DNA of 64,000 bases from Persicaria tinctoria. Its lineage: Eukaryota > Streptophyta > Magnoliopsida > Caryophyllales > Polygonaceae. Below are positions 1-64,000 of the stretch, one piece after another. A model generated the notes under the pieces. The model made no database searches. It was not told the origin of the DNA and was given only the letters and a program-made list of their open reading frames with translations. Each line of letters starts with the position of its first letter. Positions within the stretch are counted from its first letter, which is position 1. The stretch is taken from positions 26,259,688 to 26,323,687 of the forward strand of contig JBANSL010000013.1 of assembly GCA_037127255.1 (NCBI GenBank), in the 5' to 3' direction. Both the position numbers and the translations under genes were made by a program.

Positions 1-1670
1 AGTTAAATGGATTTCAATATGACTAGCTTCTTTCTATGAAGTGACGTAGGCCACTAGACCTCACCTTAGCAACTTGTTCTTTATCAGTCTTCCTACCATC
101 TTCTGTTTCAGTCTGGGTAACGTCATGCACCTGAACGTGGAAAACAAAAACATTCTTGCAAGTGAACCCCCTTAATCCCGTGTCACACAACAGAGCACAA
201 CATGTCATAAAAAAATAAACTTACCTTCTCTTTCTCCTTCTCCTTTCGTGCCCCCGATACTTTGTCCTCAGCATCGCTTTTTCCAACTTTCTCACCAACG
301 ATGTCCTCCGTGTACGTCTCAACCAAAAGTCCGTGTCATGATCCATCTTCCTCTTTCTTAACATGTCCAACCTTGTTTTCACTATCCCTTACTCTTTCTT
401 CCTTGCCGCTTAATAATGCGAAAGAATGAAGTACCTTCTCATCCATCTTCCCCAAGATATCCATCATCTTCTCGACTGTCTTCACCACGCTATCCCTAGC
501 ACCGTCCGTCTCCTCAGCTCGTGCATTGGTTCTTGCGGCGGGGAAGGGGGGGGGGGGTGTCAACAGGAGCATCGTAATGGTGCGCCAACAGCCGCACAAT
601 GTCGTCAAAAAGGCGGTCAGGCTCCTCATCCAGATGGTTGCACCCACCAAACATTGACAGCTTGCCCTTCTTCGGCAGTAGCAATGGGTTCTCAGTAACC
701 GTAATGACTTGCTCCCCGTCCGGGTCTATGCGTTTGACAATGCTGCCATGGGAAAGGTTGTCTTCGTTGGCAAACCACCTCGTGCACCGAGGGATCGACT
801 TTTGGGACAGCTTGTTCGCAAATACGGCGCCGAAGTCCGGAATGGATTCATATAGCCAAATCTGTAAGCCAACCGCAATCCATTTAGAAACCTACACCAC
901 ATAATGGAGTAAAGTAGCATGAAGGTGGTAGATAAGGTTACCTGGAAGGCCATCGGATAGCCCATCAACCCGTATCCAAAGTGGTCGTTGCTATTAGGAT
1001 CGGGCTTCAAGTCGGCCAACCGCCGCTCAACGACACCGGAGATCGAGTTGTGTCTGTTCTCGTAAACAAGCCTCCCCCATGCGTTCGACATTCTCCACGA
1101 GCCTGACTATCCACCCCCGCAAAGGCTTCCTCTTCCCCCCCCCCCCAACAGCACTGCCTCCATGATGAAGAAGAGAACGAGCCTGAATCTCTTCCTTGCA
1201 CTCGGCTCCTTCAACAGACAGCTCTTCAAGGCGAACTCAAGCTCGCCCACCTTCACGCTCTCCGTTTCGAAGAAGTCCTTCACAGCTTTGTTGTCCTCCT
1301 CCATTACCGTACGCTTCACTCGGCTACACTGGAGCCCCGTGACAATGGAAAACTCCTTCATCGAGAAACGCCGCAACTTCCCCTGAATCGTATACCATGT
1401 CTCCCACCTCTTCTTGGTCACCACTTTCCGTTGTAGTGCGTAATGCACTAATTGGGACGAGAATTGGCACCGGTTCGCCAGCTGGTTGATCCCGCAAAAT
1501 TGGCTGTCCAGCAGCTTATCCCAATAGTACGGGTCGACTTAGTTGTCGATGTTGGCAAGCATCGCCAACCTCGACCCTTGGTTTACCCGTTCCCGGAAGT
1601 GTTTTTCTTCCGGGACACAGTAACGGGGCTCCCGTTGTTTGTCACTCTTTGATTTTTTTGTCCGAACCAT
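1..1670 (-). pseudogene. DUF1985-domain MULE gene, decayed
   Basis: A spliced minus-strand gene starting at the ATG at 1668-1670 (MVRTKKSKSD). The DUF1985 region follows, with RLAMLANIDN, then WYTIQGKLRRFSMKEFSIVTGL and FRLVLFFIMEAVLLGG (about 1130-1450), then NHFGYGLMGYPMAFQ (about 960-1080) before a GT splice donor. A later exon (about 336-860) has IWLYESIPDFGAVFANK and a charged tail. It is broken by an in-frame TAA in IDN*VDPYYW (about 1540) and by frame changes around 1090-1150, where a run of ten or more C on plus makes the reading frame slip. DUF1985 proteins are known mainly as MULE passengers, often fused to Ulp1-like proteases. No Ulp1 part is visible here, but the gene may continue past the window edge. 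Confidence 0.6.
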
Positions 1671-1719
1671 TTGTCTCCTGCAGTTTAAGAGCAACAATAA
1701 GTTTTCTAGAAATTTGACA

Positions 1720-1970
1720 TTCCATGTCACTCAGTTTCTAAACTCATGTCACTCAATTTCTAAACCCATGTCACCAATGTCAGACAATTTCTAAACCAAT
1801 GACGCCATACATTCCACATCAACTCCCGAAATCTCAATTTTAAATTAATGGAAATGCGTTTACCATACCTAATACCAATCGAACTCCACACCCAATGTCA
1901 TACACCCAATTCCAGTTTCAGATTCTAAGCCCCTGTCACCCAGATTCCCCACCCATGTCACCCCCTTTCT
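1720..1970. repeat. Cluster of ATGTCAC-type motifs upstream of the DUF1985 gene
   Basis: About seven copies of a short motif, mostly ATGTCACY with variants ATGTCAG and ATGTCAT, lie within 250 bases just upstream of the DUF1985 start (near 1726, 1746, 1769, 1778, 1898, 1935 and 1955). Several are followed by TTTCTAAAC. Other TGTCA-type matches occur at 178 and 331. The function is unknown. The position, next to the start of a DUF1985 gene, parallels the motif-rich DNA of element A. Confidence 0.45.
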
Positions 1971-2387
1971 CTTTACCACACCAGATTTAGAAATTAAACA
2001 CATGTAAAACCTCCATCCTTCTTCTTCAATCAAACCCCTAATCTTCCCCATTCCCAATTTCGACTCCCACCATAGCCATCCTCTTCGGCCTTCCTAAACC
2101 CTAACCGCCGGTTTGCCCTATCCATTCCCCAAAACCGCCCTCCTCTTCCTTCAATCGCAACCACCATTGTCGCCCCTCCACAACCCATCCATGAACCCAC
2201 CTTTGACGTTCAATCTCTTACCACCATAGTAAGTTCCTTCAACCTCCCACCCCAAACCCTAGATTCGAAGAAAACGGACAACAGAGAAAGGGAGAATATC
2301 CTTACTATCATGCGGTACCTACTATATAAAATAAACTAAAGAGTTGAAATGGTTTTTGCATATTATAGTTAGAGCAAGGTATTGTAG

Positions 2388-2415
2388 GGTACCGACTATC
2401 ATGATAGTCGGTACC
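2388..2415. repeat. 28-bp perfect palindrome
   Basis: A perfect palindrome with half-site GGTACCGACTATCA. A related GGTACCTACTA lies about 75 bases upstream, near 2312. It lies inside the right part of element C. It could form a cruciform or be a dimer binding site; nothing else indicates a role. Confidence 0.6.
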
Positions 2416-2689
2416 TTGTCACTTTGCCCCCGACGTTCTTCTCTTCTCCGACAGTTCCCGGCCGTCTCTTCTTCGAACGGTTTTTTTGTGGACGCCGGCG
2501 TCTCTTCTTCCTCTCCCTTTCGAACGGTTTTGAGTTTTGGAAATGGAGAGATGGGGTCCCTATGGAGAGAGAGGGAGTGTGGTGATAGGAGGCATTAATT
2601 GCCCTGTCAAGTCACCCAATTTTTTTATGTTTTCTTTTTTTTCTTTTCCCACCCAAAACCGGCTACAGGGGGTGAGGTTACGGGCACAT

Positions 2690-2792
2690 TTGTGCAAAAA
2701 AATGAGAAAGGGTCTATTTTTGCAATTTTTTCGACCTTTGTGCTATTTTTGCAAGTTTGGCCAAAAAATGGTCTATCTATGACCATTTTGCC
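2690..2792. repeat. Terminal repeat-like right end of MULE element C
   Basis: Short phrases such as GGTCTATTTTTGCAA, TTTGGCCAAAAAATGG and GACCATTTTGCC give this stretch the look of a MULE terminal inverted repeat. It shares GGCCAAA and TTGC(A/C)AA spacing with the ends at 14604, 32322 and 35806. The matching left end is not in the window. Confidence 0.45.
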
Positions 2793-4724
2793 ATCTTTTA
2801 TTTTATTTAAAATTTTAATTAAATTTTATTTTTTAAATATATATATACATATAATTGGTTGTTAATGGTAATACAAACATTTGCAAACTCATTACAATTA
2901 CCAACTTACATTAAGGAATTGGTTCGGTAATAACGTACCAATATAATTGGTTACCAATTTAGTCGATACCAAATTAAATTGATTAACAATTTTGTCCAAC
3001 CCTAACAGAACTTACTTAGAAGAGACTAGGTAAGTAAATTTCCTTAAAAATTGAGGAATTTAAATTCCCATATTTTTTCCTCAGAAAATAACCAACCAAA
3101 CCCATATAATACCTCTACTTCATTGGTTTTTTTATTACCTATCAAACAAGCCCTAAAGGTCACACTGAAGTTTTTAAACTCATTGGGGTACTCGAGTTAA
3201 GCACTCCGACTCGTTTATTGAAGTAAAACTATAAATTATCGCAATCATTTACAGATAAATGATGTAATCGGAACAATGCAAAAATAAATAAAATTCAGGT
3301 TTACAAAAAATAACCAAAATAATAAATTCATATTAAAACATAGTTATTTAAACAAATAACATACATTGTTTCAATAATCTCTCAATATACTAATTAATAA
3401 CATCATTTTGTTCGCTTAAAGAGAAAAAATGTACAATAATTTCTCTAACATAGGTGTCACATATTCATCATATTTATGCTAATGCGATAGAGACAAAAGT
3501 TGAAAGTAACACAATATATCGATCATTTCGTTATATAATTTCCATAATCACATTCATTATATACTATGTAAAAACAATTTCTCAAACACAAAACCAAATT
3601 GATATGGCTTCCTTTTTTCTTTCCTCTACAACCCTATCTACCCAGATGTTCAATAGAAACCCAAGACATATACAACTGATCGGGTTTTGTGGCAAGTTGC
3701 TGAATTTTTTAAAGCAACTGCACTGATCTCTTGTCACCACCACCACGCCTCCCACAGTTCTCCTCTTTTATCCCTTTCTGCATAAAAGTTCTTCTTTGCA
3801 ACATTCTCTACAATTTGTATTCAGTCATCATAGTCATTTAAGTAACCAGGTGGTCTCCACGACGCGACAAACAGGACCTCCTCGCGAGCGGTGGTAGGTG
3901 CCCAAAATTCCGATGTCAAGTCTGCTGCAACTTGCGAGGCTCCGTTCTCTCTTAATTCTCAACAACTTTATGTGTTCTTTATTTCAAATCGAAGATCGGT
4001 AAGTCTACTTTCCATAGCTTCTTACTTTTCTTGATTTGGATCTCGTATGAGGAAGTTACGTACCATGGTTTTAGCAAAGCATGTTTTAATCCATATATTT
4101 TGTTCAGGACTTCCACTTATCCGGGTTGTGTCTAAAAAGTCGTGGTGGTTCGATGGATTCCGTTGATGGCTCGTCTGCTATCCCATAATAAAACCGGTTG
4201 TTGCTGCTACCTTCTTCTCGGCTCCTTCTTCTCCTTCTTCCATAACCAGAGTTCGAAAAAGGACGAGATAGGAGGGCCCTATGCAGAATGTGGTCAGAAA
4301 TCCATAATAGAGTCTGACCACAACGACCGAATTGACTATCTCATGCATAAGTTACCTAGTAGAAAAAAAAATCATGACAAACCCTCTTTGTGATTTTGCA
4401 ATTTCTGAATTATGACACCCTACATACATCTTTCTTTGAGAAGCTTTGTTGGGATTCTTATATTTTCGTCATCTAAAACATCCCCTAGGGGATGCAGTTA
4501 CCCAGATTCTGCTAGTGAGAGTGGGGTCAATATCATATTATAATAAATAATGTGTGATGTAAAATATTTAACTTATATTAAAAGTGGTAAACGTATTAAG
4601 TGTGTAAACATGTGTTTAAACTAATCAACATGAGGAAGTGAGTGAAGTGTGTGATATGTATTCAGTTAAATAACATAAACCAAAATTAATTCAAACTATA
4701 TTATATTCCATTAAGTGTGTAAAC
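2793..4724. other. Non-coding AT-rich DNA, no gene recognised
   Basis: No open reading frame here resembles a known protein. The sequence around 2900-3100 looks like degraded repeat DNA. A stretch at 3390-3440 resembles sequence at 14553-14605 (a TAATTAA, CATTATTTTGTT, TTAAA pattern), so it may be a dispersed repeat. Confidence 0.5.
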
Positions 4725-4798
<74 letters not shown>

Positions 4799-4799
4799 G
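4725..4799. repeat. (TTG)25 microsatellite
   Basis: An uninterrupted run of 25 TTG units. A second low-complexity tract, a run of about 20 G, lies near 5035-5060. Confidence 0.97.
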
Positions 4800-5059
4800 A
4801 CCGGTCATTTACAGGTTTGTTTGTTACAACTATATGTTCATTGCAACTAGTGAGTATATTGGTCGTTACGATCATTTGATCTGGTCATTGTGAGTTCATG
4901 GTTCTGCTGTAGCTGGATCCTTCGGAACCACACGAATCCTTAGTTCGAATTGAATTCGAATTCAGCATCTTTTGAGATTTTGAGAAGAGTTGCTCTTTGG
5001 AGAGTAGAGTACGATGAAAGTTGTAAGCTGTGTTCGGGGGAGGGGAGGGGGGGGGGGGG

Positions 5060-5180
5060 GTTATTGTCTATCGTCAGCCTCTATGGTAGAATCAGTTGAA
5101 GGGCCTGAGAGGTGGTGGTTTATCCTGTGGGCTGTGGCGGATGTCAGCGGTTCGAGTCCGCTTATCTCCAACTTGTGAAC
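5060..5180. other. Probable plastid-derived fragment (NUPT)
   Basis: The stretch holds GGCGGATGTCAGCGGTTCGAG, then CCGCTTATCTCCAACT, and upstream CAGCCTCTATGGTAGAATC. From memory this resembles spacer sequence of the plastid inverted-repeat rRNA region. No full tRNA cloverleaf can be drawn, so this is not a tRNA gene. The match is recalled rather than checked. Confidence 0.45.
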
Positions 5181-5239
5181 CAAACCACCACTAAAGAGCA
5201 AATTAAAACGCTCTATTCTAAACAAAATTTGTGTAGAAT

Positions 5240-5393
5240 TATAGAGAATTAATGTTTGTGAGAAAGCTTAATTCTATTCATTGACAATGTGAAGATATAT
5301 AGGGTTACAATGTTTGGAGATCAAGGATCTCCTAAGATAGGATATACATAAAAGGATATAAAAATATACACAAGATATAATTCTATCCTAATA
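5240..5393 (-). repeat. 3' LTR of Copia-1
   Basis: A 154-bp direct repeat of 9750-9903 with two mismatches (about 98.7% identity). On the minus strand it starts TATTAGGATAG and ends CTCTATA. The adjoining polypurine tract marks it as the 3' LTR. Confidence 0.95.
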
Positions 5394-5406
5394 CCCCCCT
5401 GCAAGC

Positions 5407-8400
5407 TCATGGCGGAGAACGCACGTGAAGCTTGTCACGAAGTGTAATGAACCGGCCACTGCCAAGAGCCTTGGTGAAGATGTCGGCTGTTTGATCCAAG
5501 GAGCGAATGTGACGAACAACAAGGTCACCAGCTTCAACTTGTTCACGAACGAAGAAATAGTCAATGCGAATATGCTTGGACCGCTGATGGAGAATAGGAT
5601 TGTCAGACATGTACGTGGCACTGAGGTTGTCACATAGGACAATGGGAGAACCTGCAACCGGTGCCTGAAGTTCAGCCAGAAGTTGACGGAGCCAAAGAAG
5701 TTCGGCTGCAGTGAAAGCAATGGCGCGGTACTCGGCTTCAGTGCTAGATCGAGCTACTACCTTCTGCTTTCGGGAGGACCAACTGACAAGATTACCACCA
5801 TAGAAGATGGCAAAGCCGTGTTGATATCGACAATCATCCATGTCGGAGGCCCATCCGGCATCGGTGAAGGCAACTAGGCGGGTGTCAGTGGCTGATCGGA
5901 GACGGAGACCATGAGATAAAGTGCCTTTGAGATAGCGTAGGATGCGCTTGACAGCAGACCAGTGAGTCTCAGTGGGGTTATGCATAAATTGGCATACCCG
6001 ATTGACGGCATAAGAGATCTCCGGACGAGTGATGGTGACATATTGAAGAGCGCCGACAATGCTCCGATACAAGCGTGGATCGGCAAAGGGATCACCAATC
6101 TGAATCAGGCGAGATCCAGGTTCTGCAGGAGAAGCAATGGGACGGGCGTCTGTCATCTTGCTGCGGAGAAGCAAGTCGCGAATGTACTTCTGTTGAGTCA
6201 ACATAATGGCGCCACCCTGAGGAAGAAGCTCAATGCCGAGAAAATAGTGCAAAGTGCCCAAGTCGCACAGAGAGAATGCGCCGTTCAAGTGGTGAACAAA
6301 CTGATCAATCGCTGATTGAGAGGAGCCTGTGATAATCAGATCATCGACATAGACGAGAACCAAGAGAGTGAAACCACGAGCTCGACAGATGAACAACGAT
6401 GAATCTGATTTGCAGGCCGAAAACTGATGCTGCAAAAGAAAGAGCTTGAGCTTGGTGAACCAAGCTCGTGGCGCTTGTTTGAGGCCATACAAAGCCTTCT
6501 TGAGGCGGCAGACATGCATAGGCCGAGAGTGATCAATCAAGTCGGGAGGTTGATCCATGTAAACCTGTTCAGAGAGATCACCATTTAGAAATGCGTTATT
6601 GATGTCTACCTGCCCGAGTGGCCACTTATGAGTAATGGCGAGAGAGAGGATAACACAGATGGTGGTTGGTTTGATAACGGGGCTAAAGGTGTCGAAATAG
6701 TCAACACCCTTCTCTTGATTGAAACCCTTTGCAACTAGTCGAGCCTTGTGACGCTCGATCGAACCATCCGAATGGCGTTTGACCCTGTACACCCACTTAC
6801 AACCAACAATGTTAGTCCTATGAGGACGCGGAACAATGTCCCAAGTCCCATTACGAACGAGAGCATCATATTCAACCTGCATCGCATTCTGCCATTCGGG
6901 TAGTTTGGATGCCTGAATGAAGGTTTTTGGTTCAGGATAGTGATCGGGGGAGGGTGGTAGCGGGTGTTTTGTGGTGGTGAGGGCTTTGGGTTTGCCACAA
7001 ACAAAGTCCTTGAGCAGGACTGATTGATGACGTTGCCGGGTACTCTGTCGAGTGGGCTGCGGTGGGGGAGGTGGTGACGGTGATGCCGAGGAAGGGGCGG
7101 AAGATGAAGTGGCCTCAGGGGATGTATCTCGTGATGGCGAAGAAGATAGCTCAGAATCGGAGGCCCCAGGAGACCGTGGGAGCTGTCCAAGTGTAGTCAT
7201 CTCGGCGTCCTCGATGTTGAGTTGGAAAGGGATGGGAGTAGGAAGGAGAGGGGCTGACTGTGGTGGTGGGATGACGGAGGCGGCCTGTTGGAGGATAGAA
7301 AAAGGTGTGGTAGAGACCGATGGGTGTTGTGGTGTAGGAGTGGGTGAATCATGAGAAGAGTAAGGGAACACCGACTCATCAAAGATGACATGTCGAGCGA
7401 TGTAGAGACGACGAGTTGGAACATGGAAGCACATATACTCTTTGTGTTTGGAGCTATAGCCGACAAAGACACATGGAAGGGATCGGTACTCAAGCTTGTT
7501 TGCGTTATAGGGTCGCAGGAATGGGTAACAGAGACAACCAAAGGACTTTAGAAACCCATAGTTCGGACATTTCCCATAGAGGCACTCATAAGGAGATTTG
7601 TGATGGAGAATTGGCGTAAGAGTGCGGTTGTGAAGATAGACAGAAGTCTGGAAGGCATGTTCCCAATGAGAAGTTGGCATCTTGGCATGAGCGAGAAGGG
7701 CAAGACCTTTCTCAACTATGGTGCGATGACGCCGTTCTGCTGCGCCGTTTTGAGATTGGGTGTGAGGACAAGAGACACGATGCAGAATACCCTGTGTTTG
7801 TAAGTAGGCGGAGACATTTCGATATTCGCCACCCCAGCCAGATTGGAGGTGTTTAATTTTGGTTGAAAACTGGGTCTCAATCATCTTTTGAATTAGTTGA
7901 AAGGTATGAAGCCCCTGAGATTTTTGAGATAAGAAATATATCCACACAAATTTGGTGCAATCATCAACGAATATCAGAAAATAGCGATTTGAATTGATAG
8001 AAGTGACGGGAGCAGGGCCCCAAACATCAGAGTAAACTAATTCAAAGGGAACTAAACTGGACTGATGAGAGTTTTGCAATGGTAAACAGTGACTTTTGCC
8101 CAACTGACAAGACTCACAAATAGAATGTAAAGTGTTTGTAGAGATAGGTAATTGAAAGCGAGAGACTAAACGATGAAGAGAGGACTCATGAAGATGTCCA
8201 AGGCGATGATGCAAAGTCTGGAGACTGGTTCGTTCACCAAGGAAGACACGGTGAGGAGAGGGTGAGGACGACAACGGAGGAGCGCCAAGCCGGTAAAGTC
8301 CATTCTCAACGGTTCCTTTTAGGAGCGTCCGACCCTGTAAATCCTTCACAAAACAGCTAGATCCATAAAATAGCATATAGACATCATTGTCACGAGTTAA

Positions 8401-8658
8401 CTGAGAGACACTAAGTAAGCTTTTGGTGATTTGAGGAACAAATAGGACATTATGGAGTTGCAGAACGCGATTGGGGGCAGGCAAAATAGACTTTCCCAGT
8501 TTCGCAATAGGAAGAGACATACCGTTGCCAACCTGGAGACCATCATTGCCGAGGTAGTCAGCGCTCACGGACATGTTGCCGATGTCATTGGTGATGTGGT
8601 TGGTGGCGCCCGAATCAACGTACCAGGCAGGATCAACAAGGGCGGATGGCGGAACCAT
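5407..8658 (-). CDS. Copia polyprotein: protease, integrase, RT and RNase H
   Basis: A 1,083-residue open frame that is the 3' part of a single Gag-Pol frame. Visible landmarks: protease active site WYVDSGATNHI near residues 12-22; GAG-pre-integrase zinc-binding HHRLGHLHESS...CESCQLGK near 150-190; integrase core from 205; reverse transcriptase with QVDINNAFLNGD and YVDDLIITGS; and RNase H with STEAEYRA and LCDNLSA. The integrase DDE triad is incomplete: Asp211 (YSDVWG) and Glu308 (NGAAERRH) are present, but the middle Asp is Gly274 in QSGWGGEY, where the family has QSDxGGE. A GAC-to-GGC change would explain it. The start shown is only the first Met after the gag stop; normally the protein would be made by processing of Gag-Pol. 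Confidence 0.9.
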   Translation of the reverse strand: MVPPSALVDPAWYVDSGATNHITNDIGNMSVSADYLGNDGLQVGNGMSLPIAKLGKSILPAPNRVLQLHNVLFVPQITKSLLSVSQLTRDNDVYMLFYGSSCFVKDLQGRTLLKGTVENGLYRLGAPPLSSSPSPHRVFLGERTSLQTLHHRLGHLHESSLHRLVSRFQLPISTNTLHSICESCQLGKSHCLPLQNSHQSSLVPFELVYSDVWGPAPVTSINSNRYFLIFVDDCTKFVWIYFLSQKSQGLHTFQLIQKMIETQFSTKIKHLQSGWGGEYRNVSAYLQTQGILHRVSCPHTQSQNGAAERRHRTIVEKGLALLAHAKMPTSHWEHAFQTSVYLHNRTLTPILHHKSPYECLYGKCPNYGFLKSFGCLCYPFLRPYNANKLEYRSLPCVFVGYSSKHKEYMCFHVPTRRLYIARHVIFDESVFPYSSHDSPTPTPQHPSVSTTPFSILQQAASVIPPPQSAPLLPTPIPFQLNIEDAEMTTLGQLPRSPGASDSELSSSPSRDTSPEATSSSAPSSASPSPPPPPQPTRQSTRQRHQSVLLKDFVCGKPKALTTTKHPLPPSPDHYPEPKTFIQASKLPEWQNAMQVEYDALVRNGTWDIVPRPHRTNIVGCKWVYRVKRHSDGSIERHKARLVAKGFNQEKGVDYFDTFSPVIKPTTICVILSLAITHKWPLGQVDINNAFLNGDLSEQVYMDQPPDLIDHSRPMHVCRLKKALYGLKQAPRAWFTKLKLFLLQHQFSACKSDSSLFICRARGFTLLVLVYVDDLIITGSSQSAIDQFVHHLNGAFSLCDLGTLHYFLGIELLPQGGAIMLTQQKYIRDLLLRSKMTDARPIASPAEPGSRLIQIGDPFADPRLYRSIVGALQYVTITRPEISYAVNRVCQFMHNPTETHWSAVKRILRYLKGTLSHGLRLRSATDTRLVAFTDAGWASDMDDCRYQHGFAIFYGGNLVSWSSRKQKVVARSSTEAEYRAIAFTAAELLWLRQLLAELQAPVAGSPIVLCDNLSATYMSDNPILHQRSKHIRIDYFFVREQVEAGDLVVRHIRSLDQTADIFTKALGSGRFITLRDKLHVRSPP

Positions 8659-9689
8659 AGTGTTGTAGGTGTGGCGCTGGGAAGGGCCGGATCTGATGGA
8701 ATATGATCCGTCGCGAGGACCACCGGAGCCCTGGGGCTGTGAAGATGGCCGACGGTAAGTGGGAGGGAAGTCCGCAACATTGAGGCGCTGAAAGAAGTTG
8801 AGAGCCTCATGGTTGGTGCGTTTGCAGATCTGGCAAGGAGTGCGAGTGCGCTCGCGCTCGGTAGGTGGAGAGTCGGCAGCTGCAGAGGGCTCCCGAGACC
8901 AATTTGAGGGCCGCTGAGAGCGAGAGCTGCCCCGGCTGACCGGGTTGGCCGAAGGCTACTGGTCTTGGAGAGTTTGTAAGGTCTGGTTTTGGCGATCCTC
9001 CTCCTGGAGAAGGAGGCCAAAGAGATTGTCGGAAGTGATGGGTCCAGGCTGCATATGAAAGGACGTCCGGAAGGCATTGAACGATGCATCCAAACCATGA
9101 AGGAGGCACGCAACGAAGTCATCATCGGGTACAATATGATTGCACTCGGCAAGGGAATCAGCAAAGGAGCGCTTTTTCTCAAAGTACTCCATGATAGAGA
9201 GATTGCCTTTGACAAAGGACTGCATTTGATGCTTCAGATGCATCTCACGAGCCTTTGTCTGAGCATGAAATATCCGCTCGAGGGTGGCCCAGGCAGCAGA
9301 TGCAGTAGCGGCTCGAGCAACATGGGCGAGAAGAGGAGCGGAGAGAGTAGAGCGAATCCAAAGTAAGACGAGACGATCCTTGCGCTTCCAAACGGCGAAA
9401 TCAGGGTTGGCGGCCGGTGGAGCAGATGTCTCGCCATCAGCAGGAGGCGGCGATGGGAGGTGTGTGGGAGGGGCAGGCTCGGTTGTAAGAAAGGAGTCGA
9501 GTTCATAGGCTTCGAGAGCAGACTTGACGGTTTGACGCCAGACAGTATAATTGGTTCGTTCAAGTTTGATGGTGAAGTTGGGAAGGCTAGTGTTGGGAGA
9601 GGAGAGGCCGACAGCGGCTTGGAGGGGATTGAGGGAATCAGATTTGGCGGCAGGAATGGTGGTGGAAGAGAAGAAGAGTCGGTCGACAT
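8659..9689 (-). pseudogene. Copia gag region, two lesions
   Basis: The gag part is in frame with pol and carries the retrotransposon capsid signature (TVWRQTVKSALEAY, then a WATLERIF-type helix, about 9250-9560) and a zinc-knuckle-like stretch CQICKRTNHEALNFF around 8800-8830. The fourth zinc ligand, normally Cys, is Phe. An in-frame TAG lies at 8956-8958. The ATG at 9687-9689 is in a different frame from the capsid frame, consistent with a small indel around 9668-9672 within the first ten codons. The pol frame downstream is open. These lesions suggest a dead or trans-complemented copy despite the near-identical LTRs. Confidence 0.8.
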
Positions 9690-9749
9690 GGTGGCCGAGA
9701 AGGAAGAAGGCTAGGGTTAGGATTAGGATCGAAGGTTAGGCTGATACCA

Positions 9750-9903
9750 TATAGAGAATTAATGTTTGTGAGAAAGCTTAATTCTATTCATTAACAATGT
9801 GAAGATATATAGGGTTACAATGCTTGGAGATCAAGGATCTCCTAAGATAGGATATACATAAAAGGATATAAAAATATACACAAGATATAATTCTATCCTA
9901 ATA
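9750..9903 (-). repeat. 5' LTR of Copia-1
   Basis: A 154-bp repeat followed on the minus strand by the primer-binding site TGGTATCAGCC, which marks it as the 5' LTR. It is flanked by the AGAAT duplication at 9904-9908. Confidence 0.95.
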
Positions 9904-9908
9904 AGAAT

Positions 9909-11890
9909 AATCCATGAATTCGAGGACATTTTTGTACAAGTGAATTTGAGTAATTGATGAGGGTACGATGTTAATTTTTGGCATAGGTGCAAAACGTTAG
10001 TGATACTAATGAGAGGCAGAGGGAGAAAGTAACACGGAGTATATCATTCATTATTTGATTGTCAATTGTCATCGTCACATTCACTATACACCGTAGAATT
10101 TTGACTTGGTAAAATAAAATGGAATGACAAATACATAAAGGATAAACATAAAAAGTTTGAACAACAAAATAGGAGTATTGAAATAGAAAAGACCAATAAC
10201 AGAGTAGCTGCACATTTTAGCTCCAAGGGATTGAGCTCGATGTCGTTCAACACCTCCGACGCCTATCGATTGAGGCACCATCAAGCGGAGGTCCGAGTGA
10301 TGTCCGGAAGAAGAGGTACTAGGACTTTGTATCCTTGGTCCATCCCACGCACCACTGCCATCGAGGAAGAGACACATAAGTCACAGTTGAGGTGATCGAG
10401 TCCAATCTGGTTGGCCAAGTCAGGCCCATAAGTTATAAAGGCCCAGCTTGGACTGACCAGTGAGCCAATGATAGGGAGAACGGTTTAACCCCAAGCATAA
10501 GTAACATTGGAGCAACTGAACCCATTTTTCATGGAATCCTGTTGTACGTGTTTTCTACTTGTGTTTTTTGTTTTTCTCTAATTTGGATGATATCTCGCTT
10601 TTACATAACTCAAATGTCACTGGGGAGGGAGCCCTTGCAAATTTGAAATATGAAATTTTTTGTCTTTGAATTGTGAAATCGCAATATGCAATAGATAATC
10701 AAACACAACATAACCCCAAAAATGAAGAGCTAGCGATCAACAAAACAATATATGGAACGTACAGAAGCAATTGCATGAATGTTCATCACGTATTAACTGC
10801 GCGTATGCACCTACATCGTCCATCCATGATATATCGGAGCCTCAATCATGAGTTCAGTTGGCCATAAGTTCACTGTACGTGAGCAAATAGGATACATATA
10901 TAAAGGGCTCGATCATATTCCAATCGGAATCCTAAAAACTAAACGAGCAAAACACATGCATGCTAAAACCAATGTGATGATCACTAGCTATAGCTAGGAA
11001 TGAGTTAACTCCCTTTCTAGTCGATCGGAGTCAATGTACGTGGTACTAGTCGATGTAAGGTTTGACCCTTTTTCTTCAATCTGTATTGAGAGAATGGAAC
11101 ATGATATCATGCCACTTCTTAACTAAGATCGATCTCAAGGAAATAACCCAGGAGAGGAGATCAAGCAGCATGCAGAGTCGTCAGAGAGGATTACTAGAGA
11201 CGACGATGAGGCGAGAATGAATAGCAAGTTTTGAGTTTTGACATTGGAATTGGATATTACAACCCAGGGTCTAGGTTTCATACAAATACAAATTAAGCTC
11301 TTTGGCCATAACCGAGCCCAATAGGTTACATTGTGTATTACTCAATGTGTCACAAAATTGTGTTTGATAATTTATACACATTTGTAAAAAAAATATTTTG
11401 ACAAATCCTAAAAATATCTTTCTAACAAATACATATGAGTAAAAGTCACAAAACAACATCATTTTAGCAAAAACAAATTACTATAATTCTTCAAAATATT
11501 TTTTATGATTGACCATATATATTTTTTGTGGAAGCAAGTAAATAAATTGGTATCAAGCTAGTCTGACAGAGCGTTTTTTCCTTCTGGATAAGAACGCGGA
11601 GTCCTATATCGATCTTCTTCGAGAGCTTCGTGGGTAGGACTACTGTAAGCCAGATCAACAATTTTATATCTCCTACAACATTAGGTTCCCTAAAATGCTA
11701 AAAACATGACTGATAAAAACTGAATTAAAATGGCGAAGAATGAGTTGGGTATCAAATTACAATTGTTCATATATATGGACTAATCTGGATCCTCAATAAT
11801 AGCCTGGGTTAATGCTGTTTTGACTTTTTCCAATCGGGGAGTTTTAGATATACATAATTAATTGGGCTTGAAATAAAGTATAGGCTTTTT
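9909..11890. other. Intergenic, no gene recognised
   Basis: Short frames near 10062-10377 and 10673-10867 have no recognisable domain or codon pattern. The stretch 10210-10380 is richer in G+C and could be a decayed exon, but nothing supports that further. It probably includes the upstream region of the gene at 11968. Confidence 0.5.
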
Positions 11891-11902
11891 CTTTTTCCGA
11901 AA

Positions 11903-11912
11903 ATATAAATAA
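11903..11912 (+). promoter_or_regulatory. Candidate TATA box
   Basis: ATATAAATAA lies 56 bases upstream of the ATG at 11968, consistent with a TATA box giving a short 5' leader. Nothing else of the promoter is recognisable. Confidence 0.4.
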
Positions 11913-11967
11913 AGTTTATCAATGCGTTAAGTTGCCCTAGAAGAAACAAAAAAAAAACCTCACAGGG

Positions 11968-12636
11968 ATGGATCGGATGAATACAGTTAGCAATTACACA
12001 GGCGACGACGGAGTGGAGATCGACCCGGTGCGTCAGCGCGAGCATGAGTGCGACTCTGGTCGTTACGGGCTTCAATTCTTGGGAACCTTTTGCTTCCTTT
12101 TACCGACCTATTTCATCTACTTATGCTTCACCTTCACTTATGAGTTGATGCCACTCTACCAAAACGAAACCTTCTTCGTCGTGTTTCTTATCGCCTTGAA
12201 AATGCCTATCATGACCGGATCCTTGCTTGGAAAAACCCGGAAGGAGGAGCTTCGCTGGCGAGCCTACATCGGGGGAATATCCCGAGGATACGCTTCCTAT
12301 CTCATTTCACGCCCTTTTTTGATCTATCAACTCCACTCCCCCTCGGATTTGTTAGCGGTGCTCTTCTTGATCGCGATACAAGGGTTGATGATCTCCGTAA
12401 TCCTTGATTGTTACGTGCTTTACCTGTACTACGTCGCCGCCGCCGTGTCCGCCTCCTATACTGGGTTTGGCCCCACCCATCCCTTTACTCTGATTGTCTT
12501 CATTGTGTCCATCGGAGCCGTGTTTCTTCGCGCCTGGCTTGTTTCGATGTTCGGTTGTTTCGAGGATAAAAGAGAGAAGCGATTGCATTGTTGGGTCATC
12601 CGATCCTCTATGCCACCTTCCAACTGGGTCGATTGA
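11968..12636 (+). CDS. Multi-pass membrane protein of unrecognised family (copy 1)
   Basis: A 222-residue single-exon frame. I do not recognise the family. It has about five hydrophobic segments: near residues 33-55 (LQFLGTFCFLLPTYFIYLCF), 67-85, 118-137, 139-158 (a close pair, LLAVLFLIAIQGLMISVILD and YVLYLYYVAAAVSASY) and 164-186 (PFTLIVFIVSIGAVFLRAWL). An acidic N-terminus precedes them and there is no obvious signal peptide. Its best match in the window is the convergent gene at 13597-14250, roughly half identical over the C-terminal 100 residues, including YAS(Y/F)LIS and FGP.HP.TLIVF.VS. The paralogue begins MNTHS, so the Met at codon 4 (MNTVS, 11977) is an alternative start. Two intact divergent copies argue for a real gene rather than a chance frame. 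Confidence 0.7.
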   Translation: MDRMNTVSNYTGDDGVEIDPVRQREHECDSGRYGLQFLGTFCFLLPTYFIYLCFTFTYELMPLYQNETFFVVFLIALKMPIMTGSLLGKTRKEELRWRAYIGGISRGYASYLISRPFLIYQLHSPSDLLAVLFLIAIQGLMISVILDCYVLYLYYVAAAVSASYTGFGPTHPFTLIVFIVSIGAVFLRAWLVSMFGCFEDKREKRLHCWVIRSSMPPSNWVD

Positions 12637-12639
12637 TTG

Positions 12640-13590
12640 ATTCATCTAGGATCAAAGTTTCGTTATGTTTCGCATTCATATACGTCCTTAGTTAATTAAT
12701 GCACTTTTCCTAGTGTTGGGGTTTTTGTACAATCACTTTAATGTTTCTCTCATAATTGGAACTAGTTTTTTTCCCGAACCGTGTTTGAATTTTTCATAAT
12801 ATTTTCGGCCGAGTTTAATGTCTTAAACAAATTATTCGACACTGAGTATGAAATATTTTTTTTTGTACACTATCAATGTAATGTTATAAGATGCCTGAAA
12901 CATTTCCTATCATATCTCTATGGTATATTTCTCTCCCTTTATATAAAAGGGTCAAATATTTATTGAAGGTCGAACCTAGAAGGTGGAACTCAATAGTGAG
13001 AACACTTTATACAACATTATAAATAGAAAACAAATAGAAAATGTCTAATAAACTTGGACGAGGAGAAAATAACGCAATTAGTAAAATTGTTAACCATCAC
13101 ATGAAAATGATCTTTGGAATAGAATAGGAGTATAGGATAAAAAATACATCCTTAAACATTCTATTTTTTTTTAATAAACTAAATTAGTGGTAGTTGATAG
13201 ATTATATAGTCTTTATATTGTATAGCGGGTCAAACATATTAATATTTGAAAAAAGATTTAAGTTACAAAGTGTGGTAATAAACTAGTTCATTCATTACAT
13301 AAGTCTTACATAATTATTACAATACTTGAATAGGAATGCGAAATAGCTAGATCGAAAGATAATTATTAGTAATGCCAAATAGATCGAAAGATAATTCTTC
13401 CTATATATGGGTGGATTAATCCGGAAGCACAAGTGCACAACGTGCTTTCATCGATCTCACTTTAAGTTGATGCGTACAACTGGGTAGGAGTTACTGCTGA
13501 TTCATTGTCACTTTTCTTATCCAACAATCAATGTGGGACGACATTTTATCTAACACGTCCCCTCAAGAGTACGACCCGCCTGGATCGGAT
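12640..13590. other. Spacer between convergent paralogues, no gene seen
   Basis: AT-rich DNA containing the 3' flanks of both membrane-protein genes. No coding signal or complete transposon was found. Confidence 0.5.
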
Positions 13591-13596
13591 TGACAC

Positions 13597-14250
13597 TTAA
13601 TTATTTTTTTCTTCTTCTCGATCGAGACTCTCAATCTCTTTAAATTCATTACAATATTGGTGATTACGAATGATGTCGACAATCGGATTGAACCAGTGGT
13701 GAAGAAATATCATAGCGAGGGACACAAAGAAGACGATCAAAGTGTGAGGATGCATAGGACCAAACGCGTTGTAGGCAGCTGATACAGCGCCGGCAAGGAG
13801 GCAAAGATAAATCCCGTAAAAACCGAGCAAGACGGAGATCATTAAGCCCGGCATAGTGATCAAGAAGATGACGTCGACAAAATCCCAAGGCCCCTGAAGT
13901 TGATGGGTGAATAAAGGACTCGAAATAAGGAAGGATGCATAAACTCGGATGATTCCCTTGAGGAAGCGACGACGAACAAGGCGTTTCTCCGGGTTGAGGT
14001 TTCGGATAGGTCCGTGAGTCGATTCGAGTTGGCGACCAAACTCGAGGGAGATCATAACACAGGCTGCGACAAGGTGGCAAAAATACGAGGTAACCAAATC
14101 GCTATCAGTCCCGATAAGGTAAATAAAAAAAGTGGGGATAATGAATAAGACCGTGAAGAAGAGACGATAAACGGCATCACGACGGCCTGGAGGGGGATCA
14201 TAAAGAGTAGTCACGACCTCCGCAGTTTGGACATCACTATGTGTATTCAT
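13597..14250 (-). CDS. Multi-pass membrane protein of unrecognised family (copy 2)
   Basis: A 217-residue single-exon frame starting at the ATG at 14248-14250. Hydrophobic segments lie near residues 27-47 (VYRLFFTVLFIIPTFFIYLIG), 52-70, 122-141 (DFVDVIFLITMPGLMISVLL), 143-163 (FYGIYLCLLAGAVSAAYNAF) and 168-188 (HTLIVFFVSLAMIFLHHWF). The C-terminus is charged (EIESLDREEEKNN). Between segments two and three is a basic loop (RRRFLKGIIRVYASFLISS) that is also conserved in the copy at 11968. The genes face each other tail to tail, about 960 bases apart, so an inverted duplication is the simplest origin. The function is unknown; the protein probably sits in a membrane. Confidence 0.72.
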   Translation of the reverse strand: MNTHSDVQTAEVVTTLYDPPPGRRDAVYRLFFTVLFIIPTFFIYLIGTDSDLVTSYFCHLVAACVMISLEFGRQLESTHGPIRNLNPEKRLVRRRFLKGIIRVYASFLISSPLFTHQLQGPWDFVDVIFLITMPGLMISVLLGFYGIYLCLLAGAVSAAYNAFGPMHPHTLIVFFVSLAMIFLHHWFNPIVDIIRNHQYCNEFKEIESLDREEEKNN

Positions 14251-14603
14251 TCGATCTGGATCAGTGATGCTATTTTTGAGTTAGAGACTTGGAAAAAAAT
14301 CAAAACAAAATTCAATAGATTCGATCGATCTTCTTGTAGAGGCGAGGGTACGTACTATTTTTAGAATAAATCATAACAAACTAGATTAGGATTGGATCAA
14401 AAAACAAAGTAGATTAAGATTTAATACCCATTTCTAGAATTGTATGATGTGATTACTTACTTTTACGGTAATTGAGGAAGTTTAAATCCCTGAAATTACA
14501 GGATAGCATGTAACTAAATGACACACTTCTCTCATTCTAAATGTGGTTTTTTAGTTTCAGTGACTATTAATTAAAGACATTATTTTGTTTATTTAAAAAG
14601 AAA

Positions 14604-14695
14604 AAGGGTCAATTTGCCGACTATACAAATACAAAGGCCAAATTAGCCAAATATACAAGATTTTGGGAATTTTGCAAAACTATACACAATACTAC
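14604..14695 (+). repeat. Left terminal inverted repeat of MULE A
   Basis: It begins AAGGGTCAATTTGCCGACTA and includes GGCCAAATTAGCCAAATATAC and TTTTGCAAAACTATACAC. The complement of 35720-35806 and the sequence 32322-32410 both align with it over about 85 bases, and the complement of 32225-32300 over about 40 bases, with substitutions and small indels. These ends therefore belong to one MULE family. Confidence 0.7.
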
Positions 14696-15429
14696 AACAA
14701 AGCCGCGCGGACCTCCCCCGATCTCTCCTTCTGATTTTCGCCAACGCTGACACGAGATAGACCGAGATCTGATTTTCGATCGCTGTAGATATCGATCAAC
14801 GCCGATCTCCTCCTGATTTTCAGTACTACATCTATCTAATATCAAAGCATTACTGGATTGTGGTTTTAATGTCAGCATTCGTATAGTTGGTAGATCTGTC
14901 GTTCATAGATCTGTGAAAAAAACTTCAATTCGTGTGTAAATATCGTTTTATATCAAATAGCTGAACTCGTATAGTGTAGATCGTGTAATTTCGACTTCGA
15001 TTGTTACTGTTTCGATACAAATCCGAGTAAGTCGTCAACAATATATAGAGTTTCAAGTTCTTCGTCGATCTGCTTCGTTAATAGATACTCGATCTGTCAA
15101 CATCACGAAACTTAAATCTGTCTGTTGGATGAATTCGAAATGTTGTGCTTGAATGAATTGAAAGGAAATAATTGTATGAATTGTTCTACATAGATCTGTT
15201 TTGATTTCTGGCCTTGTTGTGTAATGCTGACACTGTCTGAGATTTCGTAAATAAATGACATGTATCTAACTTATTTCTATCATGATGACACGGAATCATA
15301 TGCAATTCATTGTACTTGTATACATATTGCCTGTATCTAACTTATATCTATCATACTGACATGGAATCAGAATTAACTCATTGTGCTTGTTTGCATATTG
15401 TCTCTAATTAATTGATAGGTCAATCATAA

Positions 15430-17821
15430 ATGGAACCTCATGTGATTATAGTAGTATTTGGTGGATCATGGGTGTTTGTTGAAACAGGCCTGGAATTTGT
15501 TGGAAATACAACATCAAAGGTGTTTTTGCTATATGATTCAACCACACTACAAGACTTGAAGAGAAAGGTGTGCACTAGATTCAATGTAGACAGTGTGCTT
15601 GAATTGCAATTTAGTCATTTGCACCTATGCAAAAAGCTGAAAGCCCCACTTACAGTTGATTGTGACACTGATTTGAAAGAATTCCTCGATATATCAGCAC
15701 TAGATGGTGTAAACTATGCTGTTGAGTTGTGTGTCAGCATACATGCACAACCACTTGCAATTGTTGACACAGCTGACAGGGAGAGTGGGAAATCAGTTGG
15801 ATTGATTGAGTATGACAGGGAGCAAAATCATATGATTGTTGGCACTCAAATGCAGACGGTGGGGTCAGATGACATGGATGATGATATGGATGATGATAAT
15901 GACATTGATTGTGATGCTAAAACCTGGAGGAGACTGCACTCTTCAATGCGCAGTAGAGATAAAACAATAGAAGATTACAAGGATGACAGTTCTAGCATGA
16001 GTAGTTTCAACAATACCTCATCCAGCACAATGTACATTGGGAGAACCTTTGAATCAAAGAAGGAAATGAAGGATGCTTTACGTATATTATCGGTGACAGA
16101 AATATTTGGGTACCGAGTAACGAGATCTGAACCCAAGTATTTTAGGACGCATTGCGTGGATACTAGCTGCAGATAGAAGTTACACGTAAATAATGTTTCT
16201 CAGAATTGCTACGAGGTGTCAGCGTACAATAGTGTGCACACATACACATGGGATGTGAGAACAAGCAATTGCAGGCAAGCACCTTCCTCAATGGTAGCAA
16301 GCATAATCCAGCCAATGTAAGTGTCTATATGTCATCAAAATAACACTCAATTCAAGTATCACATCATTCATTCTAATGTATACATTATTACAGTGTCAGC
16401 AGCGGCTACAATCCAAAGCAGATAATGGATAAAATGAGGACCGAAAAAAGAATTCCCATTAGTTATTGGACAGCGTGGCGGTCAGGAAGAATTGCACAAG
16501 AAAGGGACAGAGGGACACCGGAATCAAATTTTGCTGACTTGCCATTATTTTGTCACATGATTATGGAGAAAAATGATGGAACTGTTGCATTGATGTCAAC
16601 AGATAATGATGACAGGTTTAAATACTTGTTTTTATCATTTGGACAGTGCATTCGGGCCTTCCCTGCATTGAAAAAGGTATAAAATTATCAGTGTCGGCAC
16701 AGATCACTTTTGAATATTTCATTGTCATCACACAACTTATAATCATTATTTTACAAGTTGTTGTTATTGATGGGACATTTTTAACTGGGAAATACAAAGG
16801 GACTTTGCTTGGAGCAGTAGCGCAAGATGCAAACAGAAATATTTTCCCGCTTGCATTTGCCATTGCTGACACAGAAAACAACAGCTCTTGGGAGTGGTTT
16901 CTTCGCCAGCTGAGGAAGGTTGTTCCTCCGTCAAATGATTTAGTGTTTGTGTCTGATAGACATGTCAGCATTTCAAGAGCAATTGGCTTGGTTTACCCCA
17001 GTGCACATCACTGCATTTGTAGATGGCACATGGAACAAAACATTAGAAGCACCTTCAAGAAAAGATACTTAGGAAATTGGTTCAAGAAAGCAGCAGATAG
17101 TTATAGTACTAGGGAGTTCGACAAATATTTTGACCGCATAAAGGAAAGCTGCCTGAAGATGGCGACCTATTTAGTGTTAGCAGGAGTACATAGGTGGGCT
17201 AGAGCACATTCACCAATCACCATATACAACATGATGACATCTAATAATGCAGAGAGCATAAATGCCATTTTCAAGGGGAAGAAAAATTATCCTATTGTTG
17301 CACTGTTGAATTTTGCTAGAGAGAAACTCGGAGCATGGTTCCAAGAGCGTAGAGAAAAGGCATCCAAACATGAGGACAAGTTGACGCCAGCAATATTTGA
17401 TTTGATTAGGAACCTACAAGATGAAGTTAGAGAATACAAGGTTCAGAGGCTGGATGAATATAAATTTGAAGTAAAAGGGCAAGGGTCTCATGCAATAGTG
17501 GACCTGTAAGAAAAAATGTGCACTTGCAAGTTTTTCGATATAGAGAAGATCCCATGTGTTCATGCTCTTTCAGCCATCCTGAAGATTAAGGCAAATGTAT
17601 CAGACTTTGTTGCCAGATTTTACACAACTGATGCTTGGAAATTAGCTTATGCTGAAACAATATACCCAGTGCTGACAGACGATGAATCAGGCGTCCCTGA
17701 AGCAATAAGATCTATAAAGTGTTACCCTCCTGTTGTTAAGAGGGGACCAGGAAGACCTCCCTCTAAGAGACTGTTGCCTGCGTGTGAGCTAAAGAGAAGA
17801 CTGAAGTACTCCAGAAAATGA
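15430..17821 (+). pseudogene. MULE (MuDR-type) transposase, nearly complete
   Basis: Exon 1 (15430-about 16315) has an N-terminal PB1-like region, an acidic stretch (DDMDDDMDDDND), and a MuDR DNA-binding domain (YIGRTFESKKEMKDALRILS). An intron (GTAAGTG...TTACAG) ends at 16394. The DDE core follows: DGTFLTGKYKGTLLGA (first Asp), VSDRHVSI (second Asp) and NNAESINAIFKG (Glu), so the triad is present. A SWIM zinc finger follows (CTCKFFDIEKIPCVHALSAI), then an AT-hook-like RGPGRPPSKR near the C-terminus. Two in-frame stops interrupt it: TAG at 16174-16176 in the DNA-binding domain and TAA at about 17507-17509 just before the SWIM finger. Both fit single C-to-T type changes. An intron around 16680-16755 has unclear borders. 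The protein would cut and insert MULEs with terminal repeats such as those of A and B. Confidence 0.85.
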
Positions 17822-17840
17822 TGGTGTCAGCATTGCTCAA
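17817..17840 (+). repeat. 24-bp repeat over the transposase stop (copy 1)
   Basis: Identical over 24 bases to 18301-18324. It contains GGTGTCAGCATTGCTCAA, that is, the element A motif. This copy includes the transposase stop codon TGA at 17819-17821. A third, partial copy lies near 18219-18235. Confidence 0.85.
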
Positions 17841-18300
17841 GACTGGCTCGCTTTATATCGTATACTTCTAAGATACAATCACTTAGAAACACCCCAGTGA
17901 TATATATTGCATACAATAAACCTGTTCTGTTTTGGAAATTACCTTTTTCGTAGTTTACATAAACCCATGTCAGCATTATGGGCAATGCTTACACTGATAC
18001 ATTCCCATATGTTTTCAAAAAGATTCAATTCACTTTGTTTCAGCATTACTTATGTCATATTGGATTTTGTACATTGTATGTGATTGGGGACTATATCAAA
18101 TTCGATCTAATGTAAAAAGCCAGATGCTTAGTTCCGAATAAGTACGTTAAACACAACAAAACACATACATTCAATATACGCGAACGATAATCAATTGAAA
18201 CAGTTGATATCCAAACCCAGAATGATGGTGTCAACAAAATACATACAGTTAATATCCAACTACATATCCAACTACAATGTCACTTGAACTAAGTACTTAG

Positions 18301-18324
18301 AATGATGGTGTCAGCATTGCTCAA
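18301..18324 (+). repeat. 24-bp repeat over the Ulp1 gene stop (copy 2)
   Basis: Identical to 17817-17840. On the minus strand it covers the stop codon of the Ulp1-like gene (18321-18323). Each convergent gene of element A therefore ends in the same 24-bp sequence, in the same plus-strand orientation. Confidence 0.85.
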
Positions 18325-19758
18325 ATTATGAAGCTCCAAGACTCCTTGATCAAGTCTGAGCAAATAAACTCTCTGTAGCGGAATAGCTTCTCATTTGTGA
18401 TGGTGGTGACATCTCCGCCAAATACAACAGCCTCGATTGCTTTCACTGTAAACACCCCACTGGCACTTCTGCACACACTCACAAAACAGACAAATAGGGG
18501 TGTGTCAAAAAAAGATAAATAGAAAGTAAATGTATGTCAGCAATTAATATAAAAGTTAGGTAAGAGTGCGAACCCAGATTTATCATGGACCATGTCAGGA
18601 ACCTTCCTTATCTCAAATGGTGTAGAGCTAAAGTTTTCATATATTCCACACTTCTCCAAGTGTATAGGAAGCCAGTGAGCAATAGGCTGGAGTTCTGCAT
18701 CTAGTACACCCTTGCCAACCCCGTAGACATTGCAGTCATAGACATTGATCACCTTCTGATCAATTATGATCTCTAAAGCAACCCAATGCTTGTTGATGAC
18801 GTTAAAGGGTGTGTAAATCTTGTTTGCAGACGCCCATGGTTTACCATACTGGTCAGGGAAAAGACCCAGGAAATAGCTCGCAGTCATTTCTGACACAGGC
18901 AAATCTACTTCGTACGCTTTGGCATTAGATGGCATGTAGTTCTGATAGAAAACCCAATCAAGGACAACAAACTCTGCATACTTATCGGCTTCCTCATGGA
19001 TCCTCTTCCTCAAATAATACAACCCTGCTTCAATATGCTACAACACACAATAACAAGCTACTGTCAGCACTAGATATACCTCAACAAATATCAATAAACA
19101 AAAACCAGAAGACAAACAATATGAAATATAATTGCTGCCAGATCATTTACCGAACAATCCAGCCACATGTCCTTGTTTAGAATTGGTTTAAAAAAGGATT
19201 TATCAACTCTTCCAGAAGCAACAATGACAGAAAAATCCCTGAAACACAAGCAAAAATTATGAATTAAACACAGAATCATAAGAGGTAGAGGTGTCAGCAC
19301 AGGACATTTAATGATTATATAACGAGTAAAAAGATAAAAAAAATACCGATTACTCCTCATAGTTTTGTACAAAAACTCATGATCATCTTCACTTAAAAGT
19401 GACTTCTTCGCATTGTGCTTGGGCCACCTCCCTTTCTTTTCTTGCTGCTTATATGGACTCGTCAGAAAGGTACTCGCTTTTGGGATACGCTTGGATCGCC
19501 TGAGTGCTTCAATCTCTTCGACTACTTTAGGGTGCTTGTTGTAGGCAACCCAGTCACTCACTACAGGAAATCCAACCGTGTCAGCATTTTCATCACCTTC
19601 AGGAGTATCCAAGTTGATAGTCCCTGGTGGTGCAATGGTAGGAGGTGGAGTTGCTGCAACATCAGCCTTCTCATCCCCATCACCCTTGCCACCTAATGAG
19701 GTAACAACATCCTTACACTCTTCACTACTTGACTTCACTAGCAGGTCAGCTTCTACAT
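18321..19758 (-). pseudogene. Ulp1-like protease part of the DUF1985-Ulp1 gene
   Basis: The 3' half of the gene split by the Gypsy insertion. Exons on minus: 19758-19347 (linker: KSSSEECKDVVTSLGGKGDG, PTIAPPGTINLDTPEGDENA), 19238-19151, 19037-18574 and about 18465-18321. All have GT/AG borders that keep frame. The last two exons form a C48 (Ulp1/SENP) cysteine protease fold. The catalytic His lies in NKHWVALEI and Asp in VYDCNVYG. The expected SGxCGVF motif reads SGASGVFTVKAIE, so the nucleophilic Cys is Ser if the splice site at 18465 is used (a neighbouring AG at 18468 gives SGSASGVF, also without Cys). Ulp1 enzymes cleave SUMO from proteins; this copy is probably inactive. It sits tail to tail with the transposase. 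Confidence 0.75.
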
Positions 19759-21765
19759 TGTTGGTAGGAGGAAATCGAGTTGCAAAATAGAATGTAAATA
19801 AAATAAGGCAAACCAGATTCCGTCCCTTGCAAATAATTACAAGACCTCCTCCTGATGCAGCAGCGGGAAGTCAGGATCGATCCACGAGGAAGCGTGTCAG
19901 CGGATCCTAGGTAGCGGAGAAATCTCACGAACAGAGGTCGACAACAGGGTCCTCGATCTCGACTAGGGTAGTCGACAGAAGATCGGACAGTCGAACACAA
20001 CGCAGCAGCTAGCACAGGCAGAGGCTTGTCGATGTCGATGAGGGGCTACTCGATGTCGAGTACTGTCCTTGTCGACTTCGCTTCGTCTCGTCCAGTACCT
20101 GCACAGTTAAGCTACAGCGATGCTAGATCAAAGATCAGTAACTCGAGGTCGACCAGGCTTGGTTGAGATCGAGTAGACAGAGAATTAAAACGAAATAAAG
20201 AAATAAAGTAAAGGCAAATGCTTTGGGACTTTCGAAATAAATTGTATGTAAAAGGCTTCCAAGATTGGGGTTTGCAAAAACGATAACCAAGCATGCATAA
20301 GGTAGAACCAAACAAATTATCATGTAAATCGCATCAAAGGACTAAGCTTTCGCCTTTTCCAATAATTAGACAACTCTCTCAAGAAACCCTAATTGTCTCT
20401 ACCGATTTTATGTTTATAATCCAAGTTGTTAGCATGGATCTCCATTAGACGGGTAATAAACACATCAACAAGTAGGAAAATGCTCAAAACATGATAAAGG
20501 TCAGATCTTTACCTCAAACACGCATGGCTATCGCTGGGCTCGCCCCAACCCTAGAAGTGGGTGGACTACTCACGCCTCATCGCAAACGCAGACATTGATT
20601 GGAAAGAAATAACAACTTGCATTAACTAAATTCAAAGCCTTTACAATCCTAGCAATCAACTCTCGTAAACTGTCAAAACCTTAAAACCTCTGAACTCCCT
20701 AAACCCTCTCTGTGGAACTACTTCTCCTACTCACTTCCCTCCCTAGAATTCCATTCATAAAACTGAGCCCCATGGGCTTTATTTATAGCCTTCTATTCTT
20801 TGCTACTCAAGGATAGAATATATATATCTATATCTAAAACTATATCTAAAATGCTTAAGGATAAATAAAAGCGATAATGAAATTAAATCTAAATATATCT
20901 AAATTGTCTCAAGTGGATAAAACTCTCTTCTTCATGATAGATGTAGATAATTCGGATAGACTAGGCTATCCTCGGCTCTAAGGACTCCAACTCCGAGTAG
21001 GATTCGTCAAGCCACGTCAACAACTTCTGGATTCGTCGTCGATGTCGACTAGGGCTCGTCGATGTCGACTAGGAAAGTCGTCGACTGGGCTGGCTTGTCG
21101 TCTCGGCTAGCAGGTCCTCGACGTGGCTTCTTCCGCTGCAGCGAGCCGCTTCTTCCGCTGCAGCGAGTCTGTCCGTCCGCAGGTGCGAGAACCCCCTTCC
21201 GCTGGAGCGAGTTGGCGAGCTCCCTCGTCTTGGTGCGTCCCGCTGGCAGCGAAGATTTCCGCGGCAGCGAGTCGAGTCACTGGCAGCGAGTGCTGCCTGG
21301 TCGTCCTCGGCTTTCCTCCTCTCCTCGTCGACTCCGGGTGTGGTGCTGAGGCGTCGTCGATCTCGACTAGGGCTTGTCGAGATCGAGTAGGGCTCCGGAG
21401 CTGGGTTGGTCTGGCTCTCGACATTGCTCCTAGTCGACAAGGCCTGTGCTCGGACATGCTCGTCTAGATCGAGTAAGGTCTACTCGAAATCGAGTAGCCT
21501 GGGCTCTCAGCTTGATTCGACTGGTCCCGCTGCTTCTTTGACCTTGGACTTCTGTAGTGGTTTTCCGAGCTTTTCTGACCTTCCTTAGAGTTGCTGTAAA
21601 ACGTCTCGAATTCTGCAAATTTAAACAGAAACTGGTGTAGATTCCATAATTTGGCAAATAAACATAAACTACATAGATTCTGTACTATCTAACCCAAATG
21701 TATGCAAAGTATGCAGAAAATGATATTAAAGTTACTGTAAAATATGGCAGATTTAGCTCACAACA
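19759..21765 (-). repeat. 3' LTR of the Athila-like element
   Basis: A 2,007-bp direct repeat of 26454-28476, about 98% identical by eye. It carries many copies of the TCGA-NN-TCGA motif. Confidence 0.93.
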
Positions 21766-23661
21766 AACACCCCATAATTAAGCTTGCTTGTCCTCAAGCA
21801 ATACTTTTAATTGTCATTCAGGGGAGGAAATCAAAACTCTCAACATATTGGATTCATTCTTATATAACCCAGCAGTCAATTACCATCCTCGAAAAGGTAC
21901 TAGTGTCACAAATTCATGCATGTGCAATTATATCAAAGCAACATCTACTCACAAAAGGAGGGTTATGCAAAAACATTCATAAGTGACAAAGCATTGATAA
22001 TCAAGAGGACTTCAATTTAAGCTCAAATCAGGAGTAGATTTGGTAAAAGGCTAAAAGGTGGGCAATTTCTGGCAATGTGGTGCTAATGATCCGGGGAAAT
22101 GGAGTATTTCCAAATTGAATTTCCACATTCCTTTTCATAAGTATCATCACCTTTCATAATGCTTTTATCAACAATAATGCTTCTACCTCTCTAACCTCAG
22201 CACTGCCTTCTCGCGAGTCGCAAACATGGGTGTCATGAATGGCCCCGGATACTTAGTGCTTTGGACTCCTCACAATGTGTCCCATCTCTCCAAACTATTA
22301 TCTCAGAGAGCAGGGTCAATCTACCTTTATCTTCTGAGGTGATTGGATTTTCTTTCACTAATTAAATTTTCCATATATTTCAAACAATTTCCTTCCAAAC
22401 TCCAATAATAATAACAACAACACAAACACCATATGATAATCTCCATAATGTAACATCATTCTCAACATAATCCCCGGATAAGGTAAAGAATGGCAAATAT
22501 TTAGATCATGTGGAGCAATAATTGAAATAAGGCATAATATGGCTTTGTGATGCATAATCATAGGTAAGGCTAGGATTTCAAGCAATGAGCATTATATAGA
22601 AATATAAAGTCCTCCATCATCTTATCATGCAACATGTCAAAAGCAACTTCAAATTTTACCTCCTTTCATGGTTTTCATAAAAATATGCACTTCATTATGA
22701 CTTCCCTTTACTAGGCAATTTCATGCTATATCTTTAATGAATCCAATTTTGCATCGTCGAGTTCAATATAAGCTTCCATGACATTATTCAAAAAATTTCA
22801 ATGGGGGTTATTTTTTAAAACTTTTGGAAAACATGCATATAAGCTCATAAATCAATAATGCATTCCAACATAGTCATATAGCAATTCGAAGAAATAATGC
22901 ACATATAATGTCAAAATAAAGTAAATATGCATAAAGTAAGCCCTTCCCCCACCCCATACTTAAAATTTACAGTGTCCCCACTGTATAAAAATCAAATAAA
23001 AACAAGAGTAAAGGAAGGAACTCACAGGATAAAACATCGAGGAAGGCGGATCTGGGCAGATCGAGTCGCTGTTCTTGTCGATATCGAGTTCAGTACTCGA
23101 TATCGAGTAGGCTCTCGGCGTCTGGTGGAATCTGAAGTCGAGGAGCGTCTGGCTGGTCCATGTCGAGTACGTCTACTCGAGGTCGAGTAACTTCTGGGCT
23201 TCTCCTCCTTGTCGTCGTCGACTTGGCCTTCGTCGATTTTGACTGTTTTTCAAGGACTTCTTATTCCACTTTTCGCGATCCTTTTATGCTTCGCTGACCT
23301 AAAAGTGTTAGATTGCACACAAAAACAAGACTATCCACATAAAACATTCTAAAAGACATAAAACCCTAAAACAAAAACCAAAAACAAAACAAAAAGTTCA
23401 AAAGTCCCAAAATCATAAAGTTTTATATACATGCTCTAGATTTTAGAGTCGCTAGGCCGACTTTTCCATTTTGCGCTCAAGGACCATTATGGTGGGGCCC
23501 TGCTTATGCTTGACCCTTCTCCTGGATCATCTAGGTCCTGATGGTAGTATGCAAGCTCAGCTGACAGGTTGTTGCTTGCATCATCTTCCTTTGCTTTCTC
23601 CCTTTTCCTTCAAGCTCTCAGTTTTCGCAGATTCTCTTGCCATGGCGTCTTATCTCCCCTT
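21766..23661. other. Internal non-coding DNA of the Athila-like element
   Basis: Where RT, RNase H and integrase should be encoded there is only AT-rich sequence without protein similarity. It includes CTTGCTTGTCCTCAAGCAA near the 3' LTR, a landmark of Athila/Tat-type 3' ends, and motif copies at 23055-23190. Confidence 0.7.
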
Positions 23662-25017
23662 TTAATCATTTAAAATTTTCTTTATGGACTGAGGGGGAGT
23701 AGGATTCATACCTGAACTTGCCTTTTCGGACCCAAAACAGGAATCTTTAGGCTTAGGGCTAGTCGACATCGATAAAGGCTTGTCGACTTCGAGTACAGGG
23801 ACCCCATACTTAGGCTCCTGGCAAGTTTCTGGCTCTGCAGTGGTTGTCGAGGTAGACAAAGGTTTGTCGAGATCGAGTAGGTCTCTTGTCGATGTCGAGT
23901 AGCGCTTGTCGACCTCGGGTACAGCGTCAACACCTTCCTCCGTTGTTTGCTTGGTCCCGTGGTTGCTGATGCTTTTCACCTCCAGCCATGCAATTTCCTC
24001 TTTTGCAGGGCCAAAAGAGAAATCCAAAACCTCCTCGCCTATGGTGAAGGTGAGCGATCTATTCTTGACACTTATTTTGGCATCTGCAGTAGCTAAGAAT
24101 GGTCGACCAAGAATAATTGGGCTAGTAGGGTCTTCAGCACAGTCAATGATAAGGAAATCAGCTGGAACAAAGAATTTACCAACCTGGACAGGGATGTTCT
24201 CAACTATACCTGTAGGGATGACTACTGTATTGTTTTCCATGTATAGCTTGGCATCCACAGGTTCTATGCATCCTATCTTTACTTTCCGCCAGATTGATAG
24301 AGGCATGATGCTCACACTTGCTCCTAAATCGCATAGAGAATCATATTTATATTGTCCAAACCCCACAGTAACAGAAAACTTACCAGGGTCCGGTCTCTTT
24401 TCAGGGAAGTGGAGTACTTTGCATTCGCCTGCGATCTCCGAGATGGATCGCTTCTTGCTTAGGATTTCCTTGAGAAATTTGACATATCCAGGCATCTCTT
24501 GCAGGGCTTCTGTAAAAGGAATAGAAACATTCAGTTCTTGCAGCATATTAACGAATCTGGTAAACCTACCTGCAGTGGGATCTTTCTGTGCTTTCGAAGG
24601 GAAGGGCAGTGGCTTTTTCAGTTTCGGAGCCTAATTAGCTGTCGGAGGTGCTGCAGCGTCGTCGACGTCAGCCAGACGCTTCTCGTCGATCTCGACAACG
24701 GGCTCGTCGACATCGAGTACAGTGGTCGACCTGGAGTTGTTGGTCTGCGCAGCGGAGTCCGAGCTCAGCTTCTGGTCTTTGTCGAGTAGAGGCTCGTCGA
24801 TGTCGAGTACGCCTTCCTCGAGATCGAGTTGGCTGTGCTCTATGTCGATTTGCTGCTCTGCCTTGCTTTGCTGTTTTCCGACCTCTGGCTCGTGTAATTG
24901 ATGTCCACTCCTCAGTTTGATAGCTGCGACGTGCCCGGTCTTCCCCTTAGCATTTGGTTCTGTTTGCCTAGGGAGTTGTCCGGACGGTCGTGGGATCTGT
25001 GCAGCGATCTCACCCAT
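23662..25017 (-). pseudogene. Linker and aspartic protease region, one internal stop
   Basis: In frame with gag but separated by a TGA near 25039 and split by a TAG at 24631-24633. The first part (24631-25017) is a linker rich in DIDE/DLDE residues, which are translations of the repeated TCGATNTCGA DNA motif. The second part (23662-24546) contains a retropepsin-like domain: YDSLCDLGASVSIMPLSIW (active-site D-L-G-A where most have D-S/T-G-A) and IILGRPFLATADAKI. The tail again translates the DNA motif, now in another frame (STSTRDLLDLDKPLSTSTTT). No polymerase domain follows. Confidence 0.75.
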
Positions 25018-25038
25018 CTGCGTCTCTATTCCCCTTTT

Positions 25039-26370
25039 TCAGATGTCTAATTCTCCAAATTTTGTAGTGATGTTCTGGAATTGGTTGTTGATGGTGCCCT
25101 GATTCCGACGCATCTCCTCAAGGATCAGCTGCAGATCATCCTTCTTTTGATCCCTTTCTAGATGTCCTGGAGCTCTGTAGGGTGGGGGATTCATAGGAGG
25201 ACCTTGGTTCCATTGTGGTTGGTAGAACCTTTGATCTCCCATGTGTCGATTTGGACCCCCAGCGTAGGCTGCCTCCTCATGTGTTTCTGCCATCCTGACT
25301 TGCTCGGTGTGTGGGCACTCAGTAGTGGTGTGCCTCTGTGATCCGTATTCGATGCAAGGCTGGTTGACAGATAGATATTTGACTTGCTTGAGGAGCTTGC
25401 GATTCTGGTCTCTGTAGAACTGCTCCCTGACATCTGGGTCAATCTCCTTTGTTGGCTCATAGAGTGGCATCGATGGTGCTGGCCTGGCGTAGGAGTTCTC
25501 CTCATAGTTTGTAGGAGCCCCATATTTGTTGTCGTAATTAGTGAGCTTTTCTAGCACACCCCATGCGTCGCTTGGTGGCATCGTCAGATACTCATAGCGA
25601 GTATAGTGGTTGATCCTATCCTTAGTGATTTGATCCAGAGAGTTGAAGAAGATCTCCTGGATGACGTAGGGTGGCTGTCCATGAGTAGGGCAAGATCGCA
25701 GTAGTTCTTTGTAGCGTTCCCATGCCTTTGCCAGCGGTTCCCCTTGCTTCTGTTTGAAGGCGGTGATTTTCTGACGGAGAAGTGCTGTTTTGGCGGGTGG
25801 GAAGTATTTGTTCAGGAACTCTTGCTCTACTTGGGCCCAGGTGGTGAGAGATCTTGGCTTCAGCCCTTCAAGCCACTTCAGTGCAGGTCCAGCGAGCGAC
25901 CAGCGAAAAGATTTCATCTTGACATATTCCAGAGTTGTACCTTCAGCAAGAGTACGACACATATCATGAAAGTTAGTTATATGTTCAAGAGGGCACTCAT
26001 TAAATTTGCCATAAAAAGCATTATTTTTAAGCTCTATAAAAAATTGAGTGCGAATTTCAAAGGAGTTATCAGGGATTATAATCGCCGATTCAGGCACGAC
26101 GAGAGCTGGATGCATATAATCCTCAGCAGTAGTTGGATATTGGGCAAGCTCAGCTTCTGCTTGCCTTGCGCGCTCAACTTCTTGTTCCCTCGCTGCCCTT
26201 TCATTCGCGATAGTGGTATCCTTTGCGGCTAGTTCCCTTGTAAGCCTTTCGATCATTTGCTCTTGTGTTTCAACGGCCGCCATGATCCTTTTGAGTTTAG
26301 AGTGGATGTGTAGGTAACGCTCCGGTTCGTCTAAGGCGTCAAACTCAGGTGGTTGACCAGAACGGCGCAT
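25039..26370 (-). CDS. Gag polyprotein of the Athila-like element
   Basis: A 443-residue frame. An N-terminal coiled-coil-like stretch (residues 25-75, ETQEQMIERLTRELAAKDTT) is followed by the retrotransposon gag capsid domain (FIELKNNAFYGKFNECPLEH, FRWSLAGPALKWLEGLKPRS, TWAQVEQEFLNKYFPPAKT, KAWERYKELLRSCPTHG). A degenerate zinc knuckle follows near residues 340-355 (CIEYGSQRHTTTEC, where the second Cys is Tyr). It would form the virus-like particle. It ends at a TGA that is in frame with the downstream protease region, so the ancestral Gag-Pro was probably one frame. Confidence 0.85.
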   Translation of the reverse strand: MRRSGQPPEFDALDEPERYLHIHSKLKRIMAAVETQEQMIERLTRELAAKDTTIANERAAREQEVERARQAEAELAQYPTTAEDYMHPALVVPESAIIIPDNSFEIRTQFFIELKNNAFYGKFNECPLEHITNFHDMCRTLAEGTTLEYVKMKSFRWSLAGPALKWLEGLKPRSLTTWAQVEQEFLNKYFPPAKTALLRQKITAFKQKQGEPLAKAWERYKELLRSCPTHGQPPYVIQEIFFNSLDQITKDRINHYTRYEYLTMPPSDAWGVLEKLTNYDNKYGAPTNYEENSYARPAPSMPLYEPTKEIDPDVREQFYRDQNRKLLKQVKYLSVNQPCIEYGSQRHTTTECPHTEQVRMAETHEEAAYAGGPNRHMGDQRFYQPQWNQGPPMNPPPYRAPGHLERDQKKDDLQLILEEMRRNQGTINNQFQNITTKFGELDI

Positions 26371-26453
26371 ACACCTATATAATAACTCAAAGCAGATGTA
26401 AGATTTAACTACCTAAGGTGCGAATGATAGCCTCCCCGGCAACGGCGCCAATT

Positions 26454-28476
26454 TGTTGGTAGGAGAAAATCGAGTTGCAAAATAGAATGTAAATAAAATA
26501 AGGCAAACCAGATTCCGTCCCTTGCAAATAATTACAAGACCTCCTCCTGATGCAGCAGCGGGAAGTCAGGATCGATCCACGAGGAAGCGTGTCAGCGGAT
26601 CCTAGGTAGCGGAGAAATCTCACGAACAGAGGTCGACAACAGGGTCCTCGATCTCGACTAGGGTAGTCGATAGAAGATCGGACAGTCGAACACAGCGCAG
26701 CAGCTAGCACAGGCAGATGCTTGTCGATGTCGATGAGGGGCTACTCGATGTCGAGTACTGTCCTTGTCGACTTCGCTTCGTCTCGTCCAGTACCTGCACA
26801 GTTAAGCTACAACGATGCTAGATCGAAGATCAGTAACTCGAGGTCGACCAGGCTTGGTCGAGATCGAGTAGACAGAGAATTAAAACGAAATAAAGAAATA
26901 AAGTAAAGGCAAATGCTTTGGGACTTTCGAAATAAACTGTATGTAAAAGGCTTCCAAGATTGGGGTTTGCAACAACGATAACCAAGCATACATAAGGTAG
27001 AACCAAACAAATTATCATGTAAATCGCATCAAAGGACTAAGCTTTCGCCTTTTCCAACAATTAGACAACTCTCTCAAGAAACCCTAATTGTCTCTACCAA
27101 TTTTATGTTTATAATCCAAGTTGTTAGCATGGATCTCTATTAGACGGGTAATAAACACATCAACAAGTAGGAAAATGCTCAAAACATGATAAAGGTCAGA
27201 TCTTTACCTCAAACACGCATGGCTATCGCTGGGCTCTCCCCAACCCTAGAAGTGGGTGGACTACTCACGCCTCATCGCAAACGCAGACATTGATTGGAAA
27301 GAAATAACAACTTGCATTAACTAAATTCAAAGCCTTTACAATCCTGGCAATCAACTCTCGTAAACTGCCAAAACCTTAAAACCTCTGAACTCCCTAAACC
27401 CTCTCTGTGGAACTACTTCTCCTACTCACTTCCCTCCCTAGAATTCCATTCATAAAACTGAGCCCCATGGGCTTTATTTATAGCCTTCTATTCCTTGCTA
27501 CTCAAGGATAGAATATCTATATCTATATCTAAAACTATATCTAAAATGCTTAAGGATAAATAAAAGCGATAATGAAATTAAATCTAAATATATCTAAATT
27601 GTCTCAAGTGGATAAAACCCCCTTCTTCATGATAGATGTAGATAATTCGGATAGACTAGGTTATCCTCGGCTCCAAGGACTCCAACTCCGAGTAGGATTC
27701 GTCAAGCCACGTCAACAGCTTCTGGATTCGTCGTCGATGTCGACTAGGGCTCGTCGATGTCGACTAGGAAAGTCGTCGACTGGGCTGGCTTGTCGTCTCG
27801 GCTAGCAGGTCCTCGACGTGGCTTCTTCCGCTGCAGCGAGCCGCTTCTTCCGCTGCAGCGAGTCCGTCCGTCCACAGGTGCGAGAACCCCCTTCCGTTGG
27901 AGCTAGTTGGCGAGCTCCCTCGTCTTGGTGCGTCCCGCTGGCAGCGAAGATTTCCGCGGCAGCGAGCGGTCCGCTGCAGCGAGTCGAGTCGCTGGCAGCG
28001 AGTGCTGCCTGGTCGTCCTCGGCTTTCCTCCTCTCCTCGTCGACTCCGGATGTGGTGCTGAGGCGTCGTCGATCTCGACTAGGCTTGTCTAGATCGAGTA
28101 GGGCTCCGGAGCTGGGTTGGTCTGGCTCTCAACATTGCTCCTAGTCGACAAGGCCTGTGCTCGGACATGCTTGTCTAGATCGAGTAAGGTCTACTCGAAA
28201 TCGAGTAGCCTGGGCTCTCAGCTTGATTCGACTGGTCCCGCTGCTTCTTTGACCTTGGACTTCTGTAGTGGTTTTCCGAGCTTTTCTGACCTTCCTTAGA
28301 GTTGCTGTAAAACGTCTCGAATTCTGCAAATTTAAACAGAAACTGGTGTAGATTCCATAATTTGGCAAATAAACATAAACTACATAGATTCTGTACTATC
28401 TAACCCAAATGTATGCAAAGTATGCAGAAAATGATATTAAAGTTACTGTAAAATATGGCAGATTTAGCTCACAACA
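26454..28476 (-). repeat. 5' LTR of the Athila-like element
   Basis: 2,023 bp; it has about 17 bases near 27968-27984 that are missing from the other LTR, within a GCAGCGAG-rich tract. The primer-binding site follows it on the minus strand. Confidence 0.93.
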
Positions 28477-31400
28477 TACATCCTCACCGGTGCTCTGCAG
28501 TCCCCTGTCAGCATCTTCATGACCTCCATCGTTGCTGTCCTTAAACTTTTCGCCTCTTGGCTCCATGGACATCAAATCAGAATCACGGCCTAGATCAAAA
28601 GCAAAGTGAACTGAATCTGACTCTAGTGTCCTCTGTCCTTCAACCAATGTGACAGGAATGATAGACTCCGGAACCACAACATCAACTGTAATTTTTTGGG
28701 TTTCATCTCTCTCATCACCACAGGAAGGTGTCTTCATTTGTTTACAATCTTTGGGTGAATCCAACTCAGCTTCCTGCTCACCCATAGCATCCTCAAGGAT
28801 AACACCCATCTTCATGTCAGCAATAACATCACTCACCATCTTGGTACTTGGTTGATCAATGTTGACAGATGACTGTGACCTTGCAACAATAGATTCATGC
28901 AGTGTGAACCTATTCTCAAGTGAATTATACTTTTCCATCAGGTCTGTAACCATTGTGACAAGTTCAATCGCCCTATCAACACGAGAGCCCAACTCATTTA
29001 AACATGCAGGCAGCTCTTCAAGCTTTTCAATCCTTCTTACTAAATCATCTACACGTGCCGGCAACTCTTCAAGTTTTTCAATCCTTTTGCATCACCAGCA
29101 ACACCATGCCCTTTTGCATTTTCATCTTTATCACCACCATCCAACTCTGGCTCTTTTGAATGCTCGTCAGACACTCTCTTCTGGTTGTCACCACAATCAC
29201 CCTTGGCATCACCACCAGTGTCTCTGTTGGCACCTACCTCCAGCTTGTCATCACCACTAGTGTCAACGTCTTGACCATCACCAACAACATCTTTAGTGTC
29301 AGCATCCATTCCTTTGTTCAGAAGTAAGAGAGCATTTTCAGTGTCAGCATCAACCTTGGTGTCATCAAACCCTTGACTGCCATCATTGGGGTCAGCATTC
29401 TCAGTGTCAGCATCAACACCTTGGCTCCTATCTAGTTGATCATCATTGGGGTCAGCCTTTACTGTGTCAGCCTGAGCTTCACCTTGCACCTCACCAAACG
29501 GTACAATCACTTTACAGGCATCACTCACAACTTCAACGGGAGATAAACACGCATCAATAGGGGCTTGGGGAATGGAGGAAGACTTGTTTGAACTGCTACT
29601 TTTGTACAACATTCTACGTTTCCCTGTACTTCCCATAGCTTTCTTCCTCTTCTTCAAAATATACTGAATAGGTTTATCCTCGTCAGATGTATCACAAGCA
29701 TATCTAACTTGGTCATGTTTTTCTGCCTGTACAACAGCCTCCTCCCTGTCAGCACCACCCTTCTTGGAAACCCTGTCTGCATCCATTGTGGTTGTCTCTG
29801 TGTCAGCATAAGGAATCACATCTCTCTTAGATTCCTCACCTCTGTTAAAGTCAACAGCCTTCTTCCTAATCCTCCCAGCCTTCCTCCTGATTGATTTTAT
29901 AACTTCTATGTCAGCCTTCCTCCCAGCTTGAGGGTTGGTTCGTGGAGGTCCACTAGAATGCCCTCTCCTCACATCAACTCTCTTCACCTCGATCTCAGTG
30001 GATGGACCTTTCTGCTTCTTCTTAGAAGGCTTTCCTGTGTTAGCATTTTTCCTCTTTTTCCCCTTCTCTACATCAACAGATTTAGCCTCAACATTTCCTT
30101 CATCAACCTCACGTTTCCTGTTCGTTCGCTTCTCTATCTCAACAGATATCTCCTCTTCCTCTCCTCCAACAAAACCATACTCAAAAGACATAAATGATTC
30201 AATCTCTAAACCATCATTACGTAAAAACTTGTTTTCATATGCATACTTGCGCATATACCGACAATCATACAGAAGATCAGTAGGTGGTTGAGAAAACATA
30301 GGCTCACCAATGGCATCACATACATCGTCAGCCTCTTCATCAATATAACCCATACCTGGGGTTCTTGCAAACTTTCCATAGTTTGGGAACATCGGTGTCT
30401 ATCATGCACATCAAAAAAAATATAAATAAGAAAACACATGTATATAAGACGACAGAGTTGGTGTCAGCACTGATATATTTCTCTTACCAAGTCACCATCA
30501 AATAGCTCGTCATCTTCATCATAAGTATGCCTAACCTTGCAAACCCAATGCAAAGAATGAGGATCTCTATCATTCATCCTCAAATTACAGTCAAACTTAT
30601 CAGACAACGCCGGAAAAGCTTCAAATATCCAGGCCTGTAAAAACAAAACAAGTGGTCATGCAAACACAATAACAATGCATAAGAAGCTGACACATGGTGA
30701 GGATTGATTACACAAGTAATGAATGCTGACACGTATCAAGGAATACATGCAATTCTGACACAAGTAATGAATACATGCAATGCTGAAACGTAGTAAGGAA
30801 TACCTTCAATGCTGACACATAGTGAGGATTGATTACAAGGATATATCAAACAAGTAAACAGAATACCTGAAAAGCAATCCAATATCCATACAACTCATAC
30901 GAAGGCCTAGCTTTCTTGCGATCCATCGTAGCTGACTTCTTCAAGGCCTTCAATAGAGATTTATAGGACTGTCTGCCCCATGGATATTGTCCAAACATCT
31001 CGTCATCACAAGCAAGTGATAGATTTTCCTCACTAATATAGTCTATCCGCCTATAACACACAACCATCTCAATGAGCAACAGCCTCGCTATAATTAGCTT
31101 CTTCTTCGACTTCTTCTTCATCTGTCGGAAACAACTGATCAAATCATCATGGGAGCATCTATCCATCCCAATAAAATCAGAAAAAGTCACTGCTTTCGGA
31201 GGATTGCAGACACGGTCTTCGCATGGAAGACCAGTCATTACATGAAACTCAGCCAAAGAAAAACGAGTTATAAGTCCATCAACTTTGAACCAGAGTTCCT
31301 TCTTCTTCTTCGTCTTAACCTGCTGCAACATCATTTGATGGATTAACTAGAAGTTAACAGTCATATTGTTGCCCTGGGAGAGCACCCATCCCAGAAAACT

Positions 31401-32065
31401 CTCCTTCAACATCTTATAGTGCAAAGGTAGCAACTCTTGTTTAATAATGTCACAAACTCCAGGATGACAGTATAGATTAGATCTGGCATGGAAACGCTCT
31501 TTGTATGGAATACAAAACTTCAATTTCTGCAAAAAAAATGTGTACATATTGAATACAAAAGCACATGTCAGCATTTGAGGCAGACACAATGACAACAACT
31601 ACTATATAAATTTCATAGACTCACATCAAACTTGCATTTGTAAGTATCAAGATCAGTTGAGGTCCCTGTCAACATAACAAAAACAAGATAACCAAAGAGA
31701 CAAATAGATGTCAGCCCCACAAAAATATGAACCCTAAACACAAACATACACACACACCACACCCAGAACACGCCAAAAATCAAAGACGACAAATAGTGGA
31801 CATGCAAAAGGATGGAGATGGATTCCAAAAGAATAGAATGAGATGCCAAAATCGAGGTCAGCATTACAAATAGAGGTCGTAAATGCTCAATAACGCACAT
31901 ACTAGTACGATTGAGAACGAACAACACACATTCATCCAAAAAAAACCTAACGACAACAATCGCGTCATCGCACAAACTCACCAACGCATAATCTGACATA
32001 AACAAAACCCTAACACACAGAAACGGTACAAAATCAACAAAACGTTTACCTGCGCTGCTAGCCAT
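28477..32065 (-). pseudogene. DUF1985 part of the DUF1985-Ulp1 gene
   Basis: The 5' half of the same gene. Exons on minus: 32065-32050 (MASSA), 31665-31625, 31526-30867, 30634-30488 and 30398 downward to 28477. Exon 3 carries the DUF1985 domain: RFHARSNLYCHPGVCDIIKQ, ELWFKVDGLITRFSLAEFHVMTGLPC, IARLLLIEMVVCYRR and YELYGYWIAFQ. A long low-complexity, basic region follows (KKKQKG, RRKAGRIRKKA), with repeated ADT/ADP residues that are translations of the GCTGACA motif. A predicted coiled coil (two copies of RRIEKLEELPA-like sequence) comes next. Lesions are an in-frame TAG at 31347-31349 and a frame change near 29070-29100. The frame reads on across the Gypsy insertion once one TACAT copy is discounted (GEDV joined to EADLLVK). 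Confidence 0.75.
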
Positions 32066-32419
32066 ACTGAATAACCTTCAATACCAGACGAAAACGAGCA
32101 CGAAACGGCCGGAAAATGTCGCTTCTCAGAGGAAACCGTCGAAGAACAGTTGGAGAGAGGAAAACCGTAATGGAGGGAGTGAGAAACGGGAGAGAGATAG
32201 AGAGGGAGTGAGCAGTTGAGGGGGGTATCGGGGGGGTGTTTGTGTTTCAAATTGAGATGTATACTTTTGCAATTTTTACACAAACGTGTATATTACCTTT
32301 TACAACTTTTGATTAAGTAATGAAAAAATTTGCGCCAAAAAACACAAATTTTCGGCCAAATTAAGAAACTATACACGTTTTGGTAAAAGTTGCAAAACTA
32401 TACATTTTATATCTTTTAA

Positions 32420-34390
32420 CCCTAATCACTCTCCACTCCCGTTCCTTCCGATCTGAGATCTGAGATCTCGATCTATCTCTCCCATGGTCGCTCGTCCATG
32501 GCTACCTCCAGATCTGATGCCCCTCAGGGCCGGACCTGAATACAGGCCCAAGAGGCATTCGCCCCGGGCCCAATGAGCTCAAGGGCCCATATATATTATA
32601 TATTATATATATTTATAAAAAAAATCTGGCAAGCAAGTAGGAGGGCACGCTTGGAAACGCTGCGTTGCAGAGAGTAAAAAAAAAAGCGGATACAGAATTA
32701 AAAAAGAGGGATGAACCATGAAATTCGAAGACAAGGAGGGTGCTAGGGTGTTCAGGGCCGGCGATTCGCAAGAGAGGCCACCGGCCGGAAATCCGACATC
32801 GAGGCTCCCCTTCCAGCGGCGGTATCTCCCTCCAACTGCAGCCCGTCAGGCGTCAGCCTTCGTCTTCGCCGTGAGCCTGAGCGTCTTCGCATCGCGCCAA
32901 TTAGGTACTAGCTACTGTCCAGATTTATGCTCTATTTTTCCTTGTTGATTCATCCCCTCAGTGTTATCGATCATCTTAAATTGCACATTGAGAGCACTTG
33001 TTTAATTGAATTTCAATCTCCATTGAGTTTTGTGTGTTGTGTGTCTACTTTTCTGCTGGAAATTTGGGGATTTTATCCCTTTTAGTTTTGGGCTTAGGGT
33101 TTGATGGAGTTTATTGTTTATTATTAATTGTTGCTCTCAATTTAAATGGATATGATTGAATTTTCGAAATTGAGACTTAAGTTGTTTTTTTTCTTTTGTA
33201 GAGATGGAACCATAAATATGAAAACGAAGCTTTTGTGTTTTGCTTTTGACATGAATATCATTTTTTTATAATGATCCTAGAATCTATGAAATTCCTAACA
33301 AAATTAGACCTTTGTGGTTGTTGTTTTTCCAGGGTTTGTGATTAAGCCATTAAGGTATGTGAAAATACGGAGTATTTTCATATTTCTTCTTTGATGAGAA
33401 CACAAAAGAGTCACTTTAACAATCTCAAAGTAAAAGAAAATAATATTAAGAGGTATTTCACTACTAATCAAACCGTTGATGAAGATGTCAAAGAAGAGGG
33501 TCCATTTTCGTTTCTCGCCTTGGGCCATTCAAATCTCAGGTCGGCCATGATGCCCCTCCTTCCCTCTCCTCTCTCTCTCACCCTCGCCCTCTCGCTCATC
33601 GCCTTCTCTTTCCCGCACACATCTATGGAATCTCTCTTTCTCCAGCGGCGGGAGCGAGATCCGAGTGTGGTCGGAGGCACAAGGCGTCGAGTATGGTCGG
33701 AGGACCGAGTGTGTCTGTGTGTCTGGATGTGTTGGCGAGGCGGCGACGGAGGAAGGAGGGCTGATCTGTGTGCGATTGCGAGTCCACTCGTCATTCGCAG
33801 TCCTCCATGTATCAGATCGATGAGCACAAATCCGAATTCGGCGGATGAACAAGGGCGGCTGCGATCTCCTCCCTGGAGTCTCCGTGGTCGGGATTCTGGT
33901 TGCGCTCCTCTCTTCCTCGATCGCTCGCTCTCTGATCTGTGTTGGAGAAACTGGAGGCGAAGCTGGCGGCCGACGCGTGCTCTTGGTGGCCATGGCGGAG
34001 GAGACGGATCCGGATCTCTTCCTCCTCTCATGCTCTTCTTCCGCCTCTACAACTTCATTGCTGACAGCATATTGAAGCTTTGTTTTCTTGCTGCTGCAAC
34101 TGCTTGCAATCGCTTTTATCTCCTGCGCTTGTGTTGAAGGATTCTCTGGCCAGTTCTTCCTCTTTGTGCTGCTTGGCCTCTGCCTGAGGGTTAAACTTCT
34201 ACGGAGTTTGCCTTCTCGTTTCAAGGTGTGTCCATTTTTCTATGGCAATAATAGTTTACATTGTCTGTTTGTTTGTCCCCGTGTATTTTGGTTTGCAAAG
34301 TCGATATTGCAAACAGATTCTCTTCTCGTATTCTACATTAAAATAAAGGTTTCTGAAATTCACTGTGTATTTGCTACACAATCATAAAAT
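32420..34390. other. GC-rich interior of element B, possibly captured host DNA
   Basis: Long overlapping frames on both strands (33391-34224) are rich in Arg, Ser and Pro and show no domain. I read them as by-products of base composition. The composition resembles gene 5' ends, so this may be a Pack-MULE-type capture. A stretch at 32526-32580 (CAGGGCCGGACCTG, GGGCCCAATGAGCTC) looks like a separate old repeat. Confidence 0.4.
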
Positions 34391-34835
34391 CTATACAAAG
34401 ATATATGACTGGCAGGTGGGAAAGGAGACATGAAGAATGAAATTCATTAAACAAAGGAGAAGATTAATGGTGTTTGACTTAGTATGTAAAAGACTAAAAG
34501 TTCAATTCCCCTCCACCCCCAAATCAATTCATAAGTTTCCACTTGCCAAGAATAATTTCCACTTCACCTATGCAAAGTAAGTTGCATCATTATTCATATC
34601 ATAATTAGATGAATTAGGAGGGATTGGAAGTTATTGAAATATAGGTAGATGGTAGGTAGATGTACTAATTTTGGTAGTTGCTTTAGCTTAATTAGGCTTT
34701 GTGGTGTTTGGATAGTTTGCATGTGTATTAAAGCATAACTTATGTTTTTAAGTTAATGATTTTTAGCTAATGATTTTTTAGGTTGTTGATATTTTTTTTG
34801 AGTAATGCAATTTGTCTCCAATTTATTTGAGCGCT

Positions 34836-35175
34836 GACATCGTTTTTAGTTGGATATATGTAGGTATATATGTATGTTTGAGTCCTTAAAAATTAATTAG
34901 TTTTTTAGTGTTGACATCGTTTTTATGAGTATTTTTTAGTGCTGACATCGTCTTTAGTTTGATATTATATATGTAGGTATATTTATATGCTTGAATCCTT
35001 AAAAATTGGTTTGTTTTTTAGTGCTGACATCGTTTTTATACGTATTTTCAGTTCTGACATCGTTTTTATGCATATTTTTTAGTATTGACATCGTTTTTAT
35101 GCGTATTTTTTAGTGATGACATAATTTTTATGCATATTTTTATGTAGGTATATATTTGCTGACATCGTTTTTGCA
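34836..35175. repeat. Irregular array of GCTGACATCGTTTTT units
   Basis: Eight or so copies of a 15-base unit with consensus GTGCTGACATCGTTTTT (near 34842, 34911, 34941, 35021, 35053, 35085, 35113 and 35157) separated by 25-80 bases of TATGTAGGTATAT-like filler. The unit contains the complement of TGTCAGC. Confidence 0.85.
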
Positions 35176-35426
35176 ATATAAGAGATGGAGGAGGAATGAT
35201 GTCAGCATCGGCAAATTCGGCGTATTCGGTGTCGGCGTCAGCCAACTACTTTTGAGAAGATTGAGACTTTAATAGCTTCAATGTCTTCAATAAAATATTC
35301 TTTTGTTTCTTTTTTTTAGTAGAACATTCTTTTGTTTCTTTGTTTTTCCTCTTTTATATTTTATATAAAATCCAAATCATTGGTAATGACTCAATACGTC
35401 AAATATATTGATCTTCGATATCATCA

Positions 35427-35660
35427 CCGTCGGCGTCAGCATTCTCGTAGACGACGTCAGCAATGCTGACGTCAGCATTTTCGACGTCGCCGTTAACATC
35501 CTCGTAGATGGCGTCAGCAATGCTGATGTCAGCATTTCCGACGTTGGCGTCATCATCCCTGTAAACGGCGTCAGCACTGGTGCGCGGGAAAAAAAATAAT
35601 GGCGTCAGCATTCTATAAACGGCGTCAGCAATGCTGACGTCAGCACTTCCGACGCCGAAA
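35427..35660. repeat. Palindromic GACGTCAGCA cluster near the right end of B
   Basis: Repeated blocks of GCGTCAGCAATGCTGACGTC followed by AGCATTT or AGCACTT occur near 35457, 35512 and 35622, with single GGCGTCAGCA copies at 35431, 35567 and 35602. Each block is an inverted repeat of GTCAGCA around AT. Frames here (repeated ADVSIADAVY-like residues) are translations of the repeat, not a gene. Confidence 0.85.
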
Positions 35661-35815
35661 AAAAAGGGGGGGGGGGGAAGGGGCACACAGAAGGGGAAGG
35701 GGGCACGTAGGAGGGGCACAAAGGATGTATAGTTTGCTAATTTTTACCAAACTTTGTATAGTTTGTTAATTTGGCCAACTTTTATGTGTAGTTTGCAAAC
35801 TGTCCCTTAAGTAAT

Positions 35816-36885
35816 TAACGTCTCTCGATATTTTATTGGACATCCTAGACCCACTTTAAACTTTTTTAGCAGCACTAGTCTTCCTCATCCCCATCGTTCG
35901 CTCTCCTCGTCATCTGTTCTCCTCCCTCCGCCTCTCATTCTCATCAAACTGCAAAATCATCGAACTCCCACCTACTGGCGCCGAAGTCGGAGAATCTGTC
36001 TTCCTCTTCTCTTTCGTCGGATGGGGGGTCTTCGTGTTCGGGTTCCGGCGGGGCGTGGCCGGCCACCATCGATGATGGATGAAATTGTCCCCAAATTCAT
36101 GCAATTGCTTCCAATTTCTTCTTGTTTACTGTAAATATCTTGCTGAGGCATTCGTTAATGTCAAAATTACTGTCATCTTTGTGTATTTCTACAGTTTCGA
36201 ATTTAGATTACATTTGTCCCTAATTTCTAGGGTTTTGATGTTGGATGCAATTGTATCCAATTTTCTGCAATTGCTCACATTTACTTCCATTTTCTTGCTT
36301 TTTCATGTAACCATCTGGATGAGTACTTATTTGATTCCGAATTTATGTCATCTTCCGAAATTTATTTGTCATATGATTCACACAACAATGATGTTGGCCA
36401 TGGCGGACATAATTCAGGGGAGGGGGAGGCTTGATTTTGTACGGGTTCACCTGGATTTCACCTTCGTAATTGAGTTGGAATCAAGAGCTTGCGATTGCAC
36501 CTGAGATTTTCGGATCTCAATCTGCAATTCGTGCTTCCGGCATCTCGGAACTGGTGGTGGAAGCTCGATCAGAGATTTTAGAGGAATCACGATCTCGATC
36601 CTGGCTTCAGTTGGAATCACGATCTCGATCCTGAATCTAAGATTTTGGTGTGTTACGATTGCTTTTGGATGATCTGGATTTGGGACCTGCTGACGACATG
36701 GATCTCCATTGATGAAGCTTTGATGCAGCTTCGTTCGGCGCTGAAAGAAAGGCAGGAGTGCATTTGACGCGCGTGTGGTGTTTTAAGGGGAATGGATTAC
36801 CTAATCTAATTTAAAAAGTTTTTTGTCTAATTAGCTTATTAAAGGTTCTAAATATCCTACTTACCTAAATCACCCTTAAATAAAA
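35816..36885. other. No gene recognised
   Basis: The first part, to about 36070, is CT-rich and GC-rich like a gene 5' end; the rest is T-rich. The 141-residue frame at 36079-36504 shows no domain and biased composition, so it is not called. Confidence 0.45.
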
Positions 36886-37403
36886 TTCCTCCGATCCGAA
36901 ATAAGTGTTATAGATTTTAGACTTTTAAATTTGATCCGAAATAAGTGACTATTATTTTGTTTTATGTTTTCTAAACAATTTAATAGATTGATTAATGAAA
37001 ATTGTATTTGTTGACTACTTTTTCTTTCAAACTCTCATTGTAAAAGTTGGAAAGCATTTAATAAATGATAAGATTTAGAAAAAATTATAAAACCAATGAT
37101 AATTAATACTACCTCCGTTGCAAAATATAAGGGCTTTTAGGATTTGGCACGTTTTTTAATGAACTAAAAACTCCATGAAATATTAAATTTTTATTAAATT
37201 TTTTTACATAGTATTATACGTATTGTTAATATGTATAATACTATGTAAAAAAATTTAATAAAAAATTAATATTTCATTGAATTTTTAGCTCATTAAAAAA
37301 CGTGTCAAATAGTCAACGCTCTTATATTTTGCAACGGAGGTAATACTTTACTTAAAAATTGTGTCAAAAAGGTAAAACGACACTTATTTTGGGTTGGATA
37401 GAG
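36886..37403. mobile_element. Stowaway-like MITE with a second MITE nested in it
   Basis: Imperfect inverted ends (CCTCCGATCCGAAATAAGTG on the left; complement of CACTTATTTTGGGTTGGATA on the right). It is split at 37109 by another MITE. A partly matching copy of the outer sequence lies at 37508-37930. Confidence 0.55.
37109..37343. mobile_element. Stowaway-like MITE, 235 bp
   Basis: Inverted ends CTACCTCCGTTGCAAAATATAAG... with TA duplications at 37107-37108 and 37344-37345. The middle is itself a long AT-rich inverted repeat (TACATAGTATTATAC...GTATAATACTATGTA), so the whole element can fold into a hairpin. The termini resemble the CTCCCTCCGT ends of Stowaway MITEs (Tc1/mariner). Confidence 0.75.
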
Positions 37404-37412
37404 TATTGAAAT

Positions 37413-37500
37413 GGTTCAACCGGAGATGACTTACATGTAGTACACAAAGGTCCTCGGTTCGAACCCCGGAGAGTCGCTCTTTATTTACCAAATTCAAGGA
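37413..37500 (+). repeat. SINE-like copy with tRNA-type B box
   Basis: It contains GGTTCGAACCCC (B-box-like) and ends GTCGCTCTTTATTTACCAAA. A related copy lies in opposite orientation at 38930-39030, sharing the B-box region and the tail. It is probably a short tRNA-derived SINE; the A box is weak. Confidence 0.4.
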
Positions 37501-37507
37501 GGGAGTA

Positions 37508-37930
37508 TTGAAAATTGTATTTGTTGATCGACTACTTTTTCTTTCAAACTCTCCACTTATTGTTTGAAAAAAGTTGAAAAACATTTAATAAATGATAAGA
37601 TTTAGAAAAAATGTATAAACCAATGATAATTAATACTCCTTCTGATCCAAAATATATGTCGTTTAACTTTTTAACACGTATTTTAAAGAGCTAAAAACTA
37701 TATTATATATTAACTTTTTTATTATTATTTTTTTTACAATTTAATACTTATTATCAACAAATCTTAAGATGTAAAAAAATAATTTTAAAAAAATTGATAT
37801 TTTATATAGTTTTTGCCCTCTTAAAATACGTGTTGAAAAGTCAAACGACATATATTTTGGATCAGAGGTAGTACTTTACTTTAAAACCGTGTCAAAAACT
37901 AACACGACACTTATTTTGGATCGGAGGGAG
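37508..37930. mobile_element. Second copy of the outer MITE, with a different nested MITE
   Basis: The sequence 37508-37635 repeats 36997-37108 (GAAAATTGTATTTGTTGA..., CAATGATAATTAATA), and 37871-37930 repeats 37344-37403, ending CACTTATTTTGGATCGGAGG. The MITE nested here (37636-37871) occupies the same point as in the first copy. Confidence 0.6.
37636..37871. mobile_element. Stowaway-like MITE, 236 bp
   Basis: Inverted ends CTCCTTCTGATCCAAAATATATGTC and its near complement, with TA at 37634-37635 and 37872-37873. It has the same length and target position as the MITE at 37109-37343 but quite different sequence outside the first bases. Confidence 0.75.
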
Positions 37931-38437
37931 TAGCAAATAATGAAATCATTTTGAATTAAAATGTTGTTTGTCTGTTAAAATAAATAAATAAACAACCCCT
38001 TCAACAAAATTTTTGCTTGGCGATTGAGTAGAGTCAGAAGAAGAGAAGCAAGTAGTAGTCATTGGCTTCGATCCACACACGTCTTAGGGATCAAGAACGA
38101 CAAGTTCATTCAAAATAACTTATGAGGTTCCAACAACCGGGATTGATACAACATATGTGAGGTGGATGACTCATTTGGTTAAACAATGAAAGTCTAATTT
38201 CCGAGAAGTTAACTTACTAAGAATTCAATTCTTATAAATTATAAATCTTGGAATTGGGAAAATGTATTTTGTTACATTTTGAATTACGAGAATTAAAATG
38301 ACAAAATTAGAAATTTCCAATTAAAAAAAGTGGAAGTTAACTTACTAAGAACACAATTCTTCGGGACTAGGTAAGTAAACTTTCTCCAAAATTGAGTAAT
38401 TTAAATTCTCATGAATTCAACTTCTTGTCTATTTTCA

Positions 38438-38660
38438 CACTAGTATAAAAAAATCATTTTCACTACGGTTCTGTGTGTACTATTTACCATGATTCATAAC
38501 CGTGGTAAAAGTAGTTGTGGTAAATATGTTTACCACGGTAGCCACGAACCGTGGTAAATTTGGAAATGTGGCAACTCTAATCTTTGCAAATAAATAACCA
38601 TTGTCAGCCACATAAAAAAAATTGTGGTAAAATTGTTTTACCACGGTTTCGGATTTACTA
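38438..38660 (+). mobile_element. CACTA-type transposon end with GTGGTAAA subterminal repeats
   Basis: It begins CACTAGTATAAAAAAATC. Within 200 bases come several direct and inverted copies of CCGTGGTAAA (near 38503, 38515, 38534, 38549, 38626 and 38640), as in the subterminal repeats of CACTA elements. No matching right end was found, so this is a fragment or a truncated end. Confidence 0.5.
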
Positions 38661-38929
38661 CAACTAGGTCATTAACCGAATGCACTTTCAACCAATCTAA
38701 AACAACTTCATAAGTTTAACGGGCAAATATGTACAATAATGTCTCACTTAAAGTAAATAATAAAAAATACAACAGTCTAAAATATTTACAACTCCACATG
38801 CTATATTGAAATCTCGTAGCTAGTAAACAAAAGATTCATTATGAAACAACACCAAGCTCTTTTGTCTCACCTACATCAATGCATCTCATTCAACTCAACC
38901 TCTTTAATTTGTTCCTTCTACTGATTTCT

Positions 38930-39030
38930 TGAATTTGTAAATAAAGAGCGGTCATATCCGAGGTTCGAACTGGGAACCTTTGGGTACTCTCCGCAAGTCC
39001 TTTCCAGTGAGTCATTCCAAAATGGTTTCT
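38930..39030 (-). repeat. SINE-like copy, reverse orientation
   Basis: On the minus strand it carries GTTCGAACCTCGG and the tail CGCTCTTTATTTACAAATTCAAG, matching the copy at 37413-37500. Confidence 0.4.
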
Positions 39031-39035
39031 TCCAC

Positions 39036-39985
39036 TGATTTCACGACAATACACAATGCAGATCAACCAAATAAATAATTGGGGAAGGATTATTAGAACT
39101 TTAATTGAAAGATAGCCTCTCTTGCAGACAAATGACATTTTGATTAGTGGAAATCATACAAGCAATATTTAAGATAACTCACTACTCGGAAATCGGGTTA
39201 TCATACTAAAATACACATATGGCAACTTTATAAGCCTAAACAAAAGTCAAAGCAAGATGTTAAGTAGGCCTTGTAAGAATTCAAATTGAGAGTTGCTATC
39301 AAGACCTCTAATAATCTAAATTGAAAACAGTGATTATGGGAGGAATATTAATATTTCCATGACAGTCTTTCTATGGATAAATACAAGGCACGATCTCTAC
39401 TACACCTAAAAGCAGAAGCAAACGCCTCTGACGTACGTGGCTTCACCAAATGCTTAGAATCCACATGTTAAAAAGGAGAGAGTCTCCCTTCCTTTTAATT
39501 GTTGGTGTGTCCATATCACCCTCCAACAAATCAATTTTAGGCTAATGTGGCAGAGAAACTGCTCAAAAAGTGGGTTATTTAGTAGTTCATGTCATCCCCA
39601 CAACTTTCCTAAGTAACTTCTTTCTCTCACCCACGTTCTTTCAGAGACCCTAATCCACTTTCTCCATTAAAAAGCTGCAGATCCCAACTCTCTCTCTCTC
39701 TCTCATCTCTCTCACAGTAATTGGTCTCTCTCTCAATCTCGTTGAGTCGTCGATTTGAAGCCTGCGCCGATATGAAGCCCTCGTCGTGTCGCAGTCCTCC
39801 ACTCCTCTGTCAGCCCTCGCCGATCTAAAGTCTCCTCCTCCGATAAACCTGTATCTTTGAACGTAGGGTCTTTCTCGATCCGTCCTTTTTCTCTATCTTG
39901 ATCTCGCACTGTCTCTTTGGATCGCTCTCGAGTCTCGACCCTCTTAGATCAGCCGATTAGGACTTGAGGCCATGTTTCACAGCAG
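39036..39985. other. Non-coding; CT microsatellite at 39688-39735
   Basis: No gene seen. A (CT)n tract and pyrimidine-rich flanks resemble a gene leader, but no open frame follows. Confidence 0.45.
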
Positions 39986-40109
39986 CGTTTTGAAGCTTTA
40001 GATACAGTGTTCTGTCATTTTTTAGGGCAACGTTCTCTACCGATATGTTTCGCCGTACACAACGTTTTTTAAAACGCCCAGAATTTCATCTCCAGTTGAT
40101 GCTTGCAGA
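39986..40109 (+). pseudogene. Left piece of a Copia fragment split by a hAT element
   Basis: The sequence before the hAT element reads in frame (PEFHLQLMLA) with the Copia pol sequence to its right (DLSEPEPSTYKQVV) once one CTTGCAGA copy is discounted. The upstream limit is uncertain. Confidence 0.5.
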
Positions 40110-41623
40110 TAGAGCTGGCAAAATCTGACCCGACCCGAAAACCCGACCCGACTCACCCGAACCCGAACGACACCCGAAAATCTAGAGTTATTCATAACCC
40201 GAACCCGACCCGAACCTGACCCGACCCGAAACAGACCCGAACACAGATAAACCCGACCTGACCCAAACCCAACCCGACTCTGAACCCGACCCGACTTTGA
40301 ACCCGACCCGACCCAACCCGACCCGAATTGAAATGGTTATTTAAAATCAACATTTTAATGCTTGAATGTTAAATTAATTTTTTTTAACACAAGTTTATAA
40401 TTATACTTTAACATATAAAACACCAAATATTTTTGTTAATTGTTATCATATGAATAAGAACCCAAGTAAAATCAATAGATAAGCAGATAAGTCAATGAGT
40501 CAAGTAAGTCAACCGTCATACATCAAAACATCTTCTTGATCTGTTTTTCCCTCTAATTCAACTTCTAACACTAAAGGTCCAAAAGAAAATAGATTTCAGA
40601 ATTTTAGAATTTAGAAACGACTAAATGAGTGACCATGATAATAAATTTAACAAAGAGTGACGAAGTAAGCAATACAAAGCTCAAAGTTGTCATCTTATTT
40701 ACCTGAAGACAATGTTGTCATCTTTCTCTATGTTTAAAACAAATTAAGAATTATTTATATCCAAATCAATAATTTTGTAGTTGTTATTTTATTTTTATCT
40801 ATATTATTATATTTTAATAGAATTAATTATTTATATCTAGATTTGTTAAAAACTAATAATAATAATGAAAAAAAAACTAATGGGTCAAAAGATAAAAATG
40901 AAATGGGCATTGAAAATGATATGGGCCAATGATATAGTCAAACCACAAATAAGCTCATTTACAACTTGCTAGTTAAAATAAGGTTAAATCCTAAATGTAC
41001 AATTAATTTAATTTAATTATATCACCGATCAATTGGTTTAAATGTTTAAAAAAAGACGATGTTGCCGAATACCGAATTTCCGATTATGACTTTTTTTAAA
41101 ATCGGTCGACAACCGATGAGTCAATAACAATAAGTGTATTCAACCGAGTCAAAATTACATATTCAAGTATTCAACCGAGTCAAAATCATTTATTTTAAGT
41201 AAATTACATATTTAAGTATTCAACCGAGTCAAAATCATTTATTTTGAGTAAATTACATATTTAAGTACTCACCCGAGTCAAAATCAACCTAATTATCCAA
41301 ACGGGTCAAATATGATTCGACCAAAAACTCAAACCAACTATACCGCTATACCCACTTTGATTCGAAACTCAAATGGGACCGACCCGCCTCTTGACCCGAA
41401 ACCCGAACGAGACCGACTCGCTTTGACCCGAACCCGAATGGGCATGACCCGACTTAACCCGAAACCCGACTAATCTAAAATTCATTATGACCGAACCCGA
41501 CCCGAACCCGAACCCGACCAATACCCGACCCGACCAATACCCGACTATAAATTTTACCCGAATTGACCCGACCCGAGCAAGCCTGACCCGAACCCGACCC
41601 GAACGACTGACTTGCCAGCTCTA
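40110..41623. mobile_element. Non-autonomous hAT element, 1,514 bp
   Basis: Perfect 12-bp terminal inverted repeats TAGAGCTGGCAA, flanked by a perfect 8-bp target duplication CTTGCAGA at 40102-40109 and 41624-41631; both are diagnostic of the hAT superfamily. The two subterminal regions (40122-40330 and 41370-41611) are irregular arrays of ACCCGACCCGAA-type units; both read in this orientation on plus, so they are direct rather than inverted. The AT-rich middle has no transposase. Confidence 0.92.
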
Positions 41624-41631
41624 CTTGCAGA

Positions 41632-42650
41632 TTTGTCTGAACCTGAACCCTCGACTTACAAACAAGTTGTTAAGCTAGCATTCTCACTGGGTGGAAGCTA
41701 TGGCCAAGGAACTTGGGGATTCGGAAGATAACAACACCTGGATTCTAACAACACTTCTTTCTACAAAAAGGCTATTGGGAGCAAGTGGGTTTTCAAAACT
41801 AAGTTTCGCCCTGATGGATCAATTGAGCGTCACAAGGCTCGTTTGGTTGATAAGGGATTCAACCAAGTTAAACGTAAAGACTACAAAGACACATTTTCTC
41901 CGGTTGCTAAGTTCACAACAGTGAGGTTATTCATTGCTTTAGCTACTGCAAATTCTTGGCCGGTTCATCAATTAGACGTCAACAACGCCTTTTTACACGG
42001 GTTCCTTGATGAAGAGGTCTATATCATTCCACCAGAGGGGTATTCGAAGGCTATGCTAGGTCAGGTTTGCTTGTTGAAACGATCTTTATATGGGTTAATG
42101 CAGGCGTCCCGCCAATGGAATGTTGAGTTATCAAAATTCCTGCATTCTCTTGGCTTTGAGCATTCCAAGTATGACCATTCTCTATTTGTGATGCATCTTC
42201 AAGACGGAGGTTTGGGAGTTGCATTAGTGTACGTTGATGACCTGATCCTTACTGGGGAAGATGTTGTTGTTATCACTAAGGTCAAGCAGTCATTACACTC
42301 TGATTTCACGATCAAAGATCTAGGTTTAATTCGTTACTTTTTGGGTCTTGAAGTGTCCAGGTGTTCTACTGGCACAATCTTGAATCAAAAAAATATGCCC
42401 TTGATATTATCAGTGATACAAGGATGTATGATTGCAAAGCTTCCCCTTTCTCTCTTCTTCATGGCCTCAAAGCTCCCCCTTTCTCTCTTCCCCTTTCTCT
42501 CCTTCTATACCTCAGTGTAACCCATCCTGATCTCTCATATGCCGTCCAACACCTTATTCAGTTCATTTTTGAACCCCGTGTGCCTCATTTGCAATTAAGC
42601 TTCTCATCATGTGGTTCGTTACTTGAAGGGCACTATTGATCTTGGTATAT
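41632..42650 (+). pseudogene. Copia pol fragment (reverse transcriptase), old
   Basis: Plus-strand remnant of the Copia reverse transcriptase. It starts in the linker before RT (STYKQVV) and has GSKWVFKTKFRPDGSIERHKARLV, PVHQLDVNNAFLHGFLDEEVY, LKRSLYGLMQASRQWN and the active site VYVDDLILTG. It then passes through frame changes near 41740 and 42390 into HPDLSYAVQHL-like sequence. No RNase H end and no LTRs were found. This is older than the two complete Copia elements. Confidence 0.85.
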
Positions 42651-42659
42651 GCAAGTGAA

Positions 42660-45353
42660 TTTCTTACGCATTTTCAATCCTTCCATGGAGCCGGTCAGCC
42701 GGTTACATCTAACATACATATGTATGTATATATACATATATATATATACATGCATAAAGTATGGATCATATGTACTCATCTCTTAAAATGTATCATGTGA
42801 ACACATCCTATCCATTGATTTAGAGGAATTGGATGGCTGAGATTATTCCATAATATTGATTAATTGAAAATTAAAAAAGAAAAAAAACTGCAATCATGCT
42901 CTACTAAGCGCATGTAATTACACACTCCAACCCTAATCAACAATTGTGCCATTATGCTATAAAGGAAAGAGACAGAGGAGTGGCAATCGGGAGAAGGCGC
43001 ATCCATGGTCGATTGCGAAGGAACAGGGCACATTCATGGTCGATTGCGAAGGATCGGCAACTGGGCGCATCCATGGTAGGAACGACGCGGCCGATTCTTT
43101 CGTCCGATTGAGAGGGCGAAAGGATATTGATGGCGGAAGCCAAGGCGGCAGGCGATGGCGGCGACCTTCGGTATACCTTTCCTCTCTCTTTCACTCTTCA
43201 ATTGAAGGTGCAGTGAAGGCGGATGACGATTGCGAAGGCGGCGAGGGCACATCGATGCAGATCTAGGCTAATCGATGGCGATTTCGGCGGTTGCGAACGG
43301 CGCCTGGACGCGCGATTGGTAGATCGAAGACGACAGCGACGAAGACGAGGCTGTTTCCGGCAGTCGAAGGCGGAGGGCGATGTGAACATCCCATGGCGAT
43401 GGAGACGATGCTGTTTCCGGCAGTCGAGGGCGACGGAGACGAGGCTGTTTCGCATATCCGGTAAGTCTCGATCGAAGACAAAGGCGATCGGATTATTCGA
43501 TGCTTATGGCGTCAGCGTTAGTCGGAGTATCCCATGGAGGCAACGACAATTTGATGCCCGGATCTGGGTTCCTCTCCTCAAATCGGGGTTCCTCTCCTTC
43601 TGGCTCCCATGGCGGAAGCGGCGATCGGATTATTCGATGCCCATGGTGGCGGCTGCGGTTTGATGCCCAGGTCTGCAATTTCATTTTTGAAGGTTGAATG
43701 TTCAAATTCAAATGCATGTTGCCTGCAATTTCAATTTCATTATTGTCTGCGATTTCCTAAATTGTTGGTTCATTATTCAATCTCATAGGTATTCGGGAGA
43801 AAAAATGAATTATTCAGGGGTATGAACCGAATTATTCACGTGTATGAACCGATTTTGTGTTTAAGGAGATGAGTTTTTTTTAAATGTTGGCGGTCATATA
43901 AATGAAAAATGCTTCTATACTATCGAATAATTCAGCGATACCATCGAATAATATTTAGTTATTTGTTAAAATGACATAAGTAATCGAATAATATTGTAAC
44001 ACTATCGAATAATCAAGCGATACAATCAAATAATCAAGCGATACCATCAAATAATCAAGCGATATTATCGAATAATTATTAGTTAAAAGTTCAGGATGTT
44101 TTCAAGGTGGTAGAATCTTAGAATAATCCATCGATACTATCGCATAATCGGTCGATGCAATCGAATAATCCAGATATACCATCGAATAATCTCAAGAGAG
44201 TGCATCACACACTCCCCCAATTCAGCAAGTGGACATGAAAAATCGTGGGTCCCACTTATTTTTAATTTAAAAAAAAGGCTAAAATTGCCTTTTAATCTCG
44301 ACCATCCGTTTCAGCCAATCAAAACACCCCTTATGGTGTAATTTGTGGGGAGTGCATTACACACTAAAGAACATTCAGAAGGCAATGTAAAACAGGCCAT
44401 TGCTTTTTCCTCTTCATGTCTTTATCTTCAACCAAAATGCAAAGCAAAGAATATATATCCATCCCCAAAACAATCTGCATCAAGAACAACTCCAATAAGA
44501 TATCTAGGTTTTCTTTGATTTTGATCCATTGCTTGTTGCTGGTGAATGTTTATGGTTTTGAAATTTAGAATTCAGATTTTGTAATCCAGGGTTATTTTAG
44601 ACTCAAGGCTGGATCTAGATGTTTCTGATCAGGTTGTGTTTATCTAGGATCACATGTTGATGGCTCGTAGTTATGGGGTTTTTTTTCATTTGTTAAGCTG
44701 CGTTGATGAGGAATATGATTGATGTTATTGGAAAAGAAACAGCCTCCCTCTGGGATTTCTAGCTTGTGTTAATTACAGCTTTTCAAACTCCCTTTAGGAT
44801 TAGGTTAGCTGATATCTGTTTCAGATTGGGTTAATTTAGGTGATATTTTCATTCATTTAAAATTTTTTTTACCCTATGGGTTTCCTTGCCAAAACTACAT
44901 TTGCTGCTTGATTTAATTAAATATTGAGATGAACTTTTGCAGGTCCTTGCTGATATAATTGTGTTACCATGTTCAATTGCAAGAGGTTGCAAATACTGTT
45001 CTAGAGATGATGTCGCATCTTGATTGTATTCGTATGCATTTCATTAATTGAGGGTAGTTATATTCATTTGAATTCTACAATCAACTGAATTCGGAATATG
45101 TTTTTGGTTTGTTATTTATGAAAATAGTTTGTTTTCATGGGTATGATCGCTGTTGTTTTAGCAGGTGCTTCAATCTCGCTTCTTCCTTCCTCGGATCTTC
45201 CGTTCGTCATGTCCTTCTGCCTGCCTTTGGTTTCATTTGGTTGCACTATTTTAAAGTTTCTGAATTAGGGTTCATGGGTTGCAAGGCCTGGTGGGTGCTG
45301 TCCTTGCTTATTGATTCTTTTTAAGTCGGATTATTCTTATTTTTTAGTTTCTA
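42660..45353. other. No intact gene; repetitive GC-rich and AT-rich DNA
   Basis: 42720-42760 is an AT/GTAT microsatellite. 42960-43680 is GC-rich with near-duplicate phrases (CATCCATGGTCGATTGCGAAGG; GAGGCTGTTTCCGGCAGTCGA) and frames on both strands without domains. 44380-45350 resembles a gene 5' region with possible exons, but no protein was recognised. Confidence 0.45.
43915..44195. repeat. Irregular repeat of ATCGAATAATC(A/C)AGCGATAC units
   Basis: About ten copies of the core ATCGAATAAT, several extended by CAAGCGATAC, spaced 15-45 bases apart. It resembles a degenerate minisatellite. Blocks GAGTGCATCACACACT (44197) and GAGTGCATTACACACT (44353) follow it. Confidence 0.7.
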
Positions 45354-45591
45354 CTACCTCCGTTCGGAAAAACTTGACACTTTACTATTCATGCACGCTT
45401 TTTTATGAGATAAAAACTATATAAAATATCTATTTTTTTAATAATTTTTTTTTAACAACTTTGTAGTTATTATTAATAAGTACAAACTTGTTAAAAAAAT
45501 TTATAAAAAAAATGAATATTTTATATAGTTTTTATCATTCTAAAAAAGCGTGCATTAATAATAAACGACAAGTTTTGCCGAACGGATGGAG
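45354..45591. mobile_element. Stowaway-like MITE, 238 bp
   Basis: Inverted ends CTACCTCCGTTCGG... and complement, flanked by TA at 45352-45353 and 45592-45593. The arms contain GACACTTTACTATTCATGCACGC and its near complement. Confidence 0.8.
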
Positions 45592-45753
45592 TATTGATCA
45601 AGGGCCTACTTTCTTACTCTCCTTTATGTGTATGTCTTAAAGAGGTCTATTTTCTTATTATCGTGATATTGGGAACGACAACTTTTCCAGTATCGAGGTC
45701 CTAACAAACAGCTCCATTTGTCCTTTTGTTAATGGGAATTTTTTTATGTAGTA

Positions 45754-46023
45754 CTCCCTCCGTCTCGAAATTCATGTCGTTTTAGGCTTATGCACAAATT
45801 TTAATAAAAACACTCATCCATCAATCAACATCATCATTCCACTAACTTTTTCATTAATTTTATTACCCACTATATTTTTTAACCAATCAAAACATTCAAA
45901 AAAGTCAACAGCACAAAAATCAATACAAATCATTACTATCCACTACCTAGAAAACCTAAAACGACATCTATTTTGATACAAAACTAAAGAGCTAAAACGA
46001 CATGAATTTCGAGACGGAGGGAG
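45754..46023. mobile_element. Stowaway MITE, 270 bp
   Basis: Inverted ends CTCCCTCCGTCTCGAAATTC and perfect complement, flanked by TA at 45752-45753 and 46024-46025. These are the classic Stowaway termini. Confidence 0.88.
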
Positions 46024-46206
46024 TAAGAAATAGGCTTTTGTTGTTCAACCTATATTAAAAGAGAAAGAAGGCATAAAGAAAAAAGAGCTGTAAATAAGTG
46101 AAAAATTGAAGTTTGAGAATGTTGAAATATTATAGTCTGATCTTATTTTGGTTTTCACTCCCATTAATTTGTAGCTTGTATTTGCAGATCAAGCATACCC
46201 AATGGT

Positions 46207-46425
46207 TGTTATCTATTGGAATCAAGAAAACTCCATTGATGGAGCTTGGAATTGCAGAGAAAAGGATAATCGAAAGAGGAAGAAGGGGAGTTTGTTATTG
46301 AATCGAAAATCTGTTACACAGAACAACAAGAGGCAAAGCTCTTATACAGCTAAAATGAAACGATGCATTTTTGGAACAAACATACAACCGGGTTTTAGAG
46401 CTAAAATAGAAAATCGGGTTCAACA
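46207..46425 (-). repeat. 3' LTR of Copia-2
   Basis: A 219-bp repeat of 50813-51031, preceded on the minus strand by the polypurine tract. Confidence 0.95.
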
Positions 46426-46444
46426 TCCCCCCTCAAGCTTGAAA

Positions 46445-49400
46445 TCACATTCCGAGCTTGGACAATATGTATGAATGTTGAGGAGATGGAAGGATCTTCG
46501 TCAATACATCAGCTAATTGTTCCTTTGTGGGCACATGGACCAGCTGTAAGATGCCATCGAGAACGCGCTCACGGGTAAAGTGACAGTCGATGTCGATGTG
46601 TTTCGTTCTCTCATGAAAAACTGGGTTTTTCGCAATATGCATAGCTGATGTGTTGTCACAGAACAATGTGGTTGGAGTGAGGTTGGAGACGCCCAATTCT
46701 CTGAGTAAACGAACCAACCAAACGAGCTCAGCGGAAGCAAGAGCCATAGCTCTGTATTCCGCTTCTGTAGAGCTCCTAGACACTGTCGATTGCTTCTTCG
46801 ATTTCCATGTAATTGGGGAACCTCCAAGTGTGACAAGATATCCAGTAACTGAGCGTCTAGATGTCGGACAAGCCACCCAATCCGAGTCAGAAAAAGCATG
46901 GAGGACCAGATCAGTTTTGCCATGAATAACAATCCCTTCGTCAATTGATCCATTGACATACCGAATTGTGTGAAGAAGAGCCTGGAGATGCGACTCACAA
47001 GGTGCAGACATAAATTGGCTGAGGTACTGGATAGTGAATGACAAATCAGGGCAGGTGTTGGTGAGAAAATTCAATTTCCCAACTAAGCTCCTGTAGAACT
47101 CTGGATTGGCAATCTTGACACCCCGATCAGGAATCAATTTGATGTTGAGAGGGAGAAGTGTGAGAGGAAGCTTAGTATCTGAAGAGAACTCTATCCCACT
47201 GTCTGACACAATTTCTCTAGCAAACTTTCGTTGAGACATGAGAACTGCATTTTCCATGTAAGTGAATTCAATACCTACAAAGAAATTCAAATGCCCAAGG
47301 TCTTTGATGCTGAATAGCTGATGAAGATGAGCTTTGAGTGCTGTGATGACCTGGTTATCTGAACCAGTGATGATGATATCATCTACATAAACTGCAATCA
47401 CTACTGAGCCTGAGGAGGATGACTTGAGGAATAGGGAGTAGTCATTTTTTGATTGAAGAAAACCTTGCTTGAGGAGTATTGCCGTCAGTTTAACAAACCA
47501 TTGATGAGAGGCTTGCTTCAATCCATAAAGAGATTTCACCAATTTACAAACTTTGTTAGTGGGATTGGGAATACCTTGTGGCACTTGCATACATACTTCC
47601 TCATCCAAATCTCCATGTAGAAAAGCATTGTTGATGTCTAACTGGTGTAATGGCCAATTTTGAGACAAAGCAACTGAAATTAAACACCTTAAAGTGGACA
47701 TTTTGACAACTGGAGAGAATGTGTCAGCATAATCAATTCCCTCAATCTGTGTATATCCTCGAGCTACTAGACGAGCTTTGTATCTCTCCACTGAACCATC
47801 AGATTTGAGCTTAATCTTGTACACCCATTTACATGTAATGGGATGCTTTCCTGTAGGCAAATCAACCAAAAGCCATGTATTGGTGACAGTTAAAGCTTGT
47901 ATCTCTTTATTCATTGCATTAACCCATTTAGGATCTTTTGAAGCTTGTTTGAAGGTTCTGGGTTCAGTGAGGGATGGAGAGGGAGAGACAGTGGTGAGGG
48001 CTAAGGGACAAGCAACACAACATTTGTGCAGGACATCAAGGTTATTCACTGTATTGCAAACAAAATCTTTAAGGTAAGATGGAGCAATGTGAGGACGAGT
48101 GCTCCTTCTCAAAGGATGGACAACTGGATCCATATCCTGAGCAATTGGATCAACTGTATGAGGAACAAACAGTGGATGGTTTGATTGGTATGTATGATCA
48201 TCTGATGGCTGGTGTGTCTGAATAAAGTTGTTAGAGGCAATGTCTTGAGCAACCACAGGTAGGGTGGGAACATTGTTGTGAGGAATGGATTTGAAAGGAA
48301 AAATATTTTCATGGAACACAAAATATCTAGAAGAGATGATTTGCTGACTAGGATGTGCAAAACTTTGTAAGCCTTTTTTCCAAGAGGATATCCAAGAAAG
48401 ATACATCGGTCAGCCCTTGGCTGAAGTTTGTCTTGGTGTGGTTTAGGTTTGGTAACAAAGCATAAGCAACCAAAGGTGCGTATGTGATTGTAAAGGGTGG
48501 CTTGGAGAACAGAAGTTCAAAAGGGGATTTGTATTTGAGGGAAGGTAATGGTAGACGATTAATGATGTATGTGGATGTAAGAAGGCATTCACCCCAATAT
48601 GAAATAGGTAGATTGGATTGGAAAAGCAAGGCTCGGGCACTCTTAAGGAGGTGCTTGTGTTTTCTTTCAACAATGCCATTTTGTTGGGGTGTATAGACAC
48701 AACTGGACTGGTGAGTAATGCCTTTAGAGGAGTAAAACGAAGTGGCATTAGAGCCTGAGAATTCAGGAGCATTATCAGATCTGATATTTTGCACTTTGGT
48801 TGTAAACTGTGTTTCAACAAACATAACAAAGGACTTTAGGACAGTGAAAGCATCACTTTTAGATGCCAACAAATGAGTCCATGTGAGTCTAGAGTAGTCA
48901 TCAACAATGTTTAAGAAGTATTTGTAGCCATTATAGGTAGGTGAATGGTAAGGTCCCCATGTATCAATATGAATCAAGTGAAAAGGAGAGGCACTTTTGT
49001 GATCACTTAAAGGAAATGGTTGCCTCTGTTGTCTAGCTTTAGGACATATACTGCAAATGCCATCATTTTTATTCAGGACACAATTGCCAGCAGATGGAAT
49101 ATGTTTCAAGGTATCAAAAGGGACATGCCCCAATCTACAATGCCATAGTACTGAATTGGAAAGTACTGAATTGACAGAATGTAAAGAAGTTGAGAAAGTG
49201 TCATTTGTGGAGGCTGTTGGCTGAGAGTGACAGTCCAGGATGTAAAGGTCTCTTGAAATTTTACCAAGCACCTGTGTTGTCCTCGTTGAAGGGGCCTGAA
49301 GGAAACATGAAGTTGGTGTAAAAACCACATTCATAGAAAGGTCTGAAGATAGTTTGTGTACAAAAATCAAATTGAAGTGAAAGTCAGGGATGTGAAGGAC

Positions 49401-50735
49401 ATTGTCCAACTTAATGGAAGGGGTAAACTGGACTGTACCTTTGTGTTTGATGGGTATTTGAGAACCATTTGGGATAGTCATGAATTGTGGAGATAATAAG
49501 GGTGTGTAATTGCAAAAGGATGACAAATTTGGACAAATATGGTCAGTTGCACCACTGTCTAGGATCCAAAATGAATTGATGTTTTGAGTAAGAAGACATA
49601 AGCTATTATCTGCCAATAGAGCACTTGCAGAAACAGAAGGTGAAGATGGCTGATTGGTGGAGGATCCTGGAGGACAGTGACTGAGGAGACTCATTAGTTG
49701 AGTGTACTGCTCAGAAGTCAATGTTGGAGGAGAGTCTGAAGTGGTAGCAGCAACCCTTCTCTCAGCAAAATGTGGAGGATTGGCTTGCAGCTTATAGCAC
49801 TTAGCAATTGTGTGGCCAGGAATCTTGCAATGATCACAAAATTCACTTGAAAGTTTGTAGCATCGAGAGATCGAGTGACCAGTCATCTTGCAGTGCTCAC
49901 AGAAGTACTGAGGACGGCCTCTGCCCCTACCATTAGCAGTGGATCCAGGAGATGAGGAACCAGGAATGGAAGGACCACGACCTCTTCCTCGGCCAAAGGC
50001 GGCAAAGGCAGCTGCATCAAAGGATGAAGGTGCACCAGAAACACTTGTAATCTCTCGCTGCTTCTCCTCTTAAGTAACGATCTTGAAAATTTCATCAATA
50101 TCAGGAAATGGTTTCATCATCAACACATTTCCTCTAACTGAACTATAAGAGTCATTAAGGCCAATAAGGAACTGCATTGTTTGCTGATTCTCAAGGATCT
50201 TGGTCAACACACCACCAGATCCAACATTGCAATTGCAGATTGGAATTTCAAGAAGAAGGACATATTCATCCCATAATGTCTTCATTTTAGTAAAGAAAGC
50301 GATTACAGACAAAGAACCTTGAGTGTTTGAAGCAAGATCTCGCTGAATCTGGTAAATCCAGGCTTGATTTGATTGAGAATAGCGCTTGTTGAGAAGGCGC
50401 CAGATCTCCCTTGCGGTTGAGCAGTAGATGATGCTTTCGGCGATGTCTTTGCCGACTGAATGCAGAAGCCAGAAGATCACCATACCGTTGCATCGTTCCC
50501 ATTGTGTGACCATCATCGGCGGTGACTCAGGACGGGCACAGGCGCCGGTAATGAAACCAAGCTTGTTCTTTGCAAGCAATGATACTTCGACAGATCGTTT
50601 CCAGTGGTTGTAGTTGCCTTCGCTTAGAAGACGAGTAGAGAGGATGTAATTCGGATGATCCGAATGTTGCAGGTATAGCTCGCTGTTAGGATCAATTGTA
50701 GTGGCCTCTAATGGCGGATCCAGTTGTTGCTCCAT
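46445..50735 (-). pseudogene. Copia Gag-Pol of Copia-2, three lesions
   Basis: The frame begins MEQQLDPPLEATTID at 50735. Gag has a UBN2-like capsid region (GNYNHWKRSVEVSLLAKNKLGFI) and two CCHC zinc knuckles (CEHCKMTGHSISRCY, CDHCKIPGHTIAKCY). Protease: FWILDSGATDHI. Integrase has all three catalytic residues (HIDTWGP, IRSDNAPEF, NGIVERKHK). Reverse transcriptase has HQLDINNAFLHGDL and YVDDIIITGS; RNase H has STEAEYRAMA and FCDNTSAM. Lesions: an in-frame TAA at 50070-50072 between the capsid and the knuckles, and frame changes near 48490 and 48360 in the linker after integrase. RT and RNase H (46445-48406) stay open. Confidence 0.9.
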
Positions 50736-50812
50736 TGAAGACGAATGAAAGATGAGATGCGATTGAAGGCGAAATTGAGAAATTGAGAATCGAATTGACT
50801 AGCCTGATACCA

Positions 50813-51031
50813 TGTTATCTATTGGAATCAAGAAAACTCCATTGATGGAGCTTGAAATTGCAGAGAAAAGGAGAATCGAAAGAGGAAGAAGGGGAGTTTG
50901 TTATTGAATCGAAAATCTGTTACACAGAACAACAAGAGGCAAAGCTCTTATACAGCTAAAATGAAACGACGCGTTTTTGGAACAAACATACAACCGGGTT
51001 TTAGAGCTAAAATAGAAAACCGGGTTCAACA
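50813..51031 (-). repeat. 5' LTR of Copia-2
   Basis: A 219-bp repeat followed on the minus strand by the tRNA-Met-type primer-binding site. Confidence 0.95.
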
Positions 51032-51036
51032 ATGGT

Positions 51037-52608
51037 CAACCGAAATTGCTTTTGACTATTATTCCAGACTATCCTTGTTTCTGGTTAAGGGTTTGTCTTC
51101 TTATTCTACATCTTTCTTTCTGCCCTCAATATATATCTTTTCAGATTTGTGATTATTTTCCTCCAAATTTTGCGCTTTCTACTTGAAATGGAGGTTTATG
51201 GCTTCGAAATTTAGAATTCAGATCTTGTAATCCAGGGTTATGGCCTTTAAATTGTGGATATATCATTTTGGTTTACCTATTTTAACAATGAAGAAAATTG
51301 TCAATGACCATGGAAATCTGTTACTTCCAAACAAGAGGGAAAATAGTTTGCAAAGTATAATGCAAAAGAGAGCCTAAGCAACCTAAAATTGGCTCTGTTT
51401 GTGCATAAAATTAGTTATTCATCATCTTATTTTACCACCGAATAATGTTCTATAATTGGTCAGCCAATGCAGAAGTATTGATTAACTCCCTTTGTGATCT
51501 CTTGAAAATGCTTGTGTCGAAGTCATTTTCAGCTTCAGATTATTCACACACAATGACCCGAACATCAGTAGGAGGTAATGAAAATATAAGGCTACACAAA
51601 AATGAAATGTCAGAGCTTGATTTCAAATTCAATTGAAAACTAAGACAAGTAAGAGCGGGGAAGCATAGATGACCTTCCATCTTTGTATTTGGTGTCCTTT
51701 GTTCTTTTTAGCAGACCATAAAACAAATAACCACGCTTATCTGCTAAAACTCATCCTTCTTAATAAATCTTCTAACATCCTTGTCCTTATTTCAAGTGTT
51801 AATGTTGAATCTCAAGCCAAAAGATTCAAGCCACAGCTGGTTGCTGTTACAAATTAATCATTGATTGGAGAACTCAAAAAAGCTCTTTCTGATTGTGATT
51901 ACAGGCCTGATATCATTCCTGAAGAGGATAGCAACGACATAGGTTCCACATGGTCTACAGTAGATGCGTATACAAATCCTAAAATCACAGTCTCGAGAAG
52001 ATCTTGACTATTCTCTTCTTGGAGGCACACATGGTTAGAGTTTAGGCAATTCTAGACATCTCCTATAAACAATTACAATCAAGGATGGTCTTCAGCTTGT
52101 TCCAAAGATGCAAAATGTAGGACAGAGTTACGTTGTTGAATAAATTAGGTCTTTTCATCAAGTCCTGGAAATTCTGGTTTAAGAAGATGAATTTGATCTC
52201 TATATTTATAATTGAATTCAAGGGCATAGTTCAAATTAACAGTTTTTGTTCATTTAAGTATTTTTTCACAATCATCCAACGAAAAATAAAAACATTGTCA
52301 ACAGTTTGCTTCTGATTACAGGGTCATACAATGAATCAATTGCTGAGAAGTGACATGTGATTTTCGGATACTGCACTTCTTTGAGCATTTCCGGGTCTAC
52401 CCTTCTGTAGGAGGGTTTGTAGAATGTTGAAAGACGTGTTTACATCCGTGCTTCTTGATACTTGTGGAGGGCCTTGTATCAGTGCAATTGATGTTGTATA
52501 CCGAAATGCTGAATAATGTTGTGCGGTGACAAACACCCTGTGTTTACGCGTAATCTTTGTGAGGACGGTCGAAGTGATTCTGGTGGCAGATAGTCGACTG
52601 GTAATGTC
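51037..52608. other. No gene recognised; possible exon remnants
   Basis: The sequence across the Copia-2 target site (about 46189-46206 joined to 51037-51100) reads openly between an AG and a GT (IKHTQWSTEIAFDYYSRLS), and an AG-bounded open stretch near 51905-52005 reads PDIIPEEDSNDIGSTWST. I recognise neither. They may be exons of one disrupted host gene. Confidence 0.35.
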
Positions 52609-53944
52609 ATGGAAAGCTATGATTTGGGAAAACTACCCGGTCAAGGCACATTCACAAGGGTTTATCATGGGAGGAGTATGAAAACCGGTCAGAATGTGGC
52701 GATCAAAATGATTGACAAAGAGAAGGTCATGAGGGTGGGGTTGATGAATCATGAAAAGCGCGAGATATCTGTTATGCGGATGGTCAGGCACCCTAACATC
52801 GTGCAACTTTATGAAGTCCTGGCCACAAGGACCAAGATTTACTTTGTGATAGAATATGCAAAAGGTGGAGAGCTCTTTAACAAGTTGGCTAAAAGCATGC
52901 TGAAAGAAGAAAGCGCCCAAAAGTATTTCAAACAGCTGATGAATATTGTGGATTGCTGCTATAGTAAAGGCATGTATCACCGTGATCTTAAGCCAGAAAA
53001 CATGCTCTTGGACGAGAACGAGAACTTGTAGGTGACGGACTTTTGGATTGAGCACGTTAGCTTAGTCCAAGCACCAGGACGGACTGCTTCATACCACTTG
53101 TGGAACTCCTCCCTTTGTCTCTGCTGAAGTGATTAGCCGGAAGGGCTATGATGGAGTAAAAGCCGATGTTTGGTCTTGTGGGGTTGATTTTGTTTGTTCT
53201 CTTGGCAGGTTACCTTCCATTTCTGGATTTGAATTTGATGGAGATGTACAGGAAGATTGGGAAAGCTGAATTCAAGTTTCCGAAATGCTTTTCACATGAT
53301 GTTCGTCGACTGCTGGAGAAAATGTTGGAGCCGAATCCAGAATCAAGAGTGTCCATTAAGCAAATAAGGGAGGGCGCCTGGTTTAGGAAGGATCTTACCA
53401 AAGAATCCTCTAAAAAAGATCTCAATCCATGGATGCTAATCATGCAAATCAAGAAGGGAATTCGGGTCCTTCTAGCTTCAGTAATGCAGATGCCAAACCC
53501 AAGCAAGAATCGATCAAGCCCGTGGATGTGAATGCCTTTCATATCATATCCTTTTTATCCGGGTTCAATCTCTCTGGCTTATTTGAAGAAAGTGAACAAA
53601 CAGTAGAAAACAAAGCGGAAAGTTTTACTTCAATGCAACTTGCATCCATCATCATCTCAAAGCTGATAGAGCCTGCATAAACTTTAAGGTTTAAACTTAG
53701 ACAAATTGACAAAGGCCTCTTGAATTTCAAAGCAGCAATGAATGGGCAAAAGGAATCCTTATCAATTGATGCAGAGATATTTGAATTGACCCCAAAACTC
53801 TATTTGTTGGAGATGTGAAAATCCCATGGAGATGGTTGGAAGTATTAGAAAATGATGAAGGAAAATATACAGCCTGCATTGCAAGGCATTGTTTTTAGTT
53901 GGCCAGGCGAGCAGCAACCGCAACCACAACATCAGCACCAATAA
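52609..53944 (+). pseudogene. CBL-interacting protein kinase (CIPK) pseudogene
   Basis: An intronless CIPK copy. The kinase N-lobe is intact from [21 protein letters not shown] with the ATP-binding Lys in [11 protein letters not shown]. The catalytic loop is [13 protein letters not shown]. Then an in-frame TAG replaces the residue before VTDFWIEH (the family has DFG), and the activation segment runs through several frames and stops. The C-lobe resumes at about 53166 ([22 protein letters not shown]), and in another frame come the NAF/FISL calcineurin-B-like-binding motif (NAFHIISFLSGFNLSGLFEE) and the C-terminal region (DAEIFELTPKLYLLEM...), ending at TAA 53942-53944. CIPKs act with CBL calcium sensors on ion transporters; this copy cannot make a functional kinase. 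The intron-poor CIPK clade fits a lack of introns without retroposition. Confidence 0.88.
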
Positions 53945-54690
53945 CTTGCTTACCGGCACAAGAAACAAGAATCAAGAATATCAAATAAGAGGTACCAAGA
54001 TTGACAATGTATTTAATCCAATCGATGCTAGTAAAATAGAACTTAAGGATTGAGCCTCGTACAAATATTCTTAAACCCTCCTACTGGAAAGAAAACAAAC
54101 CAGTTAGAGAAGAGCATGACAAAGAATCTCGAGTAAGAAATCTTCTTTCAATGTTTGCAGTCCACTTTAAGGAAACCAGCAGTAAAGAATATGCGAAATG
54201 CCCTCTATATGCAATATAGTGCATGATTGATGATTTTTATGGTCTGTGCATATATAGTTTGGCTACTGTGCTTATGGTTCACAGGTATCTGCACACCTCC
54301 CTGATCACCTTAGCAGGCCTAACTAACTGGGTGAAAATCCTCAAAAATGCTACTTCTTTTGTCCAAAATATCATATCCCAGCATGTAAGTCTCATCTTCC
54401 TACCTTTTTTATTGTCCTCTTTCAAACCTTGTTTACATGGAATCTTTGTGTTGGACTTTCTTGTATTTACAATGGGTGATGATTACAGCACATTTCAGGC
54501 TGAGTTAGCAGATTACCTTCCTATTGTGGTGATTATATTCCGGTTTACACCACATTGTAGGTGGAACTAAATAATTGGAATATTATGTGTTCGTTAGTTC
54601 TTGAATTTTTGTTCAAATGTGAATACAAAGATTAATTATTTTTTGGTTTCTTGCAATAAATAATCATAGAGGTGCAACAAGAGCTTTTTG
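53945..54690. other. No gene recognised
   Basis: The 115-residue frame at 54223-54570 has no domain. This may be intron-like or degraded DNA belonging to the LRR receptor remnant that follows. Confidence 0.4.
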
Positions 54691-54709
54691 GGTGGATCGA
54701 AATTGATGT

Positions 54710-55541
54710 TCGTTTTACATGTTAATCAGTTCATTCACAGCCGGCTGGATAGGTCTCAGCTGTCCTGGGAAGTGCCATCAAATCTGAACAATCCAACTTC
54801 CCTCAATGACCTGTGGGCATCTCATCAGATAGGCATTTTCATACTTTCCATCTTTCATCTACGCGTTGTCCTATTGACTGATAAATGTTTTGTTTACAGT
54901 AATTTAGCACACAAAAGATTAACAGGTCGACTGCCAAATATGACAGGTACGTTCAACGGTACTCTATAAACATGGGCAATAGCATTAGCGGAAGCTTCAG
55001 CTTGTCGATGTTGAGGACAACCAGATCACCATGGTGATGCTCAGCTCCTTGTACAAAAAACAAACTGATGTGAGAACTCCTCTTACAAAACCACAGTAGC
55101 TGATACTCCAATATATATTGTGTTTCAAATGAAGCTAATTTTTTATATGTTAGTTAACAGATTGCTAGACAATCCATTTTGACACAATAAAAGATTGCCA
55201 GACACCACCTTATCCACCTACCCTAGCTGCAGCACCAACAGCTGATGAAGAGACCTTACTCAACCAGCATGGCGAGCTGTGGCCTCAAGACATGTCCACA
55301 AGCAAAACAGAAGTTGAGGCCTCAGAGCTGTGAATGCACCTACCCATATGAGTGCCCACTCTATGTCCGTGGTCCTTTTTTCAGCGACTTAACGAATGCC
55401 ACTGTCTTCCACACTATCGAGATGAGCATATGGATGAAACTACGACTGACCCCGGGATCAGTCTTCCTTGAGGACCTGAATAATACACACATACGGTGTC
55501 GTTTTAGATTAAATTATCATAACAATATCTATATAATATGA
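54710..55541 (+). pseudogene. LRR receptor-like kinase fragment (HPCA1/At5g49760-like)
   Basis: Scattered exon-like pieces of the ectodomain of an LRR-VIII-1 type receptor kinase. Leucine-rich-repeat-like sequence (VPSNLNNPTSLNDLW; HKRLTGRLPNMTG) is followed by VDVEDNQITMVMLSSLYKK. A cysteine-rich post-LRR segment (QSCECTYPYECPLYVRGPFFSDLTNATVFHTIE) and TPGSVFLEDL complete it. From memory this juxtamembrane order is typical of the family containing HPCA1, a peroxide sensor. No transmembrane or kinase part is found nearby and the frames do not join, so this is a relic. Confidence 0.65.
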
Positions 55542-55544
55542 TAA

Positions 55545-56572
55545 TTATAAATAAAATGATGCTATTTTAAGATAACATGTCTTCAATTTATGATAAAACT
55601 TTTTTATTTTTTCCCATTAAAAATATAAAGAAATATAAATAAATAAATTAAATAGTCGAAGAAAAGAAAACTGCAAAATAAGGATATAAAATGCAATAAA
55701 TAAACATTGAGTCAATATTTAACTTATTGTATTCTTAACATGTAAATATGTAATAGTGTATAATTAGATATAAAAACTTTAAACTTGCGAAACTTCTTAC
55801 CCAATTATCAAAATAAGTAATATAACATATGGTTTCGAAGCTCCCGAGATGAATTATAATATGTGAATGTCAATTTAAATAAAATATAAAAGTATTATAG
55901 TCTATTAAAATAAAATTAAAGTGATTAATACACCTACCATTTTCAAACATTCGTAACTTTTTACTCAAATGTTGGATTATGACGTATTATATATCCAAAC
56001 GAAGCTAGCGATGAGGAGAATACACCTATTTAATTTTTCGGATGAGGGAAGGGGCACGTGCTGCCCCATGCCCCCGACTTGGCTCCGCCTCTGCGAACAG
56101 AGAATTTGTTTCTCTAGCGCGAAAAGGCTCGTTGTGTAAACACGTTTTGATTCCCATACGACGTTGATCAGCAATGCTCGACAATGCCTAAAATCAGCCC
56201 TGCCTGCTCATCTTATGCGTAATGTTGAAGGTCCAAATAAGGTTTTTGTCGAAAAGTACTTTGTTCTAAAGTGATCATTTGTGCCATTGAAGATCATAGA
56301 AATTTTCTCCCATCCGTGTGCTTGGTCTTTGTAAAACTACTTGATTTCTAATCGTCGTCCACAATGGAGACTAACCTATAATATCTATTTATCCATCTAC
56401 CCATAGATTCGGAGAAGGTGAAGAAACCGCGGTTTACAAAGTTTGCGCGAAAGTTAGTAATTAACAAATAAGATCCATAAATGTACATGGCAAAAAAGTT
56501 AGAAAGAATGAAGAGAAATCATAGTCTTCAAGTAGGTGCAAGTACAAGAGTTCTGTACACCAATCTGAGGGC
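55545..56572. other. AT-rich intergenic, no gene
   Basis: It lies downstream of the BBX gene (minus strand). No coding or repeat structure was recognised. Confidence 0.5.
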
Positions 56573-58488
56573 TCAGCAGCTTCGGGTGGCTTTCGTGCGA
56601 TGGTTTTCTTCGTCTTCTGGTTTAGCATACCGGTCTTTAACCCTCCTATTTGGCTCTGCCTTGCTCCTTCGCGGTGCCAACTGAGTTTGCTTAGCGCTCC
56701 TGAAACATAACGCCACTCTATTTCAACCACCAATGATGATCCAAGTCACTGAGATAGTAAGATTTAAACTATGTTTCAGTTATACTCACAATCTAGACTT
56801 CTTTTTGTCTTTGAAACGGCCTGGCAAGGCGCTTCCAATGCTCGCGCCTTCTAACTGAGAAGGATTCAGTGTCGGATCAGCTCGTGCTAGATCGCCTGAA
56901 TGGCCACTATCGTAGCATTCGCTTCCGCTGCTTTCAGCACTGAGATGGGAAAAGGAATAAGAATAAGAGTAAGATGGTTTAATCTTAGTTGCTGATTCCA
57001 TCTTTTTCGGCTTCTGACAATCTTGGTGTGGGAACTGAGTGTGCATTGATGAAGGCGCGGAGATGTCCTGCCAATTGCCATGACGAGAAACTAAGAAAGA
57101 TCCGAAACAAGAAATTAAAAGAAGGAAAAGCATTGAATCCTTAGGATCCATGATCAAGCACATACTGTCGGTTGTGCAGATTGTGCATCGCTGTTGTCGG
57201 ATCTATCAGCTAGTGGATCCTTCCCCGAAGAGAAGAAAGCAGTTGAATCGTCTTCCAGCAATGCCCTGCTTAGATCTTGATCGCCCCGAAGAAGCTCCTC
57301 AAAGTTCCGAAAAGTCATGTCTACTTCAGGCATCTGGAAGACATCAAAGCCACTAAGTTCCTCGGAAACTCTTGGCTCCTCCAGATTTTGAGGCCAAAAC
57401 TGGAAACCATCAATCACCGGAGCAACTTGATTTAGCCATATGTAATCATGATTCGTAAAGGAAGATGATCTGAAGAGTTATGTCAATACACCTGGCTGCT
57501 GTCAAGGGCTGTCCTAGACTGCCAAAAGGGCTCTCCGACAAGGGAGCTTCCCGCTGTTGAAGTGTAAGACGACAAATACTCCGAATGTGACAAGGGAGGA
57601 GGAAGAAAATGGTCTTCTTTCAACGCTTGAAGGTCATCAATCGGTCCACTTGAGTCACTCATCATTGTATCTTCATGACTTTCATTGATCCTACCTAGAG
57701 TGTTGTTGTATACACATGAAGACGACGAGTGAGCCTGTCCTCGCTCTCGTATTGCTGCTGATGGATTGTTACCTTCAGTCAGCTGAAGCCTGTTCAGCTC
57801 AAGAATCTGCTGCATTATCAAGTATGATTGTTGCTCATCCTTTCCTGGCATCTGAAAGCAAGTAGTTAGACGCATAATCCCCGATAGCTAACTTGGCCTC
57901 TTACCACATTGAACAACTTTAATGCCTCATAGCTAATTGGTTTTGAGATATATATATATGAATCCTAAAATGCAAAAACATAAGATAGTACCTTATCTTG
58001 TTTAGGATGACTTGAAACCGCGGAAATGGATGAGGTAGAGGGGCCAGCAAGCCGCTCTTCAAGAGGCAACTGATTCGCATCGAGTCCCCATAGGAGTGCA
58101 AACTGTTTAGCCGAAGGGGAGCCTGTGAAACTGCTCACCATTCGCCTCTGATGCCGATTAGCCTATAAAGAATGACAGCTTATACATAATTTAGATTACA
58201 AACAGACAAGAGCAAAGGACAAGTTACATAGCTTTAAGAGCTAACCTTTGCATTGTTGGGATGGAGGCAACCATCGCAGGCTCGGCAAAGGAGCATCCGG
58301 TGGGCAAGGCACCGGACGTGGGCTGGCTGGCCCCAGCAAGACTCGCACACAAGGCACCGGAAGTGCCTGTTGGAGAGGGCATTGGCCGAGTGGACCTTTG
58401 CGTCGCAGGAAAGGCAAAGGAAGGCGGAATCCGCCTTGCAGAACACAATTGGCCTCAGTGCTGCACAGAATTCACATATCCTTTCCAT
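56573..58488 (-). CDS. BBX transcription factor: two B-boxes and a diverged CCT domain
   Basis: Six exons on minus: 58488-58246, 58162-57992, 57851-57492, 57399-57166, 57067-56790 and 56699-56573, all with GT/AG borders and consistent phase, giving about 470 residues. Exon 1 encodes two B-box zinc fingers (CEFCAALRPIVFCKADSAFLC...; CESCWGQPAHVRCLAHRMLLC). Exon 3 has DEQQSYLIMQQILELNRLQL; exon 4 has DVDMTFRNFEELL-like sequence (VDMTFRNFEELLRGDQD). The CCT domain spans exons 5-6 (RFKDKKKSRL joined to SAKQTQLAPRR...RRVKDRYAKPEDE); it aligns without gaps to the family's R(F/Y)KEKKKSR...RRVKGRFVKAGE but has lost much of the central consensus. Homology places it with the COL9/COL10-like group, nuclear regulators of flowering and light responses. 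The Met at 58488 is followed directly by the first finger. Confidence 0.85.
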
Positions 58489-58499
58489 TTTTTTCGGCC

Positions 58500-59335
58500 T
58501 TAATTCGCGTTTTTTGGATCATGTAAGCAGGTACAACAAGAATCTTTGTTATTATGTCACTTGGTTGGAAATCTGTCAAGGGTAATAAACAGTTTCCATG
58601 TGATCTACAACAATAAGTTTGTTATTATGTCACTGATTTGCAGAAACAAGCCAAAAATTGACAAGAAAAACACAAACCCAGATCAGGAAATGTTCCCACA
58701 GATTATGTGTACACTTTGTACAATCAGAGGACAACAAAATTAAAGCTTAAAAAAGGATAATAAATTAGGTACGGTGGGTATTCAGCAAACCTGAAAGGTT
58801 CAAGAGGCCATTGAAGAAGAACACAAAGCCAACCCTTATTTATCTTGTTTGGAGGTTTTAGAAGCAAGAGGAATCAATCACCATGGGCATGGGAGAGGTA
58901 GCTGCTTGGCTTGTGTGCACTTATCATCTACTTTGTGTTTATTTGAGTTTCTTCTGTTCTAGTAGTTGAGCTCCAGCTATCTCCCTTTGCCACTTTTTGG
59001 TGGGTGACGTGGGAGTAAATGGGAGAGGAGGTGGGCCCCCACTCCGACGTGGACAGCTAGGCAGGCATGGGCTGATGTGTAGAGGACGGGGTGGGTCCCA
59101 CTGGCGTTATCGAAGACGTCTTCTCTCTCCTCCACTCCACTGACCACTCTCCACTGCAACTCTCTGTTACATGTGAAGTTTGGGATGTGGGGGTGATGCA
59201 GCTCTTTATGTCATCCAAAAGTTCACCCGCTTTCCTCCAATCAGAAGCTGCCACGTTACACTCGGTATATGTATTAAAAAAATGTCTATCTCTACGAATA
59301 TATAGCCATGAATGAAGATCCTGTATCATTCTATG
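58500..59335. promoter_or_regulatory. 5' leader and promoter region of the BBX gene
   Basis: On the minus strand, CTTTCAG followed by GTTTGC near 58790 could be a leader-intron donor, with the acceptor just upstream of the start codon. GATAAATAAG near 58835 is a possible TATA box. No specific light or clock element is claimed. Confidence 0.35.
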
Positions 59336-59344
59336 CTTCACTAC

Positions 59345-59560
59345 TACATGTATTACAATATTATTTTTATCTAAAATAAAATTATATTTATATTTGAAAG
59401 ACTTATATTTATATGTTTATAAAATTTTATCTTGAAAAATTATTTTTTATATAATTTTAAAGATAAATATTTCAAATAATTATCTTTTCAATTTTTTTTT
59501 TTTTTTTAAAAATAGTTTTTCAAAATAAAAGTTTATAAACATATAAATATAAGTGTTTAG
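59345..59560. repeat. AT-rich inverted repeat, MITE-like
   Basis: Arms ACTTATATTTATATGTTTATAAA and its complement (near 59400 and 59530) with poly-T between. No clear target duplication was found. Confidence 0.5.
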
Positions 59561-59598
59561 AATATTAATATAATTTGTAAAAAATTTTAAAACATAAA

Positions 59599-59667
59599 TT
59601 CAATGTTAAATTAATTTTGTGATGCATATATTCACAATATGCATCACAAAATTAATTTAACATTGAA
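59599..59667. repeat. Hairpin with 31-bp perfect arms
   Basis: The left arm (59599-59629) starts TTCAATGTTAAATTAATTTT; the right arm (59637-59667) is its exact complement. The loop is 7 bases. It could be a small MITE or a foldback element. Confidence 0.85.
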
Positions 59668-59899
59668 GCATATAGAGTGATGTAGAGGATCCTTGTTGCA
59701 TATAGATACATAGAGAGGCGACAATATAGCATCGGTTTGAAAGAGGAAAACAATATGATCCGTATATCATTGACTACTCAAAATATATGGAAAAAGTCAT
59801 CGGGGTGTAACGTGGCTCCGATGACTTTTTCTATAAAGAAAAAGTCATCAACCTCGAATTGTCGGAGTTACTGCTTCCAATACATGTTGTTGCCATCAA

Positions 59900-60777
59900 A
59901 ATTTATTTTATGTGTTTCTACTAGTGGTTTATATCATCTTAGATTTCTTTTCTTTCTAGGCAATGTTGGGTCATTTGTGCATATTCAATGTCTCTTGTCA
60001 ATGATTTTAGTCTTTTCCCAATTCTATAAAGTTTTTCGTGTGAATGCTTCCATGTTCGGAATTGTTGTAGCATTGCTATGGTCAAAAAAAATTATTTATT
60101 TGGTCTAGAAGCTTCACCAAATGTTCTAGTGCCGCCGTTTGTCTTTGGTTTAGTTTTCAAAGATTTGGGTGATGTTTTCTTTGATTTTATTATTGCTCAT
60201 GTCCAAATCTTGAAGGATTTGTTCAATTGTTTGGTTTATCATCCTTATGAGGCTCAAGGATTGAGAGCGTTTGATGAATAGATGATTTGGGGTTTCATCA
60301 TTTTGGTTGCATAATTCACACCTTGTAGGGATTGCTACTCTTTTGTTTGTTAGTCTAGTCTTGGTTGGGATTCCATCTAAATATAGTTTTCAATGAAATT
60401 CATTATATTTAGGGCAATATCCCTTTTCAATATCCAATTTGTGTTATTTTACTCGTTGGTGATGTATCTCGTGATATATCTCAATGCGCTAGCTATGGAG
60501 AACCATCCATTTTTATCTATTATCTAATATAATCTATCTTCAATCAGGTTATTAGGTATATACGTATTCTCAATTTTAGTGACTAAGCACATGGGCAGAT
60601 ACAGGAATTGGTCTCCTACTTTCCACTTGTGATTTTCATCTACGAATTCTTCAATTTTGATATCCTCATCTATTTGAATGTTTGATAATTGTCTTTATTC
60701 TAATGGTTCTTCGTCTAGCTATTTGTTTTTTCCAATAATTGATTGCTCTACTATTTTCTGTTTGCCAAATAAGTTCC
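59900..60777 (-). pseudogene. LINE remnant, zf-RVT (3') part
   Basis: The minus strand encodes an RT-associated zinc-binding domain (GIPTKTRLTNKRVAIPTRCELC, then NQNDETPNHLF near 60250-60380), typical of plant LINE ORF2 C-termini. Frames are broken. The rest of this LINE lies at 61925-62225 and 63679-64000. Confidence 0.7.
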
Positions 60778-60780
60778 TTA

Positions 60781-61921
<1,141 letters not shown>

Positions 61922-61924
61922 TTA

Positions 61925-62225
61925 CATAATTCATCTTTTTATTCATATTAGTTTCGACCATTGTCATGAAGTCTTACCTGTTATTTGGTAACTTAATTAG
62001 GATATGTTGTTCCTTTAGGTATTTGTTTCTTATTGTTTGGACCCCTCGGTTTTTCAGTTCATCTAGATTTTTTCATAATAGTTTCATTTGTAGGGCTTTA
62101 TTCATATCTTTAGTTTTGTGTATGCCCCCTCCATCTTCTTTCCTTTTGCATACCTTGTTCCATACAATAAGTAGTTTGTATGTGTTGTCTTTGTTCCAAA
62201 AGAACAATCCATGAGGTTTGCTTAT
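61925..62225 (-). pseudogene. LINE remnant, middle part
   Basis: The minus strand reads KPHGLFFWNKDNTYKLLIV, then WNKVCKRKEDGGGIHKTKDMNKALQMKLL, matching the plant LINE segment W..VC.PK..GGLGI......NKALL.K.LW between RT and the zinc-binding domain. It lies in the correct order between the other LINE pieces. Confidence 0.72.
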
Positions 62226-63678
62226 TTGATTTTGATTGTTCAATGCATTTCGAATGCAATACTCGACTCGAGTTTAAGCATTGAATATGAAGGATTTGAT
62301 GTGTGATGCACAGTGTCATAACTATTTTGAGTTTAATTGATAAATATTCTTGATAGTCAGGATAATCATACTGATGAGTGATCTTTCAAAAAAATTGCTT
62401 TGAGGTTAATTTGTCTATGTGTCTTGTATTTATTTTTCTTTGAGTTGGCTTTAGATTCAATCTTGATTAGTTTGCTTGAGGACAAGCAAAGACTGAAGTG
62501 TGGAAGAATTTGATATCACGCATTTAGGTAGGCATAATAGGTCGCATTTAGCTTAGTTAAGATGCATAACATGCATAAATTAAGTAGAATTTCCATATTT
62601 ACTCACAATGTTGGTGGAGTCATAATCTACACGTTTTTGTTGATTATTCCAAGAAAATATGGATATGCGGAAGAAACATTGGTTGATTATGCATTGGTCA
62701 AGAAATTCAAGTTGATCTAAGGAGTTTAATGAAGATCTATAGAGGTTTTGAGAAGAAGAGAGTCTAAACAAACCTCGAATTAGGGCAACACTGAGATGCA
62801 TTCGAAAATTCTATCCTTAATTAGTTTTATCATATCTTTTCGTTATAGACATGGTTTTATTTCTTTATTGAAGGAGACTTTCTTAGGGTTTTCATACTTT
62901 CTTATGCATGCACTGTTAGTTTATTGAGAGCTATTGTCTATCATGAACGTACAATTAAACTCTCTACGTTTCACCTATAATTTGAATCTTTATTCGGTTG
63001 AATTGTAAGTTTCTGATTCTTTTTCTTATTCACATTTTGAATGTTTTGACTTTTTTACGCTTACTCTTAATTTGGATGTGTTTTATTCTCTCTTGCATGA
63101 TCAATTAATTATAATTAATTCATTCAATTGCTAGGGTTTTGTAGATTTCTCGTAGTGAACCTCAACCCAAGTAGCAACCTTATCCCTTTAGGTCTCATGG
63201 AACTTATTAGATGTGTAGGAAGTGGATATATGTGAAACACTTACTCGTACATTCGGTGTTGCAGATACCTTAGTTAATCTCTGGTCTTAAAATTATTGCT
63301 TAGGTGAAATCCTTCATCTGTGTAAGGGTTGCTAGGACTCGTTTAACTAGTAACTATATTAGGTGGGGACAATGACATTCATAGGAAAAGAAAAGAATTT
63401 GATGAAAATTGATGATCAACTAACCAAACTAAAGTTGATATTTGTAGATGAACCTATTTTGTTAATTGTTATATCCATTAGTTTGTTTATAGTTTATTTT
63501 TATTTTTTTCTAATTTCATCACAAACAAAAAAAAACTATTTTTCTCTTAATTGGTGAATAAACTTTACTTAGGAATAACTTGATTCTTTGGGATCGACTC
63601 TTGCTTACCATAAACTACATTAGTTAGGTAGGTTCGAATATTTTGATACGGTTTACGCGACTAAAAAGTAGTTCGTCA
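62226..63678 (+). mobile_element. Gypsy 3' end and LTR fragment inserted in the LINE
   Basis: CTTGAGGACAAGCAA near 62473 and the purine tract AAGTGTGGAAGAA near 62497 are landmarks of Athila/Tat-type 3' ends. A probable LTR follows (62511-63678, TGATATCACG...GTTCGTCA, TGA/TCA ends) with the GGATCGACTCTTGCTTACC-type phrase common near Gypsy LTR ends. No other LTR, gag or pol is seen, so it is truncated. Confidence 0.5.
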
Positions 63679-64000
63679 ACAGTATTCATCAATTACTTTC
63701 TTGATTGAATGGTACTCCTTCAAGTTCTCTCTAGTGAATATCATCATATCGTCCGCAAAAGAGAAGAAAGGGATTCTTGGTCTTATTCTTGTAAATTATT
63801 GAATCTTATATCATGATATGTACTATTGCTCATTTATTGAAGCATTCTAGCTAATATTATCGCTCCTAATATGAAAAGGATGGGTGAGACCGTGAGAGTG
63901 GGTCGTCTTGTCTTAGTCCTTTTTCAAGAACAAAGGGTTATGTTGTTCCTTCATTGACCAAAATCCAGAAAGAAAATTTTCTAACACATTGTTCTATACA
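63679..64000 (-). pseudogene. LINE remnant, reverse transcriptase part
   Basis: The minus strand encodes PFVLEKGLRQDDPLS-like sequence (about 63890-63935) and the RT active site FFSFADDMMIFTRENL (about 63735-63770), the F-A-D-D form used by plant LINEs. It continues off the right edge. Confidence 0.78.

Follow-up and report, generated by a model that had tools for sequence, protein, structure and literature searches.

A densely repeated TGTCAGC motif and a DUF1985 gene in a MULE family of Persicaria tinctoria: a possible VANC-type motif/reader anti-silencing system

Introduction

Why does one seven-base word recur throughout a transposable element, in spacers, introns and exons alike, and does a protein of the element read it? 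The question is raised by MULE A, an element in the 64-kb stretch of Persicaria tinctoria DNA analysed here (the window). An earlier note on the window counted about 30 copies of TGTCAGC or its complement in roughly 9 kb of this element, with about one expected, and proposed that its DUF1985 protein, or else its transposase, recognises the motif as part of an anti-silencing system.

Such systems are known from Arabidopsis. VANC21 has a published anti-silencing activity (PMC5735166; PMC10398659) and, in the available text of the first of these reports, binds YAGTATTAY at noncoding sites that are often tandem repeats. The same text gives AGTTGTCC/AGTTGTAC, in tandem in noncoding DNA, as the words carried by the targets of VANC6 (PMC5735166).

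Results

MULE A and its relatives in the window. The features on which the analysis rests are as follows.

14604..32312, +: MULE A, a member of the family here called family 1, by BLASTN to copies L039-L043 (92-96% over the left part); comparison of ends places the left end at ~14604 and has the right end reaching the element B insertion
14746..15232: leader with three TGTCAGC sites by exact scan (14746 -, 14870 +, 15226 -)
15430..17818, +: MULE transposase region, by Pfam domains and open pieces, with sites at 15732 +, 15772 -, 16217 +, 16394 +, 16865 -, 16963 + and 17671 -
15430-16173, +: transposase piece with DBD_Tnp_Mut
16377-16679, +: transposase open piece
16622-17506, +: transposase piece with MULE and Transposase_mut
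17510-17818, +: transposase piece with SWIM
17825..18541: four sites, lying between the two convergent genes or at the end of Ulp1 (17825, 17968, 18309, 18535; all +)
18540..19037, -: Ulp1 (Peptidase_C48) domain piece, Pfam E 1.8e-9
19062..19585: three sites on the Ulp1 side of the gene (19062, 19292, 19579; all +)
19759..28476: Gypsy insertion with recognised Retrotrans_gag; boundaries by copy alignments
28489..30398, -: part of the DUF1985/Ulp1 gene that is variable and charged; its nine sites (28506 to 29909) encode a repeated Ala-Asp-x
30462..30817: four sites that fall outside open frames in the DUF1985 gene and are probably intronic (30462 +; 30686, 30725, 30811 -)
30849..31346, -: DUF1985 domain, Pfam E 1.4e-24, with a VANC21 match
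31566..31715: two sites upstream of the DUF1985 exon, by exact scan (31566, 31709)
32322..35806, inverted relative to A: element B, a non-autonomous relative of A with A-type ends
34793..35161: tandem array in B, ~31-nt repeats, TGTCA(GC) units
35428..35652: 57-nt repeats in B, (T/C)GTCAGCA units

The transposase (+) and the DUF1985/Ulp1 pieces (-) are convergent, and the Gypsy lies between the DUF1985 and Ulp1 pieces; copies L039, L041 and L043, which do not carry it, align across both sides of 19758/28477. As far as the layout shows, DUF1985 and Ulp1 would belong to one gene. The window copy is broken and cannot make the DUF1985 protein as it stands, because a stop codon (31347-31349) directly precedes the DUF1985 domain, the Gypsy is inserted and the piece downstream of the Ulp1 domain has Ser (18459-18461) for the Cys of L041. 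The frame closed by that stop is open in L041, where both the DUF1985 domain and the Ulp1 piece lie in open frames (two pieces, not a whole assembled gene).

Comparison of ends found no target-site duplication for MULE A itself, nor was one found for L041. Element B is flanked by a perfect 9-bp duplication, TTAAGTAAT (32313-32321 and 35807-35815); L040 likewise has 9 bp, L039 has 8 bp and L043 a T run only. Weak inverted ends are present, the left end of L041 matching the inverted right end of L039 at 82% over 68 bp. Two long frames of B gave no Pfam domain. B contains 19 GTCAGC against 1.1 expected, in its two kinds of array.

Abundance of the motif. An exact scan of the window found 46 sites, 32 of them in MULE A without the Gypsy (9137 bp counted, including ~160 bp from the Gypsy LTRs, 19759-19835 and 28396-28476, without any site), whereas 300 dinucleotide shuffles of the element gave 1.44 +/- 1.20 (maximum 5). 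The earlier count is thereby borne out, and the positions given with it agree with the scan to within three bases. TGTCAGC is the most frequent 7-mer of MULE A; its one-base neighbours occur 0-10 times each, and the top 7-mer of any kind in the shuffled element averages 10 copies (maximum 15). The Gypsy, proposed earlier as an internal control with very few copies, has three in 8.6 kb, two of which occupy the matching place of its two LTRs; site 19895 lies inside an LTR and is hence excluded from the 32. The window minus A and B has four in 41.5 kb, so that the suggested count of 7-mers against shuffles and flanks puts TGTCAGC first and finds the flanks poor. From the site contexts the motif extends to R-TGTCAGC-ATT, with positions further out contributing at most 0.18 bits each.

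Copies across the genome. A transposase search of the genome (1.68 Gb, 221 contigs; 150 of 7320 candidates scored) gave at least 150 matches at 91-100% identity. All 30 loci fetched carry 11-21 TGTCAGC each, and the word is the top 7-mer, or tied for it, in 28; in the other two, L019 and L026, GTCAGCA, which overlaps it, is ahead by one. Over these 112.5 kb TGTCAGC occurs 526 times versus 28 for the permuted control TGACTGC, and RTGTCAGCATT 143 times versus 0 for a CpG-free control. The enrichment sought in other family copies was therefore found at every locus fetched, although loci ~97% alike are not 30 independent tests. Genome-wide, RTGTCAGCATT occurs 8269 times versus 246 for the reversed pattern, a contrast inflated by the CpG in that control; base composition alone predicts ~1600-2000, and the resulting 4-5-fold excess is the fairer figure.

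Between 30 and 38 sites were counted in five longer stretches of family 1, two of which, L040 and L042, differ from A by rearrangement. In three near-complete copies, with 34-38 sites each, the distribution over the element is uniform (KS p 0.65-0.75); 1-2 of the sites lie less than 500 bp from the ends, and the 0.9-1.0 kb of flank taken for each copy contains none. Close-lying sites of family 1 showed no helical phasing (R 0.04-0.15 at 10.5 bp, 6-14 pairs per copy); the higher values in the 31-nt array of B (0.53) and in a 22-nt array of the second family described below (0.71) are due to repeat length.

Coding exons and the origin of sites. Depending on the choice of open pieces, 15-16 of the 32 sites in A are coding (~5.0 kb) and 16-17 lie elsewhere (~4.1 kb). 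Synonymous-codon shuffles of the stop-free coding pieces of A (n=5000) gave 0.54 sites (maximum 4) against the six observed in the transposase pieces, and 1.84 (maximum 7) against ten in the DUF1985/Ulp1 pieces; the density in coding pieces is ~20-fold that in the dinucleotide shuffles. No site falls within the DUF1985 or Ulp1 domain piece itself, and site 16217, outside the open pieces in A, falls within an open frame in L041. This excess supports the earlier contention that selection acts on DNA. The accompanying statement that the motif is read on both strands and in several frames holds for the transposase pieces, where the six sites use two strands and two frames, and fails for the DUF1985/Ulp1 pieces, where all ten share one strand and one frame and give Ala-Asp-x.

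Most sites were probably made separately rather than by tandem duplication, since an ungapped comparison of site flanks in L041 gives a likeness barely above random (0.272 versus 0.261), with more than 55% identity in just two of 703 site pairs. The L041 counterpart of the 30462..30817 region has four sites spaced 28-29 nt. When the 30 loci were aligned, 13 of them after reverse-complementing to a common orientation, motif columns varied less than GC-matched CpG-free 7-mers (0.022 versus 0.035, p 0.027). The conservation looked for across copies is thus seen, but the excess is modest among copies ~97% alike. Sites that have been lost are often TGTCAAC or TGTCAGT, as would be expected if methylated C had been deaminated. 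Comparison with 17 homologous transposases showed no significant drop in conservation at residues that the motif encodes (four sites, p 0.31).

A second DUF1985 family. A search of the genome with Pfam DUF1985 (150 of 4775 candidates scored) yielded a best 30 loci (102.5 kb) representing a related family, family 2, in which TGTCAGC occurs 0-1 times each (13 in total). Here CCRTGTCA occurs 188 times versus 0 for the permuted CCRTGACT, a control that covers CCRTGTCA alone, and TGTCACC 193 times; GGTGACA is among the top five words in 24 of the 30, the excess being present in most loci, not all. The family 2 stretch L074 (9.9 kb) has no TGTCAGC and 23 CCRTGTCA; it encodes one DUF1985 domain and two Ulp1 domains, and contains both 22-nt and 224-nt arrays. 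The two families thus favour different motifs with a common TGTCA core, TGTCA itself reaching 7.6-8.1 per kb in both versus 2.0-3.4 in the window flanks; the two locus sets cover different parts of the element, and longer stretches agree. The motifs are not fully separate, because CCRTGTCA is also above background in family 1 (111 in 112.5 kb versus 6 in 41.5 kb of window). A third DUF1985 group is present in the genome.

Relation to VANC and Kaonashi. The DUF1985 domain of family 1 is homologous to VANC21 both by sequence and by fold (structure model of moderate quality, mean pLDDT 71; PDB 9lnj), in line with the relationship of DUF1985 to VANC given in the earlier note. Peptidase_C48 is also recognised in L041 (E 2.7e-8) and L074 (E 1.4e-13). 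The transposase with its SWIM finger and the 9-bp duplication of B and L040 are both features of VANDAL MULEs, a clade reported, in the available text, to include elements with TIRs (PMC6446971). Family 1 thus resembles VANDAL21/Hiun, as it is described in the text available, in being a MULE with a protein of this same domain and a short motif scattered in the element. It differs in the motif, TGTCAGC, YAGTATTAY being absent from A, L041 and L074, and in that its sites extend into coding exons and are mostly dispersed, whereas the VANDAL21 sites are described as noncoding and often tandem; tandem arrays are found in B and family 2. VANC6/VANDAL6, on the published description available, offers the parallel of a different VANC with a different motif. 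Its own words, AGTTGTCC/AGTTGTAC, are absent from A and L041, with AGTTGTAC occurring three times in L074. The primary paper on Kaonashi (KIU) is reportedly that of Sasaki et al. in EMBO J in 2022. A review, the source for Kaonashi here and available in part, describes VANC genes with a Ulp1 domain and calls them conserved in eudicots (PMC13317346). On that description, Kaonashi resembles family 1 in placing DUF1985 and Ulp1 together on one strand of a MULE and in its family-specific target motifs; it differs in the motif and may differ in the spread through coding exons.

The candidate system of family 1 is therefore of a known kind (Arabidopsis VANC; reported for eudicots), because VANC and Ulp1-bearing VANC genes have already been reported. 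What is apparently new is the motif itself, together with its occurrence throughout coding exons, for the most part without tandem repetition. Literature matches listed for TGTCAGC and transposition included no plant-transposon title, and those listed for DUF1985, VANC and Ulp1, in their titles and the starts of their abstracts, had nothing on TGTCAGC. No description of a coding-exon spread was found in this incomplete coverage of the literature, and we claim no priority.

Discussion

Family 1 probably has a VANC-type motif/reader anti-silencing system. We infer that its DUF1985 protein is the reader of TGTCAGC and that the outcome is anti-silencing. Family 1 would then be a self-marking MULE: its DUF1985(-Ulp1) protein would recognise double-stranded R-TGTCAGC-ATT and, because ~35 sites are evenly spread over spacers, introns and exons, would coat the element. 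The reader would then remove or block DNA methylation or H3K9me2 over family copies, allowing the transposase to be expressed, and non-autonomous B-type copies would be marked likewise. Several observations weigh against this reading: the 30 loci are near-identical and their conservation excess is weak, CCRTGTCA is found in family 1 too, its close sites show no phasing, its sites are partly coding and mostly dispersed, unlike those described for VANDAL21, the DUF1985 and Ulp1 domain pieces of A are free of them, motif-encoded residues show no significant drop in conservation, and the structure model is of moderate quality. The motif/reader idea of the earlier note gains from the VANC21 homology, the saturation of all 30 loci, the separate motif of the other family and the arrays of B; it loses in that the window copy is broken.

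The best-surviving alternative is that motif and reader are real and serve another purpose, such as self-recognition to control transposition or recruitment of a Ulp1 SUMO protease, with demethylation secondary or absent. The Ulp1 domain on the same strand beyond DUF1985 fits this, and the available text of the review describes what Ulp1 does in such elements as unknown (PMC13317346). We nevertheless regard it as unlikely, given that VANC21, the closest characterised relative found, has anti-silencing activity according to the published text available.

Subterminal repeats aid synapsis in some cut-and-paste transposons, and TGTCAGC might be the transposase's own binding site, repeated for this purpose. 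The MULE transposase encoded by the element does have a DNA-binding domain, and B retains motif arrays in its non-autonomous state. Sites are, however, distributed over the whole element, with just one or two near the ends of the three near-complete copies, and L074 has arrays of its own and no transposase noticed on reading through its frames; we consider this reading improbable, and with it the transposase as reader, the other option of the earlier note.

About equally improbable is the recruitment of a host transcription factor for expression. TALE homeodomain factors have a TGTCA core, and both families are rich in that word, but the exact seven-base core with its ATT extension, at ~4 sites per kb and in exons too, speaks against it, as does the difference in flanking preference between the two co-resident families. 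It is very improbable that repeats in the protein, together with tandem duplication, produced the excess incidentally and that there is no reader at all: ten coding sites do give the same Ala-Asp-x in one frame and short arrays are present, but about half of the sites (16-17 of 32) lie outside open pieces, those of the transposase exceed synonymous shuffles on two strands and in two frames, flanks are so rarely alike, and B is enriched too.

Beyond the VANC-type reading itself, and more tentatively, at somewhat less than an even chance, family 1 may carry an overlapping code, in which separate mutations have placed the motif in exons as well as spacers, so that the whole gene body serves as a landing platform; co-resident DUF1985 families, with a TGTCA core and different flanks, would then be partly separate anti-silencing channels. 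Sequence-specific anti-silencing has been worked out in Arabidopsis VANDALs, and family 1 would be a high-copy case in another genome. A predicted motif, a homologous candidate reader and a sister family that favours a different motif provide pairs for studying how DUF1985 specificity evolves. VANC effects reach coding regions, where, in the available text, their role and control are termed enigmatic (PMC10398659); family 1 raises the question of whether motif density in exons explains the lifting of gene-body methylation.

The Gypsy element inserted in MULE A, the family 1 element saturated with TGTCAGC, carries a word of its own. Within the insertion (19759-28476), TCGANNTCGA, which differs from TGTCAGC, occurs 29 times and TACTCGA/TCGAGTA occurs 25 times, these dense words being found in LTRs and in coding frames. 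The coding count of the insertion's word is 14 versus 2.5 by synonymous shuffles (maximum of 9 in 2000 shuffles). The Gypsy insertion is possibly a second motif-marked element.

Eight genomic stretches from the same genome (L001-L008) form a separate repeat family with TGTCAGCAC/TGTCAGCGTTTTCGTGTCAGC arrays, which in L002 are adjoined by GTGCAA-rich arrays; TGTCAGC density in this family is 3-10 per 3 kb. A TGTCAGC site also occurs at window position 5142, within a tRNA-end-like stretch that we take to be a candidate plastid-type tRNA end.

The family 2 stretch L074 contains two Ulp1 domains on opposite strands, with inverted repeats surrounding them:

3499-3993, Ulp1 domain
6833-7447, Ulp1 domain, on the strand opposite to the first

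Read in one frame, RTGTCAGCATT would give VSA or VSI, and one or other of these tripeptides lies within the C-terminal tails of three DUF1985 proteins from other sources (P0001, P0002 and P0003), a hint, from protein sequences, that the motif may be common to other genomes too.
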